Shown one piece after another: positions 1-64,000 of a DNA stretch of 64,000 bases. The notes under the pieces are model-generated. The model saw only the letters and a program-made list of their open reading frames with translations. It was not told the origin of the DNA and ran no database searches. The DNA lies in NCBI RefSeq assembly GCF_019844075.1, contig NZ_CP081964.1, positions 3,534,001 through 3,598,000 on the forward strand, in the 5' to 3' direction. How positions within the stretch are numbered: position 1 is the first letter of the stretch; each line of letters starts with the position of its first letter. The position numbers and the translations under genes were made by a program. This stretch comes from Curtobacterium sp. TC1 (lineage in GTDB: Bacteria > Actinomycetota > Actinomycetes > Actinomycetales > Microbacteriaceae).

Positions 1-953
1 GCGTTGAGGGACTCGGTCGCACTCGAGATCGGGATCGACACGATCGCGTCGCAGGTCTCGGTGACCAGGCGCGACAGGCCCTTGCCCTCGGAACCGACGA
101 CGATCACGATCGGACGGTCGGCGAGCGCGAGGCCGTCGAGCTCCACGTCGCCGTCGCCGTCGAGACCGAGGACGAACAGGCCCATCGACTTCAGGGACTT
201 CAGCGTCTGCGTGAGGTTCGGGGCCATCGCGACGGGGGTGCGGGCCGCGGCACCGGCCGAGGTCTTCCACGCCGACGCCGTCACGCCGACCGAACGACGC
301 TGCGGCACGATGACGCCGTGTCCGCCGAAGGCCGCGGTCGAGCGGATGATCGCACCGAGGTTGCGGGGATCGGTGATGCCGTCCAGCGCGACGAGGAGCG
401 GCACCTGGTCGCGCGAGAAGGCCTGCTCGACGATGTCCTCGGACACGGCGTACTGGTACGCCGGCACCTTGAGCGCGACGCCCTGGTGCACGCTGTCGTG
501 GCCGGTGATGCGGTCGAGCTCGGGACGCATGAGCTCGATGATCGGCACGCCGCGGTGGTTGGCGAGCGCGAGGATCTCCTTGACGCGGTCGTCGACCTCG
601 ATGCGCGACGCGATGTAGAGCGTCGACGACGGGGTCTTCGTGCGGAGCGCCTCGAGCACGGAGTTGCGTCCGGTCACGAGCTCGGAGTCGTCGGTCTTCC
701 GGGCCGGCGGACGACCCGTGCGCCCCTGCGGGGTGCTCGAGGAACCGTGACGACCCTTGGCGGCCTCGAAACGGTCCTTCGCGGCCTTCCGCTTGCCGGC
801 GGGGTGGTACGGGCGGTCCTCGGCCTTCGGGGTCGGCTTGCGACCCTCGAGCGCCTGGGCACCCTGTCCGCCGGATCCGACCTGCTTGTTGCCCTTGCGA
901 CCGGTGCGGACGGCGCCGGGCCGACCCTTCTTGCTTCCCGAGACGTTCTTCAT
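1..953 (-). CDS. rlmB: 23S rRNA (guanosine-2'-O)-methyltransferase RlmB, SpoU/TrmH family (3' end outside the window)
   Basis: This SPOUT-fold enzyme 2'-O-methylates a guanosine of 23S rRNA using S-adenosylmethionine. Visible are the SpoU motifs: DPRNLGAIIRS (motif 1), IVVGSEGKGLSRL (motif 2) and the start of motif 3 (IPISSATESLN), where the reading frame runs off the window edge, so only a few C-terminal residues are missing. The first ~85 residues are a basic, low-complexity extension (many K, R, G, P), as is common in actinobacterial RlmB, followed by the TGRNSVLEAL substrate-binding segment. The ATG at 953 has AGGAGC in front of it. It lies downstream of cysS in the same orientation, the usual ispDF-cysS-rlmB order of Actinobacteria. 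Confidence 0.93.
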   Translation of the reverse strand, partial: MKNVSGSKKGRPGAVRTGRKGNKQVGSGGQGAQALEGRKPTPKAEDRPYHPAGKRKAAKDRFEAAKGRHGSSSTPQGRTGRPPARKTDDSELVTGRNSVLEALRTKTPSSTLYIASRIEVDDRVKEILALANHRGVPIIELMRPELDRITGHDSVHQGVALKVPAYQYAVSEDIVEQAFSRDQVPLLVALDGITDPRNLGAIIRSTAAFGGHGVIVPQRRSVGVTASAWKTSAGAAARTPVAMAPNLTQTLKSLKSMGLFVLGLDGDGDVELDGLALADRPIVIVVGSEGKGLSRLVTETCDAIVSIPISSATESLN

Positions 954-981
954 GCGTAGCTCCTGTTCGGCACTGCCGTGT

Positions 982-1061
982 TCAGGCGATGCTCCAGCGT
1001 GTTCCGACCGGAATGGTCTGCGGTGGCTTCGATCATGCGATGCTCCAGCGTGTTCCGGACG
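982..1061 (-). repeat. Duplicated 3' tail of cysS
   Basis: The last ~29 nt of cysS, up to its TGA, occur a second time 51 bp downstream (about 982-1010 against 1033-1061). The spacing is an exact multiple of three. Both copies read ...RWSIA followed by TGA in the cysS frame, differing by a few bases (for example GCA against GCC in the last codon). This looks like a remnant of a small tandem duplication of the gene end. The downstream copy is not translated as part of CysS unless the first stop is read through. Confidence 0.7.
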
Positions 1062-2442
1062 GGGTGTCCTCGATCGTGATGCCCGCGGCGGCGAGGTCGT
1101 CGCGCACGCGGTCGGCCGCGGCGAAGTCCCGTGCTGCCCTGGCGTCCGCGCGCTCCTGCACGAGGCGTTCGACGAGGGCGGCGAGCGGGCCTGCCGAGGT
1201 GTCCTGGCCGCCCCCCGACCAGTGGGCGGCTCGCGGGTCGATGCCGAGGACCTCCACCATCGCGGCCACCTGATGGTACGCGACCCCGAGCGTTTCCGCA
1301 TCGTCGGCGTCCAGGGCGGCGTTGCCGGTCCGCACGGTCTCGTGCAGGACGGCCAGCGCCTGGGGCACCGCGAGGTCGTCGTCCATCGCGGCGGCGAAGG
1401 CGTCCGGCACCGCGGGGGCGTCGGCGAGGTGCACCCCTTCGAGCCGTACCTCGGCCCGCTGCAGGAACCCGTCGATGCGGTCGTAGGCGGCTTCGGCCTC
1501 CGCCAACGAGCCGTCGTGGTGGTCGATCGAGGAGCGGTAGTGCGCCGCCCCCAAGAAGTACCGCACCACGGCGGGGCGGGCAGCGGCGAGGAAGTCGGCG
1601 GCGAAGATCGAGTTGCCGAGCGACTTCGACATCTTCTGGCCCTCGACCGTGACGAGTCCGTTGTGCAGCCAGTAGGACGCGAACGGGTCCCCAGCGGCGG
1701 TGGACTGCGCGAGCTCGTTCTCGTGGTGCGGGAACCGCAGGTCGAGCCCGCCGCCGTGGATGTCGAACGCCGGGCCGAGGTACCGCCGCGACATGGCGGA
1801 GCACTCGATGTGCCAGCCCGGGCGACCGGGGCCCCACGGGGAGTCCCACGCCGCGGTCGACGGCTCACCCGGCTTCGCACCCTTCCAGAGTGCGAAGTCG
1901 CGGGCGTCGCGCTTGCCGCGGGGGTCGGCGTCGGTGGCCTCGACCATGTCCTCGCGGCGCTGCCGGGTCAGGGCACCGTACGACGGCCAGCTGCCGGTGT
2001 CGAAGTAGACGTCACCGGAGTCGTCGGCGGCGACGTAGGCGTGGCCGCGGTCGATGAGCTTCGTGATGATGTCGTGCATCTGCGGCACGCTCGCGGTGGC
2101 GCGGGGCTCGTACGTCGGCGGCAGGATGCCGAGGGCGTTGTACGCTGCGGTGAACTCGAGCTCGACGCGGTAGGCCCGGGCGAACCAGGCTTCGTCGGTG
2201 CCGGCGGCCAGGTCGAGCACCTTGTCGTCGATGTCGGTGACGTTCCGCACGAGGGTGACGCGCAGACCACGGTAGGTCAGCCAGCGGCGCCAGATGTCGT
2301 AGACCAGGGCGGAGCGCAGGTGCCCGATGTGCGGCGACGACTGCACCGTCGGACCGCAGACGTAGACGCTGACCTGTCCGTCGACCAGGGGGACGAGGTC
2401 GACGACGGCTGCGGCGCGGGAGTCGTAGAGGCGAACGGTCAC
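1033..2442 (-). CDS. cysS: Cysteine--tRNA ligase
   Basis: Class I aminoacyl-tRNA synthetase of 469 aa, charging tRNA-Cys in the cytoplasm. The CGPTVQ segment supplies the zinc-binding cysteine, PHIGHLRS is the HIGH signature and KMSKSLGN the KMSKS loop; HIECSAMS and [14 protein letters not shown] carry further zinc-site residues. Length fits the family. The GTG start at 2442 is supported by an upstream TAGGCT hexamer exactly 6 nt away, giving a leaderless transcript in addition to readthrough from ispDF, which ends 17 bp upstream. In mycothiol producers the paralogue MshC also has this fold. The full length and the canonical ispDF-cysS-rlmB context favour CysS. Confidence 0.96.
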
Positions 2443-2448
2443 GCCCCA

Positions 2449-2454
2449 AGCCTA
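2449..2454 (-). promoter_or_regulatory. -10 element of a leaderless cysS promoter
   Basis: On the minus strand TAGGCT is followed by six nucleotides and then the GTG start of cysS. The same hexamer-N6-start layout precedes about ten other genes in this window, so it probably makes a leaderless cysS mRNA. The element sits in the gap between ispDF and cysS. Confidence 0.6.
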
Positions 2455-2459
2455 GGACG

Positions 2460-3638
2460 TCAGGCCGGTCGGACGAGGGCTGTTGCGATCGCGGCGAGCC
2501 CTTCGCCCCGACCGGTGAAGCCGAGGCCGTCGGTCGTCGTACCGGACACCGCGACGGGGGCACCGACGACGGCGGACAGGGCGTCCTGCATCTCGACCCG
2601 ACGTGCACCGATGCGCGGTCGGTTCCCGATCACCTGGACCGTGACCGAGGCGGGGGCGAGGCCGGCGTCGAGGAGCATCGCCACCGCGCCACGGACGAAG
2701 ACGTCGCCGGCCGCGCCGGCGTAGGCGGGGTCCGCGGTGCCGAACGTCCCGCCGATGTCGCCGAGTCCGCCGGCGGACAGCAGCGCGTCGCACACCGCGT
2801 GCGCCACCGTGTCGCCGTCGCTGTGTCCGGAGAGCCCGGGTTCGCCGGGGAAGTCGAGCAGGCCGACGCGGCACGGCGACGCCGCGTCGAACGCGTGCAC
2901 GTCGACCCCGAGGCCGAGCCGGACCGCCGAGGCATCGGGCACACCCGGCACCGAGGCCCGCGACCGGACGATCGACTCCGCCCGCCCGAGGTCCCACGGC
3001 GTCGTGATCTTGAAGGCATCGGCGTCGCCCGGGACGAAGCGCACCGTGCCACCGGCCGCCTGGAACACGCCGGCGTCGTCGGTCTCGGACTGCGTCGACA
3101 CCGCGTACGCCCGGCGGAGCGCGTCGAGCGGGAAGCCCTGCGGCGTCTGGACCCCGACGAGCGCGGACCGGTCGACGGTCTCGACGACGACGTCACCGGC
3201 GACCCGCTTGATCGTGTCCGTGACGGGCAGCGCGGGGACGTACCCCGCACCAGCACCCGAAGCGACCGCGTCGAACACCCGGTCGAACTGCGCAGCGGGT
3301 GTGAGGCACCGAGCCGCGTCGTGCACCAGCACAGCGGTGACGGAGTCCGGCAGCACGGCCAGGCCGGCCTGGACCGAACCATGGCGATCCGTGCCTCCTG
3401 GGACGACCGCCGTGTAGGCGACCGCAGCGCCCGCGGCCGTGGCGACCACCCGGCGGCAGTCGTCGAGCAGCGCCGACGGCGCGACGACGACGACGAGCGT
3501 CGGGGACGACGACGTGAACAGCGGCTCAAGCGCGCGCGCGAGCATCAGCTGCCCGGCCACGGGCACGAGCGCCTTCGCGGTGCCGATGCCGAGTCGGGTG
3601 CCGAACCCGGCTGCAACGACGACGACCGCCCGGTCCAC
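2460..3638 (-). CDS. ispDF: Bifunctional IspD/IspF (MEP isoprenoid pathway)
   Basis: A 392-aa fusion catalysing two non-consecutive MEP-pathway steps. The N-terminal ~225 residues are IspD (MEP cytidylyltransferase), with the nucleotide-binding [12 protein letters not shown] motif and LVHDAARC and GVQTPQGFP segments. The C-terminal ~160 residues are IspF (MECDP synthase), with metal ligands in GVDVHAFD and [18 protein letters not shown], then DIGGTFGT and a [14 protein letters not shown] tail. The start is GTG at 3638; no ATG, GTG or TTG lies in frame upstream before carD, and GAAGGG directly precedes it, so the ribosome-binding site is short. It sits 64 bp after carD, probably cotranscribed with it. 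Confidence 0.96.
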
Positions 3639-3702
3639 CCCTTCGGGGAACCGTGCGGTCGTCGTGGTGTTCAGTGCTGCTGCGCTCAGTGGTTCGACGC
3701 GC

Positions 3703-4185
3703 TCAGGACGCGAGGACCTCGTCGAGGACGGTCGATGCCTTGTCCTCGTCGGTCTTCTCGGCCAGGGCCAGCTCGGAGATCAGGATCTGCCGCGCCTTGG
3801 CCAGCATCCGCTTCTCACCCGCGGACAGGCCGCGGTCCTGGTCGCGACGCCAGAGGTCGCGGACGACCTCGGACACCTTGATGACGTCCCCGGAAGCGAG
3901 CTTCTCGAGGTTCGCCTTGTACCGGCGCGACCAGTTGGTGGGTTCTTCCGTGAACGGTGCCCGGAGGACCTCGAACACCTTGTCGAGTCCTTCCTTGCCG
4001 ATCACGTCGCGGACTCCGACCAGGTCGACGTTGTCCGCCGGTACCTCGATCGTCAGGTCACCCTGCGTGACCCGCAGTTTCAGGTAGACCTTTTCCTCGC
4101 CCTTGATGACGCGCGTCTTGACTTCAGAGATGGTTGCCGCCCCGTGGTGGGGGTAGACGACGGTCTCGCCGACCTCGAATTGCAT
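3703..4185 (-). CDS. carD: CarD-type RNA polymerase-binding transcription regulator
   Basis: A 160-aa CarD protein, which stabilises the open complex of sigma-A RNA polymerase and supports rRNA transcription in actinobacteria. The N-terminal RNAP-interaction (Tudor-like) domain starts [19 protein letters not shown]. The C-terminal DNA-binding helical part contains the conserved W of [13 protein letters not shown] and [14 protein letters not shown] at 4185 has GGAG upstream. It is the first gene of the carD-ispDF-cysS-rlmB string. Confidence 0.95.
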
Positions 4186-4211
4186 GTATCAGGCTCCGTT
4201 CCCAGACTTCC

Positions 4212-4217
4212 AGTTTA
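4212..4217 (-). promoter_or_regulatory. -10 element of the carD promoter
   Basis: On the minus strand TAAACT lies about 26 nt upstream of the carD ATG, with a TTACCC-like -35 about 15-16 bp further up. Unlike many genes here, the distance leaves room for an untranslated leader and a GGAG ribosome-binding site. Confidence 0.45.
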
Positions 4218-4273
4218 CCACAAGGGGTGTTCGGGTAAGGGGACCCTCAGCACTGGGGCTTCCCGGTGATCGC

Positions 4274-4316
4274 TAGGATGGAGCGGGACCGTCCGGTCCT
4301 CATCGACTTACGGAGG
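4274..4316 (+). promoter_or_regulatory. -10 and ribosome-binding site deciding the lipoprotein start
   Basis: TAGGAT (4274-4279) is a -10 hexamer and GGAGG (4312-4316) lies 6 nt before a TTG codon at 4323. The Shine-Dalgarno match and the clean signal peptide that follows choose TTG over start codons further upstream. Confidence 0.6.
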
Positions 4317-4322
4317 AATCTC

Positions 4323-4859
4323 TTGCGAGCTCGGGTACTCGTGTCCGTCGCCGTTGCGGCAACCATCGCGCTGGGCGCCACCGGGTGCGAGTTCATGTCG
4401 CCTGCGCACACCGTCGACATCAAGCAGATCACCGACGGCGTGAACGTCTCGACCGGCAAGGTCGACGTCCGCAACGCCATCCTGATCTCGGACGACGGCG
4501 AGGGCGCGCGCTTCATCGGCACGCTCGTGAACAACTCCGACACCGACGGCATCACCGTCTCGGTCGAGATCGGTGGCGACACCGAGACCGTGCTGGTGCC
4601 GGCGAACTCGCACGTCGACCTGGCGAACGACTCGCAGCACGACACCCTCGACTTCGACAGCGCGGACGCCGAGCCCGGTTCGCTCGTCAAGGTGTACTTC
4701 TCCTACCCCGACGCCGAGGGCGTCTCGGCCAACGTGCCGGTGCTGACCACCTCGCAAGAGGAGTACGCCACCCTCGCGCCGACCTCGACCCCCGAGCCGA
4801 CCGGTCAGGTCACGCTGCCGGTCGAGACCCCGTCGGCCACGCCGACGGACGGCGAGTAG
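4323..4859 (+). CDS. Predicted secreted lipoprotein of unknown function
   Basis: A 178-aa protein starting at TTG with GGAGG in front. It has a basic N-terminus, a hydrophobic stretch and the lipobox LGATGC (Cys22), so it should be lipid-anchored outside the membrane. The mature part is an acidic beta-rich domain (NNSDTDGITVSVEIGGD...) resembling copper-chaperone-like or DUF-type extracellular domains, ending in a Ser/Thr/Pro-rich tail. It is divergent from carD and convergent with regX3. In mycobacteria and relatives a small lipoprotein also neighbours this locus. I do not recognise a biochemical function. Confidence 0.85.
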   Translation: MRARVLVSVAVAATIALGATGCEFMSPAHTVDIKQITDGVNVSTGKVDVRNAILISDDGEGARFIGTLVNNSDTDGITVSVEIGGDTETVLVPANSHVDLANDSQHDTLDFDSADAEPGSLVKVYFSYPDAEGVSANVPVLTTSQEEYATLAPTSTPEPTGQVTLPVETPSATPTDGE

Positions 4860-4909
4860 CCGCGCCGCGCAGGCGCCACCGTCGCAGCGCGCAAGCGCCA
4901 CGCTTCGCA

Positions 4910-4954
4910 CAGGAGGCCCGGTGCTGGCCTCAGGGACCAGCACCGGGCCTCCTG
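4910..4954. terminator. Bidirectional intrinsic terminator
   Basis: A perfect 18-bp inverted repeat (4910-4927 with 4937-4954) with a 9-nt loop lies between the convergent lipoprotein and regX3 genes, so it can end transcription from both sides. Confidence 0.85.
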
Positions 4955-4964
4955 TCCGTCCGTC

Positions 4965-5645
4965 TCAGGCCTCGATGCGGTACCCGAGACCGCGGACCGT
5001 CACCAGGATCTCCGGGGTGGACGGCACGCGCTCGATCTTCGAGCGGATGCGCTTGATGTGCACGTCGAGCGTCTTCGTGTCGCCGAAGTAGTCGGAGCCC
5101 CACACCCGGTCGATCAGCTGGCCACGGGTGAGCACCCGCCCGGCGTTCCGGAGCAGGAGCTCGAGCAGCTCGAACTCCTTGAGGGGCATCGCCGTCTCCG
5201 AGCCGTCCACCGACACCGTGTGCCGCTCGACGTCCATCCGGATGCCGCCGACCTGCAGGATCCCGCTGTCCGCCGGGTCGTCCTCGGTGCGGCGCCGCAG
5301 GACCGCGCGGATGCGGGCCAGCAGCTCGCGGGTCGAGTACGGCTTCGTCACGTAGTCGTCCGCGCCGAGCTCGAGCCCGACGACGATGTCGACCTCGGAG
5401 TCCTTCGCCGTCAGCATGATGATCGGGGCGTTCGACCGGGTGCGGATCTGCCGGCAGACCTCGGTGCCCGACAACCCGGGCAGCATGAGGTCGAGGAGCA
5501 CCAGGTCCGGGTTCTCCGAGTCGAACTTCGACAGCGCGGTCACGCCGTCGGCAGCGACGGAGGTCTCGTACCCCTCACGCTGCAGCAGGAACTCCAGGGG
5601 CTCGCTCAGGGCCGGCTCGTCGTCGACGATGAGGATCTTGGTCAC
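4965..5645 (-). CDS. regX3: Phosphate response regulator RegX3 (OmpR/PhoB family)
   Basis: A 226-aa OmpR-type regulator. The receiver domain has the acidic pair in ILIVDDEP, the phospho-acceptor Asp in LVLLDLMLPG (about residue 52), Thr in IIMLTAKD and Lys in YVTKPYS. The C-terminal winged helix contains LKEFELLELLLRNAGRVLTRGQL and the VWGSDYFGDTKTLDVHIKR recognition region. The gene overlaps senX3 by 4 bp, so it is translationally coupled to its kinase. In actinobacteria it activates the Pho regulon at low phosphate; Pho boxes occur in this window at phoU, ppk1 and pstS. Confidence 0.95.
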   Translation of the reverse strand: MTKILIVDDEPALSEPLEFLLQREGYETSVAADGVTALSKFDSENPDLVLLDLMLPGLSGTEVCRQIRTRSNAPIIMLTAKDSEVDIVVGLELGADDYVTKPYSTRELLARIRAVLRRRTEDDPADSGILQVGGIRMDVERHTVSVDGSETAMPLKEFELLELLLRNAGRVLTRGQLIDRVWGSDYFGDTKTLDVHIKRIRSKIERVPSTPEILVTVRGLGYRIEA

Positions 5646-6808
5646 GATGGCTGCTCTTCCAGTTGCTCTTCGAGTGCGGTGGTCAGTTCGGTGTCCGCCT
5701 CGGGCAGGCGGATGGTGAAGGTCGAACCCTTGCCGGGTTGCGACCAGACACGGACGTCGCCGCCGTGGTTGCCCACGACGTGCTTGACGATCGCCAGGCC
5801 GAGGCCGGTGCCGCCGGTGGCGCGCGACCGGGCGGGGTCGACGCGGTAGAAGCGTTCGAACACCCGGTCGAGGTCGGCCTCGGGGATCCCGACGCCCTGG
5901 TCGGTGATCGCGATCTCGACGAAGCCCTTCGCGGACCGGACGCCGACCCCGACGCGGGTACCGTCGGGTGAGTACTTCACCGCGTTGGCGATGAGGTTCG
6001 ACACCGCGACCTGCAGCAGGCCGGGGTCGCCCATCACCCGGAGCTTCGACTTCTTCGCCCGGATGATCTCGATCGACCGGGCACGCGCGACGACCTCGTT
6101 CGCGTCGATCGCGGCCTGCACGATCTTGTCGACACCGGTCTCCTCGCTGTTCTCCAGCGCGTCGACCGACTGCAGCCGGGACAGCTCGATGATGTCCTTC
6201 GTCAGGGCGCCGAGCCGTTCGGACTCGGTGATGAGCTGCGCGGCGAACTTCTTCACGTGCGCGGGGTCGTCGGCCGCGAGGACGAGCGTCTCGGACAGCA
6301 GGCCGATGGCACCGATCGGGGTCTTCAGCTCGTGCGAGATGTTGGCGACGAAGTCACGGCGGACCTCGTCGATGCGCCGGCTCTCGGTCAGGTCGTCCGC
6401 GGTGATCAGCACGTACCGGTTGCCGAGCTGGGCGGCACGGAAGCTGAGGTACCCGATGAGCTCCCCGTGGCGTCCGCGCGGGAGCTCGAGGTCCTCCGCA
6501 CCCATCTCACCGCTCTTGCGCACCCGGTCGACCAGGTCGAGGAGCTCCTGGTGCACGAGCCGTCGCCGGACGACGAGCCCGACGGTCAGCGCCTGGGGCG
6601 ACGCGGCGACGACGGTGTTCGACGGGTCGATGACGACCGCCGGGTTGTGCATCGTCGCGATCACTGCTGCGACGCCGTCGGGCAGGGTCCGCTCCGCCAC
6701 GTCGGCAGCACGTGCCGTGCGCTCGGCGGTGATGATCAGCACCACGACGCCCGCGCCGAAGACCCCGCCGAGGAGCATCGACAGTGGCACGAGCCACGCG
6801 TTGTCCAT
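5642..6808 (-). CDS. senX3: Phosphate-sensing histidine kinase SenX3
   Basis: A 388-aa membrane kinase with one N-terminal transmembrane segment (WLVPLSMLLGGVFGAGVVVLI), a PAS-like middle region, the HisKA box NISHELKTPIGAIGLLSE with the phosphorylated His, and an HATPase_c domain with N box (NLIANAVKYSP), DQGVGIPE and GTGLGLAIVKH. I start it at ATG 6808 because a TACACT hexamer sits exactly 6 nt upstream (leaderless) and the membrane segment follows at once. It faces phoU divergently across a shared control region. PhoU and the Pst transporter are its expected partners in signalling phosphate sufficiency. Confidence 0.95.
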   Translation of the reverse strand: MDNAWLVPLSMLLGGVFGAGVVVLIITAERTARAADVAERTLPDGVAAVIATMHNPAVVIDPSNTVVAASPQALTVGLVVRRRLVHQELLDLVDRVRKSGEMGAEDLELPRGRHGELIGYLSFRAAQLGNRYVLITADDLTESRRIDEVRRDFVANISHELKTPIGAIGLLSETLVLAADDPAHVKKFAAQLITESERLGALTKDIIELSRLQSVDALENSEETGVDKIVQAAIDANEVVARARSIEIIRAKKSKLRVMGDPGLLQVAVSNLIANAVKYSPDGTRVGVGVRSAKGFVEIAITDQGVGIPEADLDRVFERFYRVDPARSRATGGTGLGLAIVKHVVGNHGGDVRVWSQPGKGSTFTIRLPEADTELTTALEEQLEEQPS

Positions 6809-6814
6809 GTCGCC

Positions 6815-6820
6815 AGTGTA
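6815..6820 (-). promoter_or_regulatory. -10 element of a leaderless senX3 promoter
   Basis: On the minus strand TACACT lies 6 nt before the senX3 ATG, leaving no room for a ribosome-binding site. The identical TACACT-N6-start arrangement recurs at the gene ending at 43062. Confidence 0.65.
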
Positions 6821-6847
6821 GGGATGGTCACGCGGGGTTCCGGTACC

Positions 6848-6913
6848 GTTCACCCGCCCCGGAAGGCCGGAACGCGAAGCGTTCAGCCCCACGTCACCGT
6901 TCGTTCACCTGGG
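6848..6913 (+). promoter_or_regulatory. Pho-box array upstream of phoU
   Basis: GTTCACC-type heptamers recur with an 11-bp period: good units begin at 6848, 6881 (GTTCAGC), 6892 (CGTCACC) and 6903 (GTTCACC). The 33-bp step from the first to the second is also a multiple of 11, so all lie on one face of the helix. This matches the direct-repeat PHO boxes bound by PhoP/RegX3-type regulators in actinobacteria. It lies in the senX3-phoU divergent region and could serve both genes. Confidence 0.7.
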
Positions 6914-6954
6914 CTGACGACACTCGACCGGTACGCAGAGAGAGGTACTCCCCC

Positions 6955-7623
6955 ATGCGCGAAGTCTTCCAGCAGGAACTCCAGGACGTCCAGGAGCGAC
7001 TGACCGAGATCGCCGGACTCGTCGAGTCCGCCATCACCCGGGCCACCCAGGCCTTCAGCGACTCCGACGTCGCCCTCGCCGAGGAGGTGATCGCCGACGA
7101 CCAGAAGATCGACGAGGCCGCCAACAGCCTCGACGAGATCGCCATCGACATCCTGGCCCGCCAGGCACCGGTCGCCCGCGACCTGCGGGTCGTCGTCACC
7201 GCCCTGCGCGTGAGCTCCTCGCTCGAGCGCATGGGTGACATGGCCGAGCACATCGCGCAGCTCGCCCGTCAGCGCTTCCCGGAGAAGGTCGTGCCGAAGG
7301 GTCTCCGCGGCACCTTCAAGGAGATGGGCAAGCACGACGTCGCGATGTCGCAGAAGCTCACGCGGCTGCTCGCGACTGAAGACATCGCCCTGGCTGCGGA
7401 GATCCGCGACGAGGACGACGCCGTCGACGAACTGCACGCGAGCGTCTTCGACTTCGTCCTCGGCGAGGCGTGGAAGGGCGGGCCGATCGACACCGTCGAC
7501 GCCACCCTGGCCTCGCGCTACCACGAGCGCTTCGCCGACCACGCGGTCTCCATCGCGAAGAAGGTCGAGTACCTGGCGACCGGCGACTGGACCGGCGCGT
7601 CCACCTCGACCGCCGCGGTCTGA
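6955..7623 (+). CDS. phoU: Phosphate transport/signalling regulator PhoU
   Basis: A 222-aa PhoU protein built from two similar three-helix bundles. Both copies carry the family's metal-binding acidic clusters, for example DDQKIDEAANSLDEIA in the first and RDEDDAVDELH in the second. PhoU links the Pst transporter to the histidine kinase and represses Pho signalling when phosphate is plentiful. Starting at ATG 6955 avoids a basic, unrelated upstream stretch. It stands divergent to senX3, behind the Pho-box array, as in many actinobacteria. Confidence 0.94.
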   Translation: MREVFQQELQDVQERLTEIAGLVESAITRATQAFSDSDVALAEEVIADDQKIDEAANSLDEIAIDILARQAPVARDLRVVVTALRVSSSLERMGDMAEHIAQLARQRFPEKVVPKGLRGTFKEMGKHDVAMSQKLTRLLATEDIALAAEIRDEDDAVDELHASVFDFVLGEAWKGGPIDTVDATLASRYHERFADHAVSIAKKVEYLATGDWTGASTSTAAV

Positions 7624-7682
7624 CCCGGTTCGGTTCCGTTCCGCGGCGCTCGGCACCCGCTCGGTTCTGCGAGGATCGACGC

Positions 7683-8231
7683 ATGGCTCAGGTCGCGATC
7701 ATCGTCAACGGCATGCCCGGTTCCGGCAAGAGCACGATCGGCGCGGCGCTGGCCGAGGTGCTCGGCTGCCCGTTCCTGTCGAAGGACCGCATCAAGGAGC
7801 CCCTCGCCGACATCGTCGGGCCGATGATCGCGTCGCGTCCGCTCGGCGGGATCGCGATGGACACGATGTGGTTCATGGCGCGGGCCGTCGAGAACGGGGT
7901 CGTCCTCGACGCCGTCTGGCTGCCGTCGCGTGACCGGGACCGCCTGGAGGCCGGGCTCACGTCCGCCGGGTCGCCGCGCGCCGTCGAAGTGTGGTGCGAC
8001 ACGGACCGGCCCAGCGCCGAAGACCGGCTGCGCGACCGGTACGACCCGGGCACCGTGCCGGTGCGGCACGAGGTGCACGGCGACCTCGACGAGGTGCTGG
8101 CCTTCTGGGACGAACACGAGGACGACGCTCGACCCGTCGGGCTGCCGGGCGTCCCGGTGATCCGGCTCGACACGACGAAGCCGTACGACGTCGGCGCCCT
8201 CGTGCAGGAGATCGCGTCGCACTTCGTCTGA
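7683..8231 (+). CDS. P-loop kinase-like NTPase
   Basis: A 182-aa protein with an N-terminal Walker A motif GMPGSGKST (residues ~10-18), a KDRIKE segment typical of small-molecule kinases (zeta-toxin/chloramphenicol-phosphotransferase-like AAA_33 proteins) and an RLRDRY helix resembling a LID region. It probably phosphorylates a small metabolite, substrate unknown. A GAGGAT hexamer 6 nt before ATG 7683 suggests a leaderless start. It stands alone between phoU and a strong terminator. Confidence 0.75.
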   Translation: MAQVAIIVNGMPGSGKSTIGAALAEVLGCPFLSKDRIKEPLADIVGPMIASRPLGGIAMDTMWFMARAVENGVVLDAVWLPSRDRDRLEAGLTSAGSPRAVEVWCDTDRPSAEDRLRDRYDPGTVPVRHEVHGDLDEVLAFWDEHEDDARPVGLPGVPVIRLDTTKPYDVGALVQEIASHFV

Positions 8232-8241
8232 CCGGCCGCAC

Positions 8242-8280
8242 GACGAACGCCCCGCCCGGACTCCGGACGGGGCGTTCGTC
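8242..8280. terminator. Intrinsic terminator between convergent genes
   Basis: A 13-bp GC-rich inverted repeat (8242-8254 with 8268-8280) lies just after the kinase-like gene and just before the end of gpmA, serving both directions. Confidence 0.8.
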
Positions 8281-8289
8281 TGTGCCGAG

Positions 8290-9036
8290 CTACTTCTTGG
8301 CGCCCTGGGCGGCCACGGCGGCAGCGCCGGCGGCAGCGGCCTCGGGGTCGAGGTAGTACGCCGGCTTCGTCGGACGGAAGTCGTCGTCGAGCTCGTACAC
8401 CAGCGGGATGCCGGTCGGGATGTTCAGCCCGGCGATGTCGTCGTCGGAGATGTCGTCGAGGTGCTTGACGAGCGCGCGGAGCGAGTTGCCGTGCGCGGTG
8501 ACCAGCACGGTCTTGCCCTCGCCCAGGTCCTTCGTGATGTCGGATTCCCAGTAGGGCAGCAGGCGGTCGATCACGAGCTTGAGCGACTCGGTGCGGGGCA
8601 GCTCGTCGCCGAGGTCGGCGTAGCGACGGTCGCCGGCCTGCGACCACTCGGCGCCGTCGGCGATGGGGGGCGGCGGGACGTCGAACGAACGGCGCCACTC
8701 CATGAACTGCTGCTCGCCGTACTCGGCCAGCGTCTGGGCCTTGTCCTTGCCCTGCAGGTCGCCGTAGTGGCGCTCGTTGAGGCGCCAGTCGCGCTTGACC
8801 GGCAGCCACGCCAGGTCGGCCTGGAGCAGCGCGATGTCGGCCGTCTGGATCGCACGGGTGAGGAGCGAGGTGTACAGGACGTCGGGGACGATGCCCGACT
8901 CGGCGATGAGGTCGCCGGCGCGCTTCGCCTCCTTCTCGCCCAGCTCGCTGAGCCGGACGTCGACCCAACCGGTGAACAGGTTCTTCTGGTTCCAGTCACT
9001 GTTTCCGTGACGGAGCAGGACGAGCGTGGAGGTCAT
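8290..9036 (-). CDS. gpmA: 2,3-bisphosphoglycerate-dependent phosphoglycerate mutase
   Basis: A 248-aa glycolytic enzyme interconverting 3- and 2-phosphoglycerate. It has the RHG phosphohistidine motif ([12 protein letters not shown]), the [11 protein letters not shown] segment, the [10 protein letters not shown] substrate loop and the second histidine in [18 protein letters not shown]. Start ATG 9036 gives the normal N-terminus. The last ~15 residues are an Ala-rich tail. In mycobacteria gpm1 likewise sits beside senX3-regX3. Confidence 0.96.
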
Positions 9037-9081
9037 GCTGCCGAGTCTACCGAGCGTCAGCAGGCCCGTACCCTTGACGGC

Positions 9082-9855
9082 ATGCCCATCGGGAACGTGA
9101 CGCGCGGGACGACCGGGTACAACCGGCTCCGTCGTGTCGACCGGTGGATCGCGTCGTTGCCCGCGCTCCGCAGGGCCGACGACCCGCTGGTCGCCGACGT
9201 CGGGTACGGGGCCTCGCCGACGACGACGCTCGAGCTGCGCGACCGTCTGTCCCTGGTGCGTCCGGACGTCGAGGTCACCGGCATCGAGATCGAACCGGCA
9301 CGCGTGGCGTTCGCGAACGCCGGCACCCGCGACGGCGTGACGTTCCGGCTCGGCGGCTTCGAGACCCCCACGCCCGGACAGCGCCGACCGGCCGTGATCC
9401 GGGCGTTCAACGTGCTGCGGCAGTACGACGAATCCGCCGTGATCGGCTCGTGGCGGATCATGCAGGACCGCCTGCAGCCCGGCGGAGCGCTCGTCGAGGG
9501 GACCTGCAACGAGGTCGGCCGGGTGGCCTCGTGGGTGACGCTCGACGACGTCGCGCCGCACACGTTCACGGTGTCGCTCCGGCTCGCCGGGCTCGACGTA
9601 CCGAGCATCGTGGCGGAACGGCTGCCGAAGGCCCTGATCCACCGGAACGTGCCCGGCGAGCGGGTGCACGCGTTCCTGCGCGACCTCGACCTGTCGTGGG
9701 ATGTCGCGGCTCCGCTCGGTACGTACGGGCCTCGGCAGCGGTGGATCGCCACGGTGCGGGGCATGCGGGACCGCGGGTGGCCGGTCCTGCACGGGCCGAC
9801 GCGGTGGCGGCTCGGCGAGCTCAGCGTGCCGTGGTCCGCGGTCGAGCCCGCCTGA
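9082..9855 (+). CDS. Class I SAM-dependent methyltransferase
   Basis: A 257-aa protein with a Rossmann-like SAM-binding core: [18 protein letters not shown] (motif I, with Asp-Gly-rich loop), [12 protein letters not shown] (motif II acidic residue) and [12 protein letters not shown]. The substrate is unknown; such proteins near gpm are common in actinobacteria. The ATG at 9082 has TACCCT 7 nt upstream, suggesting a leaderless mRNA. It is divergent from gpmA with only 45 bp between them, so both promoters overlap. Confidence 0.8.
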
Positions 9856-9890
9856 CGACGACCGCTCGACGGCTCCGACGGCGACGACCC

Positions 9891-10967
9891 CTAGGAGCGC
9901 TTGACGGCTCCGAGCCGGGGCAGCCGCGGGACGTTCGCCGTGGCGCCGGCCTCCGGCGGGACGATGGTCTCCTGCGCCGCCGTCACCACGACGTCGTCGG
10001 CGGTGAGCGTCAGGGTCGCGGTGGGGTCGAGGGAGCGTTTGACCACAGCGAGACCGATCGGCCCGAGTTCGTGGTGGACCGCCGAGGCGGCCAGCCGTCC
10101 GACTTCCTTGTCGCCGAGCACCACGGGAGTCCCCGGAGCCGGCAGGACCGCGTCGGAGCCGTCGAGGTGCAGCTGCACGATCCGACGCGGCGGGTGGCCC
10201 AGGTTGTGCACCTTCGCGACGGTCTCCTGCCCGCGGTAGCAGCCCTTCGTCAGGTGCACGGCGGAGCGGAGCCAGTCGAGCTCGTGCGGGATGGTGCGCT
10301 CGTCGGCATCGGACAGCGTCGGGCGCCAGGCGGCGATCCGCAGTGCCTCGAACGCCAGCAGCCCGGCGACGGGCCGGTCGGACGCTGCCAGACCGGTCGC
10401 GGCCCCTGGCGTGAGCACCGCGATCCGGAGGGTCCAGTCGGAGCCGGGATGGGCCTCCAGGCTGGCGTAGCTCCACCCACCGGGCGTGACGGCCGCCCAC
10501 GGGTCGACCCACTCGACGACCGCGTCGGCGACGGCACCGGCGTCGGTGAAGGAGCCGACGGTGACGAAGTCGGCACTGCGGTCCGCGACCTCGACCTGGA
10601 GCATGAAGCGCATCGAGTCGAGCCAGGCGGCGAGCGGTGCCGCGTCCTGGGGCTCGGTGAGGAGCCACGCGACCGAACCGTCGTCGACCACGCGGGCGGC
10701 GTGCTCGACGCGGCCGGACTGGTCGAGCACGAGGGTCTCGGTGCTGACGCCGGTCGGCAGGCCGGTCAGCTGCTGCGAGGTGATCGAGTTGAGCCACGAC
10801 AGGCGATCCGGACCGGCGACGGTGACGACGCCGAGGCCGAGCTCGACGACGGCCGAGCCACGTTCGAGCAGCCGCTGCTCACCGATGGGGTTGCCGAAGT
10901 GCGCGGCGGGCGCGCCGAGCGCACCGGATGACGCGACGAACCCGTCGCGCACCGCGAACGCCGACAT
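9891..10967 (-). CDS. ygfZ: Folate-binding YgfZ-type protein (GcvT-like)
   Basis: A 358-aa protein of the GcvT/YgfZ fold. It contains the diagnostic motif KGCYRGQE with the conserved Cys, and the early [12 protein letters not shown] segment. YgfZ proteins bind tetrahydrofolate and help assemble or repair certain Fe-S enzymes such as MiaB. Its start at 10967 overlaps the stop of the preceding nitrobindin-like gene by one base (TGATG), so the two are translationally coupled, a pairing conserved in actinobacteria. Confidence 0.9.
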
Positions 10968-11569
10968 CAGTCGACCTTCGCGAGCTGCCCCGAGGCGTGC
11001 GAGGTGAGTTCGCGACCGAGCGCGGCGATGTCCCACGCCCAGAAGAGCTTTCCCTCGACCAGGCCGTATAGGCGGGTCGCGGCGGAGTAGTCCTTCGCGT
11101 TCGGCGAGCGCATCACGGCGTCGGTGGCCAGGTCGATCCGGCCCTTGAGCACCCGGCCGACGTAGAGCTCGTTGACACCCGTCGGGTGGACGATCGCGGC
11201 TTCGACGTCGAAGCCGTCCGTGGTGTTGCGCAGCGCCTCGACGCTCTCGACGGTGCTGAACGGGGTCGGCCCCTCGCCCAGGAGCATCGCGGGGCCGCGG
11301 TCACCGGGTTCGGTCGGACGGTCGATCCGCCAGTAGCCCATCTCGGCGGCGAGCGGGGTGTGGTCGTCGTCGAGCAGCCACGTGGTGGACGAGTAGTTGA
11401 GGTACGGCAGGCCGTCGTGGCTGAAGCTCACGCGCTGGCCGAACTCGTAGGTACGGGGTGCGTCTTCGTCACCGACGGGGTACTCCACCACGCCGGTGCC
11501 CTCCCAGACGCCGACGAGCCACGACAACGGGACCAGTTCGGGCGCCAGGCCCTCGGGGAGCTCGATCAA
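10967..11569 (-). CDS. Nitrobindin-like beta-barrel protein (FABP-like family)
   Basis: A 200-aa protein with the family signature GVWEGTG near the N-terminus, followed by alternating strands of a ten-stranded heme-pocket barrel. Nitrobindins bind ferric heme and isomerise peroxynitrite, using a His near the C-terminus as axial ligand. Here the corresponding tail reads LTSHASGQL, so a His is present, but its register cannot be settled by eye. The start is TTG at 11569, overlapping the stop of the 38-aa membrane protein (TTGA) with AAGGG upstream, which supports coupled translation. Confidence 0.82.
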   Translation of the reverse strand: MIELPEGLAPELVPLSWLVGVWEGTGVVEYPVGDEDAPRTYEFGQRVSFSHDGLPYLNYSSTTWLLDDDHTPLAAEMGYWRIDRPTEPGDRGPAMLLGEGPTPFSTVESVEALRNTTDGFDVEAAIVHPTGVNELYVGRVLKGRIDLATDAVMRSPNAKDYSAATRLYGLVEGKLFWAWDIAALGRELTSHASGQLAKVD

Positions 11570-11682
11570 CGCTGGCCCTTGAACAGCTTCACGACGACGA
11601 CCACCGAGATGAACGCGATCGCGAGCGACGCCAGGCCGAGGAGGCCCACGTAGAACAGCTCGAGCGCAAGCAGCGAATCCAT
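11566..11682 (-). CDS. Small single-span membrane protein (38 aa)
   Basis: Begins MDSLLALELFYV at ATG 11682 and is almost entirely one hydrophobic helix, ending in a basic KLFKGQR tail (N-out/C-in is likely). Its TGA overlaps the TTG start of the nitrobindin-like gene, so ribosomes finishing here can restart there. Function unknown. It could be a membrane partner of the downstream protein or merely a coupling leader. I support it by the overlap, the strong hydrophobic pattern and position-3 GC bias. Confidence 0.6.
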   Translation of the reverse strand: MDSLLALELFYVGLLGLASLAIAFISVVVVVKLFKGQR

Positions 11683-11706
11683 GCCCCGGAGTCTACGCGG
11701 CTCGGC

Positions 11707-12000
11707 TCAACGCGCCAGGAGCACCACCGCGGTGACGAGCACCACGACGAAGGCACCGGAGGACGCGATGCTGATCCGCTCGACCAGTCCGTCCTTCGTC
11801 GCGGTGATGAGCTGGAGCACGAAGCTCACCATCACGCAGGCGACGAACACGAGCAGCAGCCAGGCGAAGGCGTCGCGCTCGGCGAGCGTCAGGACGAGCA
11901 CCGCCCCGACGACGGCCAGGATCCAGACCGGCAGGACGGACGTCAGCGTGAGACGCCGCTGGTCGGTGGGCTGCACTGGCTGGGTCACGCGTTCCATCAT
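11707..12000 (-). CDS. Small integral membrane protein
   Basis: A 97-aa protein with three hydrophobic segments (SVLPVWILAVVGAVLVLTL, FAWLLLVFVACVMVSFVLQL and SGAFVVVLVTAVVLLA) joined by short polar loops. Two adjacent ATG codons (12000 and 11997) are possible starts. Longer upstream starts would add an Arg/Cys-rich stretch that looks non-coding. No function is recognised. It is divergent from glnR. Confidence 0.7.
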   Translation of the reverse strand: MMERVTQPVQPTDQRRLTLTSVLPVWILAVVGAVLVLTLAERDAFAWLLLVFVACVMVSFVLQLITATKDGLVERISIASSGAFVVVLVTAVVLLAR

Positions 12001-12040
12001 GACAGGGGTCGCGCCCGGTGCGCAGGCGCAGCGCGGCCGT

Positions 12041-12137
12041 GCAGCGCAGCGGTGCGCCGCGGTGCGCTGCGTGTCCGCTTGCGGGTTCCCGCGCAAACCG
12101 TCCGGCCGGATGAGGACTTCCCGAGCATCACTAGGAT
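12041..12137 (+). promoter_or_regulatory. glnR upstream region: hairpin and -10 element
   Basis: TAGGAT at 12132-12137 is a good -10, with CGGAGG at 12161-12166 before the GTG start. Upstream, 12041-12048 pairs with 12063-12070 (8 bp, plus four inner pairs). I see no ORF in 12001-12170, which is the divergent spacer between the small membrane protein and glnR. Confidence 0.5.
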
Positions 12138-12170
12138 GTGTCCACGACGTCATCCACCTGCGGAGGTCCT

Positions 12171-12854
12171 GTGGCACAGCTCCTGGTACTCACCTCGACC
12201 GCGCCCGGCGACGTCCTGCCGAGCCTGGGTCTCCTGAGCCACCGGATCCGTCACGTGCCGGCCGAGGCCGCGCAGCTGGTCAACGCGCCGCAGAGCGACC
12301 TGATGTTCGTGGATGCCCGCACCGACCTGGTCAGTGCGAAGGCCCTGTGCAAGATCCTCGCCTCGTCCGGATCGACGACACCCATCGTGCTCGTGGTCAC
12401 CGAGGGCGGGCTCACCGCCGTCAACAGCGACTGGAACGTCGACGACGTGGTGCTCGAGAGCGCCGGCCCCGCCGAGATCGACGCCCGCATCCGGCTGTCC
12501 GCGGGCCGTGCGGCCAAGGGGCAGTCCAGCTCGAAGATCCAGGCGTCCGGTGTCGTCATCGACGAGGCGAGCTACTCGGCGAAGGTCCGCGGCCGGCCGC
12601 TCGACCTGACGTTCAAGGAGTTCGAGCTCCTCCGCTTCTTCGCCACGCACCCGTCGCGCGTCTTCACCCGCGAGCAGCTGCTCAGCGAGGTCTGGGGCTA
12701 CGACTACTTCGGTGGCACCCGAACGGTCGACGTGCACGTCCGTCGACTCCGCGCGAAGCTCGGCGACCTCGAATCGCTCATCGGCACGGTCCGCAACGTC
12801 GGGTACCGCTTCAACGTCTACGACGACGAGGCCGAGCGCCTGATGGGCCAGTAG
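12171..12854 (+). CDS. glnR: Nitrogen-metabolism regulator GlnR (orphan OmpR-type)
   Basis: A 227-aa protein closely following actinobacterial Gln[17 protein letters not shown] at the start, MFVDARTDL around the Asp that corresponds to the receiver phospho-site, and [14 protein letters not shown]. The winged helix has [20 protein letters not shown] and [20 protein letters not shown]. GlnR is an orphan regulator, not driven by a cognate kinase, controlling ammonium assimilation genes. GTG 12171 is preceded by CGGAGG. Its TAG overlaps the GTG of mshD by one base. Confidence 0.92.
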
Positions 12855-13681
12855 TGCCGGACCTCGCACGGTTCGTCGTCCCCGGCGAGGCGCCGCCGTT
12901 CTCCGACCAGACCCTGGTCGACGTCCGCGCGGGGCGCGCGACGGTCCTCGAGGCCGACGACGGGGTCGCCGTGGTCCGCGACGCCGAGCTGGAACTCGTC
13001 GTCGACCGGGAGGCCCGTGGGCACGGCACCGGGACCGCCCTCGTCACGCAGGCGCTCGCGCTGGGCGGCGGGGCCGCTCCCGTGCTCGCCTGGGCACACG
13101 GGGACCACCCGGCAGCGCGCGCACTGGCCGATCGGTTCGGCTGGCGCGCCGTCCGGACCCTGCTGCAGCTCCGAGCGCCGATCGACGAGGCCGACACCCC
13201 GTCCGTCGACGTGCCGGCCGGGTACAGCCTGTCCGCGTTCCGACCCGGCACCGAGGACGAGGCCGACTGGCTCACCCTGAACGCCGCGGCCTTCGCGCAC
13301 CACCCCGAGCAGGGGCGGATGACGCTCGACGACCTGCACGCCCGCGAGTCGGACGCCTGGTTCTCCGGCGACGACCTGCTGCTGCTGCGCGACGCCTCCG
13401 GGCAGCTCGCCGGCTCGTGCTGGCTCAAGGTCGAGGACGGCATCGGCGAGTTCTACGCCGTCGCCGTCCGGCCCGACCTGCAGGGGCAGCGGCTCGGCGG
13501 GGTGCTCATGCGCGCGGGGACCGCTCGGCTCGGCGGCCGTGGGCTGACCGCCGCCGCACTGTACGTCGAGGGGGACAACGAGCCGGCGCTCGCGCTGTAC
13601 CGGCGGTCCGGGTTCACGCAGCACGCGATCGACGTGCAGTACGCCGCGCCGGAACACGCGGAGGCTCCGACCGGCCGGTAA
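12854..13681 (+). CDS. mshD: Mycothiol synthase
   Basis: A 275-aa enzyme made of two GNAT domains, acetylating Cys-GlcN-Ins with acetyl-CoA in the last step of mycothiol biosynthesis. The N-terminal domain shows ARGHGTGTALV; the C-terminal, catalytically active one shows YAVAVRPDLQGQRLGGVLM (acetyl-CoA pyrophosphate loop) and YVEGDNEPALALYRRSGF. Other family marks are AFAHHPEQG and WFSGDDLLLL. GTG 12854 overlaps the glnR stop (TAGTG). Mycothiol is restricted to Actinobacteria, which helps place the organism. Confidence 0.93.
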   Translation: MPDLARFVVPGEAPPFSDQTLVDVRAGRATVLEADDGVAVVRDAELELVVDREARGHGTGTALVTQALALGGGAAPVLAWAHGDHPAARALADRFGWRAVRTLLQLRAPIDEADTPSVDVPAGYSLSAFRPGTEDEADWLTLNAAAFAHHPEQGRMTLDDLHARESDAWFSGDDLLLLRDASGQLAGSCWLKVEDGIGEFYAVAVRPDLQGQRLGGVLMRAGTARLGGRGLTAAALYVEGDNEPALALYRRSGFTQHAIDVQYAAPEHAEAPTGR

Positions 13682-13737
13682 CATTGCGTGGTCGGCGAGG
13701 GGTCGGCCAGTGGGGGAATCGGGAAGTCGGGGACGCA

Positions 13738-15741
13738 GTGGCGCAGTACGGTCAGGGTGAACCGCTCGGTGCGTCGTACCGGTTGGTCGAGCTGCTCGGG
13801 ACCGGTGCCACCGGCGAGGTCTGGCGCACCGAGCACACCGCGACCGGCGAGCACGTCGCCGCGAAGCTGCTCCGTGCCGAGCTCGCCGCCGACCCGCAGA
13901 TCGTCGAACGCTTCGTCCGCGAGCGCTCGGTGCTCCTCGCCCTGCAGCACCCGTCCATCGTGCGTGTCCGCGACCTGGTCGTCGAGGGCGACCGGCTCGC
14001 GATCGTCATGGACCTGGTGCCGGGTGGGTCCGCGCGCGATCTGCTCGCATCGAACGGTCCGCTGGCACCACGGGACGCCCTGACCATCACCGCCGAGACG
14101 CTCGACGCCCTCGCGGCCGCACACGAGCGCGACGTGACCCACCGCGACGTCAAGCCCGACAACGTGCTGCTCCAGACCCCGTGGGTCCGCGGTGCGACCG
14201 GTGACGTCCGGGTCACCGACTTCGGCATCGCGTCCGTCGTCGCCGAGCGCGAGCGCACCACCACCGGGCTCCTCGGCACGCCGCAGTACATGGCGCCCGA
14301 GTCGATCAGCCACGGCCGCGCGGGCCCCGCCGCGGACGTCTACGGCGCCGGGGTCATGCTCTACGAGCTGCTCTCCGGTCGCACGCCCTTCGCCGGACCG
14401 GGCACGGACTTCGCCGTGGCGTACCGGCACGTCACGTCGAACCCGCCGCCGCTCGACGTGCCCGATGCGCTGTGGTCTGCGGTGTCCGGCCTGCTGACGA
14501 AGGACCCGAACAGCCGTCCTGCAGCAGCGGACGCCGCGGCGACCCTGCGCCGGCTCGCCCGGTCCCTCGCCACGGCCCCCGCGCTGGCCGCGACGAGCGA
14601 CCCGGACGCGTTCGACGAGGTCGAGCGGCCCGCCACCGTGGTCCGCGGGGTCCGTCCGGAGCACGACGCCGACCGGGGCGACACCGGGACGCCCGCGGAC
14701 GAAGCCGTGGCCGGCCCGGCGCCGGAACTCGGCCCCGCCGGTTCCCAGACCGTCATCCGGCCGATGGCACGACAGCCGCTGCCGGCCGCGCCCGCTGCCG
14801 AGCCCGCACCGGCGCGACGGTTCACCCGCCCCGAGTGGCTGACGAACCGTGCGCTCCTGTTCGGCGGTGTGGGCGTCGTGCTCGTGGCCGCGCTCGTCGT
14901 CGGCGGGGTCGTCTGGCTGCCCGGTGCGCTGCGGAAGACGCCGGGCGCCGGCACCGCGACCGCGCAGGCCGCCAACGCCTACCAGCAGGACCGCCCACTG
15001 CCCACGGGTCTCGCCACCACCCGCCGCGCGACCATCGACCCCGCGAAGGGCACCGTGGACCTGCACGTCACGTACGCGGCGCAGGCGTCGGCCCTGACCG
15101 GTCCGTTCCTCGAGGTCGTCCCCGGTGCCCGCTCGGGTGCCTCGTGCCCCGCCGTCACCTGGACCGGCGAGGGCATCTCGGCGAAGCGCAACCAGCCCTC
15201 ACTGACCGGTGTCGACACCGCGTGCGCCTGGGCCCTGTCCGGCGTCGAGGTCCCCGCCGGCGGCGACGTCACGGTCGAGGCCTCGGTGCCGCTCGCCTCC
15301 GTCACGGACGGCGCGGCGCTGCAGACGTGGCTCGACGGCGTCGGCGAGGCGACCACAGCTGCCGTGACCGACGACTCGGTACGCGGGACCGCCTACCCGG
15401 TGCAGCGGTTGCAGGGCATCGAGGTCCGGACGCCCGACCGCACGGTCAGTCAGACGGCCCTGCCGGTCACCCTGGTACCGGTGTGGCCGAACGGCGCCGA
15501 CGAGCTCAACCCGCTCTACCGCAGTCCCGCCACGGGACGCCCGTCGCAGATGCTCGTCGACGTGGCCGGCGGAGAGTCCGGCGTGCGGTTCGCCGACGGC
15601 TGCTCGGGGGCACTGGCGGTGTCGTCCGACGGGCTGGTCGTCACGGCCCTGTCGGTCGCACCGTCGTGCACGGTGCGGGCGACGGTGGGGAACTTCACGA
15701 ACCTCGAGAGCTCGCCCTTCGGGATCACGACGCGCGACTGA
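13738..15741 (+). CDS. Membrane-anchored Ser/Thr protein kinase (Pkn family)
   Basis: A 667-aa PASTA-less Hanks-type kinase. Residues ~14-280 form the kinase domain: glycine loop GTGATG (21-26), ATP-binding Lys43, catalytic HRDVKPDN (Asp137), DFG and APE. A Pro/Ala-rich linker precedes one transmembrane helix (LLFGGVGVVLVAALVVGGVVW, ~380), followed by a ~270-aa extracellular part rich in Thr/Ala with no domain I recognise. GTG 13738 is chosen because it starts just ahead of the kinase fold. It converges with the EssC-like gene, whose FHA domain is a typical reader of phosphothreonine made by such kinases. Confidence 0.9.
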   Translation: MAQYGQGEPLGASYRLVELLGTGATGEVWRTEHTATGEHVAAKLLRAELAADPQIVERFVRERSVLLALQHPSIVRVRDLVVEGDRLAIVMDLVPGGSARDLLASNGPLAPRDALTITAETLDALAAAHERDVTHRDVKPDNVLLQTPWVRGATGDVRVTDFGIASVVAERERTTTGLLGTPQYMAPESISHGRAGPAADVYGAGVMLYELLSGRTPFAGPGTDFAVAYRHVTSNPPPLDVPDALWSAVSGLLTKDPNSRPAAADAAATLRRLARSLATAPALAATSDPDAFDEVERPATVVRGVRPEHDADRGDTGTPADEAVAGPAPELGPAGSQTVIRPMARQPLPAAPAAEPAPARRFTRPEWLTNRALLFGGVGVVLVAALVVGGVVWLPGALRKTPGAGTATAQAANAYQQDRPLPTGLATTRRATIDPAKGTVDLHVTYAAQASALTGPFLEVVPGARSGASCPAVTWTGEGISAKRNQPSLTGVDTACAWALSGVEVPAGGDVTVEASVPLASVTDGAALQTWLDGVGEATTAAVTDDSVRGTAYPVQRLQGIEVRTPDRTVSQTALPVTLVPVWPNGADELNPLYRSPATGRPSQMLVDVAGGESGVRFADGCSGALAVSSDGLVVTALSVAPSCTVRATVGNFTNLESSPFGITTRD

Positions 15742-15767
15742 GCGCGCTGTCCACGCGACCAGATGGC

Positions 15768-15810
15768 GGACGGGAGGCCCGTGGCGGGCACGGCCACGGG
15801 CCTCCCGTCC
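15768..15810. terminator. Bidirectional intrinsic terminator
   Basis: An 18-bp GC-rich inverted repeat (15768-15785 with 15793-15810) lies between the convergent kinase and EssC-like genes. Confidence 0.8.
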
Positions 15811-15829
15811 GACGGTCTCGGCGTCGCCG

Positions 15830-18800
15830 TCAGCTGCCGGCGGACGCGGTCTGCACGAGACGGACGGCCCCGCCTGATGCGGCGTAGCCGCGACCGACGG
15901 TGAGCGCGACGGGCGCGCGACGCGGCAGCGTGACGCCGAGGAGCTCGCCGTCGTAGTCGACGTCCGGCTGCAGCAGCACACCACACCGGGACTTCCGGAC
16001 CGAACGGGTCCAGTGGCTGTACATCGACCGGAGGTCAGCGGACCGGCCGGCCGCCACGACGCACAGTCCGGGGCGCTCGGTCGTGAGCAGCGTCGCGATG
16101 GCCTGGTCGCCGTCCTCGAACCGCTCCGCGTCGTCGATCAACAGCAGCACCGGACCGCGTTCGAGCCGGAGCCCGGCCAACAGGGCCGGGACCTCGTCAG
16201 GGCCGACGGCGATGCGGTCGAAGGAACCGGAGGCGAGCGGGGAACGGCGGTCACAGATCGCCCACACGGCCGGACGCACGCCCTCGGCTGTCCGCGCGAG
16301 CTCGGCGACGGCGAGGAGCACGCTCGACTTGCCGGACCGGGCCGGGCCGGCGATCAGCACGTGTTCGCCGTCGTAGACCTCGATCGACGCCGGCTGCAGG
16401 TCGTCCTCCGCGATGCCGATGGGGATCCGCCAGGGCTCACCCGCGAACACCGCTCCGGCGCCGAGCTCGTCCACGAGCACGGCATCGGGCAGCCGACCGA
16501 CGGCACTCGCCTTCCGGCTGCTGCCCGGACGGGTCTCCGCGATCCGGGTGACGGCCTCGGCGAGCGGGACGTCCGGGGTCGCGACGTGCGACTGCAACCG
16601 CATGGTCGAGTCGATGAAGCGGCCGGGTACCGGCGGCGGGACGTCCTTGGGGCGGACCCCGATGGACGCGTAGTCGTAGGGGTCCGCGAGGCGGAACATC
16701 CACTTCTGCGTGGTGACCTCGTCCATCGCCGACGGCACGGCCTTCGCGCGCGTCGTCGAGACCGCGAAGGAGATGCCGAGCGCGGGGCCCTCGGCGTACA
16801 CCCGGTAGAGCGCGTCGAGCAGCTGCTGCCCCTCGAAGTCCTGGTACTCGTCGCGCAGGGCGGCGAGGCCGTCGATGAGCACCACGGCACGGCGACCACC
16901 GGGTGCCGCACGACGACGCTCGAGCTCGACGCGGAGGTGCCGCAGGAACCGCGTCTGCAGCTCCCCCGCACCCGCACCGGAGCCAACGTAGGCCGTCGTG
17001 TGCGGCAACTGCGCGAGCGGAGCGAGGTCCCCCGGACCCATGTCGAGCACCAGCAGGTCGAGCTCGTCGGGGCTCGACGCTGCGGCGAGCTGCAGCGCGA
17101 TCGTGGCGAGCGCGGTGCTCGTCCCGCTGCCCGGGATGCCCATGAGCATGAGGTTGCCCTCGTCCAGATCCCATCCGGTGGTGACCTGACGCTGGTGGTC
17201 GGGGTCGTCGGCCAGGGCGACGGGGACGGTTCCGGACCGTAGGTCGGTGCCCGGGCCTGACTCGGTGAGGGCCGCCAGTTCGACGCGGTCGCCGAGCGCC
17301 TCGGGCCAGATCGGACGCGGCGGGGCGTACCCGGCTGCCGTGTTGGCCTTCCCGATCGCCTCGATCAGCTGGTCGAGGTCGGTGACGTCCGACGCGGTCG
17401 GCGCCGGTGCCGGCATCGGCGCGGGGACACCGAACACGTCGGTCGGCCGGACCGAGACCGGCTGCTCGGCACGCTCGTCACGGGCTCGGCCGGTGATGAG
17501 GGCGGTCTGCACCGGGGTGATGTCGTCCTGCCCGAGCTTGACGTAGGCGCGACCGGTCTGCTGTCGACCGATCCCGGCGGCGGCGGGGACACCGATGACG
17601 TTCGTCGAGTCCTCGCGGCTCTGCACCCGCAGGGCGACCCGCATGTTCGTGTTCGCGAGGATGTCCTCGCTCACCACGCCGGCCGGCCGCTGGGTGGCGA
17701 GGATCATGTGGACGCCGAGTGTGCGGCCGACGGCGGCGATGCTGACGAGCGACGTCAGGACGTCCGGGAAGTCCTTCGCGAGCATCGCGAACTCGTCGAC
17801 GACCAGCAGCAGTCGCGGCATCGGCTCGACCGGCTTCGTCGCCAGGTAGGCGTCGAGGTTGTCGATGTCGGCTCCGGCCGCGGCGAACACCCGCTGGCGG
17901 CGCTCGAGCTCGGCCTCGAGCGCACGGATCGCTCGGTCGGCGAGCTGCTCGTCGAGGTTGCTGATCGTGCCGATGGTGTGCGGCAGTCGCTCGCAGGCGG
18001 CGAACGCGGCCCCGCCCTTGAAGTCGACGAGCAGGAAGTTGAGGCGCGTCGGGTCGTTGCGTGCAGCGAGCCCGGCGACGAGCGACCGCAGGAACTCGCT
18101 CTTGCCCGAACCCGTCGTTCCGCCGACCAGACCGTGGGGGCCGTCGCGCACCAGGTCGATCTCGAGCACACCGCTCTCCGACGAGCCGATCGGGGTCGAG
18201 AAGCCCGTGCGCGTGTCCCACGCCGTGCGGATCCCGTCGCCCGACAACAGCTCCGGCAGGCGGACGAGCGCGGGCAAGGACGCCCCCGGCACGAGCAGTT
18301 CGGGATCGTCGAAGTGCGCCACGCTGCGGGCGCTGCGCTCCGCGGTCTCGACGCTGAGGCCGGCGAGCACGACGTCCTCGACACGGGTCCGGTCCTCCGG
18401 CCGGTAGACCGTGGCGGCGGCGTCGGCACCGACCGTGATGATCGACGTGCACGCGGCGGGGAGCTGCTGCTCGTTCGTCGCGATGACGATGCCGCTCACC
18501 CGGCGCGGTCGCTCCCCCGGGCGCAGGGACTGCCCGGGCACCGTGCGGCCCTGGCCGAGCAGGTTGCGGGCAGGGGCATCCCGTCCCTCGGTGAGTACCT
18601 CGGAATCGACCACGACGAGCAGGTTCGGCGTCGGCAGCTCGTCGATCGACTCCCGCAGGCCACGGAGCATCGCCGCGCTCTGGTCGCGTTGTGCCGACAT
18701 CCACCGGGCGCCGGTGCTGCTCCCCGCCACACGCGCGTGCGGCAGCCAGGAGGCCCACCCCCAGTCGTCCGCGCGCCCCGCGTCACAGAAGACGCCCACC

Positions 18801-20065
18801 GTCAGGTCCGCGGGACCACAGTGCACGGTGGCCTGCGTGAGCAGGCTGCGCGCCAGGGCGAGGGCGCCCTGGCGATCGCCGACGATCCCGACGACGCCGG
18901 CGTCGGACAGGTCGGCCACCACCGGGGCGGCCGTCAGGCGACTGTCGGCGATGGCGGCCTTCGCCTCGTCCTCGAGCTTCGCGGTCGCTGCACGCTGATC
19001 GACCTCGGGCCGCCAGGGAGCGTCCCCGGTGCCGGCGTGCAGGCTCAGGAAGTCCTCGTCGTCCGAGCGGCGCTGCCACAGCAGGGTGGTCGGCAGCTCG
19101 GCTCGCCGCACCACGGTCGCCGGATCGGGCACGAGCTCCTGGCGGCGGGCAGCCTCGACGGCCGCGGCTTCGGAGATCTCACCGCGGAAGGACTCCACGG
19201 CCTCGGCGAATCGGGTGTCCTCCTCCTTCAGGTTCTTCGCGCGGCGGTGCTTCTGCTCGAACCACATGCCGATCGCGGTGACCGGGGAGAGCAGGGCGAA
19301 CAGCGCGAACCGCGCGTCGCCGAGCAGGAGCACCATCGCACCGGCGAGCACCAGGGGTGCCGCGACGGTGATCCAGCTGAACTTCGAGGCCGGCGGCACG
19401 TCCTTGCGTCCGGGCGGCACGACCGTCTCGGCGTCGGAGGTCCGGCCGGCGCGTGGTGGGCGGTTGAACGGTGCCGTCGCCGCCGGGGTCAGGTTCGCCA
19501 TCGAGCCGGCCGCGGGCACGGGGACCTCGTCGAGCGCCGGCCGGACGAGCAGCACGGCGCCGCCCACGATGACGCTCGTCGTCCCGGTGAGCAGGACGCC
19601 CTCGGCGTCGATGCGCTCCCCGGCGATGACGGTGCCGTTCGTCGACCCCGCATCACGCACCCGCACACCGTCGTCCTCGCGCTCGACGGTGCAGTGCTCC
19701 CACGACGCGCTCTCGGTGGGGAGCACGACGTCGGCCTGCGGCGCCCGGCCGACCACGAGCTTCCGCCCGCGCGGGACCGGCACCACGAGGCCGGCTTCGA
19801 GCCCGCCGGCGAGCGTGACGGTCCAGCCGTCGGTGCCGAGCGGCCGTTCGTCGGGGGTTCGTCCGATGCGGGATCCCTCGAGCAGCACGAGGTCACGGAG
19901 CGGGGTGTCGACGCTGGTGCGGTGCCCGTCGACCGCCAGGGTGGTGCCGGGTTCGAGCGTGAGGCCGATGGCCGCGGACACGAGGTCCCCGAGCGAGGAT
20001 GCGCCGGACCACCCGTCGACCTCGACCGCATCACGTCGGTCGTCGAGCTCGATCAACAGCCGCAT
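15830..20065 (-). CDS. T7SS FtsK/SpoIIIE-type ATPase, EssC/EccC-like, with FHA domain
   Basis: A 1411-aa motor protein of a type VII-like secretion system. Residues 1-~75 look ubiquitin-like (beta-grasp), and ~90-165 are an FHA domain (VVGRAPQADVVLP, then H, then DAGSTNGTVI). Two membrane helices follow at ~230-265. Three FtsK-type ATPase modules come next: D1 Walker A GGTTGSGKSE (~650) with LLLVVDEFAML; D2 GIPGSGTST (~977), where the usual Walker Lys is Thr; and D3 GPARSGKSS (~1243) with LLLIDDAERF. GGAAFAACERLPH and LATQRPAGVVS are EccC/EssC hallmarks. Start ATG 20065 has GGAAGAGGAA upstream. The FHA N-terminus resembles firmicute EssC more than mycobacterial EccC. It is the last gene of the operon from 24255. 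Confidence 0.93.
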   Translation of the reverse strand: MRLLIELDDRRDAVEVDGWSGASSLGDLVSAAIGLTLEPGTTLAVDGHRTSVDTPLRDLVLLEGSRIGRTPDERPLGTDGWTVTLAGGLEAGLVVPVPRGRKLVVGRAPQADVVLPTESASWEHCTVEREDDGVRVRDAGSTNGTVIAGERIDAEGVLLTGTTSVIVGGAVLLVRPALDEVPVPAAGSMANLTPAATAPFNRPPRAGRTSDAETVVPPGRKDVPPASKFSWITVAAPLVLAGAMVLLLGDARFALFALLSPVTAIGMWFEQKHRRAKNLKEEDTRFAEAVESFRGEISEAAAVEAARRQELVPDPATVVRRAELPTTLLWQRRSDDEDFLSLHAGTGDAPWRPEVDQRAATAKLEDEAKAAIADSRLTAAPVVADLSDAGVVGIVGDRQGALALARSLLTQATVHCGPADLTVGVFCDAGRADDWGWASWLPHARVAGSSTGARWMSAQRDQSAAMLRGLRESIDELPTPNLLVVVDSEVLTEGRDAPARNLLGQGRTVPGQSLRPGERPRRVSGIVIATNEQQLPAACTSIITVGADAAATVYRPEDRTRVEDVVLAGLSVETAERSARSVAHFDDPELLVPGASLPALVRLPELLSGDGIRTAWDTRTGFSTPIGSSESGVLEIDLVRDGPHGLVGGTTGSGKSEFLRSLVAGLAARNDPTRLNFLLVDFKGGAAFAACERLPHTIGTISNLDEQLADRAIRALEAELERRQRVFAAAGADIDNLDAYLATKPVEPMPRLLLVVDEFAMLAKDFPDVLTSLVSIAAVGRTLGVHMILATQRPAGVVSEDILANTNMRVALRVQSREDSTNVIGVPAAAGIGRQQTGRAYVKLGQDDITPVQTALITGRARDERAEQPVSVRPTDVFGVPAPMPAPAPTASDVTDLDQLIEAIGKANTAAGYAPPRPIWPEALGDRVELAALTESGPGTDLRSGTVPVALADDPDHQRQVTTGWDLDEGNLMLMGIPGSGTSTALATIALQLAAASSPDELDLLVLDMGPGDLAPLAQLPHTTAYVGSGAGAGELQTRFLRHLRVELERRRAAPGGRRAVVLIDGLAALRDEYQDFEGQQLLDALYRVYAEGPALGISFAVSTTRAKAVPSAMDEVTTQKWMFRLADPYDYASIGVRPKDVPPPVPGRFIDSTMRLQSHVATPDVPLAEAVTRIAETRPGSSRKASAVGRLPDAVLVDELGAGAVFAGEPWRIPIGIAEDDLQPASIEVYDGEHVLIAGPARSGKSSVLLAVAELARTAEGVRPAVWAICDRRSPLASGSFDRIAVGPDEVPALLAGLRLERGPVLLLIDDAERFEDGDQAIATLLTTERPGLCVVAAGRSADLRSMYSHWTRSVRKSRCGVLLQPDVDYDGELLGVTLPRRAPVALTVGRGYAASGGAVRLVQTASAGS

Positions 20066-20101
20066 GCTCGCGTTCCTCTTCCGGGTCGGTGCGTGGGTGG
20101 G

Positions 20102-21502
20102 TCAGTCCGTGCTGGAGTCGTCGAACCAGACGAGCGACGCGGTTCGGGCAGCGTCGCTTCCGCTCCCGGTGCCGTCGCCGGACGCCGTGCTGGCCGGACG
20201 GAGACCGAGCTGCTGCGCCGACGCCGCGAGCACCGTCGCGGGCGTCCCGAGTGCCTGCTGCCGCGTGAAGTCGAGTGCCGGACCGGCGATGCCCGCATCG
20301 GCGTCGAGGTCGAGCGTGGCGAGGGCATCGGTGACGTCCGCCGGCTCGACGCTCCGCGCCGAACCGACGGCGCGGACCAGGGCGATGACGGCGTCGTGGC
20401 TGCGCGAGTCCGCTGCGCCCGCGACCGCCGAGAACGGCTGGTCACCGGTCAGGTTCTCGGCGTCCTGGTCACCGGCGAGCACCCGGACACCGCCGAGGAA
20501 GGCGGACATCGCGCGGCCCCCGGCGTCGGAGGCGAGCGCTCGGGCGTCGTCGGTGGCGACACCCACGGTCCGGAAGGCGCCGCTCAGGCTGCCGCCGGCT
20601 TCGACGAGCGCTGCGCCGAACGCCGGACTCGTCGCATCCGGGGTGAGGACGACCGGCACCGTGACGTTCTCGGCCTGGAGCGCGGCGACGAAGGCACCCT
20701 GGCGCTGCGCGGAGCCACTGACGACGACCGCGTCGGAGTCCGGCGTCACCGTCTTCGCGTCGGCATCGGCATCTTCCTCGTTGCTCGTCGCGCCGGTGCG
20801 TTCGGCGACGGTCGTGGCCAGCGCTGCAGCGTCTGCGGTGTCGTCCCCGTCCAGGACGTGTGCGACCCGCAGACCCGCCGGAGCACCGCCGCCCAGGTCG
20901 ACCAGCAGTGGCGCGTCGGCGTCGCCGAGTGCCGTGGTCATCGCCGTGCTGATCGAGCCAGCCGCCGGCGCCGTCGACCAGGAGTCCTTCTCCGCCGGAG
21001 CGTAGGGCAGGACGACCGGGATGCCCTTCGCCGCAGCAGCAGTGAGGGCGCCGGACACGTGGCTGCCCGACGAGGCGACGACGATGCCCGCGACCCCGCT
21101 CTTCGCGAGGGACTCGACCGCGGCCGTGCCGCCGGCAGCGGTCCCGCCGTCGTTCTTCGTGACGAGCGCGACGTCGGTGCCACCGAGTGCGAGCCGACGC
21201 TCCGCCACCAGCGCACCCTGCGCCGCTTCGTTCCACTCGGATCCCTCGCCGTCGCCGAGGGTGACGATGACGCCGATCGTCGTCTTCGCGGGGACGTGCG
21301 CCACCGTGACCTCCACCGGCACGGTCGCCGAGACCGCTTCGGCCGGGGTGCTGCTGCCGAACGCCCGGAACGTCAGGACGGCGGCGACCACCGCCGCCAC
21401 CAGGAGCACCGCGATGCCGACGAAGAGCAGCGGACGGCGGCTGCGCGGACGCGTCCCGTCGGCGCTCTCCGTTGCCGTGGCTTCGGTCGTCTGTTCGCTC
21501 AT
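20102..21502 (-). CDS. Membrane-anchored type I periplasmic-binding-like protein of the T7SS island
   Basis: A 466-aa protein with a short cytoplasmic tail, one transmembrane helix (PLLFVGIAVLLVAAVVAAVL, ~25-45) and an extracellular domain (~70-430) with the fold signature of Leu/branched-chain amino-acid binding proteins: TTIGVIVTLGDG, GALVAERRLA, GIVVASSGSHVSGALTAAAA and GGSLSGAFRTVG. It overlaps the upstream lipoprotein by 4 bp (ATGA) and lies 36 bp before the EssC-like ATPase, so the three are one operon. No ABC transporter genes are nearby, so a role as a surface component of the secretion system is more likely than nutrient uptake; this is inference. Confidence 0.75.
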   Translation of the reverse strand: MSEQTTEATATESADGTRPRSRRPLLFVGIAVLLVAAVVAAVLTFRAFGSSTPAEAVSATVPVEVTVAHVPAKTTIGVIVTLGDGEGSEWNEAAQGALVAERRLALGGTDVALVTKNDGGTAAGGTAAVESLAKSGVAGIVVASSGSHVSGALTAAAAKGIPVVLPYAPAEKDSWSTAPAAGSISTAMTTALGDADAPLLVDLGGGAPAGLRVAHVLDGDDTADAAALATTVAERTGATSNEEDADADAKTVTPDSDAVVVSGSAQRQGAFVAALQAENVTVPVVLTPDATSPAFGAALVEAGGSLSGAFRTVGVATDDARALASDAGGRAMSAFLGGVRVLAGDQDAENLTGDQPFSAVAGAADSRSHDAVIALVRAVGSARSVEPADVTDALATLDLDADAGIAGPALDFTRQQALGTPATVLAASAQQLGLRPASTASGDGTGSGSDAARTASLVWFDDSSTD

Positions 21503-24255
21503 CGGTCCGCCCCGATCCGGAAGGTGTACAGCGTGGTCGACGTCGCGCTGGCGGGGACCTTCAGCTGGAACGCCGGCAGCGTCGTCGCCGCATCGAGCGA
21601 CGCACGGAACTGCTCCTGTTGGAGCAGGATGCCGGCGACGTCCTCGGCGCGGACGTTCGCGTATCCCGCGGCGTTCTGCGACGCCAGGGCGAGCTGGTAG
21701 TCGGCGGAGTCGGACTTGGCCGCGCTCGTGGCCATGGCGCCGAGGATGCCGGAGCCGTTCACCTTGCGGTCGCCGAGGTCGAGCATCACCCGGTTGAGGT
21801 CGCCGGTCAGCAGCGTCGAAGCACCCTGCACGTCGCGCGTCGAGGCGCTCGTGCTGGCCGTGATGCGCTCGAGGCTGGACGCCGTCTGCCGGTCGACCGC
21901 CGAGGAGAGCTCCGAGCCTTCTTGCTCGAGCGTGCTCTTCTGCTCGTCGATCGTGCCCTTCGAGTCCTTCGTGACCTCGTCAGCGGTGGACTGCAGGCCC
22001 GAGATCGACTTGTCGAAGGCGTCGCGGACGGCCTGGTTGCTCTCGGACGCCGTGGTCGACACCTTCCGCACCTGTGCGTCGATGGCCTTCTTGAAGGTCT
22101 CCGACGACTGGTCGGAAGCGTCCTCGAAGGTCTTCTGGACCTCCGCAGCGAGGTCGATCTGCGTCTGGCGGACGGTCGCGAGCTGTGTGGCGATGACCAT
22201 CTGCGACCGGTCGGCATCCGAGACCGCTGCGCGAAGGCGTTCGATCGTGGAACCCACGTCGTCGCTCCCACCACGGACAGCATCACGGACAGCGCGGATG
22301 CTGTCGTCGAGCGCGGTCAGATCGGTCCGCAGGCCGGCGACCGCGCTGCCGATGGACCCCTCGGTCGTCGCGTCGGCACTGGTCGAGTCGACGACTTCCT
22401 GCCAGCGCGCCGTCTGGTCGTCCAGTCGTTCGTCCATCGGGTCGGTGAAGCCGAGGCCGGGCTGCAGCACGGTTCCCTCGGGCGCACCGGCGCAGGGCTC
22501 GGCCGTCAGGTAGCCGCGGAGGCGATCAGCATCGGCCTGGTCGAGCTGTCCGAGCGTCGCGAGGGCACAGAGCTGGTCCGCGACCGCCGAGTTCTGGCGC
22601 TGCATCGACAGCGGGAACCCTGCACCGTCGACCAGGTCACGTGCCGCCTCGGCACGGTCGTGCGTGGTCTGCACGGCCGTCGCCAGTGCGTCGATTCGCG
22701 TGCCGATCTGGTCCGCGCTCGCCGACAGCGCGCGCAGTGCGTCACCGGTGCCGCCGTCCCCACCGTCCTCGTACTCGTCCAGTGCGTCGGAGATGCGGGT
22801 GAGCTGCGTGTCGAGGCCGGCAGCGCTCGCGATCGCGGCGTCCACCGTCTCCGGCTGCAGCCGCGCGGCGAGTGCCTGCCCGGTGCTCACCAGGCCGATC
22901 AGCGAACCGTTGATCGCGGTGGACGACTCGTAGAGCGTGCAGGTCAGCGAGTCTCGCGCGTCCGTCGCGGCGCAGGTCGTCGCGTCCGGAGCCTTCGGGC
23001 CGACGGCAGCGGCGAGCTGCGCACTCACCTGCTGCTTGCACGCCTCGCTCGCATCGGCGTAGCCCTTGAGCTGCGACGAGACACTGAGCAGGTTGCCGTA
23101 GACGCTGCCGCCCGCGGTCGAGGTCTTGGGCGTCGCCGCGCATCCGTTCCCGTCGAGGACCGGAGCGGGCGCCGTCGCCGAGGTGTCGCCGAGCAGGCTG
23201 TCGAGACTCGTGGTGGTCTGCTGGAGCTGCTGCAGCACGGTGGACTGTGTCGCCTTGACGGTCGTGCCGAGATCGCCGTTCAGGGAACCGAGCTCGCCGG
23301 ACAGGGACCGCATGGTGCCCGCCAGGGACGAGCCGCTCTCCTTGAGCCGCTCGGCCGTGCTGACGCCGAGGGTCTTCGACGTGGTCTCGAGGTTCGACCG
23401 GACCTCGGTGATCGTGCCGCCCGCTCGTGCGAGCACCTCGTTCACCTGCGAGATGAGGTCGATGGTGCGGCGCTGGAGCGCGAGTTCGGAGTCACTGTCG
23501 GACCCGAACGCGGCGTTCACCACCCCGGTCGAGGACAGGTCCGTGGACAGCCCGGGCTGCGCGGCGACGTCGAACGTGGGCGCCGTGAAGTCCTTGACGT
23601 CGGCGACGAGGTGCAGCGTGCTGCTCGCGCCGGACGTCGGCGGGGCAAGCAAGCGGCCCCACTGGACGACCGCGTCGCCGTCCTCGTTGGTGCTGACGAC
23701 GCCGTCGGTGGACGAACTGGAGTCGGCGGCATCCGTGACGATGCGGTCGGCCGCGGTGCCGGTGAGGACGGTCGAGGCCGCGACGCTGAAGGGCGCGCCC
23801 ACCAGCGCCGGCGTCGAGCGAGAGGTCCCGGCGACGTCGTAGGTCAGGTTCTTCGACGTGACCGTGAGGTTCTCGATCGTCAGGTCGATCGCGATCCTGC
23901 CCGAGTACCCGTCGAGGTCAGCGAGGTCGGTACCGGTCTTCTTCGACGTCGAGTACTGCGTCGTGATGCGGAGCGGGAGGTCACCAGCCGCCTTCGCGGG
24001 GTCGTGGTCGGTCGTCGCCGACGAGGAGTCCTTGCCCGCGACCGAGATCGCGGTGTCGGAGATCGACGTGATCGAGCCGTCCGCGGCCAGACGCGTGTCG
24101 ACGGTCTGCAGGATCCGTGACGGGTCAGCCACCGGCTTGTCGTCGAACGTGCACCCGGCGAGCACCAGCGCGGCGACGCCGGTGACGGCGACCGCCCCCA
24201 CGAGTCGGCGAGTGGTGCTTCGTGCTCCGGTGTTCCCGGCACGCTGGTTGATCAC
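21499..24255 (-). CDS. Large coiled-coil lipoprotein of the T7SS island
   Basis: A 918-aa predicted lipoprotein with lipobox VLAGC (Cys35), so it is anchored outside the membrane. After a ~200-aa beta-rich part (SNLTYD-, TLHLVADV-like strands) comes a long helical region rich in Gln, Ser, Thr, Ala and Leu with repeated heptad-like stretches and many Thr/Ser. Several Cys pairs (GNGCAATPK, ASEACKQQ, DATTCAAT, LTCTLYE) suggest extracellular disulfides. GTG 24255 with GGGGGGAAG upstream is chosen because the signal peptide follows; longer frames run into the divergent promoter. Its helical filament character recalls the extracellular stalk of EsaA/YueB, but it has a lipid anchor instead of membrane helices. 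I know no named family. Confidence 0.78.
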   Translation of the reverse strand: MINQRAGNTGARSTTRRLVGAVAVTGVAALVLAGCTFDDKPVADPSRILQTVDTRLAADGSITSISDTAISVAGKDSSSATTDHDPAKAAGDLPLRITTQYSTSKKTGTDLADLDGYSGRIAIDLTIENLTVTSKNLTYDVAGTSRSTPALVGAPFSVAASTVLTGTAADRIVTDAADSSSSTDGVVSTNEDGDAVVQWGRLLAPPTSGASSTLHLVADVKDFTAPTFDVAAQPGLSTDLSSTGVVNAAFGSDSDSELALQRRTIDLISQVNEVLARAGGTITEVRSNLETTSKTLGVSTAERLKESGSSLAGTMRSLSGELGSLNGDLGTTVKATQSTVLQQLQQTTTSLDSLLGDTSATAPAPVLDGNGCAATPKTSTAGGSVYGNLLSVSSQLKGYADASEACKQQVSAQLAAAVGPKAPDATTCAATDARDSLTCTLYESSTAINGSLIGLVSTGQALAARLQPETVDAAIASAAGLDTQLTRISDALDEYEDGGDGGTGDALRALSASADQIGTRIDALATAVQTTHDRAEAARDLVDGAGFPLSMQRQNSAVADQLCALATLGQLDQADADRLRGYLTAEPCAGAPEGTVLQPGLGFTDPMDERLDDQTARWQEVVDSTSADATTEGSIGSAVAGLRTDLTALDDSIRAVRDAVRGGSDDVGSTIERLRAAVSDADRSQMVIATQLATVRQTQIDLAAEVQKTFEDASDQSSETFKKAIDAQVRKVSTTASESNQAVRDAFDKSISGLQSTADEVTKDSKGTIDEQKSTLEQEGSELSSAVDRQTASSLERITASTSASTRDVQGASTLLTGDLNRVMLDLGDRKVNGSGILGAMATSAAKSDSADYQLALASQNAAGYANVRAEDVAGILLQQEQFRASLDAATTLPAFQLKVPASATSTTLYTFRIGADR

Positions 24256-24424
24256 GGTCTTCCCCCCAAGAGAATCGTCGAGCACATCGATGCTAGTTGC
24301 TCGATGACGTCGGGTCCGCGTCGATCGGCCTCCCTGGCCGCCCCCGTTCGGGCCACACGCCCCGACTGGCATACAACGTATCGCATCCGGAGCGTCGCGC
24401 GATCGCTGTCCACAGCCGCGCTGG

Positions 24425-24430
24425 TACTCT
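24425..24430 (+). promoter_or_regulatory. -10 element of a leaderless promoter
   Basis: TACTCT sits exactly 6 nt before an ATG at 24437. This matches the leaderless layout found at many genes here and argues that translation begins at 24437 rather than only at the GTG at 24508. The rest of 24256-24436 is the divergent spacer of the T7SS operon. Confidence 0.55.
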
Positions 24431-24436
24431 GCACGC

Positions 24437-24511
24437 ATGATCCAGGGGGGCCAGGGCTTCGGGCCCATCGAACGACGACGTCCGTACGCACGACCGGGGG
24501 CAGATCGGTGA
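24437..24511 (+). CDS. Leaderless 24-aa reading frame coupled to the next gene
   Basis: ATG 24437 opens a 24-codon frame (begins MIQGGQGFGP, rich in Arg/Pro at its end) with TACTCT 6 nt upstream. Its TGA (24509-24511) overlaps the GTG start of the membrane protein (24508-24510) as GTGA. Such an arrangement can serve as a translational-coupling leader. It may encode no functional peptide. Confidence 0.45.
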   Translation: MIQGGQGFGPIERRRPYARPGADR

Positions 24512-25101
24512 CACTCAACCTCTCGCCGGTCCTCATCGCGCTGATCGCGATGATCGCGATCCCGGCCGCCGTCAGCGCGCTCGTCCACCGGAGCGATCGC
24601 AAGCGACCACCGTCCACCGTCGTGGGCGACGAGGCGTACGGCGTGCTCTTCACCGTCCGCGCACGCCGGTGGAGCTACCTCTTGCTCCGGATCATCGGGA
24701 TCGTGTTCATCGTCATGGGAGGGTTCTTCTTCCTCGCCACGCTCACGCTGCTCGACGACCCTGACGCGATCGGGATGCTCATCACTGCTGTCGCCATGGT
24801 GCTGTTCGGGATCCTGTTCGTCTACCTCGGCGTCGGGCAGAAGCGCCGTCGCGTCGAGGCGTACGACGACCAGCTCATCGTCACACCGATGTTCCGCGCC
24901 GCCGGCGCCGTCGGCCCAGGCGCGATCACCCGCATCAGTCCGACCACCAACCGGTTCGGCGGGCTGGACATCAGGGCGAAGGGCCGGCGAGGCGTGATCA
25001 GCGTCCTGGCGATCGATGCCGCCTACCCCGAGCTGTGTGCCTGGCTCGAGCAGCGGGCTCCGGGACCGTGGGGTGAGTTCGTGCGGGTCTTCGGACGCTG
25101 A
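24508..25101 (+). CDS. Two-span membrane protein with cytoplasmic PH-like domain
   Basis: A 197-aa protein. It has an N-terminal hydrophobic anchor (LSPVLIALIAMIAIPAAV), a soluble turn, then two close helices (LLLRIIGIVFIVMGGFFFLATL and AIGMLITAVAMVLFGILFVYLGV), followed by ~90 residues with the strand pattern of a bPH-type domain (VEAYDDQLIVTPMF). It is divergent from the T7SS operon and may be part of the island. Function unrecognised. GTG 24508 is set by overlap with the small leader frame. Confidence 0.7.
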   Translation: MTLNLSPVLIALIAMIAIPAAVSALVHRSDRKRPPSTVVGDEAYGVLFTVRARRWSYLLLRIIGIVFIVMGGFFFLATLTLLDDPDAIGMLITAVAMVLFGILFVYLGVGQKRRRVEAYDDQLIVTPMFRAAGAVGPGAITRISPTTNRFGGLDIRAKGRRGVISVLAIDAAYPELCAWLEQRAPGPWGEFVRVFGR

Positions 25102-25251
25102 CAGCGCGCCACCGACCGACAGTTGGCGCAAATCGGAGCTATTCACCATCGTGTGTCGCACACACAGCGCTGTGTTGCGGTCCCGCCCAGAACCGTCGCC
25201 CCGTTCGTGCGTCGGCAAAAGCGACGCTCGCCCCGTTCTTCCGCCGACGAT

Positions 25252-25749
25252 CTACGCGCTATCCGGGCACTCTGTGTAGTGGTAGATCGACGGAACCACT
25301 TTCACCAGCTTGAGTATGTTCCGCAACTTGAACGAGCCGGCGCCAAGTTCGAAACGGTATTCTGCACCCGCATTCACTGCGGACGCTACATCGTTCATGT
25401 TCGAGCGATCCACACCAACCCAAAGCAGATTCCCACAGTCGGTGTCGAAGTTCACTTGGGGCTGCGAACCGCCTCTGGACGAATGAACTTCCGCAGCAAT
25501 GGACCGGACGCGACAGACAACGTTCACACGGTGCTCATCGTCATATTGCCCTAATACCCACGGGCCGACACCGAATGCCAGGACAGGGACCACCACGACA
25601 CCCGTGAGAACGACGATCGCGCTAGCGCGGTCACGAAGAACACGACCACGGGTACTTCTTATGTGCCGCGCGGTCCGTCGGCCATACTCCCTGCTGCGTT
25701 CTACACGTCGACGGCGTCGCACCATTACTCCTGGCTCATCCACTCGCAT
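25252..25749 (-). CDS. Membrane protein, candidate immunity protein (paralogue of 26189-26620)
   Basis: About 165 aa: Arg-rich N-terminus, one transmembrane helix (AIVVLTGVVVVPVLAFGVGP) and an extracytoplasmic domain. It shares with the neighbour at 26189-26620 the pattern YDxxHR...C.V..AE...DCG.L..GV...RF..G.GS...R..L, including two aligned Cys. The start is uncertain: ATG 25749 or 25728 (an AGGAG lies very close to the latter). The gene is visibly less GC-rich than its surroundings (a sampled 60-bp line is 50% GC), a sign of separate origin. Its place downstream of an Rhs gene suggests immunity; I do not recognise the family. Confidence 0.62.
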   Translation of the reverse strand: MRVDEPGVMVRRRRRVERSREYGRRTARHIRSTRGRVLRDRASAIVVLTGVVVVPVLAFGVGPWVLGQYDDEHRVNVVCRVRSIAAEVHSSRGGSQPQVNFDTDCGNLLWVGVDRSNMNDVASAVNAGAEYRFELGAGSFKLRNILKLVKVVPSIYHYTECPDSA

Positions 25750-25794
25750 CCGGAAAGGATCGAGAACTGTAAGATATTCGCCGCGCCGCAAGCT

Positions 25795-25938
25795 TCACCG
25801 GACCATGCGGACCGCTTTTCCTCCCTCGAGGCAAGTTCGACGCAACCTGTTCGTACAGAGGAGAACCAGCCCAGCGATCGCAACGACGGAGGACACCCCG
25901 ATGCTGAATTGCCGACCCCACCGACCTGCTGCTGCCAT
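25795..25938 (-). CDS. Doubtful 47-aa hydrophobic reading frame
   Basis: ATG 25938 opens a short frame with one hydrophobic stretch (SIGVSSVVAIAGLVLLCTN) and a basic end. No ribosome-binding site is convincing. It could be a small membrane protein, or the remnant of a third copy of the flanking single-span paralogues whose extracellular domain has been lost. Confidence 0.2.
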   Translation of the reverse strand: MAAAGRWGRQFSIGVSSVVAIAGLVLLCTNRLRRTCLEGGKAVRMVR

Positions 25939-25949
25939 TCGCGTATCCG

Positions 25950-26188
25950 ATCAAAGATGATTCAAGTCTTGCCGTCAGCCGAGGCCGATCTAGCTTCCGA
26001 TCCAGCTCGCTGACTCGACAGTCGCTCCGCCCGATCCGGCCAAACGCCACCGCGCAGCTGGTTTGTCGAGCGATAAGTCAGAAGCTCACGGCATCCTGCC
26101 GACTCGTCGCAGCAGCCGACGCAGGATCTCCCCTCGCGCAACGATAGGCGATGTAGATGCTGCAAGAACTAGGAGAAGGAAAGCGAAC
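25950..26188. other. Gene-poor low-GC spacer with decayed coding fragments
   Basis: Between the two paralogous membrane-protein genes no intact gene is visible. A minus-strand frame ending at the stop at 26086 reads SDEFAFLLLVLAASTSPIVA and then an Arg-rich end, like a real membrane-protein C-terminus, but it has no start codon. The sequence is AT-richer than the rest (one 60-bp line is 48% GC). It probably holds debris of exchanged toxin or immunity cassettes. Confidence 0.4.
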
Positions 26189-26620
26189 TCATCGCTCGTA
26201 ATCGAATGCCGTTGGGTATCGATTTATCACGTGGAGCGCACTCCGGAACCACCATGACCCTTTGCCTACAGAAAACCGCGTCTCCCCACCAGTCGCTAAG
26301 TCCCGTGCGACCTGTTCTTGTACTGTCTTCTTGACACCCTGCAAGATGAGTACACCACAATCTTGCGTCTCGACTTTCACGTATGAGAACGGGGCACCCA
26401 AGCCGGTCCGGCTCACCGTGGACCCTGCATACACTTCTGCATCAGAAACATCGCAGGCCATGGTCCTCCGGTGCGTTTCGTCGTACGCGCTCATCCAATT
26501 GGGCCACACAAGCAGAATCACGAGCGATGCCACGACGCCGAAAGCCCAAACAGCCAGGATGACCCAGGCCCTTCGATTCCCCTTCGCCTGGGTGGCCGGG
26601 GTGGCAGCTGGCTCGCTCAA
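26189..26620 (-). CDS. Membrane protein downstream of rhs, candidate immunity protein
   Basis: A 143-aa protein starting at TTG 26620 with GAGAGG 8 nt upstream, only 15 bp after the rhs stop, so it is certainly in the rhs transcript. It has a polar N-terminus, one transmembrane helix (WVILAVWAFGVVASLVILLV) and an outside domain with MACDV and DCGVL. It is paralogous to 25252-25749. A membrane protein with its domain outside would fit immunity against an envelope-acting or pore-forming toxin; this is inferred from position and topology only. Confidence 0.68.
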   Translation of the reverse strand: MSEPAATPATQAKGNRRAWVILAVWAFGVVASLVILLVWPNWMSAYDETHRRTMACDVSDAEVYAGSTVSRTGLGAPFSYVKVETQDCGVLILQGVKKTVQEQVARDLATGGETRFSVGKGSWWFRSALHVINRYPTAFDYER

Positions 26621-26635
26621 TCAGTACACCTCTCG

Positions 26636-29600
26636 TCACGGAGCCACGTGCTGCGGCACGTGCGCCGCCGTCGGGCCCTCGGCACCTGACAGGATACCGT
26701 TCAGCGCGGTAGTTCCGAAGTTTCCCTGAAGGTCGCCACCTGGTCGAATCGCTTCGTTGGTGACCGCGGAGAATCCCCCCATGAGGTGATTGGTCGTCTG
26801 CCCGATCACTTCGTTAGCACCGGTTGCGAAGGGCGTCATTGCCGCATGAGCATTCGAGCTCGGCGTCCCGAAGTTGCCGGGTACCTTGACGACCGAGCTC
26901 AGCCCCCGGGAGAGGGCACTGCCTCCGTACCCGGTACCAAAACCGGTCCCGAACGCTTGCAAGCCTCCTGCAAAGGACTTGTCTTGGATGTTCGCGTTCG
27001 TCGCGTAGTCCATGGTGTTCGAGGCAGCCTGCTGCGTGCCGGCGCCGAGTGCAGCCTGGCCGCCCTTACCGATGGCAGCGGTGGCAACGCGCTCGGCCGC
27101 GCCGCTGATCCCAGCCGCTCTCGATGCGGCCATGCGACTGGTAACCGATGACGCAATGCGGGTAGCACCTGGCGCGAGCTTTCCAGCGACCCCAGCAACA
27201 CCACCGCCGATGGCGCCGGATACACCACCGATGACCATCTGGCGCCCCACGTCTCCCCAGTTCACTTTTCCGCTGTCGGGACCTTGCTGAATGATCGAGA
27301 TCCCGCCGGCCATGAGCGCACCCGACCCGGCCGCGGCCAACGCCATCACTGCGATGTTCACTCCAGGAACGAACATGAGGGCCACAGCCCCGACGATCAT
27401 CGCGGTCGCCAGGATCGCTTCTTTGTGGTCGGCGATCCACTTGCCGGCGCCAGCGATCGCACCCTGGTTCGCATCCCGGTACGCCTGCAGGTCCTTGTCC
27501 GTCGCCGGCCGCAACCCGAGCGGGTCGACCGCTTGCAACGGATCATTGCCGGCGTATGAGTACGGGTTCCCCGACCACGCCGCACCCAGGATCGGCGCGA
27601 GCGGATCGACCGACAGGAAGCCTCGCGCCGCAGGGTCGTACACACGTGCCCCGAGCCACTCCAACCCGGCGACGGACACCCCGCCCGAGCCGGTCAGCGC
27701 CACCCCCGCGGGCAGGCCGACGTCCGTGACGGCAGCGAGCGCCGCCCACGGATCCGCAGCATCGGTGGCGCGCGCGCTGCGCCACGCGGGCTGCGTAACA
27801 GCATCGCCGATCGCGGTGACACCACCGGGCAAGTCGAGCAGCAACGTGTCGGCGATGCTGATCAGCGACGGCACGACCGCGGCGGAGTCCCACCACGCGG
27901 CGACCCCACCCACCTCGGCGAGTTCACCGAGGGCATCGACCCAGACGTCGAGCCGGGCGGTCTCGACGTACGAGGCGTCGCGGTCGACGACGGCAGCGAG
28001 GTACCCGAGGTCCGACCACGCGTACTCGGTGGTGGATCCGTCAGCGGCGGTCCGTCGGATGCGTCGACCGAGACCGTCGTGGACGTACTCGATACGGCCG
28101 GCTTCGGTGATCGTCGCGACCAGCTGACCGGCAGCGTCGTACTCGTGGCGTGTCTCGGCCCCGCCGACGGTCTCGGCGACGAGCCGCCCACGGTCGTCGT
28201 AGGTCCACGTCGAGTCCCCGGCGCGGACGAGCTGGCCGGCGGCGTCGTACTCGTACGACACCGTTCCGGACGGTCCGTCGATCGCGGTGATCCGCGCGTC
28301 GGCATCGCGCTCGATGCGCGTGGTGGTGGCACTGTCGAGCGTCGTCGAGGTGTGCGCGACGAGTGCGCCACCCTCGTACGACCACGACTGCACCAGGTCG
28401 CCGGTGGCCGCCTGGACGATCCGACCCGAGGCGTCGTACGAGAACGTGCCGGCAGGGGCGCCGTCCCGTTCCACCCCGACGACGCGGCCGACGACATCGC
28501 GACGGTAGGTGGTCCGGGTGCCGTTCGGGTCGACCCGAGCCGTGCGGTTGCCGTCGGCGTCGTACTCCCACGCGACGGACCGGTCGCCTCGGGCACGGCG
28601 GACGAGCAGGCCACGGCGGTCGTGCTGGAGCTCGTGCTCGATCGTCCGACCGGCACCACGGGTGTGGTCCGACACGACGACAGTTCGGTTGACGGCGTCG
28701 CGGGTGATCTCCGACTGCACCGCACCGTCGACGATCACGGCTCGCTGTCGGCCAGCCGCGTCGTGTGTCCACTCCGTCGTGCGGCCGTCGGGATCCGTCT
28801 GGCTGATCTGGCGCCCGGCGGGGTCGTAGGCCGCGGTGGTGGTGCGGCCGAGCGGGTCGGTGACGGCGATCAGACGGTCGGCGGCGTCGTACTCGCGTCG
28901 AGTGGTCCCGCCGGCAGGGTCGGTGATCGTCACCAGCCTTCCCCGGTCGTCGTACTCGAACGAGGTGACCCCGTCGAGACCGTTGACGACCTGGATCAGC
29001 TGCCCGGCTGCGTCGTAGCGGAACCGACGACGGCCGAAGCGTGCGTCCTGACTGGAGACGAGCCTCCCGGCCTGGTCGTACCGGAACCGCGCGGTGCCGG
29101 AACCCGGAGTCGTCTGCGTGACCACGCGTCCGACGGCGTCGTACGTGACCTGCTCGACCTCGCCGGTGGGCAGGGTGCGGGCTACGACGCGGGAGTCCGC
29201 GTCGTAGGTGAGCGTCGTCCTCGCCCCCGCGGCGTCGGTTGCCGCGGCGGGACGACCGCAGGCGTCGTACTCGTAGGTCGAGCGCGCTCCCGAGGGGGCG
29301 ACCAACGCCACGACACGGCCGGCGAGGTCGCGCTCGAGTCGGGTCAGGCCGCCTTCGCCGTCGACGAGTTCGACGGGGCGACCGGCAGCGTCGTAGGTGA
29401 TGAGTTCGGAACCGGTCTCGTCAGACGTGGACTCGACGGGTCGGCCGCACTCATCGAACCGGACGGTCGCGGTGTCGAAGGCGTCGCGCAGGGTCGCGAC
29501 GCCCGTCGCGACGTCGTCCGAGAACTCCTGACGGACGCCCGTCGGGTCGACGGTCGCCGTCAGCTCGCCGACGACGTCGTACTCGCGACGCCAGGTCGCG

Positions 29601-32023
29601 CCGGCGGGGTCGGTGACGGCCTGGAGGCGCGACAAGGCGTCGTGCGCGAACGTCCAGACCGCGCCGCCCGGCAATGCGAGCTCCGCCAGGTTCCCCTGGT
29701 CGTCGAACGTCCGCGAGACACGCCGACCCAGCGGGTCGGTGGTCGTCGCGAGCTCGCCGTTCGGGGCGTAGTCGAACGTGGTGCGTGCTCCGAGTGGATC
29801 CACGACCGCTGCGATGCGTGAGCCGGCGCCGTACTCGAAGCGCCAGACGGCGCCGTCGGCGTCCCGCCGTTCGACGAGGAGCCCCGCTGCGTCGTAGCGG
29901 TACTCGCTCCGGGCGCCGGACGGGCTGACAGCGGCGACCGGGCGACCGGCGGCGTCGCGCTCGATCCGAGCGGTGGCGCCGACGGCGTTCGTGGTCGCGA
30001 CGAGCTCGCCGAACGTGTCGTGGTCGAAGGTCAGGACCACGCCGGTCGGGTCGACGACGTGGGTGAGCACGCCGTCTCGCCAGGTCAGCTCAGTCCGGCC
30101 GCCGACCGGGTCGGTGATCACCGACGGGTCGCGGTCGTCGCCCACGTACTCGTAGGAGACGACGGCGCCGGCCTCGGTGACGACGGTCGTGACGCGGTCC
30201 TGCTCGTCGTACCCGTAGGTCAGGTCACCGCCGGACGGCGTGACGGTGCGGGTCTTCCGGCCGCGGTCGTCGTACGCGTGCACGGTGACGGACCCGTCGC
30301 GCTCGGTCGCCGACACCAGGTTGCCGTGCCGGTCGTAGCTCATCGACTGGCGGCGGTCGTCGGAGTCGATGACCCCGACGAGACGCCCCTTGGCGTCGGC
30401 GATGTAGGAGTTCGACCGCGAGCCGTCGTGGTCCGACACCACCGTGACACGACCGGGCAGGTAGGCGAAGCGCACGGTGCGGCCGTGCGGGCTGACCTGC
30501 TCGACGACGCGGCGCTGGTCGTCGTAGGTGTTGTCGACCTCGACGACACCGGCCGCGCTCGTGACCGTCATGATCAGGTCGTCGTCGTTCCAGCCGTAGG
30601 TCCGGGTGCCGACGGCATCGGTCACCGTGACGAGGCGGCCCCGGTCGTCGTACCCGTACTCGACCCGGCGGCCGTCGGACGCGCGGAGCACCGCGACCCG
30701 GCCGTCGACGTGGTCGACGTCGATCGAGCGGCCTCGCTCGTGCACCAGGCGGACGACGACGTCGTCGCTGTTCCGTTCGATGCGGACCGCTGTGCCGGCT
30801 CCGCCGCGCTGTCCGAGCCACTGCCCCGACGGCGAGAAGTCGATGCGCTCGCCCTGGTTGTCGCGGACGACGAGCCGGTCGCCCTCGACCGCGAGCCAGC
30901 GGTTCTCGCCGACTCCGCGCGCCCAGCCCTCGCCGTCGCGCAGGAACCGGACCTGGCGGCCGTCAGCACCGACGAACGACGCGCCCTCGTCGTCGATGAG
31001 CAGCCGGGTCTCGAGGATCGACGCCCACCCCGGACCGAAGAGCCCGACGTGCTGGTCGAGGGAGTTGTACATGCGGGTGATCTGCAGCGCCGCGGATGCA
31101 CCGGTGAACCCGAGGTCGAGCTCCGGTTCGAGGAAGTTGCCCGTCGTGGTGTTGACCGGGTCCATCGAGTACCCGGTGGTCGGCTGGGCGCCGTAGGCCG
31201 ATGGCGGATCGAACTGCAGGTCGGTGCGGGACTGCGAGACGCCGGCGGCCGTCAGGGCCGCGGCGAGCGCGGCATCCGAGACGGTGGAGACGGCGCCTTC
31301 GCCGCCGGCTGCCGCGAACGCGTCGGCGATGGTGTTCGCCCACGTGACGTCCTGGCCGTTGGCGGTGCTCCACTGCTCGAAGGCGTTCACGAGGCTCGTC
31401 GCGTCGATGTGCCCCCAGGAGCACTTCGACGCGAAGTCGGCGAGCTTGCCGCGCAGGCCAGCCGGCTTGCCGTCGAGCGACTGGTTCAGTGTCGACGACC
31501 CGGTGGCGAACGAGCGGAGGTCGGCGGGCTTGGCGGACGACGTCCCACCGCCACCCCCGCCACCGGACCCGGGGTTCGGCGTCTGGCGCGGAGTGCTCGG
31601 TCCGGTCGCCTGGTCGAAGGTCGGTGCGTCCTCGTGGTGGACGGTGGGCGGCACGGGAGCCCCGGCGACCTTGTCGTGCACCCACTCGAAGAAGTTCCGG
31701 TCGCCGTACTCCGCTTCCCAGTCGCGGGCTTCCTTGCGACGAGCGTTCTCCCGCTCGGCGGCGGCCTGCATCTTGTCGACCCACCCCGCGACGGTGCGGA
31801 GGTTCGCGGCGATCGTCGAACCGTCGGACGCTGCCGTCGACGCGTTCTGCGCGAAGAGCTCGGAGAAGTGCCCGCGGAACTCCTGCGACGCGGTGGTGAC
31901 GTAGGACTGCCGTGAGCCGGCCTGTCCCTCGATCGACTCGGCCGCGCCGTTCAGTGCCGAGCTGAGTGCGTCGGCCGTAGCGTTGTCGAACTCGACCGGA
32001 TCGTTGCCGTGCAGGTCAGCCAT
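26636..32023 (-). CDS. Rhs/YD-repeat polymorphic toxin-like protein, predicted T7SS substrate
   Basis: A 1795-aa protein. Residues 1-~120 are helical and Ala/Glu-rich like WXG100-related export domains, without a Sec signal. A Gly/Pro linker follows, then a DUF6531-type segment ([20 protein letters not shown], ~270-350), then more than 1000 residues of YD repeats (YDAAGRL, YDDRGR...) forming the encapsulating Rhs shell. The shell closes with [13 protein letters not shown]...[10 protein letters not shown] and DPLGL. The last ~290 residues are the variable tip: a hydrophobic pair of helices ([20 protein letters not shown]), Gly/Ala/Ser-rich stretches and a C-terminus without any nuclease, deaminase or ADP-ribosyltransferase motif I know. 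Start ATG 32023 is 115 bp after the WXG100 gene. Confidence 0.9.
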
Positions 32024-32038
32024 GGTTCTTCCCCCGAA

Positions 32039-32065
32039 GTCGTACTGGTCGTACTGGTCGTGCTG
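32039..32065. repeat. Three 9-bp tandem repeats before rhs
   Basis: GTCGTACTG occurs twice and GTCGTGCTG once, head to tail, directly upstream of the rhs start. It may be a phase-variable or simply unstable spacer; it lies outside any gene. Confidence 0.5.
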
Positions 32066-32090
32066 GTCACGCGGCCCCACCGACCGCGAA

Positions 32091-32124
32091 CGCCCGGACC
32101 GCCGCGAGCGCGACGGTCCGGGCG
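32091..32124 (-). terminator. Attenuator-like hairpin between the WXG100 gene and rhs
   Basis: An 11-bp perfect inverted repeat (32091-32101 with 32114-32124) sits in the 115-bp spacer. It probably ends part of the transcripts, so the small WXG100 protein is made in excess over the giant Rhs protein. Confidence 0.55.
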
Positions 32125-32138
32125 GAACGAGTGGCTGC

Positions 32139-32420
32139 TTACGCGCCGCCACCCGCGGTGAAGATGTCCTGCGAGATCTTGTCGAGCTGCGTGCGGAGCT
32201 GCTCGAGCTCGGTCTTCGCCTTGTCGAGGGCGGCCTTGGTTTCCGGCCAGGTCGACCCACGGAACGTCGCCGCGAGCGGGCCGTCCCAGACGTTCGAGTC
32301 GGACAGGATCCGGCCCTGGGCGTCGAGCTGCGAGATCTGGTCGGTGAAACCACCGTTGATGATCGACTGGACCTGACGGATGGCGGTCTTGGCCTGCTCG
32401 GTCGAAAGGACACGCGACAT
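32139..32420 (-). CDS. WXG100 family (EsxA-like) protein
   Basis: A 93-aa helix-turn-helix hairpin protein typical of T7SS substrates and chaperones. The turn between the helices carries W-D-G (SNVWDGPLA, ~residues 44-46), the WXG signature, with the second helix [21 protein letters not shown]. It has no signal peptide and the short length is right for the family. AGAGG precedes ATG 32420. Upstream of rhs, it likely dimerises with, or helps export, the WXG-like N-terminus of the Rhs protein through the EssC-like ATPase. Confidence 0.9.
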
Positions 32421-32513
32421 GATGAACCTCTTTCATTCGTAGCTGCACCCCCGCGCAGTGGAATCCCCCCGGAGGCTCTGACGGGACCCACCATACCCAC
32501 AAACCGGCGCAGA

Positions 32514-32563
32514 TGTCACCGTTCGTATATCGTGACCGTTCCTTCACAAACGGTCCGTTCACC
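32514..32563 (+). promoter_or_regulatory. Pho-box-like repeats upstream of ppk1
   Basis: Units CGTGACCGTTC (32531) and CTTCACAAACG (32542) are in 11-bp phase. Further heptamers TGTCACC (32514) and GTTCACC (32557) lie nearby but out of phase. The pattern matches the better boxes at phoU and pstS, so RegX3 control of polyphosphate kinase is plausible. The spacer 32421-32627 also holds the divergent WXG100 promoter. Confidence 0.55.
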
Positions 32564-32627
32564 GCGGGTTTCCACAGCGTCCACCGGAGCCCCTCCGACC
32601 GTGGTGCCCTGGTGGCAGGATGTGGAC

Positions 32628-34793
32628 ATGGACACCGAACCGCAGCTCGACGGCGAATCCGTCGCACCCGACCTCGACGACTTCGACGAGGTCGTCGAGA
32701 TCGAGCACGAGTCGCTGCCGTCGGACCGCTACTTCGACCGTGAGCTCAGCTGGTTGCGCTTCAACCAGCGGGTGCTCGAACTGGGCGAGGACCGCACGCA
32801 GCCCCTGCTCGAGCGTGCGAACTTCCTGGCGATCTTCGCGTCCAACCTCGACGAGTTCTTCATGGTCCGGGTGGCCGGCCTGAAGCGCCGCATCGACACC
32901 GGCATCGCCGTCCCGACCAACGTCGGCCGTGCACCGAGCGACGTCCTGCGCGACATCGCGAAGAAGGCCCACGAACTGCAGGACCGCCACGCCCAGGCGT
33001 TCATCGGCTCGCTCAAGCCCGACCTCGACGCCGCCGGCATCCACATCGAGCACTGGTCCGACCTGGACGAGGCCGACCGGCTGCGGATGCGCGAGTACTT
33101 CAACGAGCAGATCTTCCCGGTCCTCATGCCCCTGGCGGTCGACCCGGCGCACCCGTTCCCCTACATCTCCGGACTCTCGCTCAACCTGGCGGTCCGGGTC
33201 CGCAACCCGAAGTCACAGCGGCAGGAGTTCGCGCGCCTGAAGGTGCCGCAGAACTTCTCCCGCTTCATCAAGCTGCCGGACGACAACTCCGGGCGGATGC
33301 GGTTCATCCCCCTCGAAGACCTCATCGCGAACCACCTCGACGACCTGTTCCCGGGGATGGAGGTGCTCGAGCACCACGTGTTCCGGGTCACCCGCAACGA
33401 GGACGTCGAGATCGAGGAGGACGAGGCCGAGAACCTCATCCAGGCCCTCGAGCGCGAACTGCTGCGTCGCCGGTTCGGTCCGCCCATCCGCCTCGAGATC
33501 ACCGAGGACATGGACCCGGTGACCCTCGACCTGCTCGTGCGCGAGCTCGACATCACCGAGCAGGAGGTCTTCCGGCTGCCGTCGCCCCTCGACCTCGGCG
33601 GCCTGTTCGAGATCTCGAAGATCAACCGTCCGGACCTGCACTACCCGAAGCACGTGCCGACGACCCCGGTGCAGTTCCAGCCGGGCGAACCGAACACGAA
33701 GCCCGACCTGTTCCGCGCCATCAAGGCGAACGACGTCCTCGTGCACCACCCGTACGAGTCCTTCGCGACGAGCGTGCAGGCGTTCCTCGAGCAGGCCGCG
33801 GCCGACCCGCACGTGCTCGCCATCAAGCAGACGCTGTACCGCACCTCTGGTGACAGCCCCATCGTCGAGGCCCTGATCGACGCCGCCGCCGCGGGCAAGC
33901 AGGTCCTGGCGCTCGTCGAGATCAAGGCGCGCTTCGACGAGCAGAACAACATCACGTGGGCCCGCAAGCTCGAGAAGGCCGGCGTGCACGTCGTCTACGG
34001 CCTGGTCGGGCTGAAGACGCACTCGAAGCTCGTGCTCGTCATCCGGCAAGAGGGCGGCACGCTCAAGCACTACAGCCACATCGGCACGGGCAACTACAAC
34101 CCGAAGACCTCGCGCATCTACGAGGACATGGGCCTGTTCACCGCGGACGACACCGTGGGCAAGGACCTGACGCGCCTGTTCAACGAGCTGTCCGGCTACG
34201 CGATCGAGAAGAAGTTCAAGCGGCTGCTCGTCGCACCGCTGCACCTGCGCAAGGGGCTGCTCAAGCGCATCCAGACCGAGGCGGACAACGCGCGCGCCGG
34301 CAAGCCGTCCGGCATCCGGATCAAGGTCAACTCGATGGTCGACGAGCAGATCATCGACGCCCTCTACCTGGCCAGCCAGGCCGGTGTGCCGGTCGACGTC
34401 TGGGTGCGCGGCATCTGCTCGCTCAAGCCGGGGATGGAAGGGGTGAGCGACACCATCCGGGTGCGGAGCATCGTCGGCCGGTACCTCGAGCACTCCCGCG
34501 CGTTCGCGTTCCACAACGAGGGCGACCCGGCCGTGTTCATCGGCAGCGCCGACATGATGCACCGCAACCTCGACCGCCGGGTCGAGGCCCTCGTGCGGTT
34601 GACGGCGCCGGACCACATCAACGAGGTGCTCGAGATGTTCGACCTGGCGATGGCCGACACCGCGAGCTCGTGGCACCTCGAGTCCGACGGCGAGTGGACG
34701 CGGCACTCGACCGACGATGACGGTCGTCCGCTCGAAGACGTGCAGAATGTGACCATGCGGAAGATCTCGGCTCGGAAGCGCTCCACTCGGTGA
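32628..34793 (+). CDS. ppk1: Polyphosphate kinase 1
   Basis: A 721-aa enzyme that polymerises the gamma-phosphate of ATP into polyphosphate at the membrane. Four-domain PPK1 architecture is clear: N domain with [15 protein letters not shown] and [13 protein letters not shown]; catalytic C domains with the autophosphorylated His in [11 protein letters not shown] (~residue 464) and the second His in [20 protein letters not shown] (~629). The start ATG 32628 leaves a ~40-aa acidic leader. It overlaps mutT1 by 4 bp. Pho boxes upstream suggest phosphate control. Confidence 0.96.
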
Positions 34794-35737
34794 GCGGCGG
34801 TCCCTCGGGCCCCGTCCTCGCCGCCGGCGCAGTCGTCTGGCGCGAACAGGACGGCACGCCCCTCGTGCTGCTCATCCACCGCGACCACCACAAGGACGTC
34901 TCCCTGCCCAAGGGCAAGGTCGATCCGGGTGAGGCCGTCCCGACGACCGCCGTACGCGAGATCGACGAGGAGACGGGCTACCGCGTGCACCTCGGCGCCC
35001 CGCTCGGCACCGCCGAGTACGTGCTGCCGAACGGCCGCGACAAGGTCGTGCACTACTGGGCCGCGCGCGTCTCGGCGAAGGAGTACGCCCGTGCCGGCGA
35101 CTTCACCCCGAACCACGAGGTCGCCGCACTCGAGTGGGTCACGATCGACGACGCCCGCAACCGCCTGACGTACGAGCGCGACGTGGCGATCCTCGACCGG
35201 TTCGCCGAGCGCGCCGCCGCGGGCCACCACCGCACGTTCGCCCTGATCGCGCTGCGGCACGCGAAGACCGTGCCCGGCTCCGACTGGAACGGCCCGGACG
35301 CCACCCGTCCGCTCCTGCCCGTCGGCCGCTCGCAGGCGAAGGCCGCGGCGTCGCCGGTCGCCGCGTTCGGTCCGAAGAAGATCGTGAGCAGCACGGCAGC
35401 ACGGTGCCTCGCCACCGTCGAACCGCTGTCGGCCACCACGAAGCTCGGGGTCTCGAGCAGCTCCGACATCAGCCAGGACGCCCACGACCGCGGCGCCGCC
35501 GACGTCAAGGGCGTCGTCCGTCGACGGCTCGACAAGGGCAAGACCGCGGTGCTGTGCTCGCACGGGCCGGTGCTGCCGGACATCATCGCGCGGATCGCCA
35601 CCGCGACCGCCGACGACTCCGGCCGGTTCGACCTGCGCCGTGCCGCGATGCTGTCGGTCGGCGACTTCTCGGTGATGCACATCGCCGGTGAGACCCTCGT
35701 CGCCGTCGAGACCCACCGCAACACGATCCCGGCGTAG
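34790..35737 (+). CDS. mutT1: Nudix hydrolase/histidine phosphatase fusion (MutT1-like)
   Basis: A 315-aa two-domain protein as in actinobacterial MutT1. The N-terminal Nudix domain has a complete Nudix box ([22 protein letters not shown]). The C-terminal domain is a histidine phosphatase starting [12 protein letters not shown] (RHG-like RHA) with a later [10 protein letters not shown]. MutT1 proteins hydrolyse 8-oxo-dGTP or diadenosine polyphosphates. GTG 34790 overlaps the ppk1 stop (GTGA), so it is in the same operon. The Nudix-ppk1 pairing is conserved in actinobacteria. Confidence 0.92.
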
Positions 35738-35741
35738 CGAC

Positions 35742-35777
35742 CACACGCTCTGCACCCGGCCGCGCGCCGGGCGTGTG
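35742..35777 (+). terminator. Terminator of the ppk1-mutT1 operon
   Basis: Two nested arms, CACACG/CGTGTG and CCCGGC/GCCGGG around a CGCGC loop, follow 5 bp after the mutT1 stop. Stem interruptions make it weaker than others here. Confidence 0.5.
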
Positions 35778-35917
35778 CCGTGCCCGGGCACGTGATCCGG
35801 GCCTCCCGTCCAGCGCCCTGCAGAACATGCGTCTGCATCTTCCGCGCGCACGCACGACGTCCCGATCCTGCTCCCGGCGCGGCGGCGCCGCACGCCGCCC
35901 CGACCGGGACAACCCCT

Positions 35918-35972
35918 CGTTCACCTTCCGTTCACCAACGCGCGTGATCCCCGTCACCTCGCGTCCCTACAG
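35918..35972 (+). promoter_or_regulatory. Pho boxes and -10 of the pstSCAB promoter
   Basis: GTTCACCTTCC (35918) and GTTCACCAACG (35929) are consecutive 11-bp units, followed in phase by CGCGTGATCCC (35940) and CGTCACCTCGC (35951). TACAGT (35967-35972) is the -10. The units cover the -35 region, as at phosphate-starvation promoters. I see no gene elsewhere in 35778-36042. Confidence 0.8.
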
Positions 35973-36042
35973 TCGCTCTCGGGTCGGCACCGGCCCAGGG
36001 ACCGCAGTGGTCCCACTGCACCCCATCCCCGAAGGGACCCCT

Positions 36043-37146
36043 GTGAACATCAAGCGAATCGGTTCGATCGCAGCAATCGCGATCGCCGGCGCAGTCGTGC
36101 TCTCCTCCTGCGCGGCGAACGAGGACGCGGGCAGCACCGAGTCCTCCTCCAGCAACAGCGACTACTCGAGCCTCTCCGGCACCCTGACCGGCTCCGGCTC
36201 GTCCGCCCAGCAGACCGCGCAGGCCACCTGGGCCGCCGGTTTCCAGGACCAGGCCTCGGGCGTCACGGTCAACTACTCGCCCGACGGTTCGGGCGCCGGT
36301 CGCAAGAACTTCGTCGCGGGGGCCGCGGACTTCGCCGGCTCCGACGCAGCACTGAACGACGAGGAGCTCTCGGGCTCCTTCGACCTGTGCAAGGCCGACA
36401 CCAAGGCCATCGACATCCCGGTCTACATCTCCCCGATCGCGATCGCCTACAAGGTCGACGGCGTCAGCGACCTGACCCTCGACGCGAAGACCATCGCGGG
36501 CATCTTCTCGGGCAAGATCACCAAGTGGAACGACTCGCAGATCGCCGACCTGAACGACGGCGTCGACCTGCCGGACGCGAACATCACGGTCGTCCACCGC
36601 TCCGACGACTCGGGCACCACGCAGAACTTCTCGGAGTACGTCTCCGCGAACGCCGGCGACGTCTGGACCGAAGAGCCGAGCCAGACCTTCCCGTACTCGG
36701 TCGGTGACAGCGCGAAGGGCACCTCCGGTGTCGCCTCCGCGATGGGCAGCGCCACCAACGCGATCACCTACATCGACGACTCCGGCGCGGGCGACCTCGA
36801 CAAGGCGAAGCTGATGGTCGGCGACAAGGCCACCGAGATCTCGGCCGACGGCGCCGCGCAGGTCGTCGCCGACTCGAAGGTCGCCACAGGCCGCGAGGAC
36901 AACGACCTCGCGATCGACATCGACCGCAAGGACACCGCTGACGGCGCCTGGCCGCTCGTCCTCGTCTCCTACGCCATCGCGTGCCAGGAGTACAAGGACT
37001 CCGACAAGGCCGACCTGGTCAAGGGCTTCCTGAGCTACGTCGTCACCGGCGACGCGCAGGACGCCGCGGCGAAGGAGGCCAAGTCGGCCGCCCTGTCGTC
37101 CGACCTGGCCGAGAAGGCCGCTGCCGCGGTCGACTCCATCAAGTAA
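36043..37146 (+). CDS. pstS: Phosphate ABC transporter substrate-binding lipoprotein
   Basis: A 367-aa phosphate-binding protein. The lipobox VLSSC (Cys23) anchors it outside the membrane. Phosphate-contact segments are visible: GSGSSAQQ, DGSGAGRKNFVAG, DFAGSDAAL and HRSDDSGTTQNFSEYV (Arg and Ser/Thr ligands). GTG 36043 follows GAAGGG. It heads pstSCAB behind the Pho boxes. Confidence 0.96.
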   Translation: MNIKRIGSIAAIAIAGAVVLSSCAANEDAGSTESSSSNSDYSSLSGTLTGSGSSAQQTAQATWAAGFQDQASGVTVNYSPDGSGAGRKNFVAGAADFAGSDAALNDEELSGSFDLCKADTKAIDIPVYISPIAIAYKVDGVSDLTLDAKTIAGIFSGKITKWNDSQIADLNDGVDLPDANITVVHRSDDSGTTQNFSEYVSANAGDVWTEEPSQTFPYSVGDSAKGTSGVASAMGSATNAITYIDDSGAGDLDKAKLMVGDKATEISADGAAQVVADSKVATGREDNDLAIDIDRKDTADGAWPLVLVSYAIACQEYKDSDKADLVKGFLSYVVTGDAQDAAAKEAKSAALSSDLAEKAAAAVDSIK

Positions 37147-37157
37147 CACCCCCAAGC

Positions 37158-37197
37158 GCCCGGACGCCGGTCCCACCCACCTGACCGGCGTCCGGGC
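37158..37197 (+). terminator. Hairpin between pstS and pstC
   Basis: A 15-bp perfect inverted repeat (37158-37172 with 37183-37197) follows 11 bp after pstS. It probably acts as a partial terminator or mRNA stabiliser that makes PstS more abundant than the membrane subunits, as often seen for binding-protein genes. Confidence 0.75.
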
Positions 37198-37319
37198 CCT
37201 TGCCCGTCGCGACGCGAGCAGCCCGGCCCGACAGCCAGCGCCCGTCCGACCGGCACCTCCGCACCACGTACGTCCCCCGAACCCGTCGCCTCCCCCGGCG
37301 TACCTCCGACAGGAGCCCC

Positions 37320-38270
37320 ATGACGACCGCACCGGCCCAGCCAGGGGCCACCGTCACCCCCGAGAAGCCGAAGGCCGTCGTGCGCGTCGGTGACCGGGTG
37401 TTCTCCGCCGCCTCGGTCATCGCCGGCGGCCTCATCCTGTTCGTGCTCGTGCTCGTCGCCGCGTTCCTCGTCTGGCAGAGCATCCCGGCGTTCTCCGCCA
37501 AGGTCGGCGAACTGCCGAACAACGCCACGAACTTCTGGGACTACGTCGGCCCACTGGTGTTCGGCACCGTCTGGTCCGCGCTCATCGCGCTCGTGATCTC
37601 GGTCCCGCTCGCCCTCGGGATCGCACTCTTCATCTCCCACTACGCACCGCGGCGGCTCGCCCCGGTGCTCGGCTACGTCATCGACCTGCTCGCCGCCGTG
37701 CCGTCGGTCGTCTACGGCCTCTGGGGCATCGTCGTGCTGGCGCCGTTCGTGAAGCCGTTCTACGCCTTCCTGAACGAGTACCTCGGGTGGTTCCCGCTCT
37801 TCTCCGGTCAGGTGTCCGGCACCGGCCGCACCATCCTGACCGCGTCGATCGTCCTCGCCGTGATGGCGATCCCGATCATGACGGCCGTCATGCGCGAGAT
37901 CTTCCTGCAGGCCCCCACGCTCAACGAGGAAGCCGCCCTGGCCCTCGGTGCGACGCGCTGGGAGATGATCCGCCTGTCCGTGCTGCCGTTCGCCAAGTCC
38001 GGCATCGTGTCCGCGATCATGCTCGGGCTCGGTCGGGCCCTGGGCGAGACGATGGCGATCGCCCTGGTGCTGTCGGTCTCGACGAACGTCACCTTCCAGA
38101 TGCTGACCTCGCAGAACCCCTCGACGATCGCCGCGAACATCGCGCTGCAGTTCGCCGAGGCATCGGGGACCGCCCTGAACGCCCTGATCGCGTCGGGTCT
38201 GATCCTGTTCGTCATCACCCTGGTCATCAACATGCTCGCGCGGTACATCGTCCGCACGCGGGTCAGCTGA
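37320..38270 (+). CDS. pstC: Phosphate ABC transporter permease PstC
   Basis: A 316-aa permease with six predicted membrane helices, beginning with FSAASVIAGGLILFVLVLVA. The EAA-loop region EEAALALGATRWEMIRLSVLP contacts PstB. ATG 37320 has AGGAG upstream. It forms the channel with PstA. Confidence 0.95.
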   Translation: MTTAPAQPGATVTPEKPKAVVRVGDRVFSAASVIAGGLILFVLVLVAAFLVWQSIPAFSAKVGELPNNATNFWDYVGPLVFGTVWSALIALVISVPLALGIALFISHYAPRRLAPVLGYVIDLLAAVPSVVYGLWGIVVLAPFVKPFYAFLNEYLGWFPLFSGQVSGTGRTILTASIVLAVMAIPIMTAVMREIFLQAPTLNEEAALALGATRWEMIRLSVLPFAKSGIVSAIMLGLGRALGETMAIALVLSVSTNVTFQMLTSQNPSTIAANIALQFAEASGTALNALIASGLILFVITLVINMLARYIVRTRVS

Positions 38271-38283
38271 GAGGTCGCACCCG

Positions 38284-39369
38284 ATGTCCCTCGCGCTCCG
38301 TCAGACCGGCACCGCCGGCAACGTCTACGCCAACGGCAAGCTGCACCGCTCGGTGCCGTGGCTGCTGCTGGTCGGCAGCTGGGTCGCCCTGGTGGCCGTG
38401 TTCGCCCTGCTCAACGCCGGCGGTGCGGTCAAGGACTTCAACGTCGTCGCCGCACTGTTCCTCGGCACCGTCCTGTTCGACGTCCTCATCGTGGTCGTCT
38501 CGCGCATCGTCGAGGGCGGCCGTCAAGCCGTCAACCGGCTGATCACCTCGCTGGTCATCACGGCCTTCGTCATCGCGGTCCTGCCGCTGGTGTCCCTGCT
38601 CTGGACCGTCGTCGCCGACGGCCTGGCCCGCTTCGACGCGAACTTCTTCTCGTACTCGATGCGCGGCGTGATCTCCGAGGGCGGCGGCGCGATCCACGCA
38701 CTGATCGGCACGCTCGAGATCACCCTGTTCGCGGCGCTCATCTCGGTGCCGATCGGTCTGCTCACCTCGATCTACCTGGTCGAGTACGGCCGCGGCGCGC
38801 TGGCGAAGGGCATCACGTTCTTCGTCGACGTCATGACGGGCATCCCGTCGATCGTCGCCGGTCTGTTCGCCTACTCGCTGTTCGCACTGTTCCTCGGCCC
38901 GGGCGCCCGCTTCGGCCTCGTCGGCTCCGTCGCCCTGTCGGTGCTGATGATCCCGATCGTCGTGCGCTCCACCGAGGAGGTGCTGAAGATCGTGCCGATG
39001 GAGCTCCGCGAAGCGTCCTACGCCCTCGGCGTCCCGAAGTACCTCACGATCCTCAAGGTGGTCCTGCCGACGTCGCTCGCCGGCATCACCACCGGCGTCA
39101 TGCTCTCGATCGCCCGCGTCATCGGCGAGACGGCCCCGCTGCTCGTCACCGCCGGCTTCACCGCGAGCATGAACTACGACCTGTTCAAGGACCCGATGAT
39201 GACCCTGCCGGTGTACGCGTACACGCAGTACTCGCAGCAGGGCGCCAACCCGCAACCGTTCGTCGACCGTGCCTGGACCGCCGCACTGGTGCTCATCCTC
39301 ATCGTGATGGCGCTCAACCTGCTCGCCCGGTTCGTCACCCGACTCTTCGCCCCCAAGCTCTCGCGCTAG
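38284..39369 (+). CDS. pstA: Phosphate ABC transporter permease PstA
   Basis: A 361-aa permease, longer than the usual ~290 aa because of an extra N-terminal portion with two or three additional membrane helices ([20 protein letters not shown] and [20 protein letters not shown]) before the conserved six-helix core. The EAA-type loop is [21 protein letters not shown]. It starts 13 bp after pstC. Confidence 0.94.
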
Positions 39370-39403
39370 CGAACCCACTTCCCCACCCACCAGAAGGATC
39401 AAC

Positions 39404-40183
39404 GTGTCCAAGCGCATCGAGGTCGACGGCCTCAACGTCTACTACTCGAAGTTCAAGGCGGTCGAGGGTGTCGACATCACCATCGAGCCCCGCACCGTCA
39501 CCGCCTTCATCGGCCCGTCCGGCTGCGGCAAGTCCACCTTCCTCCGCACCCTGAACCGCATGCACGAGGTCATCCCCGGCGCCTGGGTCGAGGGCTCGGT
39601 CAAGATCGACGGCGACGACCTGTACGGCCCCGGGGTCGACCCGGTGCTCGTCCGTCGCCAGGTCGGCATGGTCTTCCAGCGTCCGAACCCGTTCCCCACC
39701 ATGTCGATCAAGGACAACGTGCTGGCCGGCGTGAAGCTCAACAACAAGCGCGTCTCGAAGTCCGAGGCCGACGACATCGTCGAGCGCTCGCTGCAGGGCG
39801 CGAACCTGTGGAACGAGGTCAAGGACCGCCTCGACAAGCCCGGCATGGGCCTGTCCGGCGGTCAGCAGCAGCGTCTCTGCATCGCCCGCGCCATCGCGGT
39901 GCAACCCGACGTGCTGCTGATGGACGAGCCCTGCTCGGCGCTCGACCCGATCTCCACCCTGGCCATCGAGGACCTGATCGAGGAGCTCAAGAAGGAGTTC
40001 ACGATCGTCATCGTGACCCACAACATGCAGCAGGCGTCGCGCGTCAGCGACAAGACCGCGTTCTTCAACATCGCCGGGACCGGTGCGCCGGGCAAGCTCA
40101 TCGAGTTCGACGACACCGCGACGATGTTCTCGAATCCGTCCGTCCAGGCCACCGAGGACTACGTCTCGGGTCGCTTCGGTTGA
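39404..40183 (+). CDS. pstB: Phosphate ABC transporter ATP-binding protein
   Basis: A 259-aa ABC ATPase: Walker [11 protein letters not shown]-loop [11 protein letters not shown], signature LSGGQQQRL, Walker [12 protein letters not shown] and switch His in IVTHNMQQ. The FQRPNPFP and EPCSALDP segments are specific for PstB. GTG 39404 has AAGGA upstream. Confidence 0.97.
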
Positions 40184-40218
40184 TCGACGTCCGTCCGTCG
40201 TGCTGACGGACGACCGGG

Positions 40219-40257
40219 AGGCCCGGTGCACGTCCGCCACGGACGCGCACCGGGCCT
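40219..40257 (+). terminator. Terminator of pstSCAB
   Basis: An 11-bp GC-rich inverted repeat (40219-40229 with 40247-40257), followed by TTCG, 35 bp after pstB. Confidence 0.7.
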
Positions 40258-40298
40258 TCGTGGTTGCGCTGGGTGCGAGGTGGCGTGGCGTGGCGACG

Positions 40299-40344
40299 CA
40301 GAACGACACCCTCGATGTCGTGCGACGTCAAGGGTGTCGTTCTG
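40299..40344. repeat. Long near-perfect palindrome (REP-like) between pstB and rskA
   Basis: Arms of 14 bp (40299-40312 with 40331-40344, core AACGACACC) enclose a second nearly palindromic core, so almost all 46 bp can fold into one hairpin. It ends 19 bp before the rskA stop and could terminate rskA transcripts, but it is much longer than needed and resembles two other intergenic palindromes at ~49.48 and ~56.29 kb. Confidence 0.65.
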
Positions 40345-40363
40345 GGTCGATCTTCTGGGAGGG

Positions 40364-41245
40364 TCAGGCCGACGTGGTCGGGACCGCCATGATCGGCGTC
40401 GTGGTCGGCTGCTCGGAACCACCGGCCGGCTCGACCGTCATGCCGATCGTCGCACCGTCGGACATCGAGCCCTTGAGCACGGCCGAGTGCACGCCGTCGG
40501 CGACACCGTCGACCAGGCCAGCTGACTTGATCGTGCCGCCCTGCTCCTCGGAGCCGATGTACCAGAGCTCGTACGTCTTGCCCTTCGGCGCCTGCTCGAC
40601 ACCGTCGAGGATCACCGCGGACTTGCCGAGGTCGTTCGACCACACGACCGTGGCCGTGCCGCCGCCCTCGACCTTGGTGGTGCTGCGCTGGAAGTCCGAC
40701 GCGGCGTAGATGCGGTCGAGGCCGCTCGAGGCCTGCGTGGTGCCGGTCCCCGGTCCGTCGGACGGACCGTTCGCGACACCGACACCCAGGCCGACGCCGA
40801 GGAACACCACGGCGACCGCAGCGGCACTGGTGAGCATGGCTGCCGGACGCTGGAACCAGCGGCGGCGGGCCTCGGAGGACGCCCGGCCACCGGTGGTGGA
40901 ACCGTCGGCGATCGAGGCGACGTGCCTGGCGGGCTCGGGACGGGCCTCCTGGGCGGAGGTGGTCTCGGTGACCGGGGTCTGGTCGACCGCCGTGTCGGCC
41001 AGTGGTGCGGCCTGCGGAGTCGTCGCGATCTGTGCCAGCAGCGACGCCTTCAGCGACGTCGGCGGCTCGATCGGCGCAGCGGCGAAGGCGAGCTGCAGCG
41101 CGGTCTCGCGCAGCGAGTCGGCTTCGGCCTGGAGTTCGGGCGACGTCGAGAGGACGTCCTCCAGGAGCATGCGCTCATCGTCGGACAGCGCGTCGAGTGC
41201 GTAGGAACCCGTCAGCAGGGCGGGGTCGTCGTGTCGTTCGGTCAT
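40364..41245 (-). CDS. rskA: Anti-sigma-K factor RskA-like
   Basis: A 293-aa membrane anti-sigma factor. The cytoplasmic part begins LLTGSYALDALSDDERMLLEDVL, the typical sigma-binding ASD without the HxxxCxxC zinc motif. One transmembrane helix (MLTSAAAVAVVFLGVGLGVGV, ~135-155) and an extracellular RskA domain (KTYELWYIG) follow. It overlaps sigK by 4 bp. Release of SigK would need regulated proteolysis of this protein. Confidence 0.92.
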   Translation of the reverse strand: MTERHDDPALLTGSYALDALSDDERMLLEDVLSTSPELQAEADSLRETALQLAFAAAPIEPPTSLKASLLAQIATTPQAAPLADTAVDQTPVTETTSAQEARPEPARHVASIADGSTTGGRASSEARRRWFQRPAAMLTSAAAVAVVFLGVGLGVGVANGPSDGPGTGTTQASSGLDRIYAASDFQRSTTKVEGGGTATVVWSNDLGKSAVILDGVEQAPKGKTYELWYIGSEEQGGTIKSAGLVDGVADGVHSAVLKGSMSDGATIGMTVEPAGGSEQPTTTPIMAVPTTSA

Positions 41246-41841
41246 GAGGTCACCCCCATCTCGTCTCGGAGTCGGATCATCCCGTCACGGAGACGGGTCT
41301 TGACGGTGCCGATGGGGACACCGAGGTGTTCGGCCATCTCGCTGTGCGAGAAGCCTCCGTAGTACGCGAGCTGCACGGCCTGCCGCTGGAACTCGGTCAG
41401 CTTGGCCAGGGCCCGCCCGACACGCTCGTGTTCGATGCGGATCTCGACCGACTCGGAGACCTGGTCGAAACCGGCCTCGAGGTCGCGGATGCCGATCTTC
41501 GTGTCCCGGTCGTGCGACGCCTGCGAGGCACGGACCCGGTCCACCGCTCGGCGGTGTGCCATGGTCAGGACCCAGCTGGAGGCGGTTCCGCGCTTCCGGT
41601 CGAACCGGGTGGCCTGCTGCCAGACTTCGAGGAAGACCTCTTGGGTGACCTCTTCGGACTGGGCGCGGTCCCGGAGGAGGCGCGTCACGAGCCCGAGGAC
41701 CCGGCCGGAGAGGACGTCGTAGAGGTCCGCGAAGGCGGCTTGGTCACCGGAGGCAACCCGAGCCAGGAGGTCGTCCGGCGATGCCTGGGCTGGCTCTGAC
41801 GAGCTCCAGCGTTCGGTGTCGCTATCCACGAGGGCAAGCAT
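41242..41841 (-). CDS. sigK: ECF sigma factor SigK
   Basis: A 199-aa ECF sigma factor with region 2 (FADLYDVLSGRVLGLVTRLL, TQEVFLEVWQQA, SSWVLTMAHRRAVDRVR) and region 4 (LTEFQRQAVQLAYYGGFSHS and the GVPIGTVKTRLRDGMIRLR helix-turn-helix). Sequence and pairing with RskA identify it as SigK-like. The N-terminal ~20 residues are not conserved-looking, so the start may lie a little downstream of ATG 41841. Confidence 0.92.
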   Translation of the reverse strand: MLALVDSDTERWSSSEPAQASPDDLLARVASGDQAAFADLYDVLSGRVLGLVTRLLRDRAQSEEVTQEVFLEVWQQATRFDRKRGTASSWVLTMAHRRAVDRVRASQASHDRDTKIGIRDLEAGFDQVSESVEIRIEHERVGRALAKLTEFQRQAVQLAYYGGFSHSEMAEHLGVPIGTVKTRLRDGMIRLRDEMGVTS

Positions 41842-41980
41842 TGCAGGTTTCCCTCCTCTCGGGTGCGTCGGCGGCCGGTTGTGGCCGTTCTGTCAGGGCG
41901 TGCTGCGTGTGCGTGGTGCTGGTGGTGCTGTGCTGCGGCCCACCCGGGTAGGGCGAAGCCGCCGCGTCGTGCGGTCGAGA

Positions 41981-42076
41981 CGAGAGGCCAGCGTGACCCA
42001 CAGGGAATTGACCGGCGGATACCGGTCCGGGTCACGCTGGGCCTCTCGCGTTCGTGACGGTCATCAAGTCCGTCAC
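41981..42076. other. Two hairpins in the sigK upstream region
   Basis: First, 41981-41999 pairs with 42029-42048 (about 19 bp with one bulge) and encloses a smaller ACCGG/CCGGT pairing. Second, GTGACGG (42054-42060) pairs with CCGTCAC (42070-42076). They lie ~140 bp upstream of sigK in the 591-bp gap 41842-42432. They may be terminators for transcripts entering from either side or part of an untranslated leader. Confidence 0.45.
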
Positions 42077-42224
42077 GCTGATGATTCGGCGCGGTGCCCG
42101 TGGTGGATTGGATCGGTTGCCGAGAAGTTGTGGAGAGGCCGCGTCCGGGGCGTCTGCCGGGCACGCCCGGGTCGGGATCTGTCCACCGAGAGTGAACAGG
42201 GCAGCGGACACAGCCCACGCGTCG

Positions 42225-42320
42225 TAGAGTTGGTGTCGCCGGGCCGCAGCAAGCCCCGGGCTCCAAAATTCGCCGCTTCGAGCGGCCTCGCGCCGAGAGG
42301 CGCTTCTGCGGCCCGGTTTT
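42225..42320 (+). ncRNA. Candidate structured small RNA with own promoter and terminator-like end
   Basis: TAGAGT (42225-42230) is a -10. About 8 nt later begins an 11-bp closing stem (42239-42249 with 42306-42316). Inside are three small hairpins: AGCCC/GGGCT (42252-42262), GCCGCT/AGCGGC with a TCG loop (42272-42286) and GCGCC/GGCGC with a GAGA tetraloop (42290-42303). TTTT directly follows the closing stem. This is a cloverleaf-like four-way junction of ~80 nt. It has no tRNA T-loop or anticodon arm and matches no RNA family I know. Confidence 0.4.
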
Positions 42321-42370
42321 CCTCTGCCCGGTTCGTCTCGGCCCGGTGTTTCTCTGCCCGGTTCGTCTCT
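42311..42370 (+). repeat. Four 15-bp tandem repeats
   Basis: The unit GCCCGGTTCGTCTCT is present four times head to tail (starts 42311, 42326, 42341, 42356) with small variations. The first unit begins inside the 3' arm of the candidate RNA's closing stem. Each unit therefore repeats GCCCGG, the part able to pair with that stem's 5' arm. Confidence 0.75.
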
Positions 42371-42432
42371 GCCTCGTCGCGGCTGTCGCCGTCCGACCGG
42401 GAGGCCCGGTGCCGGTCCGGCGGGTCTGCTCG

Positions 42433-43062
42433 CTAGTCCAGGCTGTCGCGACGCCAGAGCGCCGCCGCCTCGGTCAGGTCGGCCGCCAGCTCCGTCAGAC
42501 GGAGCGCACGCGTCGTCAACTCGCTCGCGCGGGCCTCGGCCGTCAGGTCGGAGTCGTCCGCCACCGCCGTCGCGCCCGCCGCCGTCAGCCGGCAGAACGC
42601 CGCACCCCGGTCCAGCGCCACCGCGAAGTCGCCGGTGTACAGCCCGTGCAGGATGCGATCCGCCAGAGTGAGGATCTCGGCAGGACCCGTCGGCTGCTCA
42701 GCGCCCGCGACGGCCTGGTCGATCGTGCCGATGCGCTCCGTACCGCGCGCGAACAGGAAGGCGATCTCCTCCGGGTTCTGCCGGATCACGGTCCGGACGA
42801 GGTACACCCTCCAGAGGGCTCCCGGCAGCGTGTGTGCGCCGACACGTGCCCAGAGTTCGGCGATCGCGTCGATGCCGTGCACGTCCGTGTAGGTCACGAG
42901 CCGCTCGACCACCGCGGGGTCCGGGTCCTGCCGCACCCGGTGCAGCAGCGCGTTCGCGGTCTCGTGCGCGACACGGTTCACGACGGCCGGGTCCTCGCCG
43001 CCCTGGATCGCAGCGAACTCGGCATCGGTGAAGTGGACAGGACGGTGGTGATCGCGAGGCAC
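42433..43062 (-). CDS. Conserved actinobacterial protein of unknown function
   Basis: A 209-aa soluble, mostly helical protein (begins VPRDHHRPVHFTDAEF), rich in Ala and Asp with no known motif: RVAHETANALLHRVRQD, DAIAELWARVGAHTLPGALW, EEIAFLFARG. GTG 43062 is fixed by TACACT exactly 6 nt upstream, the same leaderless arrangement as senX3. Frames further upstream lack support. It is followed by the 591-bp structured gap before sigK. Confidence 0.78.
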   Translation of the reverse strand: MPRDHHRPVHFTDAEFAAIQGGEDPAVVNRVAHETANALLHRVRQDPDPAVVERLVTYTDVHGIDAIAELWARVGAHTLPGALWRVYLVRTVIRQNPEEIAFLFARGTERIGTIDQAVAGAEQPTGPAEILTLADRILHGLYTGDFAVALDRGAAFCRLTAAGATAVADDSDLTAEARASELTTRALRLTELAADLTEAAALWRRDSLD

Positions 43063-43188
43063 CGCGTCAGTGTAGGCACGGCCGGTGACACGCCCGCCCC
43101 CCGTTCGCCCAGAACGCAACGGCAGCGCCGCGGGTACGGTGTCTCGTCGGGAGGCGCTCCTCCCGACCGTGAAGGAGAGGACTCCCCC

Positions 43189-43350
43189 ATGAACCCCCTG
43201 CTCATCATCCTGGCCGTCATCGCGGTCATCCTGCTGTTCGTCGGTGGCTTCACCGCGAGCCTCAAGTTCCTGCTGTGGGTCGGCATCGTGCTGCTCATCG
43301 TGGCCGTCGTCCTGTGGCTGCTGCGCACGCTCACCGGGCGGCGCGGCTGA
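43189..43350 (+). CDS. Small two-span membrane protein (53 aa)
   Basis: ATG 43189 with GAAGGAGAGG upstream gives a peptide consisting of two hydrophobic helices (LLIILAVIAVILLFVGGF and FLLWVGIVLLIVAVVLWLL) and a basic RTLTGRRG end. Such small proteins are frequent in actinobacteria. Function unknown; stress or envelope roles are only possibilities. Confidence 0.72.
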   Translation: MNPLLIILAVIAVILLFVGGFTASLKFLLWVGIVLLIVAVVLWLLRTLTGRRG

Positions 43351-43373
43351 CCCTCGACACCAGGTTCTTCCCA

Positions 43374-43410
43374 GAGGCCCTCACCCGCTAGCCTTGCGGG
43401 TGAGGGCCTC
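43374..43410. repeat. Inverted repeat overlapping the 5' end of tRNA-Lys
   Basis: A perfect 15-bp inverted repeat (43374-43388 with 43396-43410, 7-nt loop). The right arm ends with GGGCCTC, nucleotides 1-7 of the tRNA, and the loop contains TAGCCT, the likely -10 of the tRNA promoter. It could be the terminator of the small gene before it. Confidence 0.75.
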
Positions 43411-43476
43411 TAGCTCAGTTGGTAGAGCACCGGACTTTTAATCCGAGGGTCGTGGGTTCGAGCCCCACGGGGCCCA
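43404..43476 (+). tRNA. tRNA-Lys (anticodon TTT)
   Basis: A 73-nt cloverleaf: acceptor GGGCCTC pairs with GGGGCCC (C-G, U-G wobble included), D-arm TAGCTCAGTTGGTAGAGCA, anticodon loop CTTTTAA (anticodon TTT), and T-arm GTGGGTTCGAGCCCCAC. Discriminator base A at 43476; the CCA end is not encoded. TAGCCT upstream is the probable -10. Confidence 0.96.
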
Positions 43477-43517
43477 CCTCCGCTGCTGTTCCAGCCCCGT
43501 TGTCTAAGATGTGGCGG

Positions 43518-44267
43518 GTGGCACGACGACTCCTCCCCGGCATCGCGCTCGGAGCAATGGCTCTCGGCGTGAGCGGGCTGCTCGTCATCCTGCCGACCGT
43601 GTCGAGTGCCTGCCAGCCCGTCACGACGTCGTCGAGCGTGTCCTCCGCACAGGTCGCCGACGCGATCGCCCCCGGCTCGCACGTGCTCATCGTCGGTGAC
43701 TCGTACACCTCCGGCCGCGGCTCGACCAACGGTGTCGACGGGTGGGCACAGGACCTCGTGGCCGACCGGCACTGGGACGCCACCATCGACGGCTACCCGG
43801 GTACGGGCTACGTCGACACCGGTCGCACCGGGTCCTCGCACTACACGTTCGGCCCTCGCTTGGAACGGCATGCCGAGGACGTCGATCCGCAGCTCGTCAT
43901 CGTGCAGGGCAGTCAGAACGACTGGCTCGTCGACTCGTCGACGCTGCAGGACCGGGTCGAGAAGACCCTCCGCGACGCGGAGCAGACCTGGCCGGACGCC
44001 GTCGTCGTCGCGCTCGGGCCGTCTGCGCCGCTGCCGTGGGCGAAGTCGACCGTCGGGGTTGCCGCCTCGGTCTCCGCGGGGGCGGCGGCAGCAGGCGTGC
44101 CGTACATCGACGCGCTCGCCGGGCAGTGGTTCACCGCGGCGAACAGCCCGGGCTACGCGGCGATCGACGGCGGACACCTGAACGACGCCGGCTACCAGTA
44201 CCTGGCGGACCGGGTGTCGGAGTCCCTCGACGCGCTCGCGGCACCCGGCGACGAGCGCTGCGCCTGA
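43518..44267 (+). CDS. SGNH/GDSL-family secreted hydrolase
   Basis: A 249-aa esterase/lipase-like protein with an N-terminal hydrophobic signal or anchor (LLPGIALGAMALGVSGLLVIL). SGNH blocks are visible: VLIVGDSYTSG (nucleophile Ser), GTGYV, VIVQGSQNDW (oxyanion Asn region) and GGHLNDAGY (catalytic Asp/His). TAAGAT lies 7 nt before GTG 43518, suggesting a leaderless start; ATG 43509 is the alternative. Substrate unknown; cell-wall or polysaccharide acyl groups are common for the family. Confidence 0.85.
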   Translation: MARRLLPGIALGAMALGVSGLLVILPTVSSACQPVTTSSSVSSAQVADAIAPGSHVLIVGDSYTSGRGSTNGVDGWAQDLVADRHWDATIDGYPGTGYVDTGRTGSSHYTFGPRLERHAEDVDPQLVIVQGSQNDWLVDSSTLQDRVEKTLRDAEQTWPDAVVVALGPSAPLPWAKSTVGVAASVSAGAAAAGVPYIDALAGQWFTAANSPGYAAIDGGHLNDAGYQYLADRVSESLDALAAPGDERCA

Positions 44268-44431
44268 CCACCAGACCGGGGTACAAGTCGTCCCCAGCTG
44301 GCTCATGGCGGATCCCCTGCTCACATCAGCCTGCGCACAGCCGACTGTTGGGCCGCCGCCGATAGTGTCGTTCCCGGATCCGATCACCGGGTCCTGCAGC
44401 ACCGCACCACCACGAACGAACGGGGTACACC

Positions 44432-44752
44432 GTGATCGAGCCCATCGAAGCCACGCAGACCAGCAGCACTGGGGACGCGCGCCGCATCGTCGAGCTCGCC
44501 GCAGCGACCAACACGACGATGAGCAACGAGCTCCTGCTCGACACGCTCCGCCGCAACGCGCAGGTCACGACCCGGCACATCCGCAAGGACTTCATCGAGG
44601 TCGCCACGGCCACCGCGGTCCTCGGCTACGTCTGCCGGCAGCGCAAGGACTTCATCGCCCTGCGCGGGGACGACCCGGCCTGGGCGCACGAGGTCGGCCG
44701 CTACGCCAGCGAGTCGCTCGCGGTCGAGGCACTCCGCATGCGCCGCGGCTGA
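44432..44752 (+). CDS. Hypothetical protein (106 aa)
   Basis: A small soluble protein, mainly helical (DARRIVELAAATNTTMSNELLLDTLRRNAQ, EVATATAVLGYVCRQRKDF). No domain is recognised. GTG 44432 is preceded by GGGG six nt upstream, and a strong terminator follows the stop. The spacer 44268-44431 holds GATAGT as a possible -10. Confidence 0.6.
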   Translation: MIEPIEATQTSSTGDARRIVELAAATNTTMSNELLLDTLRRNAQVTTRHIRKDFIEVATATAVLGYVCRQRKDFIALRGDDPAWAHEVGRYASESLAVEALRMRRG

Positions 44753-44777
44753 CCACCAGCTCCCCGACACGAACGCA

Positions 44778-44809
44778 GAAAGCCCCGCCGGCCGTCCGGC
44801 GGGGCTTTC
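44778..44809. terminator. Bidirectional intrinsic terminator
   Basis: A 14-bp perfect stem (44778-44791 with 44796-44809), 4-nt loop, with A-rich and T-rich ends on the two sides, between the hypothetical gene and galM. Confidence 0.9.
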
Positions 44810-44826
44810 TCAGTGCACGAAGGCGA

Positions 44827-45759
44827 TCAGGACCAGACGCGGCGGATGCCCCAGGAGCCGGTCCAGGTCTCATCGGGCTCGAGCCAGCGCAGACCCTCGC
44901 CGGAGTTCAGTGCGTTGGCCGGAGCGGTCATCGGCTCGACCGCCACCGCGAGGCCCTTGCCGTCGCCGCGGGGGTACTCGCGTGAGGTGAACACCTGCAC
45001 GTACGGGAACGAGGCGTCCTGCCAGAGCTGCACGCCGTCGCCCTCGGGGCCGTGCAGCGTGGTGTGGCGGACCCCGTCGGCGTCGGGCGTGATGTCCGAG
45101 TACGCGGTGTCGAGGTCCGAGTCGCCCGCTCGGCGGCCCTGACGCAGGTCGAGCGGCGTTCCCTCGACCGGCGCCGACCCGTTCGGCACCTTCTGCTCGT
45201 CCGTGGTGAACGCAGTTGTGGCGTCGAGCGTGACGACGAGGTCCTCGGCCGGGGTGTCGCCGGCGCGCAGGTACGGGTGCGCACCCACGGCGAACGGTGC
45301 GCGGACACCGGAACGGTTCGTGATCTCGTGCGTCACCCGGATGCCGTCGTCCACGAGTTCGTGGTGCACGCGGGTCTCGAAGGTGAACGGCCAGCCGTGC
45401 TGCGGGTGGATCGTGGCCTCCTGCACGATTCCGGACTCGGTCTGCGACACCACGCGGTACGGCGCGAAGCGGAGCAGGCCGTGCGACGCGTTGCCGTACT
45501 TCGGCTCCGAGATGTCCAGCTGCTGCCGCTTGCCGTCGAGCTCCCAGACCCCTCCGGCGACGCGGTTCGGCCACGGCACGAGCACGATGCCGTTGGCGCC
45601 GGGCGGCTGCTCGGAGACGGGGAACGGCTCGGTCAGGTCGAAGCCGGCGACGCGGAGTTCACGGATGCCGGCGGCGACCTCGGTCACGACGGCCTCGACG
45701 ACGCCGTCCGGTCCGGCGTGGTGCAGGCGGTACTGTCCACCGGTGGGTGCTGCGGTCAT
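44827..45759 (-). CDS. galM: Aldose 1-epimerase (galactose mutarotase)
   Basis: A 310-aa enzyme converting beta- to alpha-galactose for GalK. It has the family's NRVAGG segment (NPxRxxGG-like: PWPNRVAGGVW), HGLLRF, a catalytic His in VGAHPYLR, and the catalytic Glu near VAVEPMTAPANALN. Overlaps the DeoR regulator gene by 4 bp, so both are in one operon divergent from galTK. Confidence 0.92.
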   Translation of the reverse strand: MTAAPTGGQYRLHHAGPDGVVEAVVTEVAAGIRELRVAGFDLTEPFPVSEQPPGANGIVLVPWPNRVAGGVWELDGKRQQLDISEPKYGNASHGLLRFAPYRVVSQTESGIVQEATIHPQHGWPFTFETRVHHELVDDGIRVTHEITNRSGVRAPFAVGAHPYLRAGDTPAEDLVVTLDATTAFTTDEQKVPNGSAPVEGTPLDLRQGRRAGDSDLDTAYSDITPDADGVRHTTLHGPEGDGVQLWQDASFPYVQVFTSREYPRGDGKGLAVAVEPMTAPANALNSGEGLRWLEPDETWTGSWGIRRVWS

Positions 45760-46601
45760 GGGGTGTGGTTCCTTCCGGGTGTGTCCTCGCCGTCCGCGAC
45801 GACGACCTCGACGCCGGCCGCCCGGATCGTGGCGACCGCGTCGGCTTCGGCCTCGGCGGTGACGACGACGTCGATGTCCTCGAGCGCGCGGACGACCCCG
45901 ATGTGGGCCCGGCCGAACTTCGACCCGTCCGCGACGACGACGGTACGCCGAGCGGTGGCCGCGAGCATCCGCTTCGCCTCGGTCTCGGGCAGGTTGACGT
46001 TGGTCAGACCGTGCGCGACGTCGATGCCGGTGCCACCGAGGAACACGACGTCAGCGGCGATCACCGGCAGCAGTGTGTTGTTGAACGGCGCGACGAGCGA
46101 GTGCTGCAGCGGCCTGAGCGTGCCGCCGGTGACGATCACGGTGAACCGTGGCACGGCCCGCTCGAGGGTCAGGGCAGTGGTCAGCGAGTTCGTGACGACG
46201 GTGACGTCGACCAGCTCCGTTCGGGCGACGAGCGCCTCGGCGACGGCGGCCGGGGTGGTGCCGACGTCGAGCACGACGCATTCACCGGACCGCACGAGCG
46301 CAGCGGCCGCGCGGCCGATGGCGGCCTTGGCCACCTGGTGCTCGACGGCGGTCTCCTCGAAGGGGCGCTCGGTGGACCCGGCCCCGAGGCGGACCGCGCC
46401 CCCGTGCACCCGACGGATCCGGGCCTCCTGGTCGAGGACGGCGAGGTCCTGCCGGACCGTCACCTCACTCGTGCCGAGCGACGCGGCCAGCGCGGCGGTC
46501 CGGACCATGCCGGGTGCACCCTCGACGATCGAGACGATGCGGTCCTGCCGGAGGGGTGCTGGCAGCGATCCGGCCAGGAAGGAGAGGTCGTCGTCGGTCA
46601 C
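45756..46601 (-). CDS. DeoR-family transcriptional repressor of the gal cluster
   Basis: A 281-aa DeoR regulator: N-terminal helix-turn-helix (QDRIVSIVEGAPGMVRTAAL, LGTSEVTVRQDLAVLDQEARIRRVHGGA) and the C-terminal sugar-phosphate-binding domain (VVLDVGTTPAAVAEAL, VVTNSL, VIVTGGTLRP, FLGGTGID, VADGSKFG). The GTG start at 46601 lies directly before two direct repeats that are its likely operator. A phosphorylated galactose intermediate is the expected inducer (inference). Confidence 0.9.
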   Translation of the reverse strand: MTDDDLSFLAGSLPAPLRQDRIVSIVEGAPGMVRTAALAASLGTSEVTVRQDLAVLDQEARIRRVHGGAVRLGAGSTERPFEETAVEHQVAKAAIGRAAAALVRSGECVVLDVGTTPAAVAEALVARTELVDVTVVTNSLTTALTLERAVPRFTVIVTGGTLRPLQHSLVAPFNNTLLPVIAADVVFLGGTGIDVAHGLTNVNLPETEAKRMLAATARRTVVVADGSKFGRAHIGVVRALEDIDVVVTAEAEADAVATIRAAGVEVVVADGEDTPGRNHTP

Positions 46602-46609
46602 GGGTCCAG

Positions 46610-46659
46610 TTTCGCTTGCTTCCGAAGACTTTCGCAATGCTTCGGATCGGCGCTAGGCT
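46610..46659 (+). promoter_or_regulatory. DeoR operator repeats and galT -10
   Basis: Two direct repeats, TTTCGCTTGCTTCCGA (46610-46625) and TTTCGCAATGCTTCGGA (46630-46646), are 20 bp apart, about two helical turns. TAGGCT (46654-46659) lies 6 nt before the galT GTG. The repeats cover the -35 region of galT and the start of the divergent regulator gene, suiting repression of both. Confidence 0.7.
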
Positions 46660-46665
46660 GTTCCG

Positions 46666-47763
46666 GTGATCACCAAGCGCGCGACGAAGCTCGCGGACGG
46701 CCGCGACCTGTTCTACTTCGACGATGCGGACAGCACCCTGCCCGCTGAGCGTGCCATCGACGAGCGTGCGCTCGACCCTCGGCCCGAGACCGCGCGGATG
46801 CGCCAGGACGTCCTGACCGGCGAGTGGGTCTCCATCGCCGCGAGCCGTCAGAACCGCGCGTTCCTGCCGCCGGCCGACCAGGATCCGCTCGCGCCGCAGA
46901 CACCGCAGAACCCGTCCGAGATCCCGAGCACCTACGACGTCGCCGTGTTCGAGAACCGGTCACCGTCGTTCGGTCCCCTGCTCGAGGCCGATGACGCCCC
47001 GTCCTCGCTGCAGTCCCTGTCCGACGTCGGCCTGAACCGGCAGCTCCGCAGCGTCGGCCGGTGCGAGGTCGTGTGCTTCTCCCCCGCGACCGAAGGGTCC
47101 TTCGCATCGATCTCCGAGTCGCGCGCCCGCACGGTGGTCGAGGCCTGGGCGGACCGCACCGCCGCGCTCTCCGCGATGCCCGGCATCCAGCAGGTGTTCC
47201 CGTTCGAGAACCGCGGTGAGGCGATCGGCGTCACGCTGCACCACCCGCACGGGCAGATCTACTCGTACCCGTACATCACGCCCCGCACGCAGCGCCTGCT
47301 CGACTCCATCGAGCGCTTCGGGCCGGACCTGTTCGAGCAGCACCTCGCGAACGAGCGCGCCTCGGACCGGGTCGTGCTGCAGGGCGAGCACTTCACCGCC
47401 TTCGTGCCGTTCGCCGCGCGGTGGCCCATCGAGATCCACATGCTGCCGCACCGCCACGTCCCCGACTTCGCCGGCCTGACCGAGGCCGAGAAGGACGAGC
47501 TGGCCCACATGCACCTGCGTCTGACGCGGGGCATCGACAAGCTCTACGACGACCCGACCCCGTACATCGCCGCGTGGCACCAGGCACCGGTGCACGTCGG
47601 GCGGGACACCGTGCGGCTCATGCTGCAGATCACCTCGCCGCGTCGAGCGGCGGACAAGTTGAAGTTCCTGGCCGGCAGTGAGGCCGCCATGGGCGCTTGG
47701 ATCGGGGACCTCGTGCCCGAGAAGGCGGCCGAGTTCATCCGACGAGGAGTCGAGCGAGCATGA
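46666..47763 (+). CDS. galT: Galactose-1-phosphate uridylyltransferase
   Basis: A 365-aa Leloir enzyme of the HIT superfamily. The active-site HPHGQ is in TLHHPHGQIYSYPY, with uridine-contact residues RQNRAFLPP near the N-terminus and a later IEIHMLPHRH zinc/iron-type segment. GTG 46666 is preceded by TAGGCT and 6 nt, so the mRNA is leaderless. It overlaps galK by 4 bp. Confidence 0.95.
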   Translation: MITKRATKLADGRDLFYFDDADSTLPAERAIDERALDPRPETARMRQDVLTGEWVSIAASRQNRAFLPPADQDPLAPQTPQNPSEIPSTYDVAVFENRSPSFGPLLEADDAPSSLQSLSDVGLNRQLRSVGRCEVVCFSPATEGSFASISESRARTVVEAWADRTAALSAMPGIQQVFPFENRGEAIGVTLHHPHGQIYSYPYITPRTQRLLDSIERFGPDLFEQHLANERASDRVVLQGEHFTAFVPFAARWPIEIHMLPHRHVPDFAGLTEAEKDELAHMHLRLTRGIDKLYDDPTPYIAAWHQAPVHVGRDTVRLMLQITSPRRAADKLKFLAGSEAAMGAWIGDLVPEKAAEFIRRGVERA

Positions 47764-48896
47764 CGTTCCAGCAGGCCTACGGGTACGAGCCGACCGTGCG
47801 GTACTCCGCCCCGGGTCGCGTCAACCTGATCGGTGAGCACACCGACTACAACGACGGGTACGTCCTGCCGTTCGCGATCGACCGCCGCACCACCGCGTCG
47901 ATCGCTCCGCGGCCGGACCGTCTGCTGCGTGTCTCGTCCGCGTTCGACGCCGGTACCGTGATCGAGCTGTCGCTCGACGACCTCGACCCGTCGAACATGA
48001 CCGGCTGGTCGGCGTACGTCTTCGGCATCGCCTGGGCCCTCCGCGAGCAGGCCGGCGCGGACCTGTCGGACAAGAACGGGTTCGACGTCTTCATCGAGTC
48101 CGACGTCCCCGTTGGCGCGGGCCTGTCCTCCAGCGCAGCGATCGAGTGCGGCGTCGCGCTCGCCTTCAACGACCTGTGGGAGCTCGGGCTCGACCGCAAG
48201 ACCCTCGCCCGCGTGGGGCAGTACTCCGAGAACCACGCCGTCGGCGCCCCGACGGGCATCATGGACCAGTCCGCGTCCCTGCTCGGCGAGCAGGACGCGG
48301 TCGTGTTCCTCGACTGCCGCACGCTCGACACCGCCGTGGTCGACCTGGCGCTCGAGGCGAACGGGCTCGAGGTCCTGGTCATCGACACCCGGGTCGAGCA
48401 CGCCCACGCCACCGGCGGGTACGCGGCTCGTCGTGCCTCGTGCGAGAAGGGTGCGCAGGTGCTCGGTGTCGAGGCCCTGCGTGACGTGAGCGTCGACGAC
48501 CTGCCCCGTGCGCAGGAGCTGCTCGACGACGAGACCTTCCGCCGCGTGCGCCACGTCGTGACCGAGGACCAGCGCGTCCTCGACACCGTCCGGACGCTGC
48601 GTGAGCAGGGGCCGCGCGCGATCGGTTCGCTGCTCGTCGCGTCGCACGAATCGATGCGCGACGACTTCGAGATCTCCGTGCCGGAACTCGACCTGGCCGT
48701 CGCGACGGCGATCGAGCACGGTGCCGTCGGTGCGCGGATGACGGGTGGTGGGTTCGGTGGCGCTGCGATCGCGCTCGTCGACCAGGAGTCGCGCGGTGCG
48801 ATCGCCGACGCAGTCGCCGCTGCCTTCGCCGCCGCCGGCTACCGCGAGCCGAACGTCTTCACGGTGCACGCTGCGCAGGGCGCCCGCCGCGACTGA
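47760..48896 (+). CDS. galK: Galactokinase
   Basis: A 378-aa GHMP kinase phosphorylating galactose. It has the galactokinase signature GRVNLIGEHTDYNDGYVLP, the ATP loop VPVGAGLSSSAAIE and the third GHMP motif MTGGGFGGAAIAL. ATG 47760 overlaps the galT stop (ATGA). Confidence 0.96.
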   Translation: MTFQQAYGYEPTVRYSAPGRVNLIGEHTDYNDGYVLPFAIDRRTTASIAPRPDRLLRVSSAFDAGTVIELSLDDLDPSNMTGWSAYVFGIAWALREQAGADLSDKNGFDVFIESDVPVGAGLSSSAAIECGVALAFNDLWELGLDRKTLARVGQYSENHAVGAPTGIMDQSASLLGEQDAVVFLDCRTLDTAVVDLALEANGLEVLVIDTRVEHAHATGGYAARRASCEKGAQVLGVEALRDVSVDDLPRAQELLDDETFRRVRHVVTEDQRVLDTVRTLREQGPRAIGSLLVASHESMRDDFEISVPELDLAVATAIEHGAVGARMTGGGFGGAAIALVDQESRGAIADAVAAAFAAAGYREPNVFTVHAAQGARRD

Positions 48897-48911
48897 GCCC
48901 GACCGGCGCAG

Positions 48912-49415
48912 TTAGCGGGTCCCGTGGCCCGTGGTGACCGTGACGCCACCCCACGGGAAGCCGTGGGGGTGCAGTACCTCGTGCTGGAGCTGGTCCGTCA
49001 CGACGTGACCCTGCCACACGCTGTAGACCAGGACTCCGGCGATGATGCACACCGGAACCGCCAGGTACGCCGAGTACCGCACGATGTCGCCGAGGGTGCG
49101 GTGCCCGTACCGCGCGAGCGTTGGCGGCAGGACGATCCCGACGACGACCACGAGCAGCAGCGCCGCGAGGGCGGCTGGCGCGACGTGCGCTTCGACCTGC
49201 ACCGTGATCGGTGCGGTCTCCAGGACCTTGCCGCCGTTGTCGATCCAGTTGTCGTCGGCGTCGACCCCGCCGTAGCCCGTCGACGTGCTCCAGAGCACCA
49301 GGTTCGGTGACAGCACCAGTGCGACGACCCCGATGAGCGCGAGGCCCCACGCACGCGGACGAAGCTGTTTGCCGGTGGCCGCCATCACGGGCGCGGTCTG
49401 GACGTTCTCCCCCAT
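48912..49415 (-). CDS. Three-span membrane protein of unknown function
   Basis: A 167-aa protein with helices AWGLALIGVVALVLSPNLVLW, PAALAALLLVVVVGIVLPP and YSAYLAVPVCIIAGVLVYSVW, separated by an Asp/Asn-rich outer loop (GYGGVDADDNWIDNGG) and ending in a His-containing tail. TACGGT lies 6 nt before ATG 49415, which supports the start. It converges with galK. Confidence 0.7.
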   Translation of the reverse strand: MGENVQTAPVMAATGKQLRPRAWGLALIGVVALVLSPNLVLWSTSTGYGGVDADDNWIDNGGKVLETAPITVQVEAHVAPAALAALLLVVVVGIVLPPTLARYGHRTLGDIVRYSAYLAVPVCIIAGVLVYSVWQGHVVTDQLQHEVLHPHGFPWGGVTVTTGHGTR

Positions 49416-49438
49416 GCGGTGACCGTAGCACTGGGGCT

Positions 49439-49525
49439 GAGACTCGCACCATCAGCGGCACATCTCGGGGTGAGCGACACTTCTCGCGGCGCCGGTCCCG
49501 AGAAGTGTCGCTCAGCCCGAGTCTC
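49439..49525. repeat. Nested palindrome (REP-like) upstream of folD end
   Basis: Inner perfect arms TGAGCGACACTTCTCG (49471-49486) pair with 49499-49514. Outer arms GAGACTCG (49439-49446) pair with 49518-49525. The whole ~90-bp intergenic region is therefore one foldable element. It is longer than a normal terminator and shares the GCGACACTT/ACGACACC flavour with the palindrome at 40299. Confidence 0.7.
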
Positions 49526-49547
49526 GGGGCAGCGCAACGCCGCCGCC

Positions 49548-50480
49548 CTACTTCAGGTGGCGCTCCGCGGCCTCGACCACGTTCTTCATGAGCATCGCGC
49601 GGGTCATCGGGCCGACGCCGCCGGGCACCGGCGACATGAAGCCCGCGACGGACGCGACCGCGGGGTCGACGTCGCCGTGCAGCTTGGCCTTCCCCGTCTC
49701 GTCGTTCACCACGCGGGTGATGCCCACGTCGATCACGGCCGCACCGGGCTGCACCCAGTCCGGCTTGACGAGCCCGGCGACCCCGGCGGCCGCGACGACG
49801 ATGTCGGCGCGACGGCACTCCGCGGCGACGTCGGCCGTCAGGGAGTGGGTCAGGGTGGCGGTGGCCTCGAGGCGGGTGAGCAGCAGACCGAGCGGCCGAC
49901 CGACCGTCAGCCCCTGCCCGATGATCGTGACGTGCGCGCCCCGGATCGGGATGTCGTACGCCTCGAGCATCGCGACGATGCCCCGCGGGGTGCAGGGCAG
50001 GGGCGCGTCGATCGTGCCGGCACCACCGGGCACGGCGAGCACGAGCTCACCGAGGTTCGTCGGGTGCAGGCCGTCGGCGTCCTTCGACGGGTCCATCAGC
50101 TCGAGCATCGGCGTCGGGTCGATGCCCTCCGGCAGCGGCAACTGAACGATGAACGCGGTGACCCGGGGGTCGTCGTTCATCTGCAGGATCGCTGCTCGGA
50201 TGTCCGCAGCACTCGCGGACGACGGCAGGTCGATGCGGTGCGAGTCGAGCCCGATCTGCGCCGAGTCACGGTGCTTGCCCGCGACGTACGACATCGAACC
50301 GGGGTTCGACCCGACCAGGATCGTGCCGAGCCCCGGACGGATGCCGTGCTCGTGCAGCCGGTCGATGCGGACCCGCAGTTCCTCGAGGGTCCGGGCGGCG
50401 AGGGCGGTGCCGTCGATGCGGACGGCAGTGCCCTCCCCCGCCCATCGTTCGACGGGCAGGGGAGTCAGGGCGTCGCTCAC
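49548..50480 (-). CDS. folD: Methylenetetrahydrofolate dehydrogenase/cyclohydrolase
   Basis: A 310-aa bifunctional enzyme interconverting methylene-, methenyl- and formyl-THF with NADP. The catalytic Tyr-x-x-x-Lys is in [16 protein letters not shown], followed by [18 protein letters not shown] and the nucleotide-binding [12 protein letters not shown], with DVGITRV and [17 protein letters not shown] 50480 overlaps the glyA stop by 4 bp, so it is translated from the riboswitch-controlled glyA mRNA. Confidence 0.96.
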
Positions 50481-51781
50481 GCGTAGAGGGGGAACGCGTC
50501 GGTCAGGGTCTTGACCCGGGCCGAGAGCGCTGCGATGTCCGGGTTCGGCATGAGGGTCAGCGCGATGATGTCCGCGACCTCGGTGAACTCGGCGTCGCCG
50601 AAGCCACGCGTGGCGAGCGCCGACGTGCCGATGCGGACACCCGAGGTGACCATCGGCGGACGCGGGTCGAACGGCACGGAGTTGCGGTTCACGGTGATGC
50701 CGACCTCGTGCAGCAGGTCTTCGGCCTGCTTGCCGTCGACCTCGGACGTGCGCAGGTCGACCAGCACCAGGTGCACGTCGGTGCCACCGGTCAGGACGTC
50801 GATGCCGGCCGCGCGGGCGTCCGGCTGCGTGAGCCGGTCCGCGAGCAAGCGGGCGCCCCGGATGGTGCGCTCCTGGCGGGCCTTGAACTCGGGGGTGCCG
50901 GCGAGCAGGAACGCGGTGGCCTTGGCGGCGATCACGTGCATGAGCGGGCCGCCCTGCTGGCCCGGGAAGACCGCGGAGTTCAGCTTCTTGAACAGCGTCT
51001 CGTCGTTGGACAGGATGATGCCCGAGCGGGGGCCGCCGAGGGTCTTGTGCACCGTCGACGAGACGACGTGGGCGTGCGGGACCGGGGACGGGTGCAGACC
51101 GGCGGCGACGAGGCCGGCGAAGTGCGCCATGTCGACCCAGAGCTTCGCGCCGACCTCGTCCGCGATCTCGCGGAACTTCGCGAAGTCGAGCTGGCGCGGG
51201 TAGGCGGACCAGCCGGCGATGAGGACCTTCGGCTGGTGCTCGATGGCCTTCGCGCGGATGTCGTCGTAGTCGACCTCGAACGTCTCGGGGTCGACGCCGT
51301 ACGCCACGGCGTTGTAGATGCGGCCGGAGAAGTTGAGCTTCATGCCGTGGGTCAGGTGACCGCCGTGCGCGAGCTCGAGGCCGAGGATCGTGTCACCGGC
51401 ACTGGCGATGGCGTGCAGGACCGCGGCGTTCGCCGTGGCGCCCGAGTGCGGCTGCACGTTCGCGTAGGAAGCCCCGAACAGCGCCTTGGCACGGTCGATG
51501 GCGAGCTGCTCGGCGACGTCGACGTACTCGCAGCCGCCGTAGTAGCGCTTGCCGGGGTAGCCCTCGGCGTACTTGTTGGTGAGGACGGAGCCCTGGGACT
51601 CGAGCACGGCACGCGGCACGAAGTTCTCGGACGCGATCATCTCGAGGGTGTCGCGCTGACGGCCGAGCTCCTGCTGCAGGACGGCGGCGATCTCGGGGTC
51701 GACCTCGGTGAGCGGGGCGTTGAAGGCTGCGCGGTCGGTGTCGACGGAGCCGTCGACGGCGGGCAGATCGGTGATGGACAC
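50477..51781 (-). CDS. glyA: Serine hydroxymethyltransferase
   Basis: A 434-aa PLP enzyme making glycine and methylene-THF from serine. It shows [52 protein letters not shown] and the PLP-lysine region [17 protein letters not shown] choose GTG 51781 because TAGGAG lies 4 nt upstream; the longer frame would run into the riboswitch. First gene of glyA-folD. Confidence 0.96.
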
Positions 51782-51829
51782 GGTTCTCCTACGTGGGTTG
51801 GCGACGGCCGGGAGGTCGCGCACGGACGA

Positions 51830-51925
51830 TCGGTCGGTGCAGCCCAGGCGTACGGCCGCGCACCGTGTCAGGTGTCGCTCCCCGATGGTGACCCATCCAA
51901 CGCCAGTCGCGACCTCACGATCGTA
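51830..51925 (-). promoter_or_regulatory. ZTP (pfl) riboswitch with -10 element, upstream of glyA-folD
   Basis: On the minus strand TACGAT (51920-51925) is the -10. The leader then contains the conserved ZTP-riboswitch parts in order: GACTGGCG, a GATGGGTCACCATC hairpin running into CGGGGAGCGAC, and after a short variable linker GTACGCCTGGGC. These match the pfl motif, whose 3' domain carries CCUGGGC. ZTP and Z nucleotides (AICAR phosphates) accumulate when formyl-THF is short, so the switch should raise glyA and folD expression then. Confidence 0.88.
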
Positions 51926-51957
51926 CCGAGCCGCCCGCCCTGTGTCACCCTGGATGC

Positions 51958-52263
51958 ATGACGCTGACCTCGCCCGACGTGGACGAACGGACCACCCCGG
52001 ACGAACGCACCAATGCCCGCGCGGACACCCCGTGGGTCACCGTCGTGTGGGACGACCCGGTGAACCTGATGTCCTACGTCACCTACGTCTTCCAGCGGCA
52101 CTTCGGCTTCGGACGCGAGCAGGCGGAGCGGCTCATGCACCAGGTGGACACCGAGGGGCGGGCCATCGTGGCGACGGGGCCGCGCGAGGCGATGGAGGCC
52201 CACGTCCAGTCGATGCACGGCTACGGCCTGCAGGCGACCGTCGACAAGGCCCCCGAAGCGTGA
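51958..52263 (+). CDS. clpS: ATP-dependent Clp protease adaptor ClpS
   Basis: A 101-aa adaptor presenting N-degron substrates to ClpAP/ClpCP. The N-degron-binding pocket motifs are present: [18 protein letters not shown] (Asp and Asn/Met pocket) and [15 protein letters not shown] (His pocket), with the C-terminal GLQATVDK. The N-terminal ~24 residues are a flexible extension. ATG 51958 has a CACCCT-like -10 6 nt upstream. It overlaps the next gene. Confidence 0.95.
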
Positions 52264-52736
52264 TCCCCTTCGTCCGCCGAGCCGACGGCGTCCACCTCGG
52301 CATGTCCTCCGGCGAGCGCGGGCTGCTCACGTCCCTGACCGAGCAGCTGCGCCAGGTGCTCGACGGCGATCTGACGGCGGACCCGGTGGCCGAGCGGATG
52401 TTCCCGGACGCCTACCCGGACGACGACGACGCCAGCGCGGAGTTCCGGAAGTACACGCAGTCCGACCTGCTGGCGCAGAAGACCACGAACGCGACGACCG
52501 TGCACGAGTGGCTGACGGGTACCCGCGACGGCGCCCTTGCCCCCGAGGACGAGCAGGCCTGGCTCCGCACCCTGACCGACCTGCGGCTGACGATCGCCGA
52601 CCGTCTCGGGATCGTCGACGCCGACGCCGAGGAGCGTTCGGTCGAGGCCGACGCGGGCGTCGGCCTGCGCGACGTCTACGACTGGCTCGGGTACGTGCAG
52701 GAGCACCTGATCACGACGATGACCGACCCGCGGTGA
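52260..52736 (+). CDS. DUF2017 family protein
   Basis: A 158-aa soluble protein with the DUF2017 pattern ([63 protein letters not shown]). This family is restricted to actinobacteria and almost always follows clpS. GTG 52260 overlaps the clpS stop (GTGA). A role linked to ClpS/Clp proteolysis is likely but unproven. Confidence 0.88.
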   Translation: MIPFVRRADGVHLGMSSGERGLLTSLTEQLRQVLDGDLTADPVAERMFPDAYPDDDDASAEFRKYTQSDLLAQKTTNATTVHEWLTGTRDGALAPEDEQAWLRTLTDLRLTIADRLGIVDADAEERSVEADAGVGLRDVYDWLGYVQEHLITTMTDPR

Positions 52737-52954
52737 CGGTCGCCTTCCGCGCGGCCTCCGAGGACGACCGGGAGGCCCTGCTCGCGTTCTCGACGTCGGA
52801 ACCGGTCACGTGGATCGGTCCGGACCGGTACCGCGCCGTGGCCGGCGAGCCGAAGGTGGTCGGCACGACGGACGCGGCGAACACCCCGATGCGCCGGGCG
52901 TTCGAGCGGGCCGGCTTCGCGGTGACGAAGCGCCGGATCGTGTTCGAGCGCTGA
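52733..52954 (+). pseudogene. Remnant of a GNAT acetyltransferase (73 codons)
   Basis: GTG 52733 overlaps the preceding stop. The product begins like a GNAT protein (VAFRAASEDDREALLAF) and ends with its typical C-terminus (NTPMRRAFERAGFAVTKRR), but the acetyl-CoA-binding middle (RxxGxG/A) is absent. At 73 aa it is half the normal length, so an internal in-frame deletion is the best explanation. It could still be translated. Confidence 0.6.
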
Positions 52955-52961
52955 GCCTGCG

Positions 52962-53834
52962 TCACCCGAGCAGGTCATTGCGGTGCGCCCGCGCCCAGTC
53001 GGCCAGGCCCCGGGGCGCTGCACCCGTGATCCGCAGCACGTCGTCACGCATCACGTCCACGCCGTCGAGGCCGTGTCGCACCACCCGGCCGAACTGCTGC
53101 CGGAGTCCCTCGGCCTGCCACGCCGGCACGCCGCTCAGTCGCAGCACGCCGGCGTACAGCCGGCTCGGCAGGTGGAGTGCCCGCACCGGACGCCCGAGGC
53201 CGGCGGCGAGCGCGGCGGCGACCCCGCGAGCGTCGAGCAGGTCCGGGCCGGTGAGTACGGGCTCGGTACCGTCGTGGCCGTCGCTCGTCAGCACACGCGC
53301 AGCCGACCGGGCGATGTCCTCGGTGTCGATCCAGCCGATCACGCCACGCCCCGTCGTGTGCGGGAACCACCCGCGGCGGATCGCGGGCGCTGACGGGGTC
53401 ACGTTCGTCATGAACGACGACGGGTGCAGGATCGTCCACGCCAGACCACTGTCGCGTACCGAGCGGTCGGTGTGCCAGGCAGCGCTGGCCCACGGCATCG
53501 GCGAGTGCTCGGCGGCGTCCCCGCCGGACAGGTGCACGATGCGGCGGACGCCAGCTCGTTGCGCCGCTCGGACCCCGACTGCGCCCTGCTCCGCCTGCTG
53601 CGGGCTGACCGGGGTGACGAGGAAGAACCGGTCGACCCCGTCGAGCGCGACGGTCAGGGCGGCCACGTCGTCGAGGTCGGCGCGGCGCGCGTCGATCCCC
53701 CGGGCACGGAGCGCCGTGACCTGCTCCGGGCGGCGGACGATCGCGCGCACCGGAACGCCCATCCGCCGGAGTTCGTCCACCGTCTTGCCACCGACGTCTC
53801 CGGTCACCCCGGTCACCGCCACGATCTCGCTCAT
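52962..53834 (-). CDS. NmrA-type NAD(P)-binding oxidoreductase
   Basis: A 290-aa atypical SDR protein: N-terminal NAD(P) loop AVTGVTGDVGGKTVDELRRMG, VRAIVRRPEQ, DGVDRFFLVTP and VRRIVHLSG, ending with a substrate domain lacking the YxxxK pair in the usual place. Such proteins (NmrA/HSCARG, QOR2-like) sense or reduce small electrophiles such as quinones. It is divergent from a MarR regulator with a palindromic operator between. Confidence 0.85.
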   Translation of the reverse strand: MSEIVAVTGVTGDVGGKTVDELRRMGVPVRAIVRRPEQVTALRARGIDARRADLDDVAALTVALDGVDRFFLVTPVSPQQAEQGAVGVRAAQRAGVRRIVHLSGGDAAEHSPMPWASAAWHTDRSVRDSGLAWTILHPSSFMTNVTPSAPAIRRGWFPHTTGRGVIGWIDTEDIARSAARVLTSDGHDGTEPVLTGPDLLDARGVAAALAAGLGRPVRALHLPSRLYAGVLRLSGVPAWQAEGLRQQFGRVVRHGLDGVDVMRDDVLRITGAAPRGLADWARAHRNDLLG

Positions 53835-53850
53835 GCGTACTCTTCCGTCA

Positions 53851-53868
53851 GTATCAGCTTTCTGATAC
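53851..53868. promoter_or_regulatory. Palindromic operator between the NmrA and MarR genes
   Basis: GTATCAGCTTTCTGATAC has perfect 7-bp arms and a 4-bp centre, 17 bp from the NmrA start and 28 bp from the MarR start. MarR/HxlR proteins bind such repeats, so autoregulation and repression of the oxidoreductase are likely. Confidence 0.7.
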
Positions 53869-53895
53869 CTGACCCTACGCCGGTACGATCACCTC

Positions 53896-54354
53896 GTGTC
53901 CCAGGAACCCACAGCTCCACGCGCCGACGTCGACGGGATCGTGGCGTGGACCGTGATCCGCGCGGCCCGGACGCTCTCACGGAGACTGGCGGTCGACCTG
54001 GCACCACTCGGACTCACGCCCGTCGAGTTCGGGGTGCTCATCCAGCTCGCCGCCGCGGACGAGCTCAACCAGGCCGACCTCGCCCGCGCCGTCGGCGTGC
54101 GCCCGCAGAGCATGACGACGCTCGTCGGCGGCTTGTCGACGCGGGGACTCGTCGAGCGGGGCGCCGCACCGGGCCGGGGGCGGGCCTCCCGGATGCACCT
54201 GACGCCGGAAGGCGACGCGCTGCTGGCGCGCGCCCATCCCGTGGTCTCCGCGAGCAACGCGTGGTTCGGGCACCTCGGCGACCAGGTCAACGAGGCGCTG
54301 CACCCGCTGCTCGGCCCAGGAGACCAGAGCGATGACGGCGCAGCCGTCCCCTGA
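53896..54354 (+). CDS. MarR-family regulator 1
   Basis: A 152-aa winged-helix regulator: TPVEFGVLIQLAAADELNQADLARAVGVRPQSMTTLVGGL (helix-turn-helix) and the wing GRASRMHLTPEG. GTG 53896 is preceded by TACGAT and 6 nt (leaderless). It probably controls the divergent NmrA-type gene. Confidence 0.88.
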   Translation: MSQEPTAPRADVDGIVAWTVIRAARTLSRRLAVDLAPLGLTPVEFGVLIQLAAADELNQADLARAVGVRPQSMTTLVGGLSTRGLVERGAAPGRGRASRMHLTPEGDALLARAHPVVSASNAWFGHLGDQVNEALHPLLGPGDQSDDGAAVP

Positions 54355-54369
54355 CGAAGACCAGAAGGA

Positions 54370-54402
54370 CAACTTGCAAGTTGCCCTGGTGAGGCGTAGC
54401 GT
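54370..54402 (+). promoter_or_regulatory. Promoter and palindromic operator of MarR gene 2
   Basis: CAACTTGCAAGTTG (54370-54383) is a perfect 14-bp palindrome. Its inner TTGCAA (54374-54379) forms a -35 exactly 17 bp from the -10 TAGCGT (54397-54402), which is 6 nt from the GTG start. A repressor on this palindrome would cover the -35, so autorepression of the marR-MFS unit is likely. Confidence 0.75.
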
Positions 54403-54408
54403 CACCGC

Positions 54409-54843
54409 GTGACCGACGCCTCCGAGACCGATGCGACCGACCTGGCCGACGCCGTCCTCACGATGCACGGCCGACTCCGACGGTCGCTGCTCGCTTCGAA
54501 GGCCGACGAGGTCACCGCGTCGCAGACCGCCGCACTCGGCCGGTTGCTGCGCTACGGCCCCGCCACCGTGGCCGACCTCGCGCGCGCCGAGGGCGTCCGA
54601 CCGCAGTCGATGGGCGCGACCGTGCAGGCCCTCGTCGACCTCGGTCTCGCCGAGCGCCAGGCGGACCCGACCGACGGGCGCCGGTCGATCGTCAGCGCGA
54701 CCGACGCCGGTGCCGCAGCACGACAGGCCACCTGGGCCACCCGGAACCGTGAGCTCGCCGATCGGCTGGCCACGCTGTCCGAAGCGGACCGCCGCGTCGT
54801 CGCACGCGCGATGGCGGTGCTCGGGCCGATCGTCGACCCCTGA
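54409..54843 (+). CDS. MarR-family regulator 2
   Basis: A 144-aa regulator with helix-turn-helix TVADLARAEGVRPQSMGATVQAL and wing DPTDGRRSIVSATDAG. Leaderless GTG start at 54409. It heads a probable operon with the MFS exporter that follows at once, the usual arrangement of drug-responsive MarR repressors. Confidence 0.9.
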   Translation: MTDASETDATDLADAVLTMHGRLRRSLLASKADEVTASQTAALGRLLRYGPATVADLARAEGVRPQSMGATVQALVDLGLAERQADPTDGRRSIVSATDAGAAARQATWATRNRELADRLATLSEADRRVVARAMAVLGPIVDP

Positions 54844-54863
54844 ACCGAGAGAGAAGACTCACC

Positions 54864-56273
54864 ACGTCCACCACCGCCCCCCAGCCCACGATCGACGACA
54901 CCACCAGCGGCTTCGGCCCGAAGCTCCTCATCCCGGTGCTGGTCGGACCGCTGCTCAACCCGATCAACACCACGATGGTGTCCGTCGCACTCACACCGAT
55001 CTCCCGCGACCTGGGGATCGGTGCGGCGCAGGCGATCTGGCTCGTCGCGGCCCTGTACCTGGCGAGTGCGATCGCGCAGCCGACGATGGGCAAGCTCGCT
55101 GACCGCTTCGGCCCGAAGAAGGTGTTCCTGACCGGGCTCGTGATCGTCGGTGTCGCCGGGGTGGTGCCCGAGTTCCTGACCGGCTTCGGCGGCGCGGTGT
55201 TCGCCCGTGTCCTCATCGGCATCGGGACCTCGTCCGCGTACCCGGCGGCCCTCACCACCCTGCGGCAGCACTCGGCGCGGATCGGGAAGCCGACCCCGCC
55301 GCTCGTGCTCGGGGCACTGTCGATCACCTCGCTCGTGTCCGCGGCGGCCGGGCCGCCCCTCGGCGGCGCGCTCATCGCCGCGTTCGGCTGGCACGCGATC
55401 TTCCTGGTGAACGTGCCCCTGGCGGCGTTCGGCATCGTCGTGGCGTCGATGTGGCTGCCGTCCGACCGTCTCCGTCCGCGAGACGACGAGGACCTGCCCG
55501 TCCTCCAGGCGCTCGACCCGCTCGGCATGGTGCTCATGACGGGCACCGTCTCGGCGCTGCTCGTGTTCCTGCTCGACCTGTCCGCCGGGCTGTGGTGGCT
55601 GCTCGCGGTCGCGATCGTGCTGCTCGTCGCGCTGGTGCTCTGGGAGCTGCGGGCGGTCCGGCCGTTCGTCGACGTCCGGATGCTCGCGCGGAACGGCGCG
55701 CTGTCCCGCACCTACGTGCGGCTGTTCCTGACCTACCTGCTCGCGTACACGATGACCTACGGGTTCTCGCAGTGGGTGCAGGACGTCGCCGGGTACTCGA
55801 GCGACGTCGCCGGGTACATCCAGCTGCCGGCAGCGATCGTGGCCGGGATCGCGTCGTTCGTCGTCGCGCGGAAGACCGCCGTGCGCGGACCCCTGATCAT
55901 CGCGGCCGTCGTGCCGATCGTGGGCGGGGCACTCCTGCTCTTCCTGCACACCGGGTCGCCGGTCGTGCTGCTCGCCCTCGCGCCGGCGCTGTTCGGCGTC
56001 CCGCAGGCGCTTGCGTCGGTGTCGAACCAGGCGGCGCTGTACCGGCTCGTGCCCGCGGCGTACATCGGCACCGCGGCTGGGCTGTCCCGCACGGCGGTGT
56101 ACATCGGGGCGATCGGGGCCTCGTCGCTCATCGGTGGCGTGTTCGGCCAGGCCCCGACCACACCGGACCTGCACGTGCTGGCGTGGGTGATCCTCGGCGT
56201 CGCGGTGCTCCTGACGGTCCTGACCCTGGCCGACCGCCGCCTCCGCACTACGGCCGCGATGCCCGCTTCGTGA
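54864..56273 (+). CDS. MFS drug-exporter-like transporter (start codon unclear)
   Basis: A transporter with ~14 membrane helices of the EmrB/QacA (DHA2) type. It has motif A (KLADRFGPKKVF), FARVLIGIGTSSAYPAALTTL and hydrophobic pairs to the end. The first canonical in-frame start is GTG 54936, but this would cut into helix 1 (PKLLIPVLVGPLLNPINTT). Just downstream of the purine-rich GAGAGAGAAGA lies ACG 54864, in frame and opening a plausible N-terminus (STTAPQPTIDD). I annotate from there, 469 aa, with 445 aa as the alternative. Its stop lies inside a palindrome. Confidence 0.8.
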   Translation, partial: TSTTAPQPTIDDTTSGFGPKLLIPVLVGPLLNPINTTMVSVALTPISRDLGIGAAQAIWLVAALYLASAIAQPTMGKLADRFGPKKVFLTGLVIVGVAGVVPEFLTGFGGAVFARVLIGIGTSSAYPAALTTLRQHSARIGKPTPPLVLGALSITSLVSAAAGPPLGGALIAAFGWHAIFLVNVPLAAFGIVVASMWLPSDRLRPRDDEDLPVLQALDPLGMVLMTGTVSALLVFLLDLSAGLWWLLAVAIVLLVALVLWELRAVRPFVDVRMLARNGALSRTYVRLFLTYLLAYTMTYGFSQWVQDVAGYSSDVAGYIQLPAAIVAGIASFVVARKTAVRGPLIIAAVVPIVGGALLLFLHTGSPVVLLALAPALFGVPQALASVSNQAALYRLVPAAYIGTAAGLSRTAVYIGAIGASSLIGGVFGQAPTTPDLHVLAWVILGVAVLLTVLTLADRRLRTTAAMPAS

Positions 56274-56325
56274 GCAGAAATGGTCGGGTCAGGTGAAGGC
56301 GCTCGACCATTTCTGCTCACGAAGC
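56265..56325. repeat. Perfect 22-bp palindrome (REP-like) overlapping the MFS stop codon
   Basis: Arms 56265-56286 and 56304-56325 are perfectly complementary with a 17-nt loop; the core is GTGAGCAGAAATGG. The left arm contains the last codons and TGA of the MFS gene. It may act as a terminator, but the AT-containing 22-bp arms resemble a mobile or repeated intergenic element. Confidence 0.75.
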
Positions 56326-56357
56326 ACCAGCATCGCCGCGCCCGGTACCCTGATCCG

Positions 56358-57218
56358 GTGACCGACCCGACCCCCACGCACTGGACCCTGACGCTCGTCT
56401 GCGACGACCAGCCCGGGATCGTGCACGCCGTCTCCGGAGCGGTCGTCGCCGCGGACGGCAACATCACCGAGTCGCAGCAGTTCTCGAGCGTCGACACGAA
56501 CACGTTCTTCATGCGCCTGCAGGTCATGGCACCGGTGGACCGCGCGACCTTCGAGGCGGCCCTCGCCCCCGTCGCCGCCCGCTACGACGCCCGCGTCCAG
56601 CTCGACGTCGTCGGCCGCCCCCTGCGCACCCTCGTGCTCGTGTCGAAGGCCGGCCACTGCCTCAACGACCTGCTCTACCGCCAGCGCGGCGGGCAGCTGC
56701 CGATCGAGGTCCCCCTCGTGCTGTCCAACCACCCGGACCTGTCCGAGCTCGCGTCGTTCTACTCGGTGCCGTTCGAGCACCGCCCGGTCACCGACGCGGA
56801 CAGCAAGGCGGCCATGGAGCGCCGTGTGCTGGAAGCGGTCGAGGAGCACGACATCGAACTCGTCGTCCTCGCCCGCTACATGCAGATCCTGTCGCCGGAG
56901 CTCTGCGCCGCGCTCCAGGGCCGTGCGGTCAACATCCACCACTCGTTCCTGCCCGGCTTCAAGGGCGCGAACCCCTACCGCCAGGCCCACGCACGCGGTG
57001 TGAAGCTCATCGGCGCGACGGCCCACTTCGTCACGAGCGACCTGGACGAGGGCCCGATCATCGAGCAGAACGTCGTGCGCGTCGACCACACGAAGGACCC
57101 CGCCGAGCTGGTCTCCATCGGCCAGGACGAAGAATCCCGCACCCTCACCCAGGCGGTGCGCTGGATCGCCGAGGACCGTGTCCTGCTCGACGGCGCCCGC
57201 ACCATCATCTTCAAGTAG
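56358..57218 (+). CDS. purU: Formyltetrahydrofolate deformylase
   Basis: A 286-aa enzyme hydrolysing 10-formyl-THF to formate and THF. An N-terminal ACT domain (LTLVCDDQPGIVHAVSGAV) senses glycine or methionine. The C-terminal formyltransferase-fold domain has VLVSKAGHCLNDLLYR, LVVLARYMQILS, the catalytic NIHHSFLPGFKGANPY and a distal Asp in SDLDEGPIIEQ. GTG 56358 is preceded by TACCCT and 6 nt. Functionally linked with the folD-glyA operon nearby. Confidence 0.95.
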   Translation: MTDPTPTHWTLTLVCDDQPGIVHAVSGAVVAADGNITESQQFSSVDTNTFFMRLQVMAPVDRATFEAALAPVAARYDARVQLDVVGRPLRTLVLVSKAGHCLNDLLYRQRGGQLPIEVPLVLSNHPDLSELASFYSVPFEHRPVTDADSKAAMERRVLEAVEEHDIELVVLARYMQILSPELCAALQGRAVNIHHSFLPGFKGANPYRQAHARGVKLIGATAHFVTSDLDEGPIIEQNVVRVDHTKDPAELVSIGQDEESRTLTQAVRWIAEDRVLLDGARTIIFK

Positions 57219-57226
57219 GCAGCACC

Positions 57227-57634
57227 ATGACGAACGCCCCGCAGTCCCCCGTCGATTGGGAAGCGGTCCCCGACCCCGCTCCGGCCCGCCAGCAGCGACG
57301 CACGTTCGACGCCTGGCGCGTGCTCCGCATCCTGGTCTGCGCGTTCGGCCTGCTCTCCCTGGCGTTCTGGGGGTACTGGTCGTGGCAGCTCCCCCTGCCC
57401 GGCTACCTGTTCGTGGTCGGCGCCCCGCTGTTCGCGGCCGTCGTCTGGTACTTCTTCCGCTCGCCGGCCTCGCCGATCGAGACCGACATCGTCGGCAAGA
57501 CGATCGTCGAGGTCGCCCTGGTCATCGCCGCAGGCGCGACCTGGATCTCCATCGGCCTGCCCATCGTGGGCTTCGTCTTCATCGTGATCGCCGCCCTGAG
57601 CGGCGTGATCGCGTTCCGCAGGGAGACCGCGTGA
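57227..57634 (+). CDS. YrdB-family (DUF2568) membrane protein
   Basis: A 135-aa protein with four hydrophobic helices after a ~30-aa polar lead: VLRILVCAFGLLSLAFWGYW, LFVVGAPLFAAVVWYFF, VEVALVIAAGATWISI and VGFVFIVIAALSGVIA. It follows purU by 8 bp and overlaps nagA by 4 bp, so it is in that operon. Function unknown. Confidence 0.75.
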   Translation: MTNAPQSPVDWEAVPDPAPARQQRRTFDAWRVLRILVCAFGLLSLAFWGYWSWQLPLPGYLFVVGAPLFAAVVWYFFRSPASPIETDIVGKTIVEVALVIAAGATWISIGLPIVGFVFIVIAALSGVIAFRRETA

Positions 57635-58797
57635 CCGCCACGGGCCTCCAGACCGGCCGGGAGGCCCAGCGCACCCTGGTGCGCGCATCCCGCGTCGTCG
57701 ACGTGGCCGGCTCCACGGCGGACGGCTGGGTCCTGCTCACCGGTGACGTGGTGCACGCGGTCGGCTCCGGCCCCGAAGCCCCCACGGCGGACCAGGTCGT
57801 CGACCTGGGCGACGCGGTCCTGACGCCCGGGTTCATCGACCTGCACGGGCACGGCGGGGCCACCGAGTCGTACGAGGACGACTCCTTCGCCGGGTCGCTG
57901 GCCGTGCACCGTGCGCACGGCACGACCCGCTCGGTCCTGTCGCTCGTCGCCAACCCGGTCCCCGTGCTCGCGGACTCGCTCGCGCGGATCCGTTCCGTGA
58001 TGGCCGCGGACCCGCTCGTGCTCGGTGCGCACCTGGAGGGGCCGTTCCTGTCCCCGCACAACAAGGGCGCCCACAACGAGTCGTTCCTCATCGACCCCTC
58101 ACCGGCAGCGGTCGAGGCACTGCTCGAAGCCGGCGAGGGCGTCATCCGCCAGGTCACCATCGCCCCGGAACTCCGCGGCGCGCTCGACGCCGTCCGCCGG
58201 TTCGTCGCCGCCGGGGTCACCGTCGCCGTCGGGCACACCGTCGGCACCTACGACCAGGCCCGTGCCGCGTTCGACGCCGGTGCGACGCTGCTGACCCACG
58301 CGTACAACGCGATGCCGGGGCTGCACCACCGTGCACCGGGACCGATCGGTGCCGCCGTGTCCGACGACCGGGTCACGCTCGAGCTCATCCTCGACGCCGT
58401 GCACGTGCACCCCGTCGTCGCGGACACACTGCTCCGGGCTGCTCCGGGCCGGGTGGCGCTCATCACCGATGCCATGGGTGCTGCTGGAGCGGCCGACGGG
58501 TCCTACCGGCTGGGATCGCTCGACGTCACCGTGACGGACGGCATCGCGCACGTCGCCGGGACCGACACCATCGCGGGGTCGACGTTGACGCAGGACGTGG
58601 CGTTGCGGAACGCGGTCTCGCTCGCCGGACGGACGCTGCCCGAGGCCGTGGCGGCCCTGACGAGTGTGCCGGCTGCGGCGCTGGGGCTCGGCGACCGGCT
58701 GGGGCGGCTCGCGCCGGGGTACGCGGCCGACCTCGTGGCGCTGTCTCCGGCGCTCGAGGTGCAGCGGGTGTGGGCCGGCGGGCGCGAGCTGCGCTGA
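57631..58797 (+). CDS. nagA: N-acetylglucosamine-6-phosphate deacetylase
   Basis: A 388-aa amidohydrolase removing acetate from GlcNAc-6-P for amino-sugar recycling. It has the family segments PGFIDLHGHGG (first metal His pair), LEGPFLSPHNKGAHN, GHTVGTYDQ, HAYNAM, DAVHVHP and the catalytic Asp in ITDAMGAAG. GTG 57631 overlaps the preceding stop. No nagB or PTS gene is in the window. Confidence 0.94.
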   Translation: MTATGLQTGREAQRTLVRASRVVDVAGSTADGWVLLTGDVVHAVGSGPEAPTADQVVDLGDAVLTPGFIDLHGHGGATESYEDDSFAGSLAVHRAHGTTRSVLSLVANPVPVLADSLARIRSVMAADPLVLGAHLEGPFLSPHNKGAHNESFLIDPSPAAVEALLEAGEGVIRQVTIAPELRGALDAVRRFVAAGVTVAVGHTVGTYDQARAAFDAGATLLTHAYNAMPGLHHRAPGPIGAAVSDDRVTLELILDAVHVHPVVADTLLRAAPGRVALITDAMGAAGAADGSYRLGSLDVTVTDGIAHVAGTDTIAGSTLTQDVALRNAVSLAGRTLPEAVAALTSVPAAALGLGDRLGRLAPGYAADLVALSPALEVQRVWAGGRELR

Positions 58798-58802
58798 CCC
58801 GG

Positions 58803-59105
58803 TCAGCGCCGGGCGAGCGCTCCCGCGACGAGCCGGAGCAGCAGGGCGACCGCGCCGACCACGGCGACGGCGCACCCGATGACGACGACGATCACGAGTC
58901 GGGCGAGGGCGTGCGCCTCGGTCTCGTCCTCGCGGACGCCGAGGTACGACGCGCCCACGAACACGAAGACCGCCGCGACGAGCAGCAGCACGCCGATCCA
59001 GGTCGTGGCGCGGAGCGCGGCCGGTGCTGGTACCCGGTTCCGCTCGTCCGGCGACGCTGGTCGGGCCTTGGCGCCCTCGGTCTCCCAGTCGGCGAGTTCG
59101 GTCAT
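58803..59105 (-). CDS. Small two-span membrane protein
   Basis: A 100-aa protein with a charged N-terminus (MTELADWETEGAKARPASPDE) and two helices (TTWIGVLLLVAAVFVFVGASY and LVIVVVIGCAVAVVGAVALLL). ATG 59105 has GAGGGGG upstream. Convergent with nagA, 5 bp apart. Function unknown. Confidence 0.7.
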   Translation of the reverse strand: MTELADWETEGAKARPASPDERNRVPAPAALRATTWIGVLLLVAAVFVFVGASYLGVREDETEAHALARLVIVVVIGCAVAVVGAVALLLRLVAGALARR

Positions 59106-59228
59106 CGTGGTCCCCCTCTGTCGGGTCGATCGTAGGGCCTGCATGTCAGCTCCAGATCATCCGGCCATCGTGCTGGCCGTTCCGTCGACGCTCTCTGAGC
59201 GATCAGGGAGCACCGTACCCTGGTTCCC

Positions 59229-59870
59229 GTGGCAGGGGGAAGCACGAAGGCGAAGCCGGGACGACGCGGACGACGACCGCGGAAGCGCCGCCCTCGCGAG
59301 CCGCTGACCTGGGCCCGGTTCTGGCGAGGCCTCCGGACGTACGCACGCGACACCTGGTCGCGGTGGTTCACGATCATCGGCGGCCTCGCCATCCTGCTGA
59401 CGGTGTTCCATCTGCCCGGCGACGTGTCCTCACTCCGGCAGAACGCCGACCTGCAGCAGCGCGGGCGAACGGCGCAGGCGGTCGTCGTCGAGGTCAGGCA
59501 CGAGCACCACAGCGGGTACCGGGGTGGGTCCTGGGACGAGTACTGGCCGGTGACCGAGCAGACCGTCGACGGCGACGTGTTCACGGCTTCGCTGCGCCGG
59601 TACTCCACGCGCGATCCCGATCTCTACGAGCGTGGGCGCCGCATCGAGGTGCTCTACGATCCCGACCACCACTGGACGGTCGCGCTTGCAGGAGATGATG
59701 CTCGCGCCGCCCTGGAGCGACAGGTGCGGAGCGCGAGCACGGTCGGAGCGGTCGGCCTCACCCTCGTGGCCGTCGGCCTGCCGGTCGAACTGCGCCGCGC
59801 GCGACGGAAGCGTCGGCGCGCGGAGACCGCGCGGCCACTCGGCACCGCGCGGCGCAGACCCCGCCGCTGA
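59229..59870 (+). CDS. Predicted membrane protein with DUF3592-like extracellular domain
   Basis: A 213-aa protein. After an Arg/Lys-rich N-terminus comes a helix (WFTIIGGLAILLTVF), then a ~110-aa beta-rich domain (AQAVVVEVRHEHH, RRIEVLYDPDHHWTVAL) as in DUF3592 proteins, a second hydrophobic stretch (ASTVGAVGLTLVAVGLPV) and another basic tail. TACCCT lies 7 nt before GTG 59229. Function unknown. Confidence 0.7.
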   Translation: MAGGSTKAKPGRRGRRPRKRRPREPLTWARFWRGLRTYARDTWSRWFTIIGGLAILLTVFHLPGDVSSLRQNADLQQRGRTAQAVVVEVRHEHHSGYRGGSWDEYWPVTEQTVDGDVFTASLRRYSTRDPDLYERGRRIEVLYDPDHHWTVALAGDDARAALERQVRSASTVGAVGLTLVAVGLPVELRRARRKRRRAETARPLGTARRRPRR

Positions 59871-59903
59871 CCGCACCGCCGAAGGACGAGCCTCACCCCC
59901 GGG

Positions 59904-62360
59904 TCAGCGGTCGATCGGACGCCCTTGCTGCCCGGTCGCCCACGTCGTGTCCGCGGTGTCCCCGACCCGCAGCGACAGCGTCCCACCGCGCGTCACGAAG
60001 GACGCCGGCACCCACGACTTCTCGAGGGTTCGCCCGTTCAACCGCGCATCGTGCACGTACGGCTCGGTCCCCGAAGACCGGATCACGAGCCGCTCGCCAC
60101 TGGAGCGCCGGATGTCGACCGTGCTGAACGTGGGGCTGCCGATGAGCATCTCCGCCCGCCCCGGCGTCTGCGGGAACAACCCGATCGACGCGAAGACGTA
60201 CCAGGCGCTCATCGTGCCCAGGTCGTCGTTGCCCGGCAGCCCACTCGGCCCCGTCGAGTACGCGTCGTCGACGACCCGGCGCACGGTCTCCTGCGTCTTC
60301 CACGGCTTGCCGAGCGCGTTGTACATCCACGGCGTGTGGATGTCGGGCTCGTTGGTCGGGTCGAACTTCGTGGCGTCGCCGCCGGTCACCGCGAACGCAC
60401 CAGTGCTGTCGTGGAAGAACGCGTCGAGTCGCGCGACCGCCGCGTCGTCGCCACCCAGCGCGGCCGACAGCCCCTGCACGTCCTGCGGCACGAGCCAGGT
60501 GTACTGCGCGCTCGTCCCCTGCGCGAACCCGGTGCCGGTCGAGGGCGACCAGTCGGGCGTCCACGATCCATCGGCCTGGCGAGCGGCCTGGTAGCCGACG
60601 GCGGAGTTGAAGGTGTTCTTCCAGTAGCCACCACGGGCGCTGAACATCCGGGCGTCGGAGCGCAGCCCCAGGGAACCCGCCCAGTACCCGAGCGCACTGT
60701 CGGAGATCGAGTCCTCGAGCGTCTCGGCAGCGCCGCCCCAGCACGAGCAGTCGTCGTTCGCGGCGTACTGGCGCTGCAGGTACTCGTCGAGCGCCGGACG
60801 TTGCGCCAGGCACTGGCCCGGGCACCCGATGTCGCTCTCGGCGTCGGCGTTCTCGACGGTCGCCTGGTGCTTCAGCGAGGCGTAGGCGGCTCGCACGTCG
60901 AAGTTCCGGACCCCCATCGCGTACCAGGTGGCGAGCGTCGCAGCCGAGGGGTCACCCGTCATCACGTGCGTCGGCGCTCCGAGGTGGAGCCACCGGTCCC
61001 ACACCCCGCCGTTCTGCTGGGCGAACCGCAGCATCGACTGCGCCATGTCCCCGGCGACGTCCGGCCGCAGCAGTGCGAGCAGTTGGATCTGCGCCCGGTA
61101 CTGGTCCCACCCGGAGTACGTGCCGTAGACAGCCCGGTGTCCCCGGTCCATCCGGTGCACCCGCTGGTCCGGCCCCAGGTAGCGGCCGTCGCGGTCGTTC
61201 AACGTGTTCGGCTGCATGAGTGCGTGGTAGACGGACGTGTACAGCTGGGTGGTGCGGTCCGCGGTGCCGCCTCCGACGCGTAGACGCGACAGTTCGCGGT
61301 TCCAGGAGGCCCGGGTGCCGGCCGCCACGCTGGCGACGGTCGAGCGCTGGGTCACCTCGCCGTCGCGGTTCGCGATCGCTCCTGCGGCACTCACGTACGA
61401 TATGCCGATCTTCGCGTGCACCGTCGCACCGCGACGTGCGTCGAACCCGACCCACGCGCCGGAGCCGCGTCCGGCACGGTCGGCGCCGGTGAGGTAGCCC
61501 TCCCCACCGGAGGAGGACGTGCCTCCCGGTCGGACCGTGCCGTCCTGCCAGGTGCCGGTGCTCGTGAACGCCTTGTCGAAGGTGGCTGTGAAGAACAGCC
61601 GGTAGTAGCTGCGCCGGTCGGGGTTGGTGGCCCCGCCGCCGTTGGCGCGGCGGCTGCAGAAGCCGCCGGTCAGGACGCTGCCGCTCACCGTGCGGGTGCG
61701 GGCGTCGACGCGGGTGGTAGCGGCATCGCTGCCGTTGATCGAGTTCGAGGTGCGGAAGAGCAGGTTCGCGGCCTTCCCGGCGGGGAACGCGAACTCGCCG
61801 ATCCCGGCACGGGTGGTGACGGCGAGGTCGGCGCGGACGCCGTTGTCGAGCGCGACGCCGTAGCGCCCGGGGCTCGCAGACTCGTCGTCGTGCGAGTAGC
61901 CGGCGGCGTAGACCGCGTCGGTGCTGTCGGCCGACGGCGACGTCGTGATCGGGGTCGTGACCGGCATGATCGGCACGTCACCCGCGGCCCCAGGTGCGCA
62001 GCCGGCGCCGTTCAGGTGCGTCAGGCTGAAGCCGCGCAGCCGGTTCACGTCGTACGAGTAGCCGTTCGCGACCGGGGTCGAGGTCTGGTCGCCTGCGGTG
62101 CCGGTGGGGCTCCACTGCATCATGCCGAACGGGGCAGTGGCTCCGGGCCAGGTGTTGCCGTCGCCGCTCGTGCCGATGAACGGGTCGACGTACCGAGCCG
62201 GGTCGGAGACGGTCCGCCCCGCATGCGTCGCCTGCCCTGACGGTGAGGCGACGGCCGGCGCGGCGACGACCCCCGTCCCGAGCAGCGCGGCGATCGTGGC
62301 CACCGCGGCGAGCGGGAGCGGGCGGACGAGCGGGCGACGGTGCACGCGGGAACGGTTCAC
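59904..62360 (-). CDS. Secreted GH92 family alpha-mannosidase-like glycosidase
   Basis: An 818-aa exported enzyme with a clear signal peptide (basic start, hydrophobic LPLAAVATIAALLG, AVA-SPSG cleavage). GH92 marks are VDPFIGTSGDGNTWPGATAPFGMMQWSP near the N-terminus, GYSYDVNRLRGFSLTHLNGAGC, YHALMQPN, WDQYRAQIQLLALLRPD, HVMTGDPSAAT and GLPGNDDLGTMSAWYVF. GH92 enzymes are Ca-dependent exo-alpha-mannosidases acting on mannans or N-glycans, plausible for a plant- or soil-associated bacterium. The protein lacks C-terminal carbohydrate-binding modules. Confidence 0.92.
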   Translation of the reverse strand: MNRSRVHRRPLVRPLPLAAVATIAALLGTGVVAAPAVASPSGQATHAGRTVSDPARYVDPFIGTSGDGNTWPGATAPFGMMQWSPTGTAGDQTSTPVANGYSYDVNRLRGFSLTHLNGAGCAPGAAGDVPIMPVTTPITTSPSADSTDAVYAAGYSHDDESASPGRYGVALDNGVRADLAVTTRAGIGEFAFPAGKAANLLFRTSNSINGSDAATTRVDARTRTVSGSVLTGGFCSRRANGGGATNPDRRSYYRLFFTATFDKAFTSTGTWQDGTVRPGGTSSSGGEGYLTGADRAGRGSGAWVGFDARRGATVHAKIGISYVSAAGAIANRDGEVTQRSTVASVAAGTRASWNRELSRLRVGGGTADRTTQLYTSVYHALMQPNTLNDRDGRYLGPDQRVHRMDRGHRAVYGTYSGWDQYRAQIQLLALLRPDVAGDMAQSMLRFAQQNGGVWDRWLHLGAPTHVMTGDPSAATLATWYAMGVRNFDVRAAYASLKHQATVENADAESDIGCPGQCLAQRPALDEYLQRQYAANDDCSCWGGAAETLEDSISDSALGYWAGSLGLRSDARMFSARGGYWKNTFNSAVGYQAARQADGSWTPDWSPSTGTGFAQGTSAQYTWLVPQDVQGLSAALGGDDAAVARLDAFFHDSTGAFAVTGGDATKFDPTNEPDIHTPWMYNALGKPWKTQETVRRVVDDAYSTGPSGLPGNDDLGTMSAWYVFASIGLFPQTPGRAEMLIGSPTFSTVDIRRSSGERLVIRSSGTEPYVHDARLNGRTLEKSWVPASFVTRGGTLSLRVGDTADTTWATGQQGRPIDR

Positions 62361-62487
62361 GTCGGCGACGCTAGCCCCCTCGGACGGGGGACGCGCGGTC
62401 CGTCACCGAGCGCTCTCCTGCTGTTCACCACAGTCGACGTGTTCGGGACTCACCGGCAGGTCCCATCGCCGCTGGTAGCGTCCGGGC

Positions 62488-63378
62488 ATGGTGTCGACGA
62501 CCGACGAACCGGCCCGAGAACGTGTGCGAGAACTGCTCGGGCTGCCGTCCCCTGACGAACTCCGTCCGGTCGCAGTCCGTCTGGAACCGCTCGGTCGCGA
62601 CGGGTTGGTCCAGTGGGCACGCATCGAGCTGGACACCGCCGACGGCGACACCATCCCGTGCTTTGTCCTGACACCGGACCACGGCACCGGAACAGACGTC
62701 ATCGCCGTCCACCAGCACGCGGGCGACTTCGCGTCCGGGAAGAGCGAGGCCGCCGGACGAGTCGGGGACCCGAGCCTCGCTTACGGCGCGATGCTCGCTC
62801 GCGGCGGAGCACGCGTGGTCATCCCCGATCTGATCGGCTTCGAGGAACGCCGACGCGACTGGACGGACGACCCGGCGGCCGACGAACGTCTCGACGCGCT
62901 CTTCCGTGTGGCGAACGGCAGCAGCTTGCAGGCGAAGCACTCGCACGACATCGCCACGGTGACGTCCTGGATGATCGATACGAGCGCCGCAGACACCGAA
63001 TTCGGCGTCATCGGGCACTCCCTCGGCGGTCAGGTGGCACTGTTCGCACTCGCCGTGGACGCCCGGTTCACGCGGGGCGTGGTGAGCTGCGGGCTCGGGA
63101 CGCTGGCCTCGTTCGAGGCCGCTCGGATCCACCACAACCCAGCGTGGTTCGTCCCGGGGCTGACCGCCGCCGGCGACGTCCCCCTGGTCGCGTCTGCCGT
63201 CCGTCAACCGGTGCTCGTCACGGCGGGACGGGACGACGGACTGTTCCCCCTCGCCGGCGTGCAGCGCGCCCTCGACGCGTTCCGTCCAGGCGTCGCGAAG
63301 ACCGAGTTGTTCGACGGCGGCCACGCGATGCCGCCGCGCATCGCGCAAGCGGCAGTCCGGCACCTCCTGTCCACGTGA
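62488..63378 (+). CDS. Alpha/beta-hydrolase (dienelactone hydrolase/acetyl-xylan esterase-like)
   Basis: A 296-aa serine hydrolase with nucleophile elbow GHSLGG (~residue 172), oxyanion-side HQHAGDFASGKSEAAG, an acid-site DDGLFPLAG and catalytic His in FDGGHAMPP. No signal peptide, so it acts in the cytoplasm. TAGCGT lies 6 nt before ATG 62488 (leaderless). Divergent from the GH92 gene; a shared role in plant-polymer use is possible. Confidence 0.82.
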   Translation: MVSTTDEPARERVRELLGLPSPDELRPVAVRLEPLGRDGLVQWARIELDTADGDTIPCFVLTPDHGTGTDVIAVHQHAGDFASGKSEAAGRVGDPSLAYGAMLARGGARVVIPDLIGFEERRRDWTDDPAADERLDALFRVANGSSLQAKHSHDIATVTSWMIDTSAADTEFGVIGHSLGGQVALFALAVDARFTRGVVSCGLGTLASFEAARIHHNPAWFVPGLTAAGDVPLVASAVRQPVLVTAGRDDGLFPLAGVQRALDAFRPGVAKTELFDGGHAMPPRIAQAAVRHLLST

Positions 63379-63386
63379 ACTGATGA

Positions 63387-64000
63387 TCAGGCTCCGGCGC
63401 GCACCGCGACCTGGTCGACGAACGCCCGGACCCGCGCGCGGAACGCCGGGTCCGCCGCCGGGCCCTTCACCGGCACGACGTGCAGTCGCCGGTCACCCCG
63501 ACGGAGGGCCGGTCCGACGAACACCCCCTCGGTGACGTCCGGGGCGGTGGCTGCCCAGAGGGTCGAGCGAGCGCCGTCCGCCGCGGTCCGGGCCATGCTG
63601 CGGGCGACCATACCGCCGAGGCGCTGCGTCAGGGTCTCCGCCTGGTCGTTCATCCCCGTCGCCGCGATGCCGGGGTGCGCGATCACCGACCGGATGTCCG
63701 AACCGGCAGCACGGAGTCGTTCGCCGAGGTCGACGCTCAGCGCTGCGGCCGCGGTCTTCGAGTCGGTGTACACACCGAACTGCGAGTAGTCGTCCGGACC
63801 GTCCACCCCGCCGGGCCCGGGTACGCGGCGGGTGCGCTGCGACAGGTTCGAGCCGACGAGCACGATACGGGGCGACGGCCCGCCGAGCAGCGGGAGCATC
63901 GCCTCGGCGAGCACGGCCGGTCCGACGACGTTCGTCGCCCAGGTGCGCTCGATGCCCTCGTCGGTGCGCCCGAACGTGCCGAGGGTCGCACCGGCGTTGT
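63387..64000 (-). CDS. Short-chain dehydrogenase/reductase (5' end outside the window)
   Basis: The C-terminal ~204 residues of an SDR enzyme. The frame enters at the window edge with NAGAT (SDR motif NNAG). The catalytic Ser is in IVLVGSNLSQ and Tyr-x-x-x-Lys in FGVYTDSKTAAAALS, followed by VIAHPGIAATGM. The TDEGIERTWATNVVGPAVL segment places it near retinol-dehydrogenase/WW-oxidoreductase-like SDRs. The N-terminal cofactor-binding GxxxGIG lies beyond 64000. Confidence 0.88.
   Translation of the reverse strand, partial: NAGATLGTFGRTDEGIERTWATNVVGPAVLAEAMLPLLGGPSPRIVLVGSNLSQRTRRVPGPGGVDGPDDYSQFGVYTDSKTAAAALSVDLGERLRAAGSDIRSVIAHPGIAATGMNDQAETLTQRLGGMVARSMARTAADGARSTLWAATAPDVTEGVFVGPALRRGDRRLHVVPVKGPAADPAFRARVRAFVDQVAVRAGA

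Follow-up and report, generated by a model that had tools for sequence, protein, structure and literature searches.

A type VII secretion locus of Curtobacterium sp. TC1 encoding a coiled-coil lipoprotein and a periplasmic-binding-like protein beside EssC: a likely undescribed subtype

The nearest published system to the locus described here is T7SSd (Garrett, Higginson and Palmer 2024; PMC11217815). It shares with our locus an actinobacterial host, a WXG100 protein (in our case a WXG100-like one, below the family cut-offs), a membrane Ser/Thr kinase, a neighbouring Rhs gene and an EssC with an N-terminal FHA domain whose phosphothreonine site is intact. In addition, neither has a separate ubiquitin-like gene, and a ubiquitin-like part is said to be lacking in T7SSd; its authors also raised control of the system by phosphorylation. 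One difference concerns the envelope: TsdI is a large Ig-like protein with a C-terminal transmembrane (TM) segment, and TsdH has one TM segment and a short tail, whereas our locus encodes a lipoprotein (LP) and a periplasmic-binding-like protein (PBP). According to the same source, T7SSb is similar in its FHA-bearing EssC, and its EsaA has an extended extracellular domain, but the FHA domain of its EssC is without the phosphothreonine site, which is intact here. T7SSa (ESX) resembles the locus in its FtsK-type ATPase and, in so far as the weakly matching 93-residue protein is one, its WXG100 partner, whereas EccC is described there as having no FHA domain (PMC11217815).

Two further parallels concern regulation. 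In T6SS, PpkA-dependent phosphorylation of TssL is read by Fha, and a kinase, phosphothreonine and an FHA domain switch a toxin-exporting machine; that machine is unrelated, and Fha is a separate protein, whereas here the FHA domain lies within the motor. In the GlnH-GlnX-PknG-GarA system, GlnH, a putative lipoprotein of the solute-binding type, binds Asp/Glu/Asn and was proposed to control the Ser/Thr kinase PknG. This system is metabolic, and GlnX passes the signal over the membrane, whereas our kinase has its own TM segment and ectodomain. The PknG substrate GarA is an FHA protein.

Curtobacterium sp. TC1, a bacterium of soil and plants, has a three-contig assembly of 4,160,677 bases, of which the window, i.e. 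the whole stretch of DNA analysed, covers 64,000 nucleotides (C3:3534001-3598000). According to the TC1 genome paper, type VII genes were not identified in this strain (PMC8830320). On the minus strand of the window, the order of transcription is WXG100-like gene, Rhs, immunity-like 1, immunity-like 2, LP, PBP and EssC. The LP and PBP genes overlap by 4 bp, and 36 bp separate PBP from EssC; an earlier note on this DNA had placed all three in one operon with a 4-bp overlap, a description which applies to the former junction and does not apply to the latter. The genes named in that note are present, with some corrections to their description. It overlooked the receptor-type Ser/Thr protein kinase (13738-15741, plus strand), located beyond the stretch it had covered, and the two immunity-like genes (26189-26620 and 25252-25791, both minus strand).

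For comparison, GTDB genome contigs were scanned with an 18-sequence LP alignment, and the best 80 of 86 relatives yielded 68 distinct loci. Using six window proteins as tblastn queries, LP and PBP were found in all 68, EssC in 67, the kinase in 64, Rhs in 53 and the WXG100-like protein in 48, the last two counts referring to the fetched stretches only. The sole LP locus without EssC is a contig of 4,422 bases. LP and PBP lie on one strand in 68/68 loci, and the median gap between PBP and EssC, measured from tblastn ends at 67 loci, is 88 bp. The earlier note had called for such a survey, and had considered its proposal endangered should LP and PBP genes mostly occur without EssC in relatives; the opposite was observed. 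The loci belong to at least six families (Microbacteriaceae, Micrococcaceae, Promicromonosporaceae, Propionibacteriaceae, Nocardioidaceae and Actinomycetaceae), the genera being Curtobacterium, Frigoribacterium, Frondihabitans, Klugiella, Leucobacter, Xylanimonas, Arthrobacter, Paenarthrobacter, Paeniglutamicibacter, Glutamicibacter, Enteractinococcus, Microlunatus, Marmoricola, Nocardioides and Schaalia, besides unclassified records. LP is also encoded in two of 72,556 plasmid records, both from Rothia terrae. Plasmid p2 (NZ_CP062961.1; 53,798 bases) bears in a single stretch an Rhs gene, a 93-amino-acid (aa) gene, kinase, LP, PBP, an FtsK/SpoIIIE ATPase and a second Rhs gene, with tblastn identities to the window of 70% for the WXG100-like protein, 57% for EssC, 45% for the kinase, 38% for Rhs, 28-37% for LP and 35% for PBP. 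The 93-aa gene of p2 is annotated as a pyrophosphorylase. Since this plasmid, viewed by itself, carries just this set, it suggests that the set is close to a whole dedicated machinery.

EssC (15830-20065, minus strand; 1411 aa) is an EssC/EccC-like membrane ATPase matching the Pfam families FtsK_SpoIIIE (160.5 bits) and FHA (45.9 bits). Its best NCBIfam match is T7_EssCb_Firm (TIGR03928; 470.7 bits, E=9e-141, cut-off 778.4), and it scores 371.2 bits against EccCa (cut-off 509.15) and 250.7 against EccCb (cut-off 346.55); PDB matches are 4nh0, YukB 9qks and EccC5. The FHA ATPase, previously put forward as a mark of T7SS, belongs to the family, yet lies below all three curated cut-offs. It has the membrane-anchored EssC/EccC-type FtsK/SpoIIIE architecture by which T7SS are generally recognized: an FHA domain at about 88-175, TM helices at about 230-268 (by eye), and then the ATPase domains. 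The N-terminal ~70 residues possibly adopt a beta-grasp (ubiquitin-like) shape, which was only hinted at. Among the 68 aligned rows, Walker A K655 is present in all, while one P-loop has T982 replacing K in 66. Residues G106, R107, S121, H124, N143 and G144 of the FHA domain, which we take to be its phosphothreonine site, are kept in 67-68 of 68 rows, a trait in common with T7SSd.

Profiles for EccB, EssB/YukC, YukD (EsaB; the ubiquitin-like domain of EccD) and the EsaA N-terminus were run on the whole assembly at E<=0.001. There were no matches in the assembly to EccB, a profile for which 17 of 296 genomes of the phylum score above its cut-off, nor to EssB/YukC or YukD, both of which were positive in the Bacillus subtilis control. 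EsaA gave a single match, weaker than the threshold (62.3 bits against a cut-off of 122), in an unlinked frame of 991 codons at C3:627596. The reported lack of EccB and EssB beside the ATPase is thus borne out for the genome, and homologues of the searched partners elsewhere in it, which, if linked to another EssC, would have spoken against a separate subtype, did not appear above cut-off. In these respects the locus departs from T7SSb (EssB and YukD) as well as from T7SSa (EccB).

The WXG100-like protein (32139-32420, minus strand; 93 aa) has W-D-G in its middle; its scores are 17.2 bits against the Pfam family, whose cut-off is 27.3, and 19.0 against TIGR03930, whose cut-off is 44.85; it is not among the five WXG100 matches listed for the whole genome at E<=0.001. 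Although called clear before, the assignment is a weak profile match below both cut-offs, and it gains weight from conservation across loci. Copies in the fetched stretches of the 48 positive loci are 70-100% identical, save for L089 (57%). When 22 genomes were searched whole (one of them, L022, as positive control), the protein was found in 17. Several have it just past the end of the fetched stretch, whereas L034, L036 and L063 carry it at a distance from the LP locus or on a different contig, and L029 and L077 yielded pieces only. It was not found in the genomes of L086, L088, L048, L051 and L084, the last three of which are of the main EssC lineage or from cut drafts. The 93-aa protein is probably an EsxA-like core substrate or partner.

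As noted before, a giant Rhs gene (26636-32023, minus strand; 1795 aa from ATG) lies directly after it. The product comprises DUF6531, RHS repeats, an Rhs core and a variable C-terminal tip with two hydrophobic segments; relative to six close relatives, the core is 91-94% identical and the tip 13-41%. A conserved core, an exchangeable C-terminal tip and adjacent immunity-like genes are what is expected of a polymorphic toxin, and we regard the protein as a putative one. Immunity-like protein 1 (143 aa, TTG start) is encoded directly behind the Rhs gene and has relatives in many loci; the GC content of its gene is 58%, against 70.6% for the window. Its paralogue, protein 2, whose start is uncertain, is at most 179 aa long and about 31% identical to it, and each has one TM segment.

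The kinase (667 aa; Pfam Pkinase, 177.1 bits) has its kinase domain at 14-266, one TM segment at about 368 and an ectodomain of about 280 aa, and its gene is convergent with that of EssC. The catalytic K/HRD/DFG residues are present in 61-62 of 62 aligned rows. As in T7SSd, a membrane Ser/Thr kinase is encoded near EssC, here in 64/68 loci and in five different arrangements. It lies downstream of EssC in 59 loci, in 39 of them on the opposite strand and in 20 on that of EssC; two loci have it between PBP and EssC, and three upstream of LP. In two Nocardioides it is inside the operon. It is absent at L050 (a short contig), L062, L084 and L085. Because the kinase adjoins the module across rearranged layouts, it appears to be kept as a neighbour, and together with the FHA site of EssC its conservation turns the picture into one of a regulated system. 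A look through the list of recurrent neighbouring genes turned up no phosphatase.

That an FHA-bearing motor is encoded together with a kinase of the membrane and a binding protein outside the cell suggests a relay, and it is on balance probable, in our opinion, that the locus represents an actinobacterial T7SS subtype in which such a relay gates EssC. PBP and the ectodomain of the kinase would sense something external; a threonine would be phosphorylated by the active kinase, and binding of the phosphothreonine by the FHA domain of EssC would switch assembly or export on. The EssC motor would then export both the WXG100-like protein and the Rhs toxin, which may serve competition between bacteria, while the small membrane proteins would shield the producer. 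LP would form an envelope stalk, with a lipid-anchored beta-sandwich at the membrane and a long helical hairpin projecting from it. Weighing against this reading are EssCs of the branch that lack LP and PBP, the four loci lacking the kinase, the five genomes in which the WXG100-like protein was not found, its scores under the cut-offs, the missing phosphatase and the low-confidence parts of the LP model.

What LP and PBP look like bears directly on the principal alternative, that both are structural substitutes for EccB/EccD or EsaA/EssB and build a conduit around EssC with no sensing. LP (21499-24255, minus strand; 918 aa) has a lipobox, LAGC, at residues 32-35 (signal and lipobox judged by eye) and no C-terminal TM segment. 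Its AlphaFold2 model (pLDDT 71, pTM 0.45) consists of a beta-sandwich base formed by residues 47-234 and a C-terminal strand, 905-914, into which a helical/coiled-coil insertion of about 630 residues is placed; segments 281-345, 772-784 and 828-868 are largely below pLDDT 50. The VIA-align range is 43..916, and in the family the ends are conserved and the middle variable. The modelled shape fits a surface stalk. PBP (20102-21502, minus strand; 466 aa) has a short cytoplasmic tail, one TM helix and an extracellular type-I periplasmic-binding (HAAT-like) domain. The window protein alone reaches 20.0 bits, under the Pfam cut-off of 22.2, and the fold was recognized from 26 family members, with Peripla_BP_4 in 14 and Peripla_BP_6 in 11 (best 1.2e-15), and from a match of the PBP profile to PDB 4obb (E=7e-10). 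Its membrane anchor is a helix in most loci and, by eye, a lipobox cysteine in 5/67. A type-I solute-binding fold held at the membrane would suit a sensor rather than a channel part. The suggestion that the two proteins are substitute channel or stalk components is thus consistent with the LP model as far as the stalk is concerned, and nothing points to PBP as a channel. For a purely structural role it may be said that both proteins are as constant as EssC in LP loci and encoded directly upstream on its strand, that LP is stalk-like and that PBP folds can be recruited as scaffolds. However, each has a single anchor, leaving no multi-TM part to line a pore; the lineage-dependent anchor of PBP (helix or lipid) means that its membrane and cytoplasmic side is not kept; and the intact kinase and FHA site point to regulation. 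We therefore consider this alternative unlikely.

As the loci were collected with LP, the counts over all 68 are conditional on it, and the reverse test, from EssC to LP, matters. Among 150 family genomes, the three with an EssC of >60% identity are the same three with a strong LP. Two more of the 150, G051 and G121 (EssC 41-42%), gave no LP match anywhere in their genomes and neither LP nor PBP in the 20 kb around EssC, and the other genomes, among the matches listed for this sample, reach at most 473 bits for EssC. A search of 347 order genomes added one close EssC, G679 (46%), in company with LP, PBP, kinase and WXG100-like genes. In a set of 296 phylum genomes, where LP and PBP were sought around EssC only, L161 (G384) and L162 (G425), with EssC at 45-46%, had no profile match to either near EssC; L163 (G321, 42%) is little informative, its contig ending 1.6 kb upstream of EssC. 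That EssCs of the window branch can lack LP and PBP (G051, G121, L161, L162) counts against the earlier note's reading.

EssC trees (a quick one of 48 rows and a careful one of 22, midpoint-rooted) contain a branch of the window with L161, L162 and L120 (100/100), apart from T7SSa (100/100); a third branch (100/100) includes T7SSd comparators and the EssC of TC1's own plasmid. Profile scores are the only guide to how the locus relates to T7SSb, c and e-j, Bacillota EssCs being outside these trees. In the Nocardioides loci L086 and L088, LP, PBP and kinase are paired with an EssC of another branch, and holding together the nine LP-type EssCs of the careful tree, a grouping picked after the first tree, was rejected (p-AU 5e-56). 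The LP and PBP of these two loci fall within the diversity of the other LP and PBP sequences in a quick tree, weakly resolved and with long branches. Thus, the LP-PBP-kinase set, found on two EssC lineages, looks separable from EssC, as seen in few genomes, and in equally few the WXG100-like protein perhaps goes with the EssC lineage.

Returning to the gated system favoured above, a more specific version can be formulated, in which PBP and the receptor kinase make a new T7SS subtype ligand-gated through EssC's own FHA domain, LP is the surface stalk, LP-PBP-kinase is an exchangeable module riding on two distant EssC lineages and a plasmid, and the N terminus of EssC may incorporate a ubiquitin-like part by fusion. 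This version is plausible and somewhat short of an even chance. Separability also invites the idea that LP, PBP and kinase are all a sensory and regulatory module, EssC using unlinked or no further channel parts. It agrees with the occurrence of the set beside two EssC lineages and with window-branch EssCs devoid of it, one of which (L161) adjoins a relative of the WXG100-like protein (108 bits), and with the two other EssC loci of TC1, where the LP profile had no match and the single PBP-profile match is a LacI-like regulator. On the other hand, a stalk-like protein of 918 aa is large for a regulator and the dissociations come from few genomes, which makes this idea, to our mind, decidedly unlikely.

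Comparison with T7SSd was made through two comparators of one family code, L179 and L180, identified by gene content: a WXG100-like gene, a membrane kinase, a protein of 1798 or 1797 aa with a C-terminal TM segment (Ig-like domains being found in that of L179) and EssC. These TsdI-like proteins had no tblastn match (E<=0.01) in the window, the 68 loci or L011-L014, and the LP and PBP profiles had none on them (E<=10); the kinase-ectodomain profile matched the LP-type L181 (222 bits) and not the two comparator kinases. Hence, a diverged T7SSd with the kinase as TsdD, LP as TsdI and PBP as TsdH is very improbable, despite the common logic of a WXG100 or WXG100-like protein, FHA-EssC with its phosphothreonine site, membrane kinase, large envelope protein and Rhs neighbour seen in PMC11217815 and in the gene content of the comparators, given these failed matches in both directions, the absence of a C-terminal TM segment from LP and the placement of the T7SSd EssC in another branch (100/100).

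Among the open-access papers listed by literature searches, none describes an LP/PBP/kinase/EssC set in its title or the opening of its abstract. Since LP and PBP are constant partners, the searched T7SSa and T7SSb partners were not found above cut-off and EssC forms a distinct branch, the proposal of a separate subtype stands, and the locus is likely an undescribed T7SS subtype, with partner proteins unlike those of the well-studied machines. That the TC1 paper (PMC8830320) reported no type VII genes indicates that such systems can be overlooked. At least 262 relatives of LP pass E<=0.001; of the 120 matches listed, most are unnamed or 'hypothetical', and this family would gain a role if the gated-export reading is true; T7SS envelope parts could then also move as a module between EssC lineages. 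A sensor-like protein, a kinase, a phosphothreonine reader and a motor in one small conserved cassette, present also on a plasmid, would make it testable which signal fires a type VII system.

The announcement of the Curtobacterium sp. TC1 genome reported no type VII genes (PMC8830320). Besides the window's cluster, two more EssC loci were observed in this genome, one in the chromosome contig (C3:3640182-3651562; L011 and L012) and one in the plasmid contig (C1:141272-149968; L013). Both are 34% identical to the window's EssC, and they carry two small WXG100-like genes together with a gene for a protein of 424 or 479 aa with a WXG-like start. A sub-threshold match to the EsaA N-terminus was also noted in the chromosome (C3:627596-627925; L185), within a frame of 991 codons that is unlinked to EssC. 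This frame might encode a membrane protein of the YhgE/Pip type.

At the level of the order, an EssC match was found in 139 of the 347 genomes sampled (E<=1e-90), and the scores of the majority resemble those of the other EssC branch, which includes T7SSd. These matches amount to a sizeable set of actinobacterial EssC loci, with neighbourhoods read for few. At L120 (G121) and L121 (G051), an EssC of the window's branch stands alone, with unrelated genes on both sides; no match to the lipoprotein, the binding-like protein, the kinase or the WXG100-like protein was detected near either. Within the same order, a different EssC cluster (L184, G461) contains a kinase, a 714-aa protein bearing an FHA match and, by eye, a PP2C-like gene.

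In one related locus (L035:6500-9300), five genes for immunity-like proteins of this family and one other gene are arrayed between Rhs and the lipoprotein gene, resembling the strings of paralogous immunity genes described for T7SSb (PMC9484751). In the window, a membrane protein gene (24508-25101) lies between the immunity-like genes and the lipoprotein gene, on the strand opposite to both; its relatives occur in 14 of the 68 loci, those mapped being Curtobacterium records. On the Rothia terrae plasmid, the relative of the WXG100-like protein (L186:9200-9481; 70% identical) is annotated as 'pyrophosphorylase', probably a misnomer which conceals the family.

Residues 1-70 of EssC (window:19855-20065) constitute a conserved possible beta-grasp domain, N-terminal to the FHA domain, and the EssC start of the T7SSd comparators (L179 and L180) appears similar by eye. 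Fused to the motor in this way, the segment may correspond to the 'missing' ubiquitin-like component.
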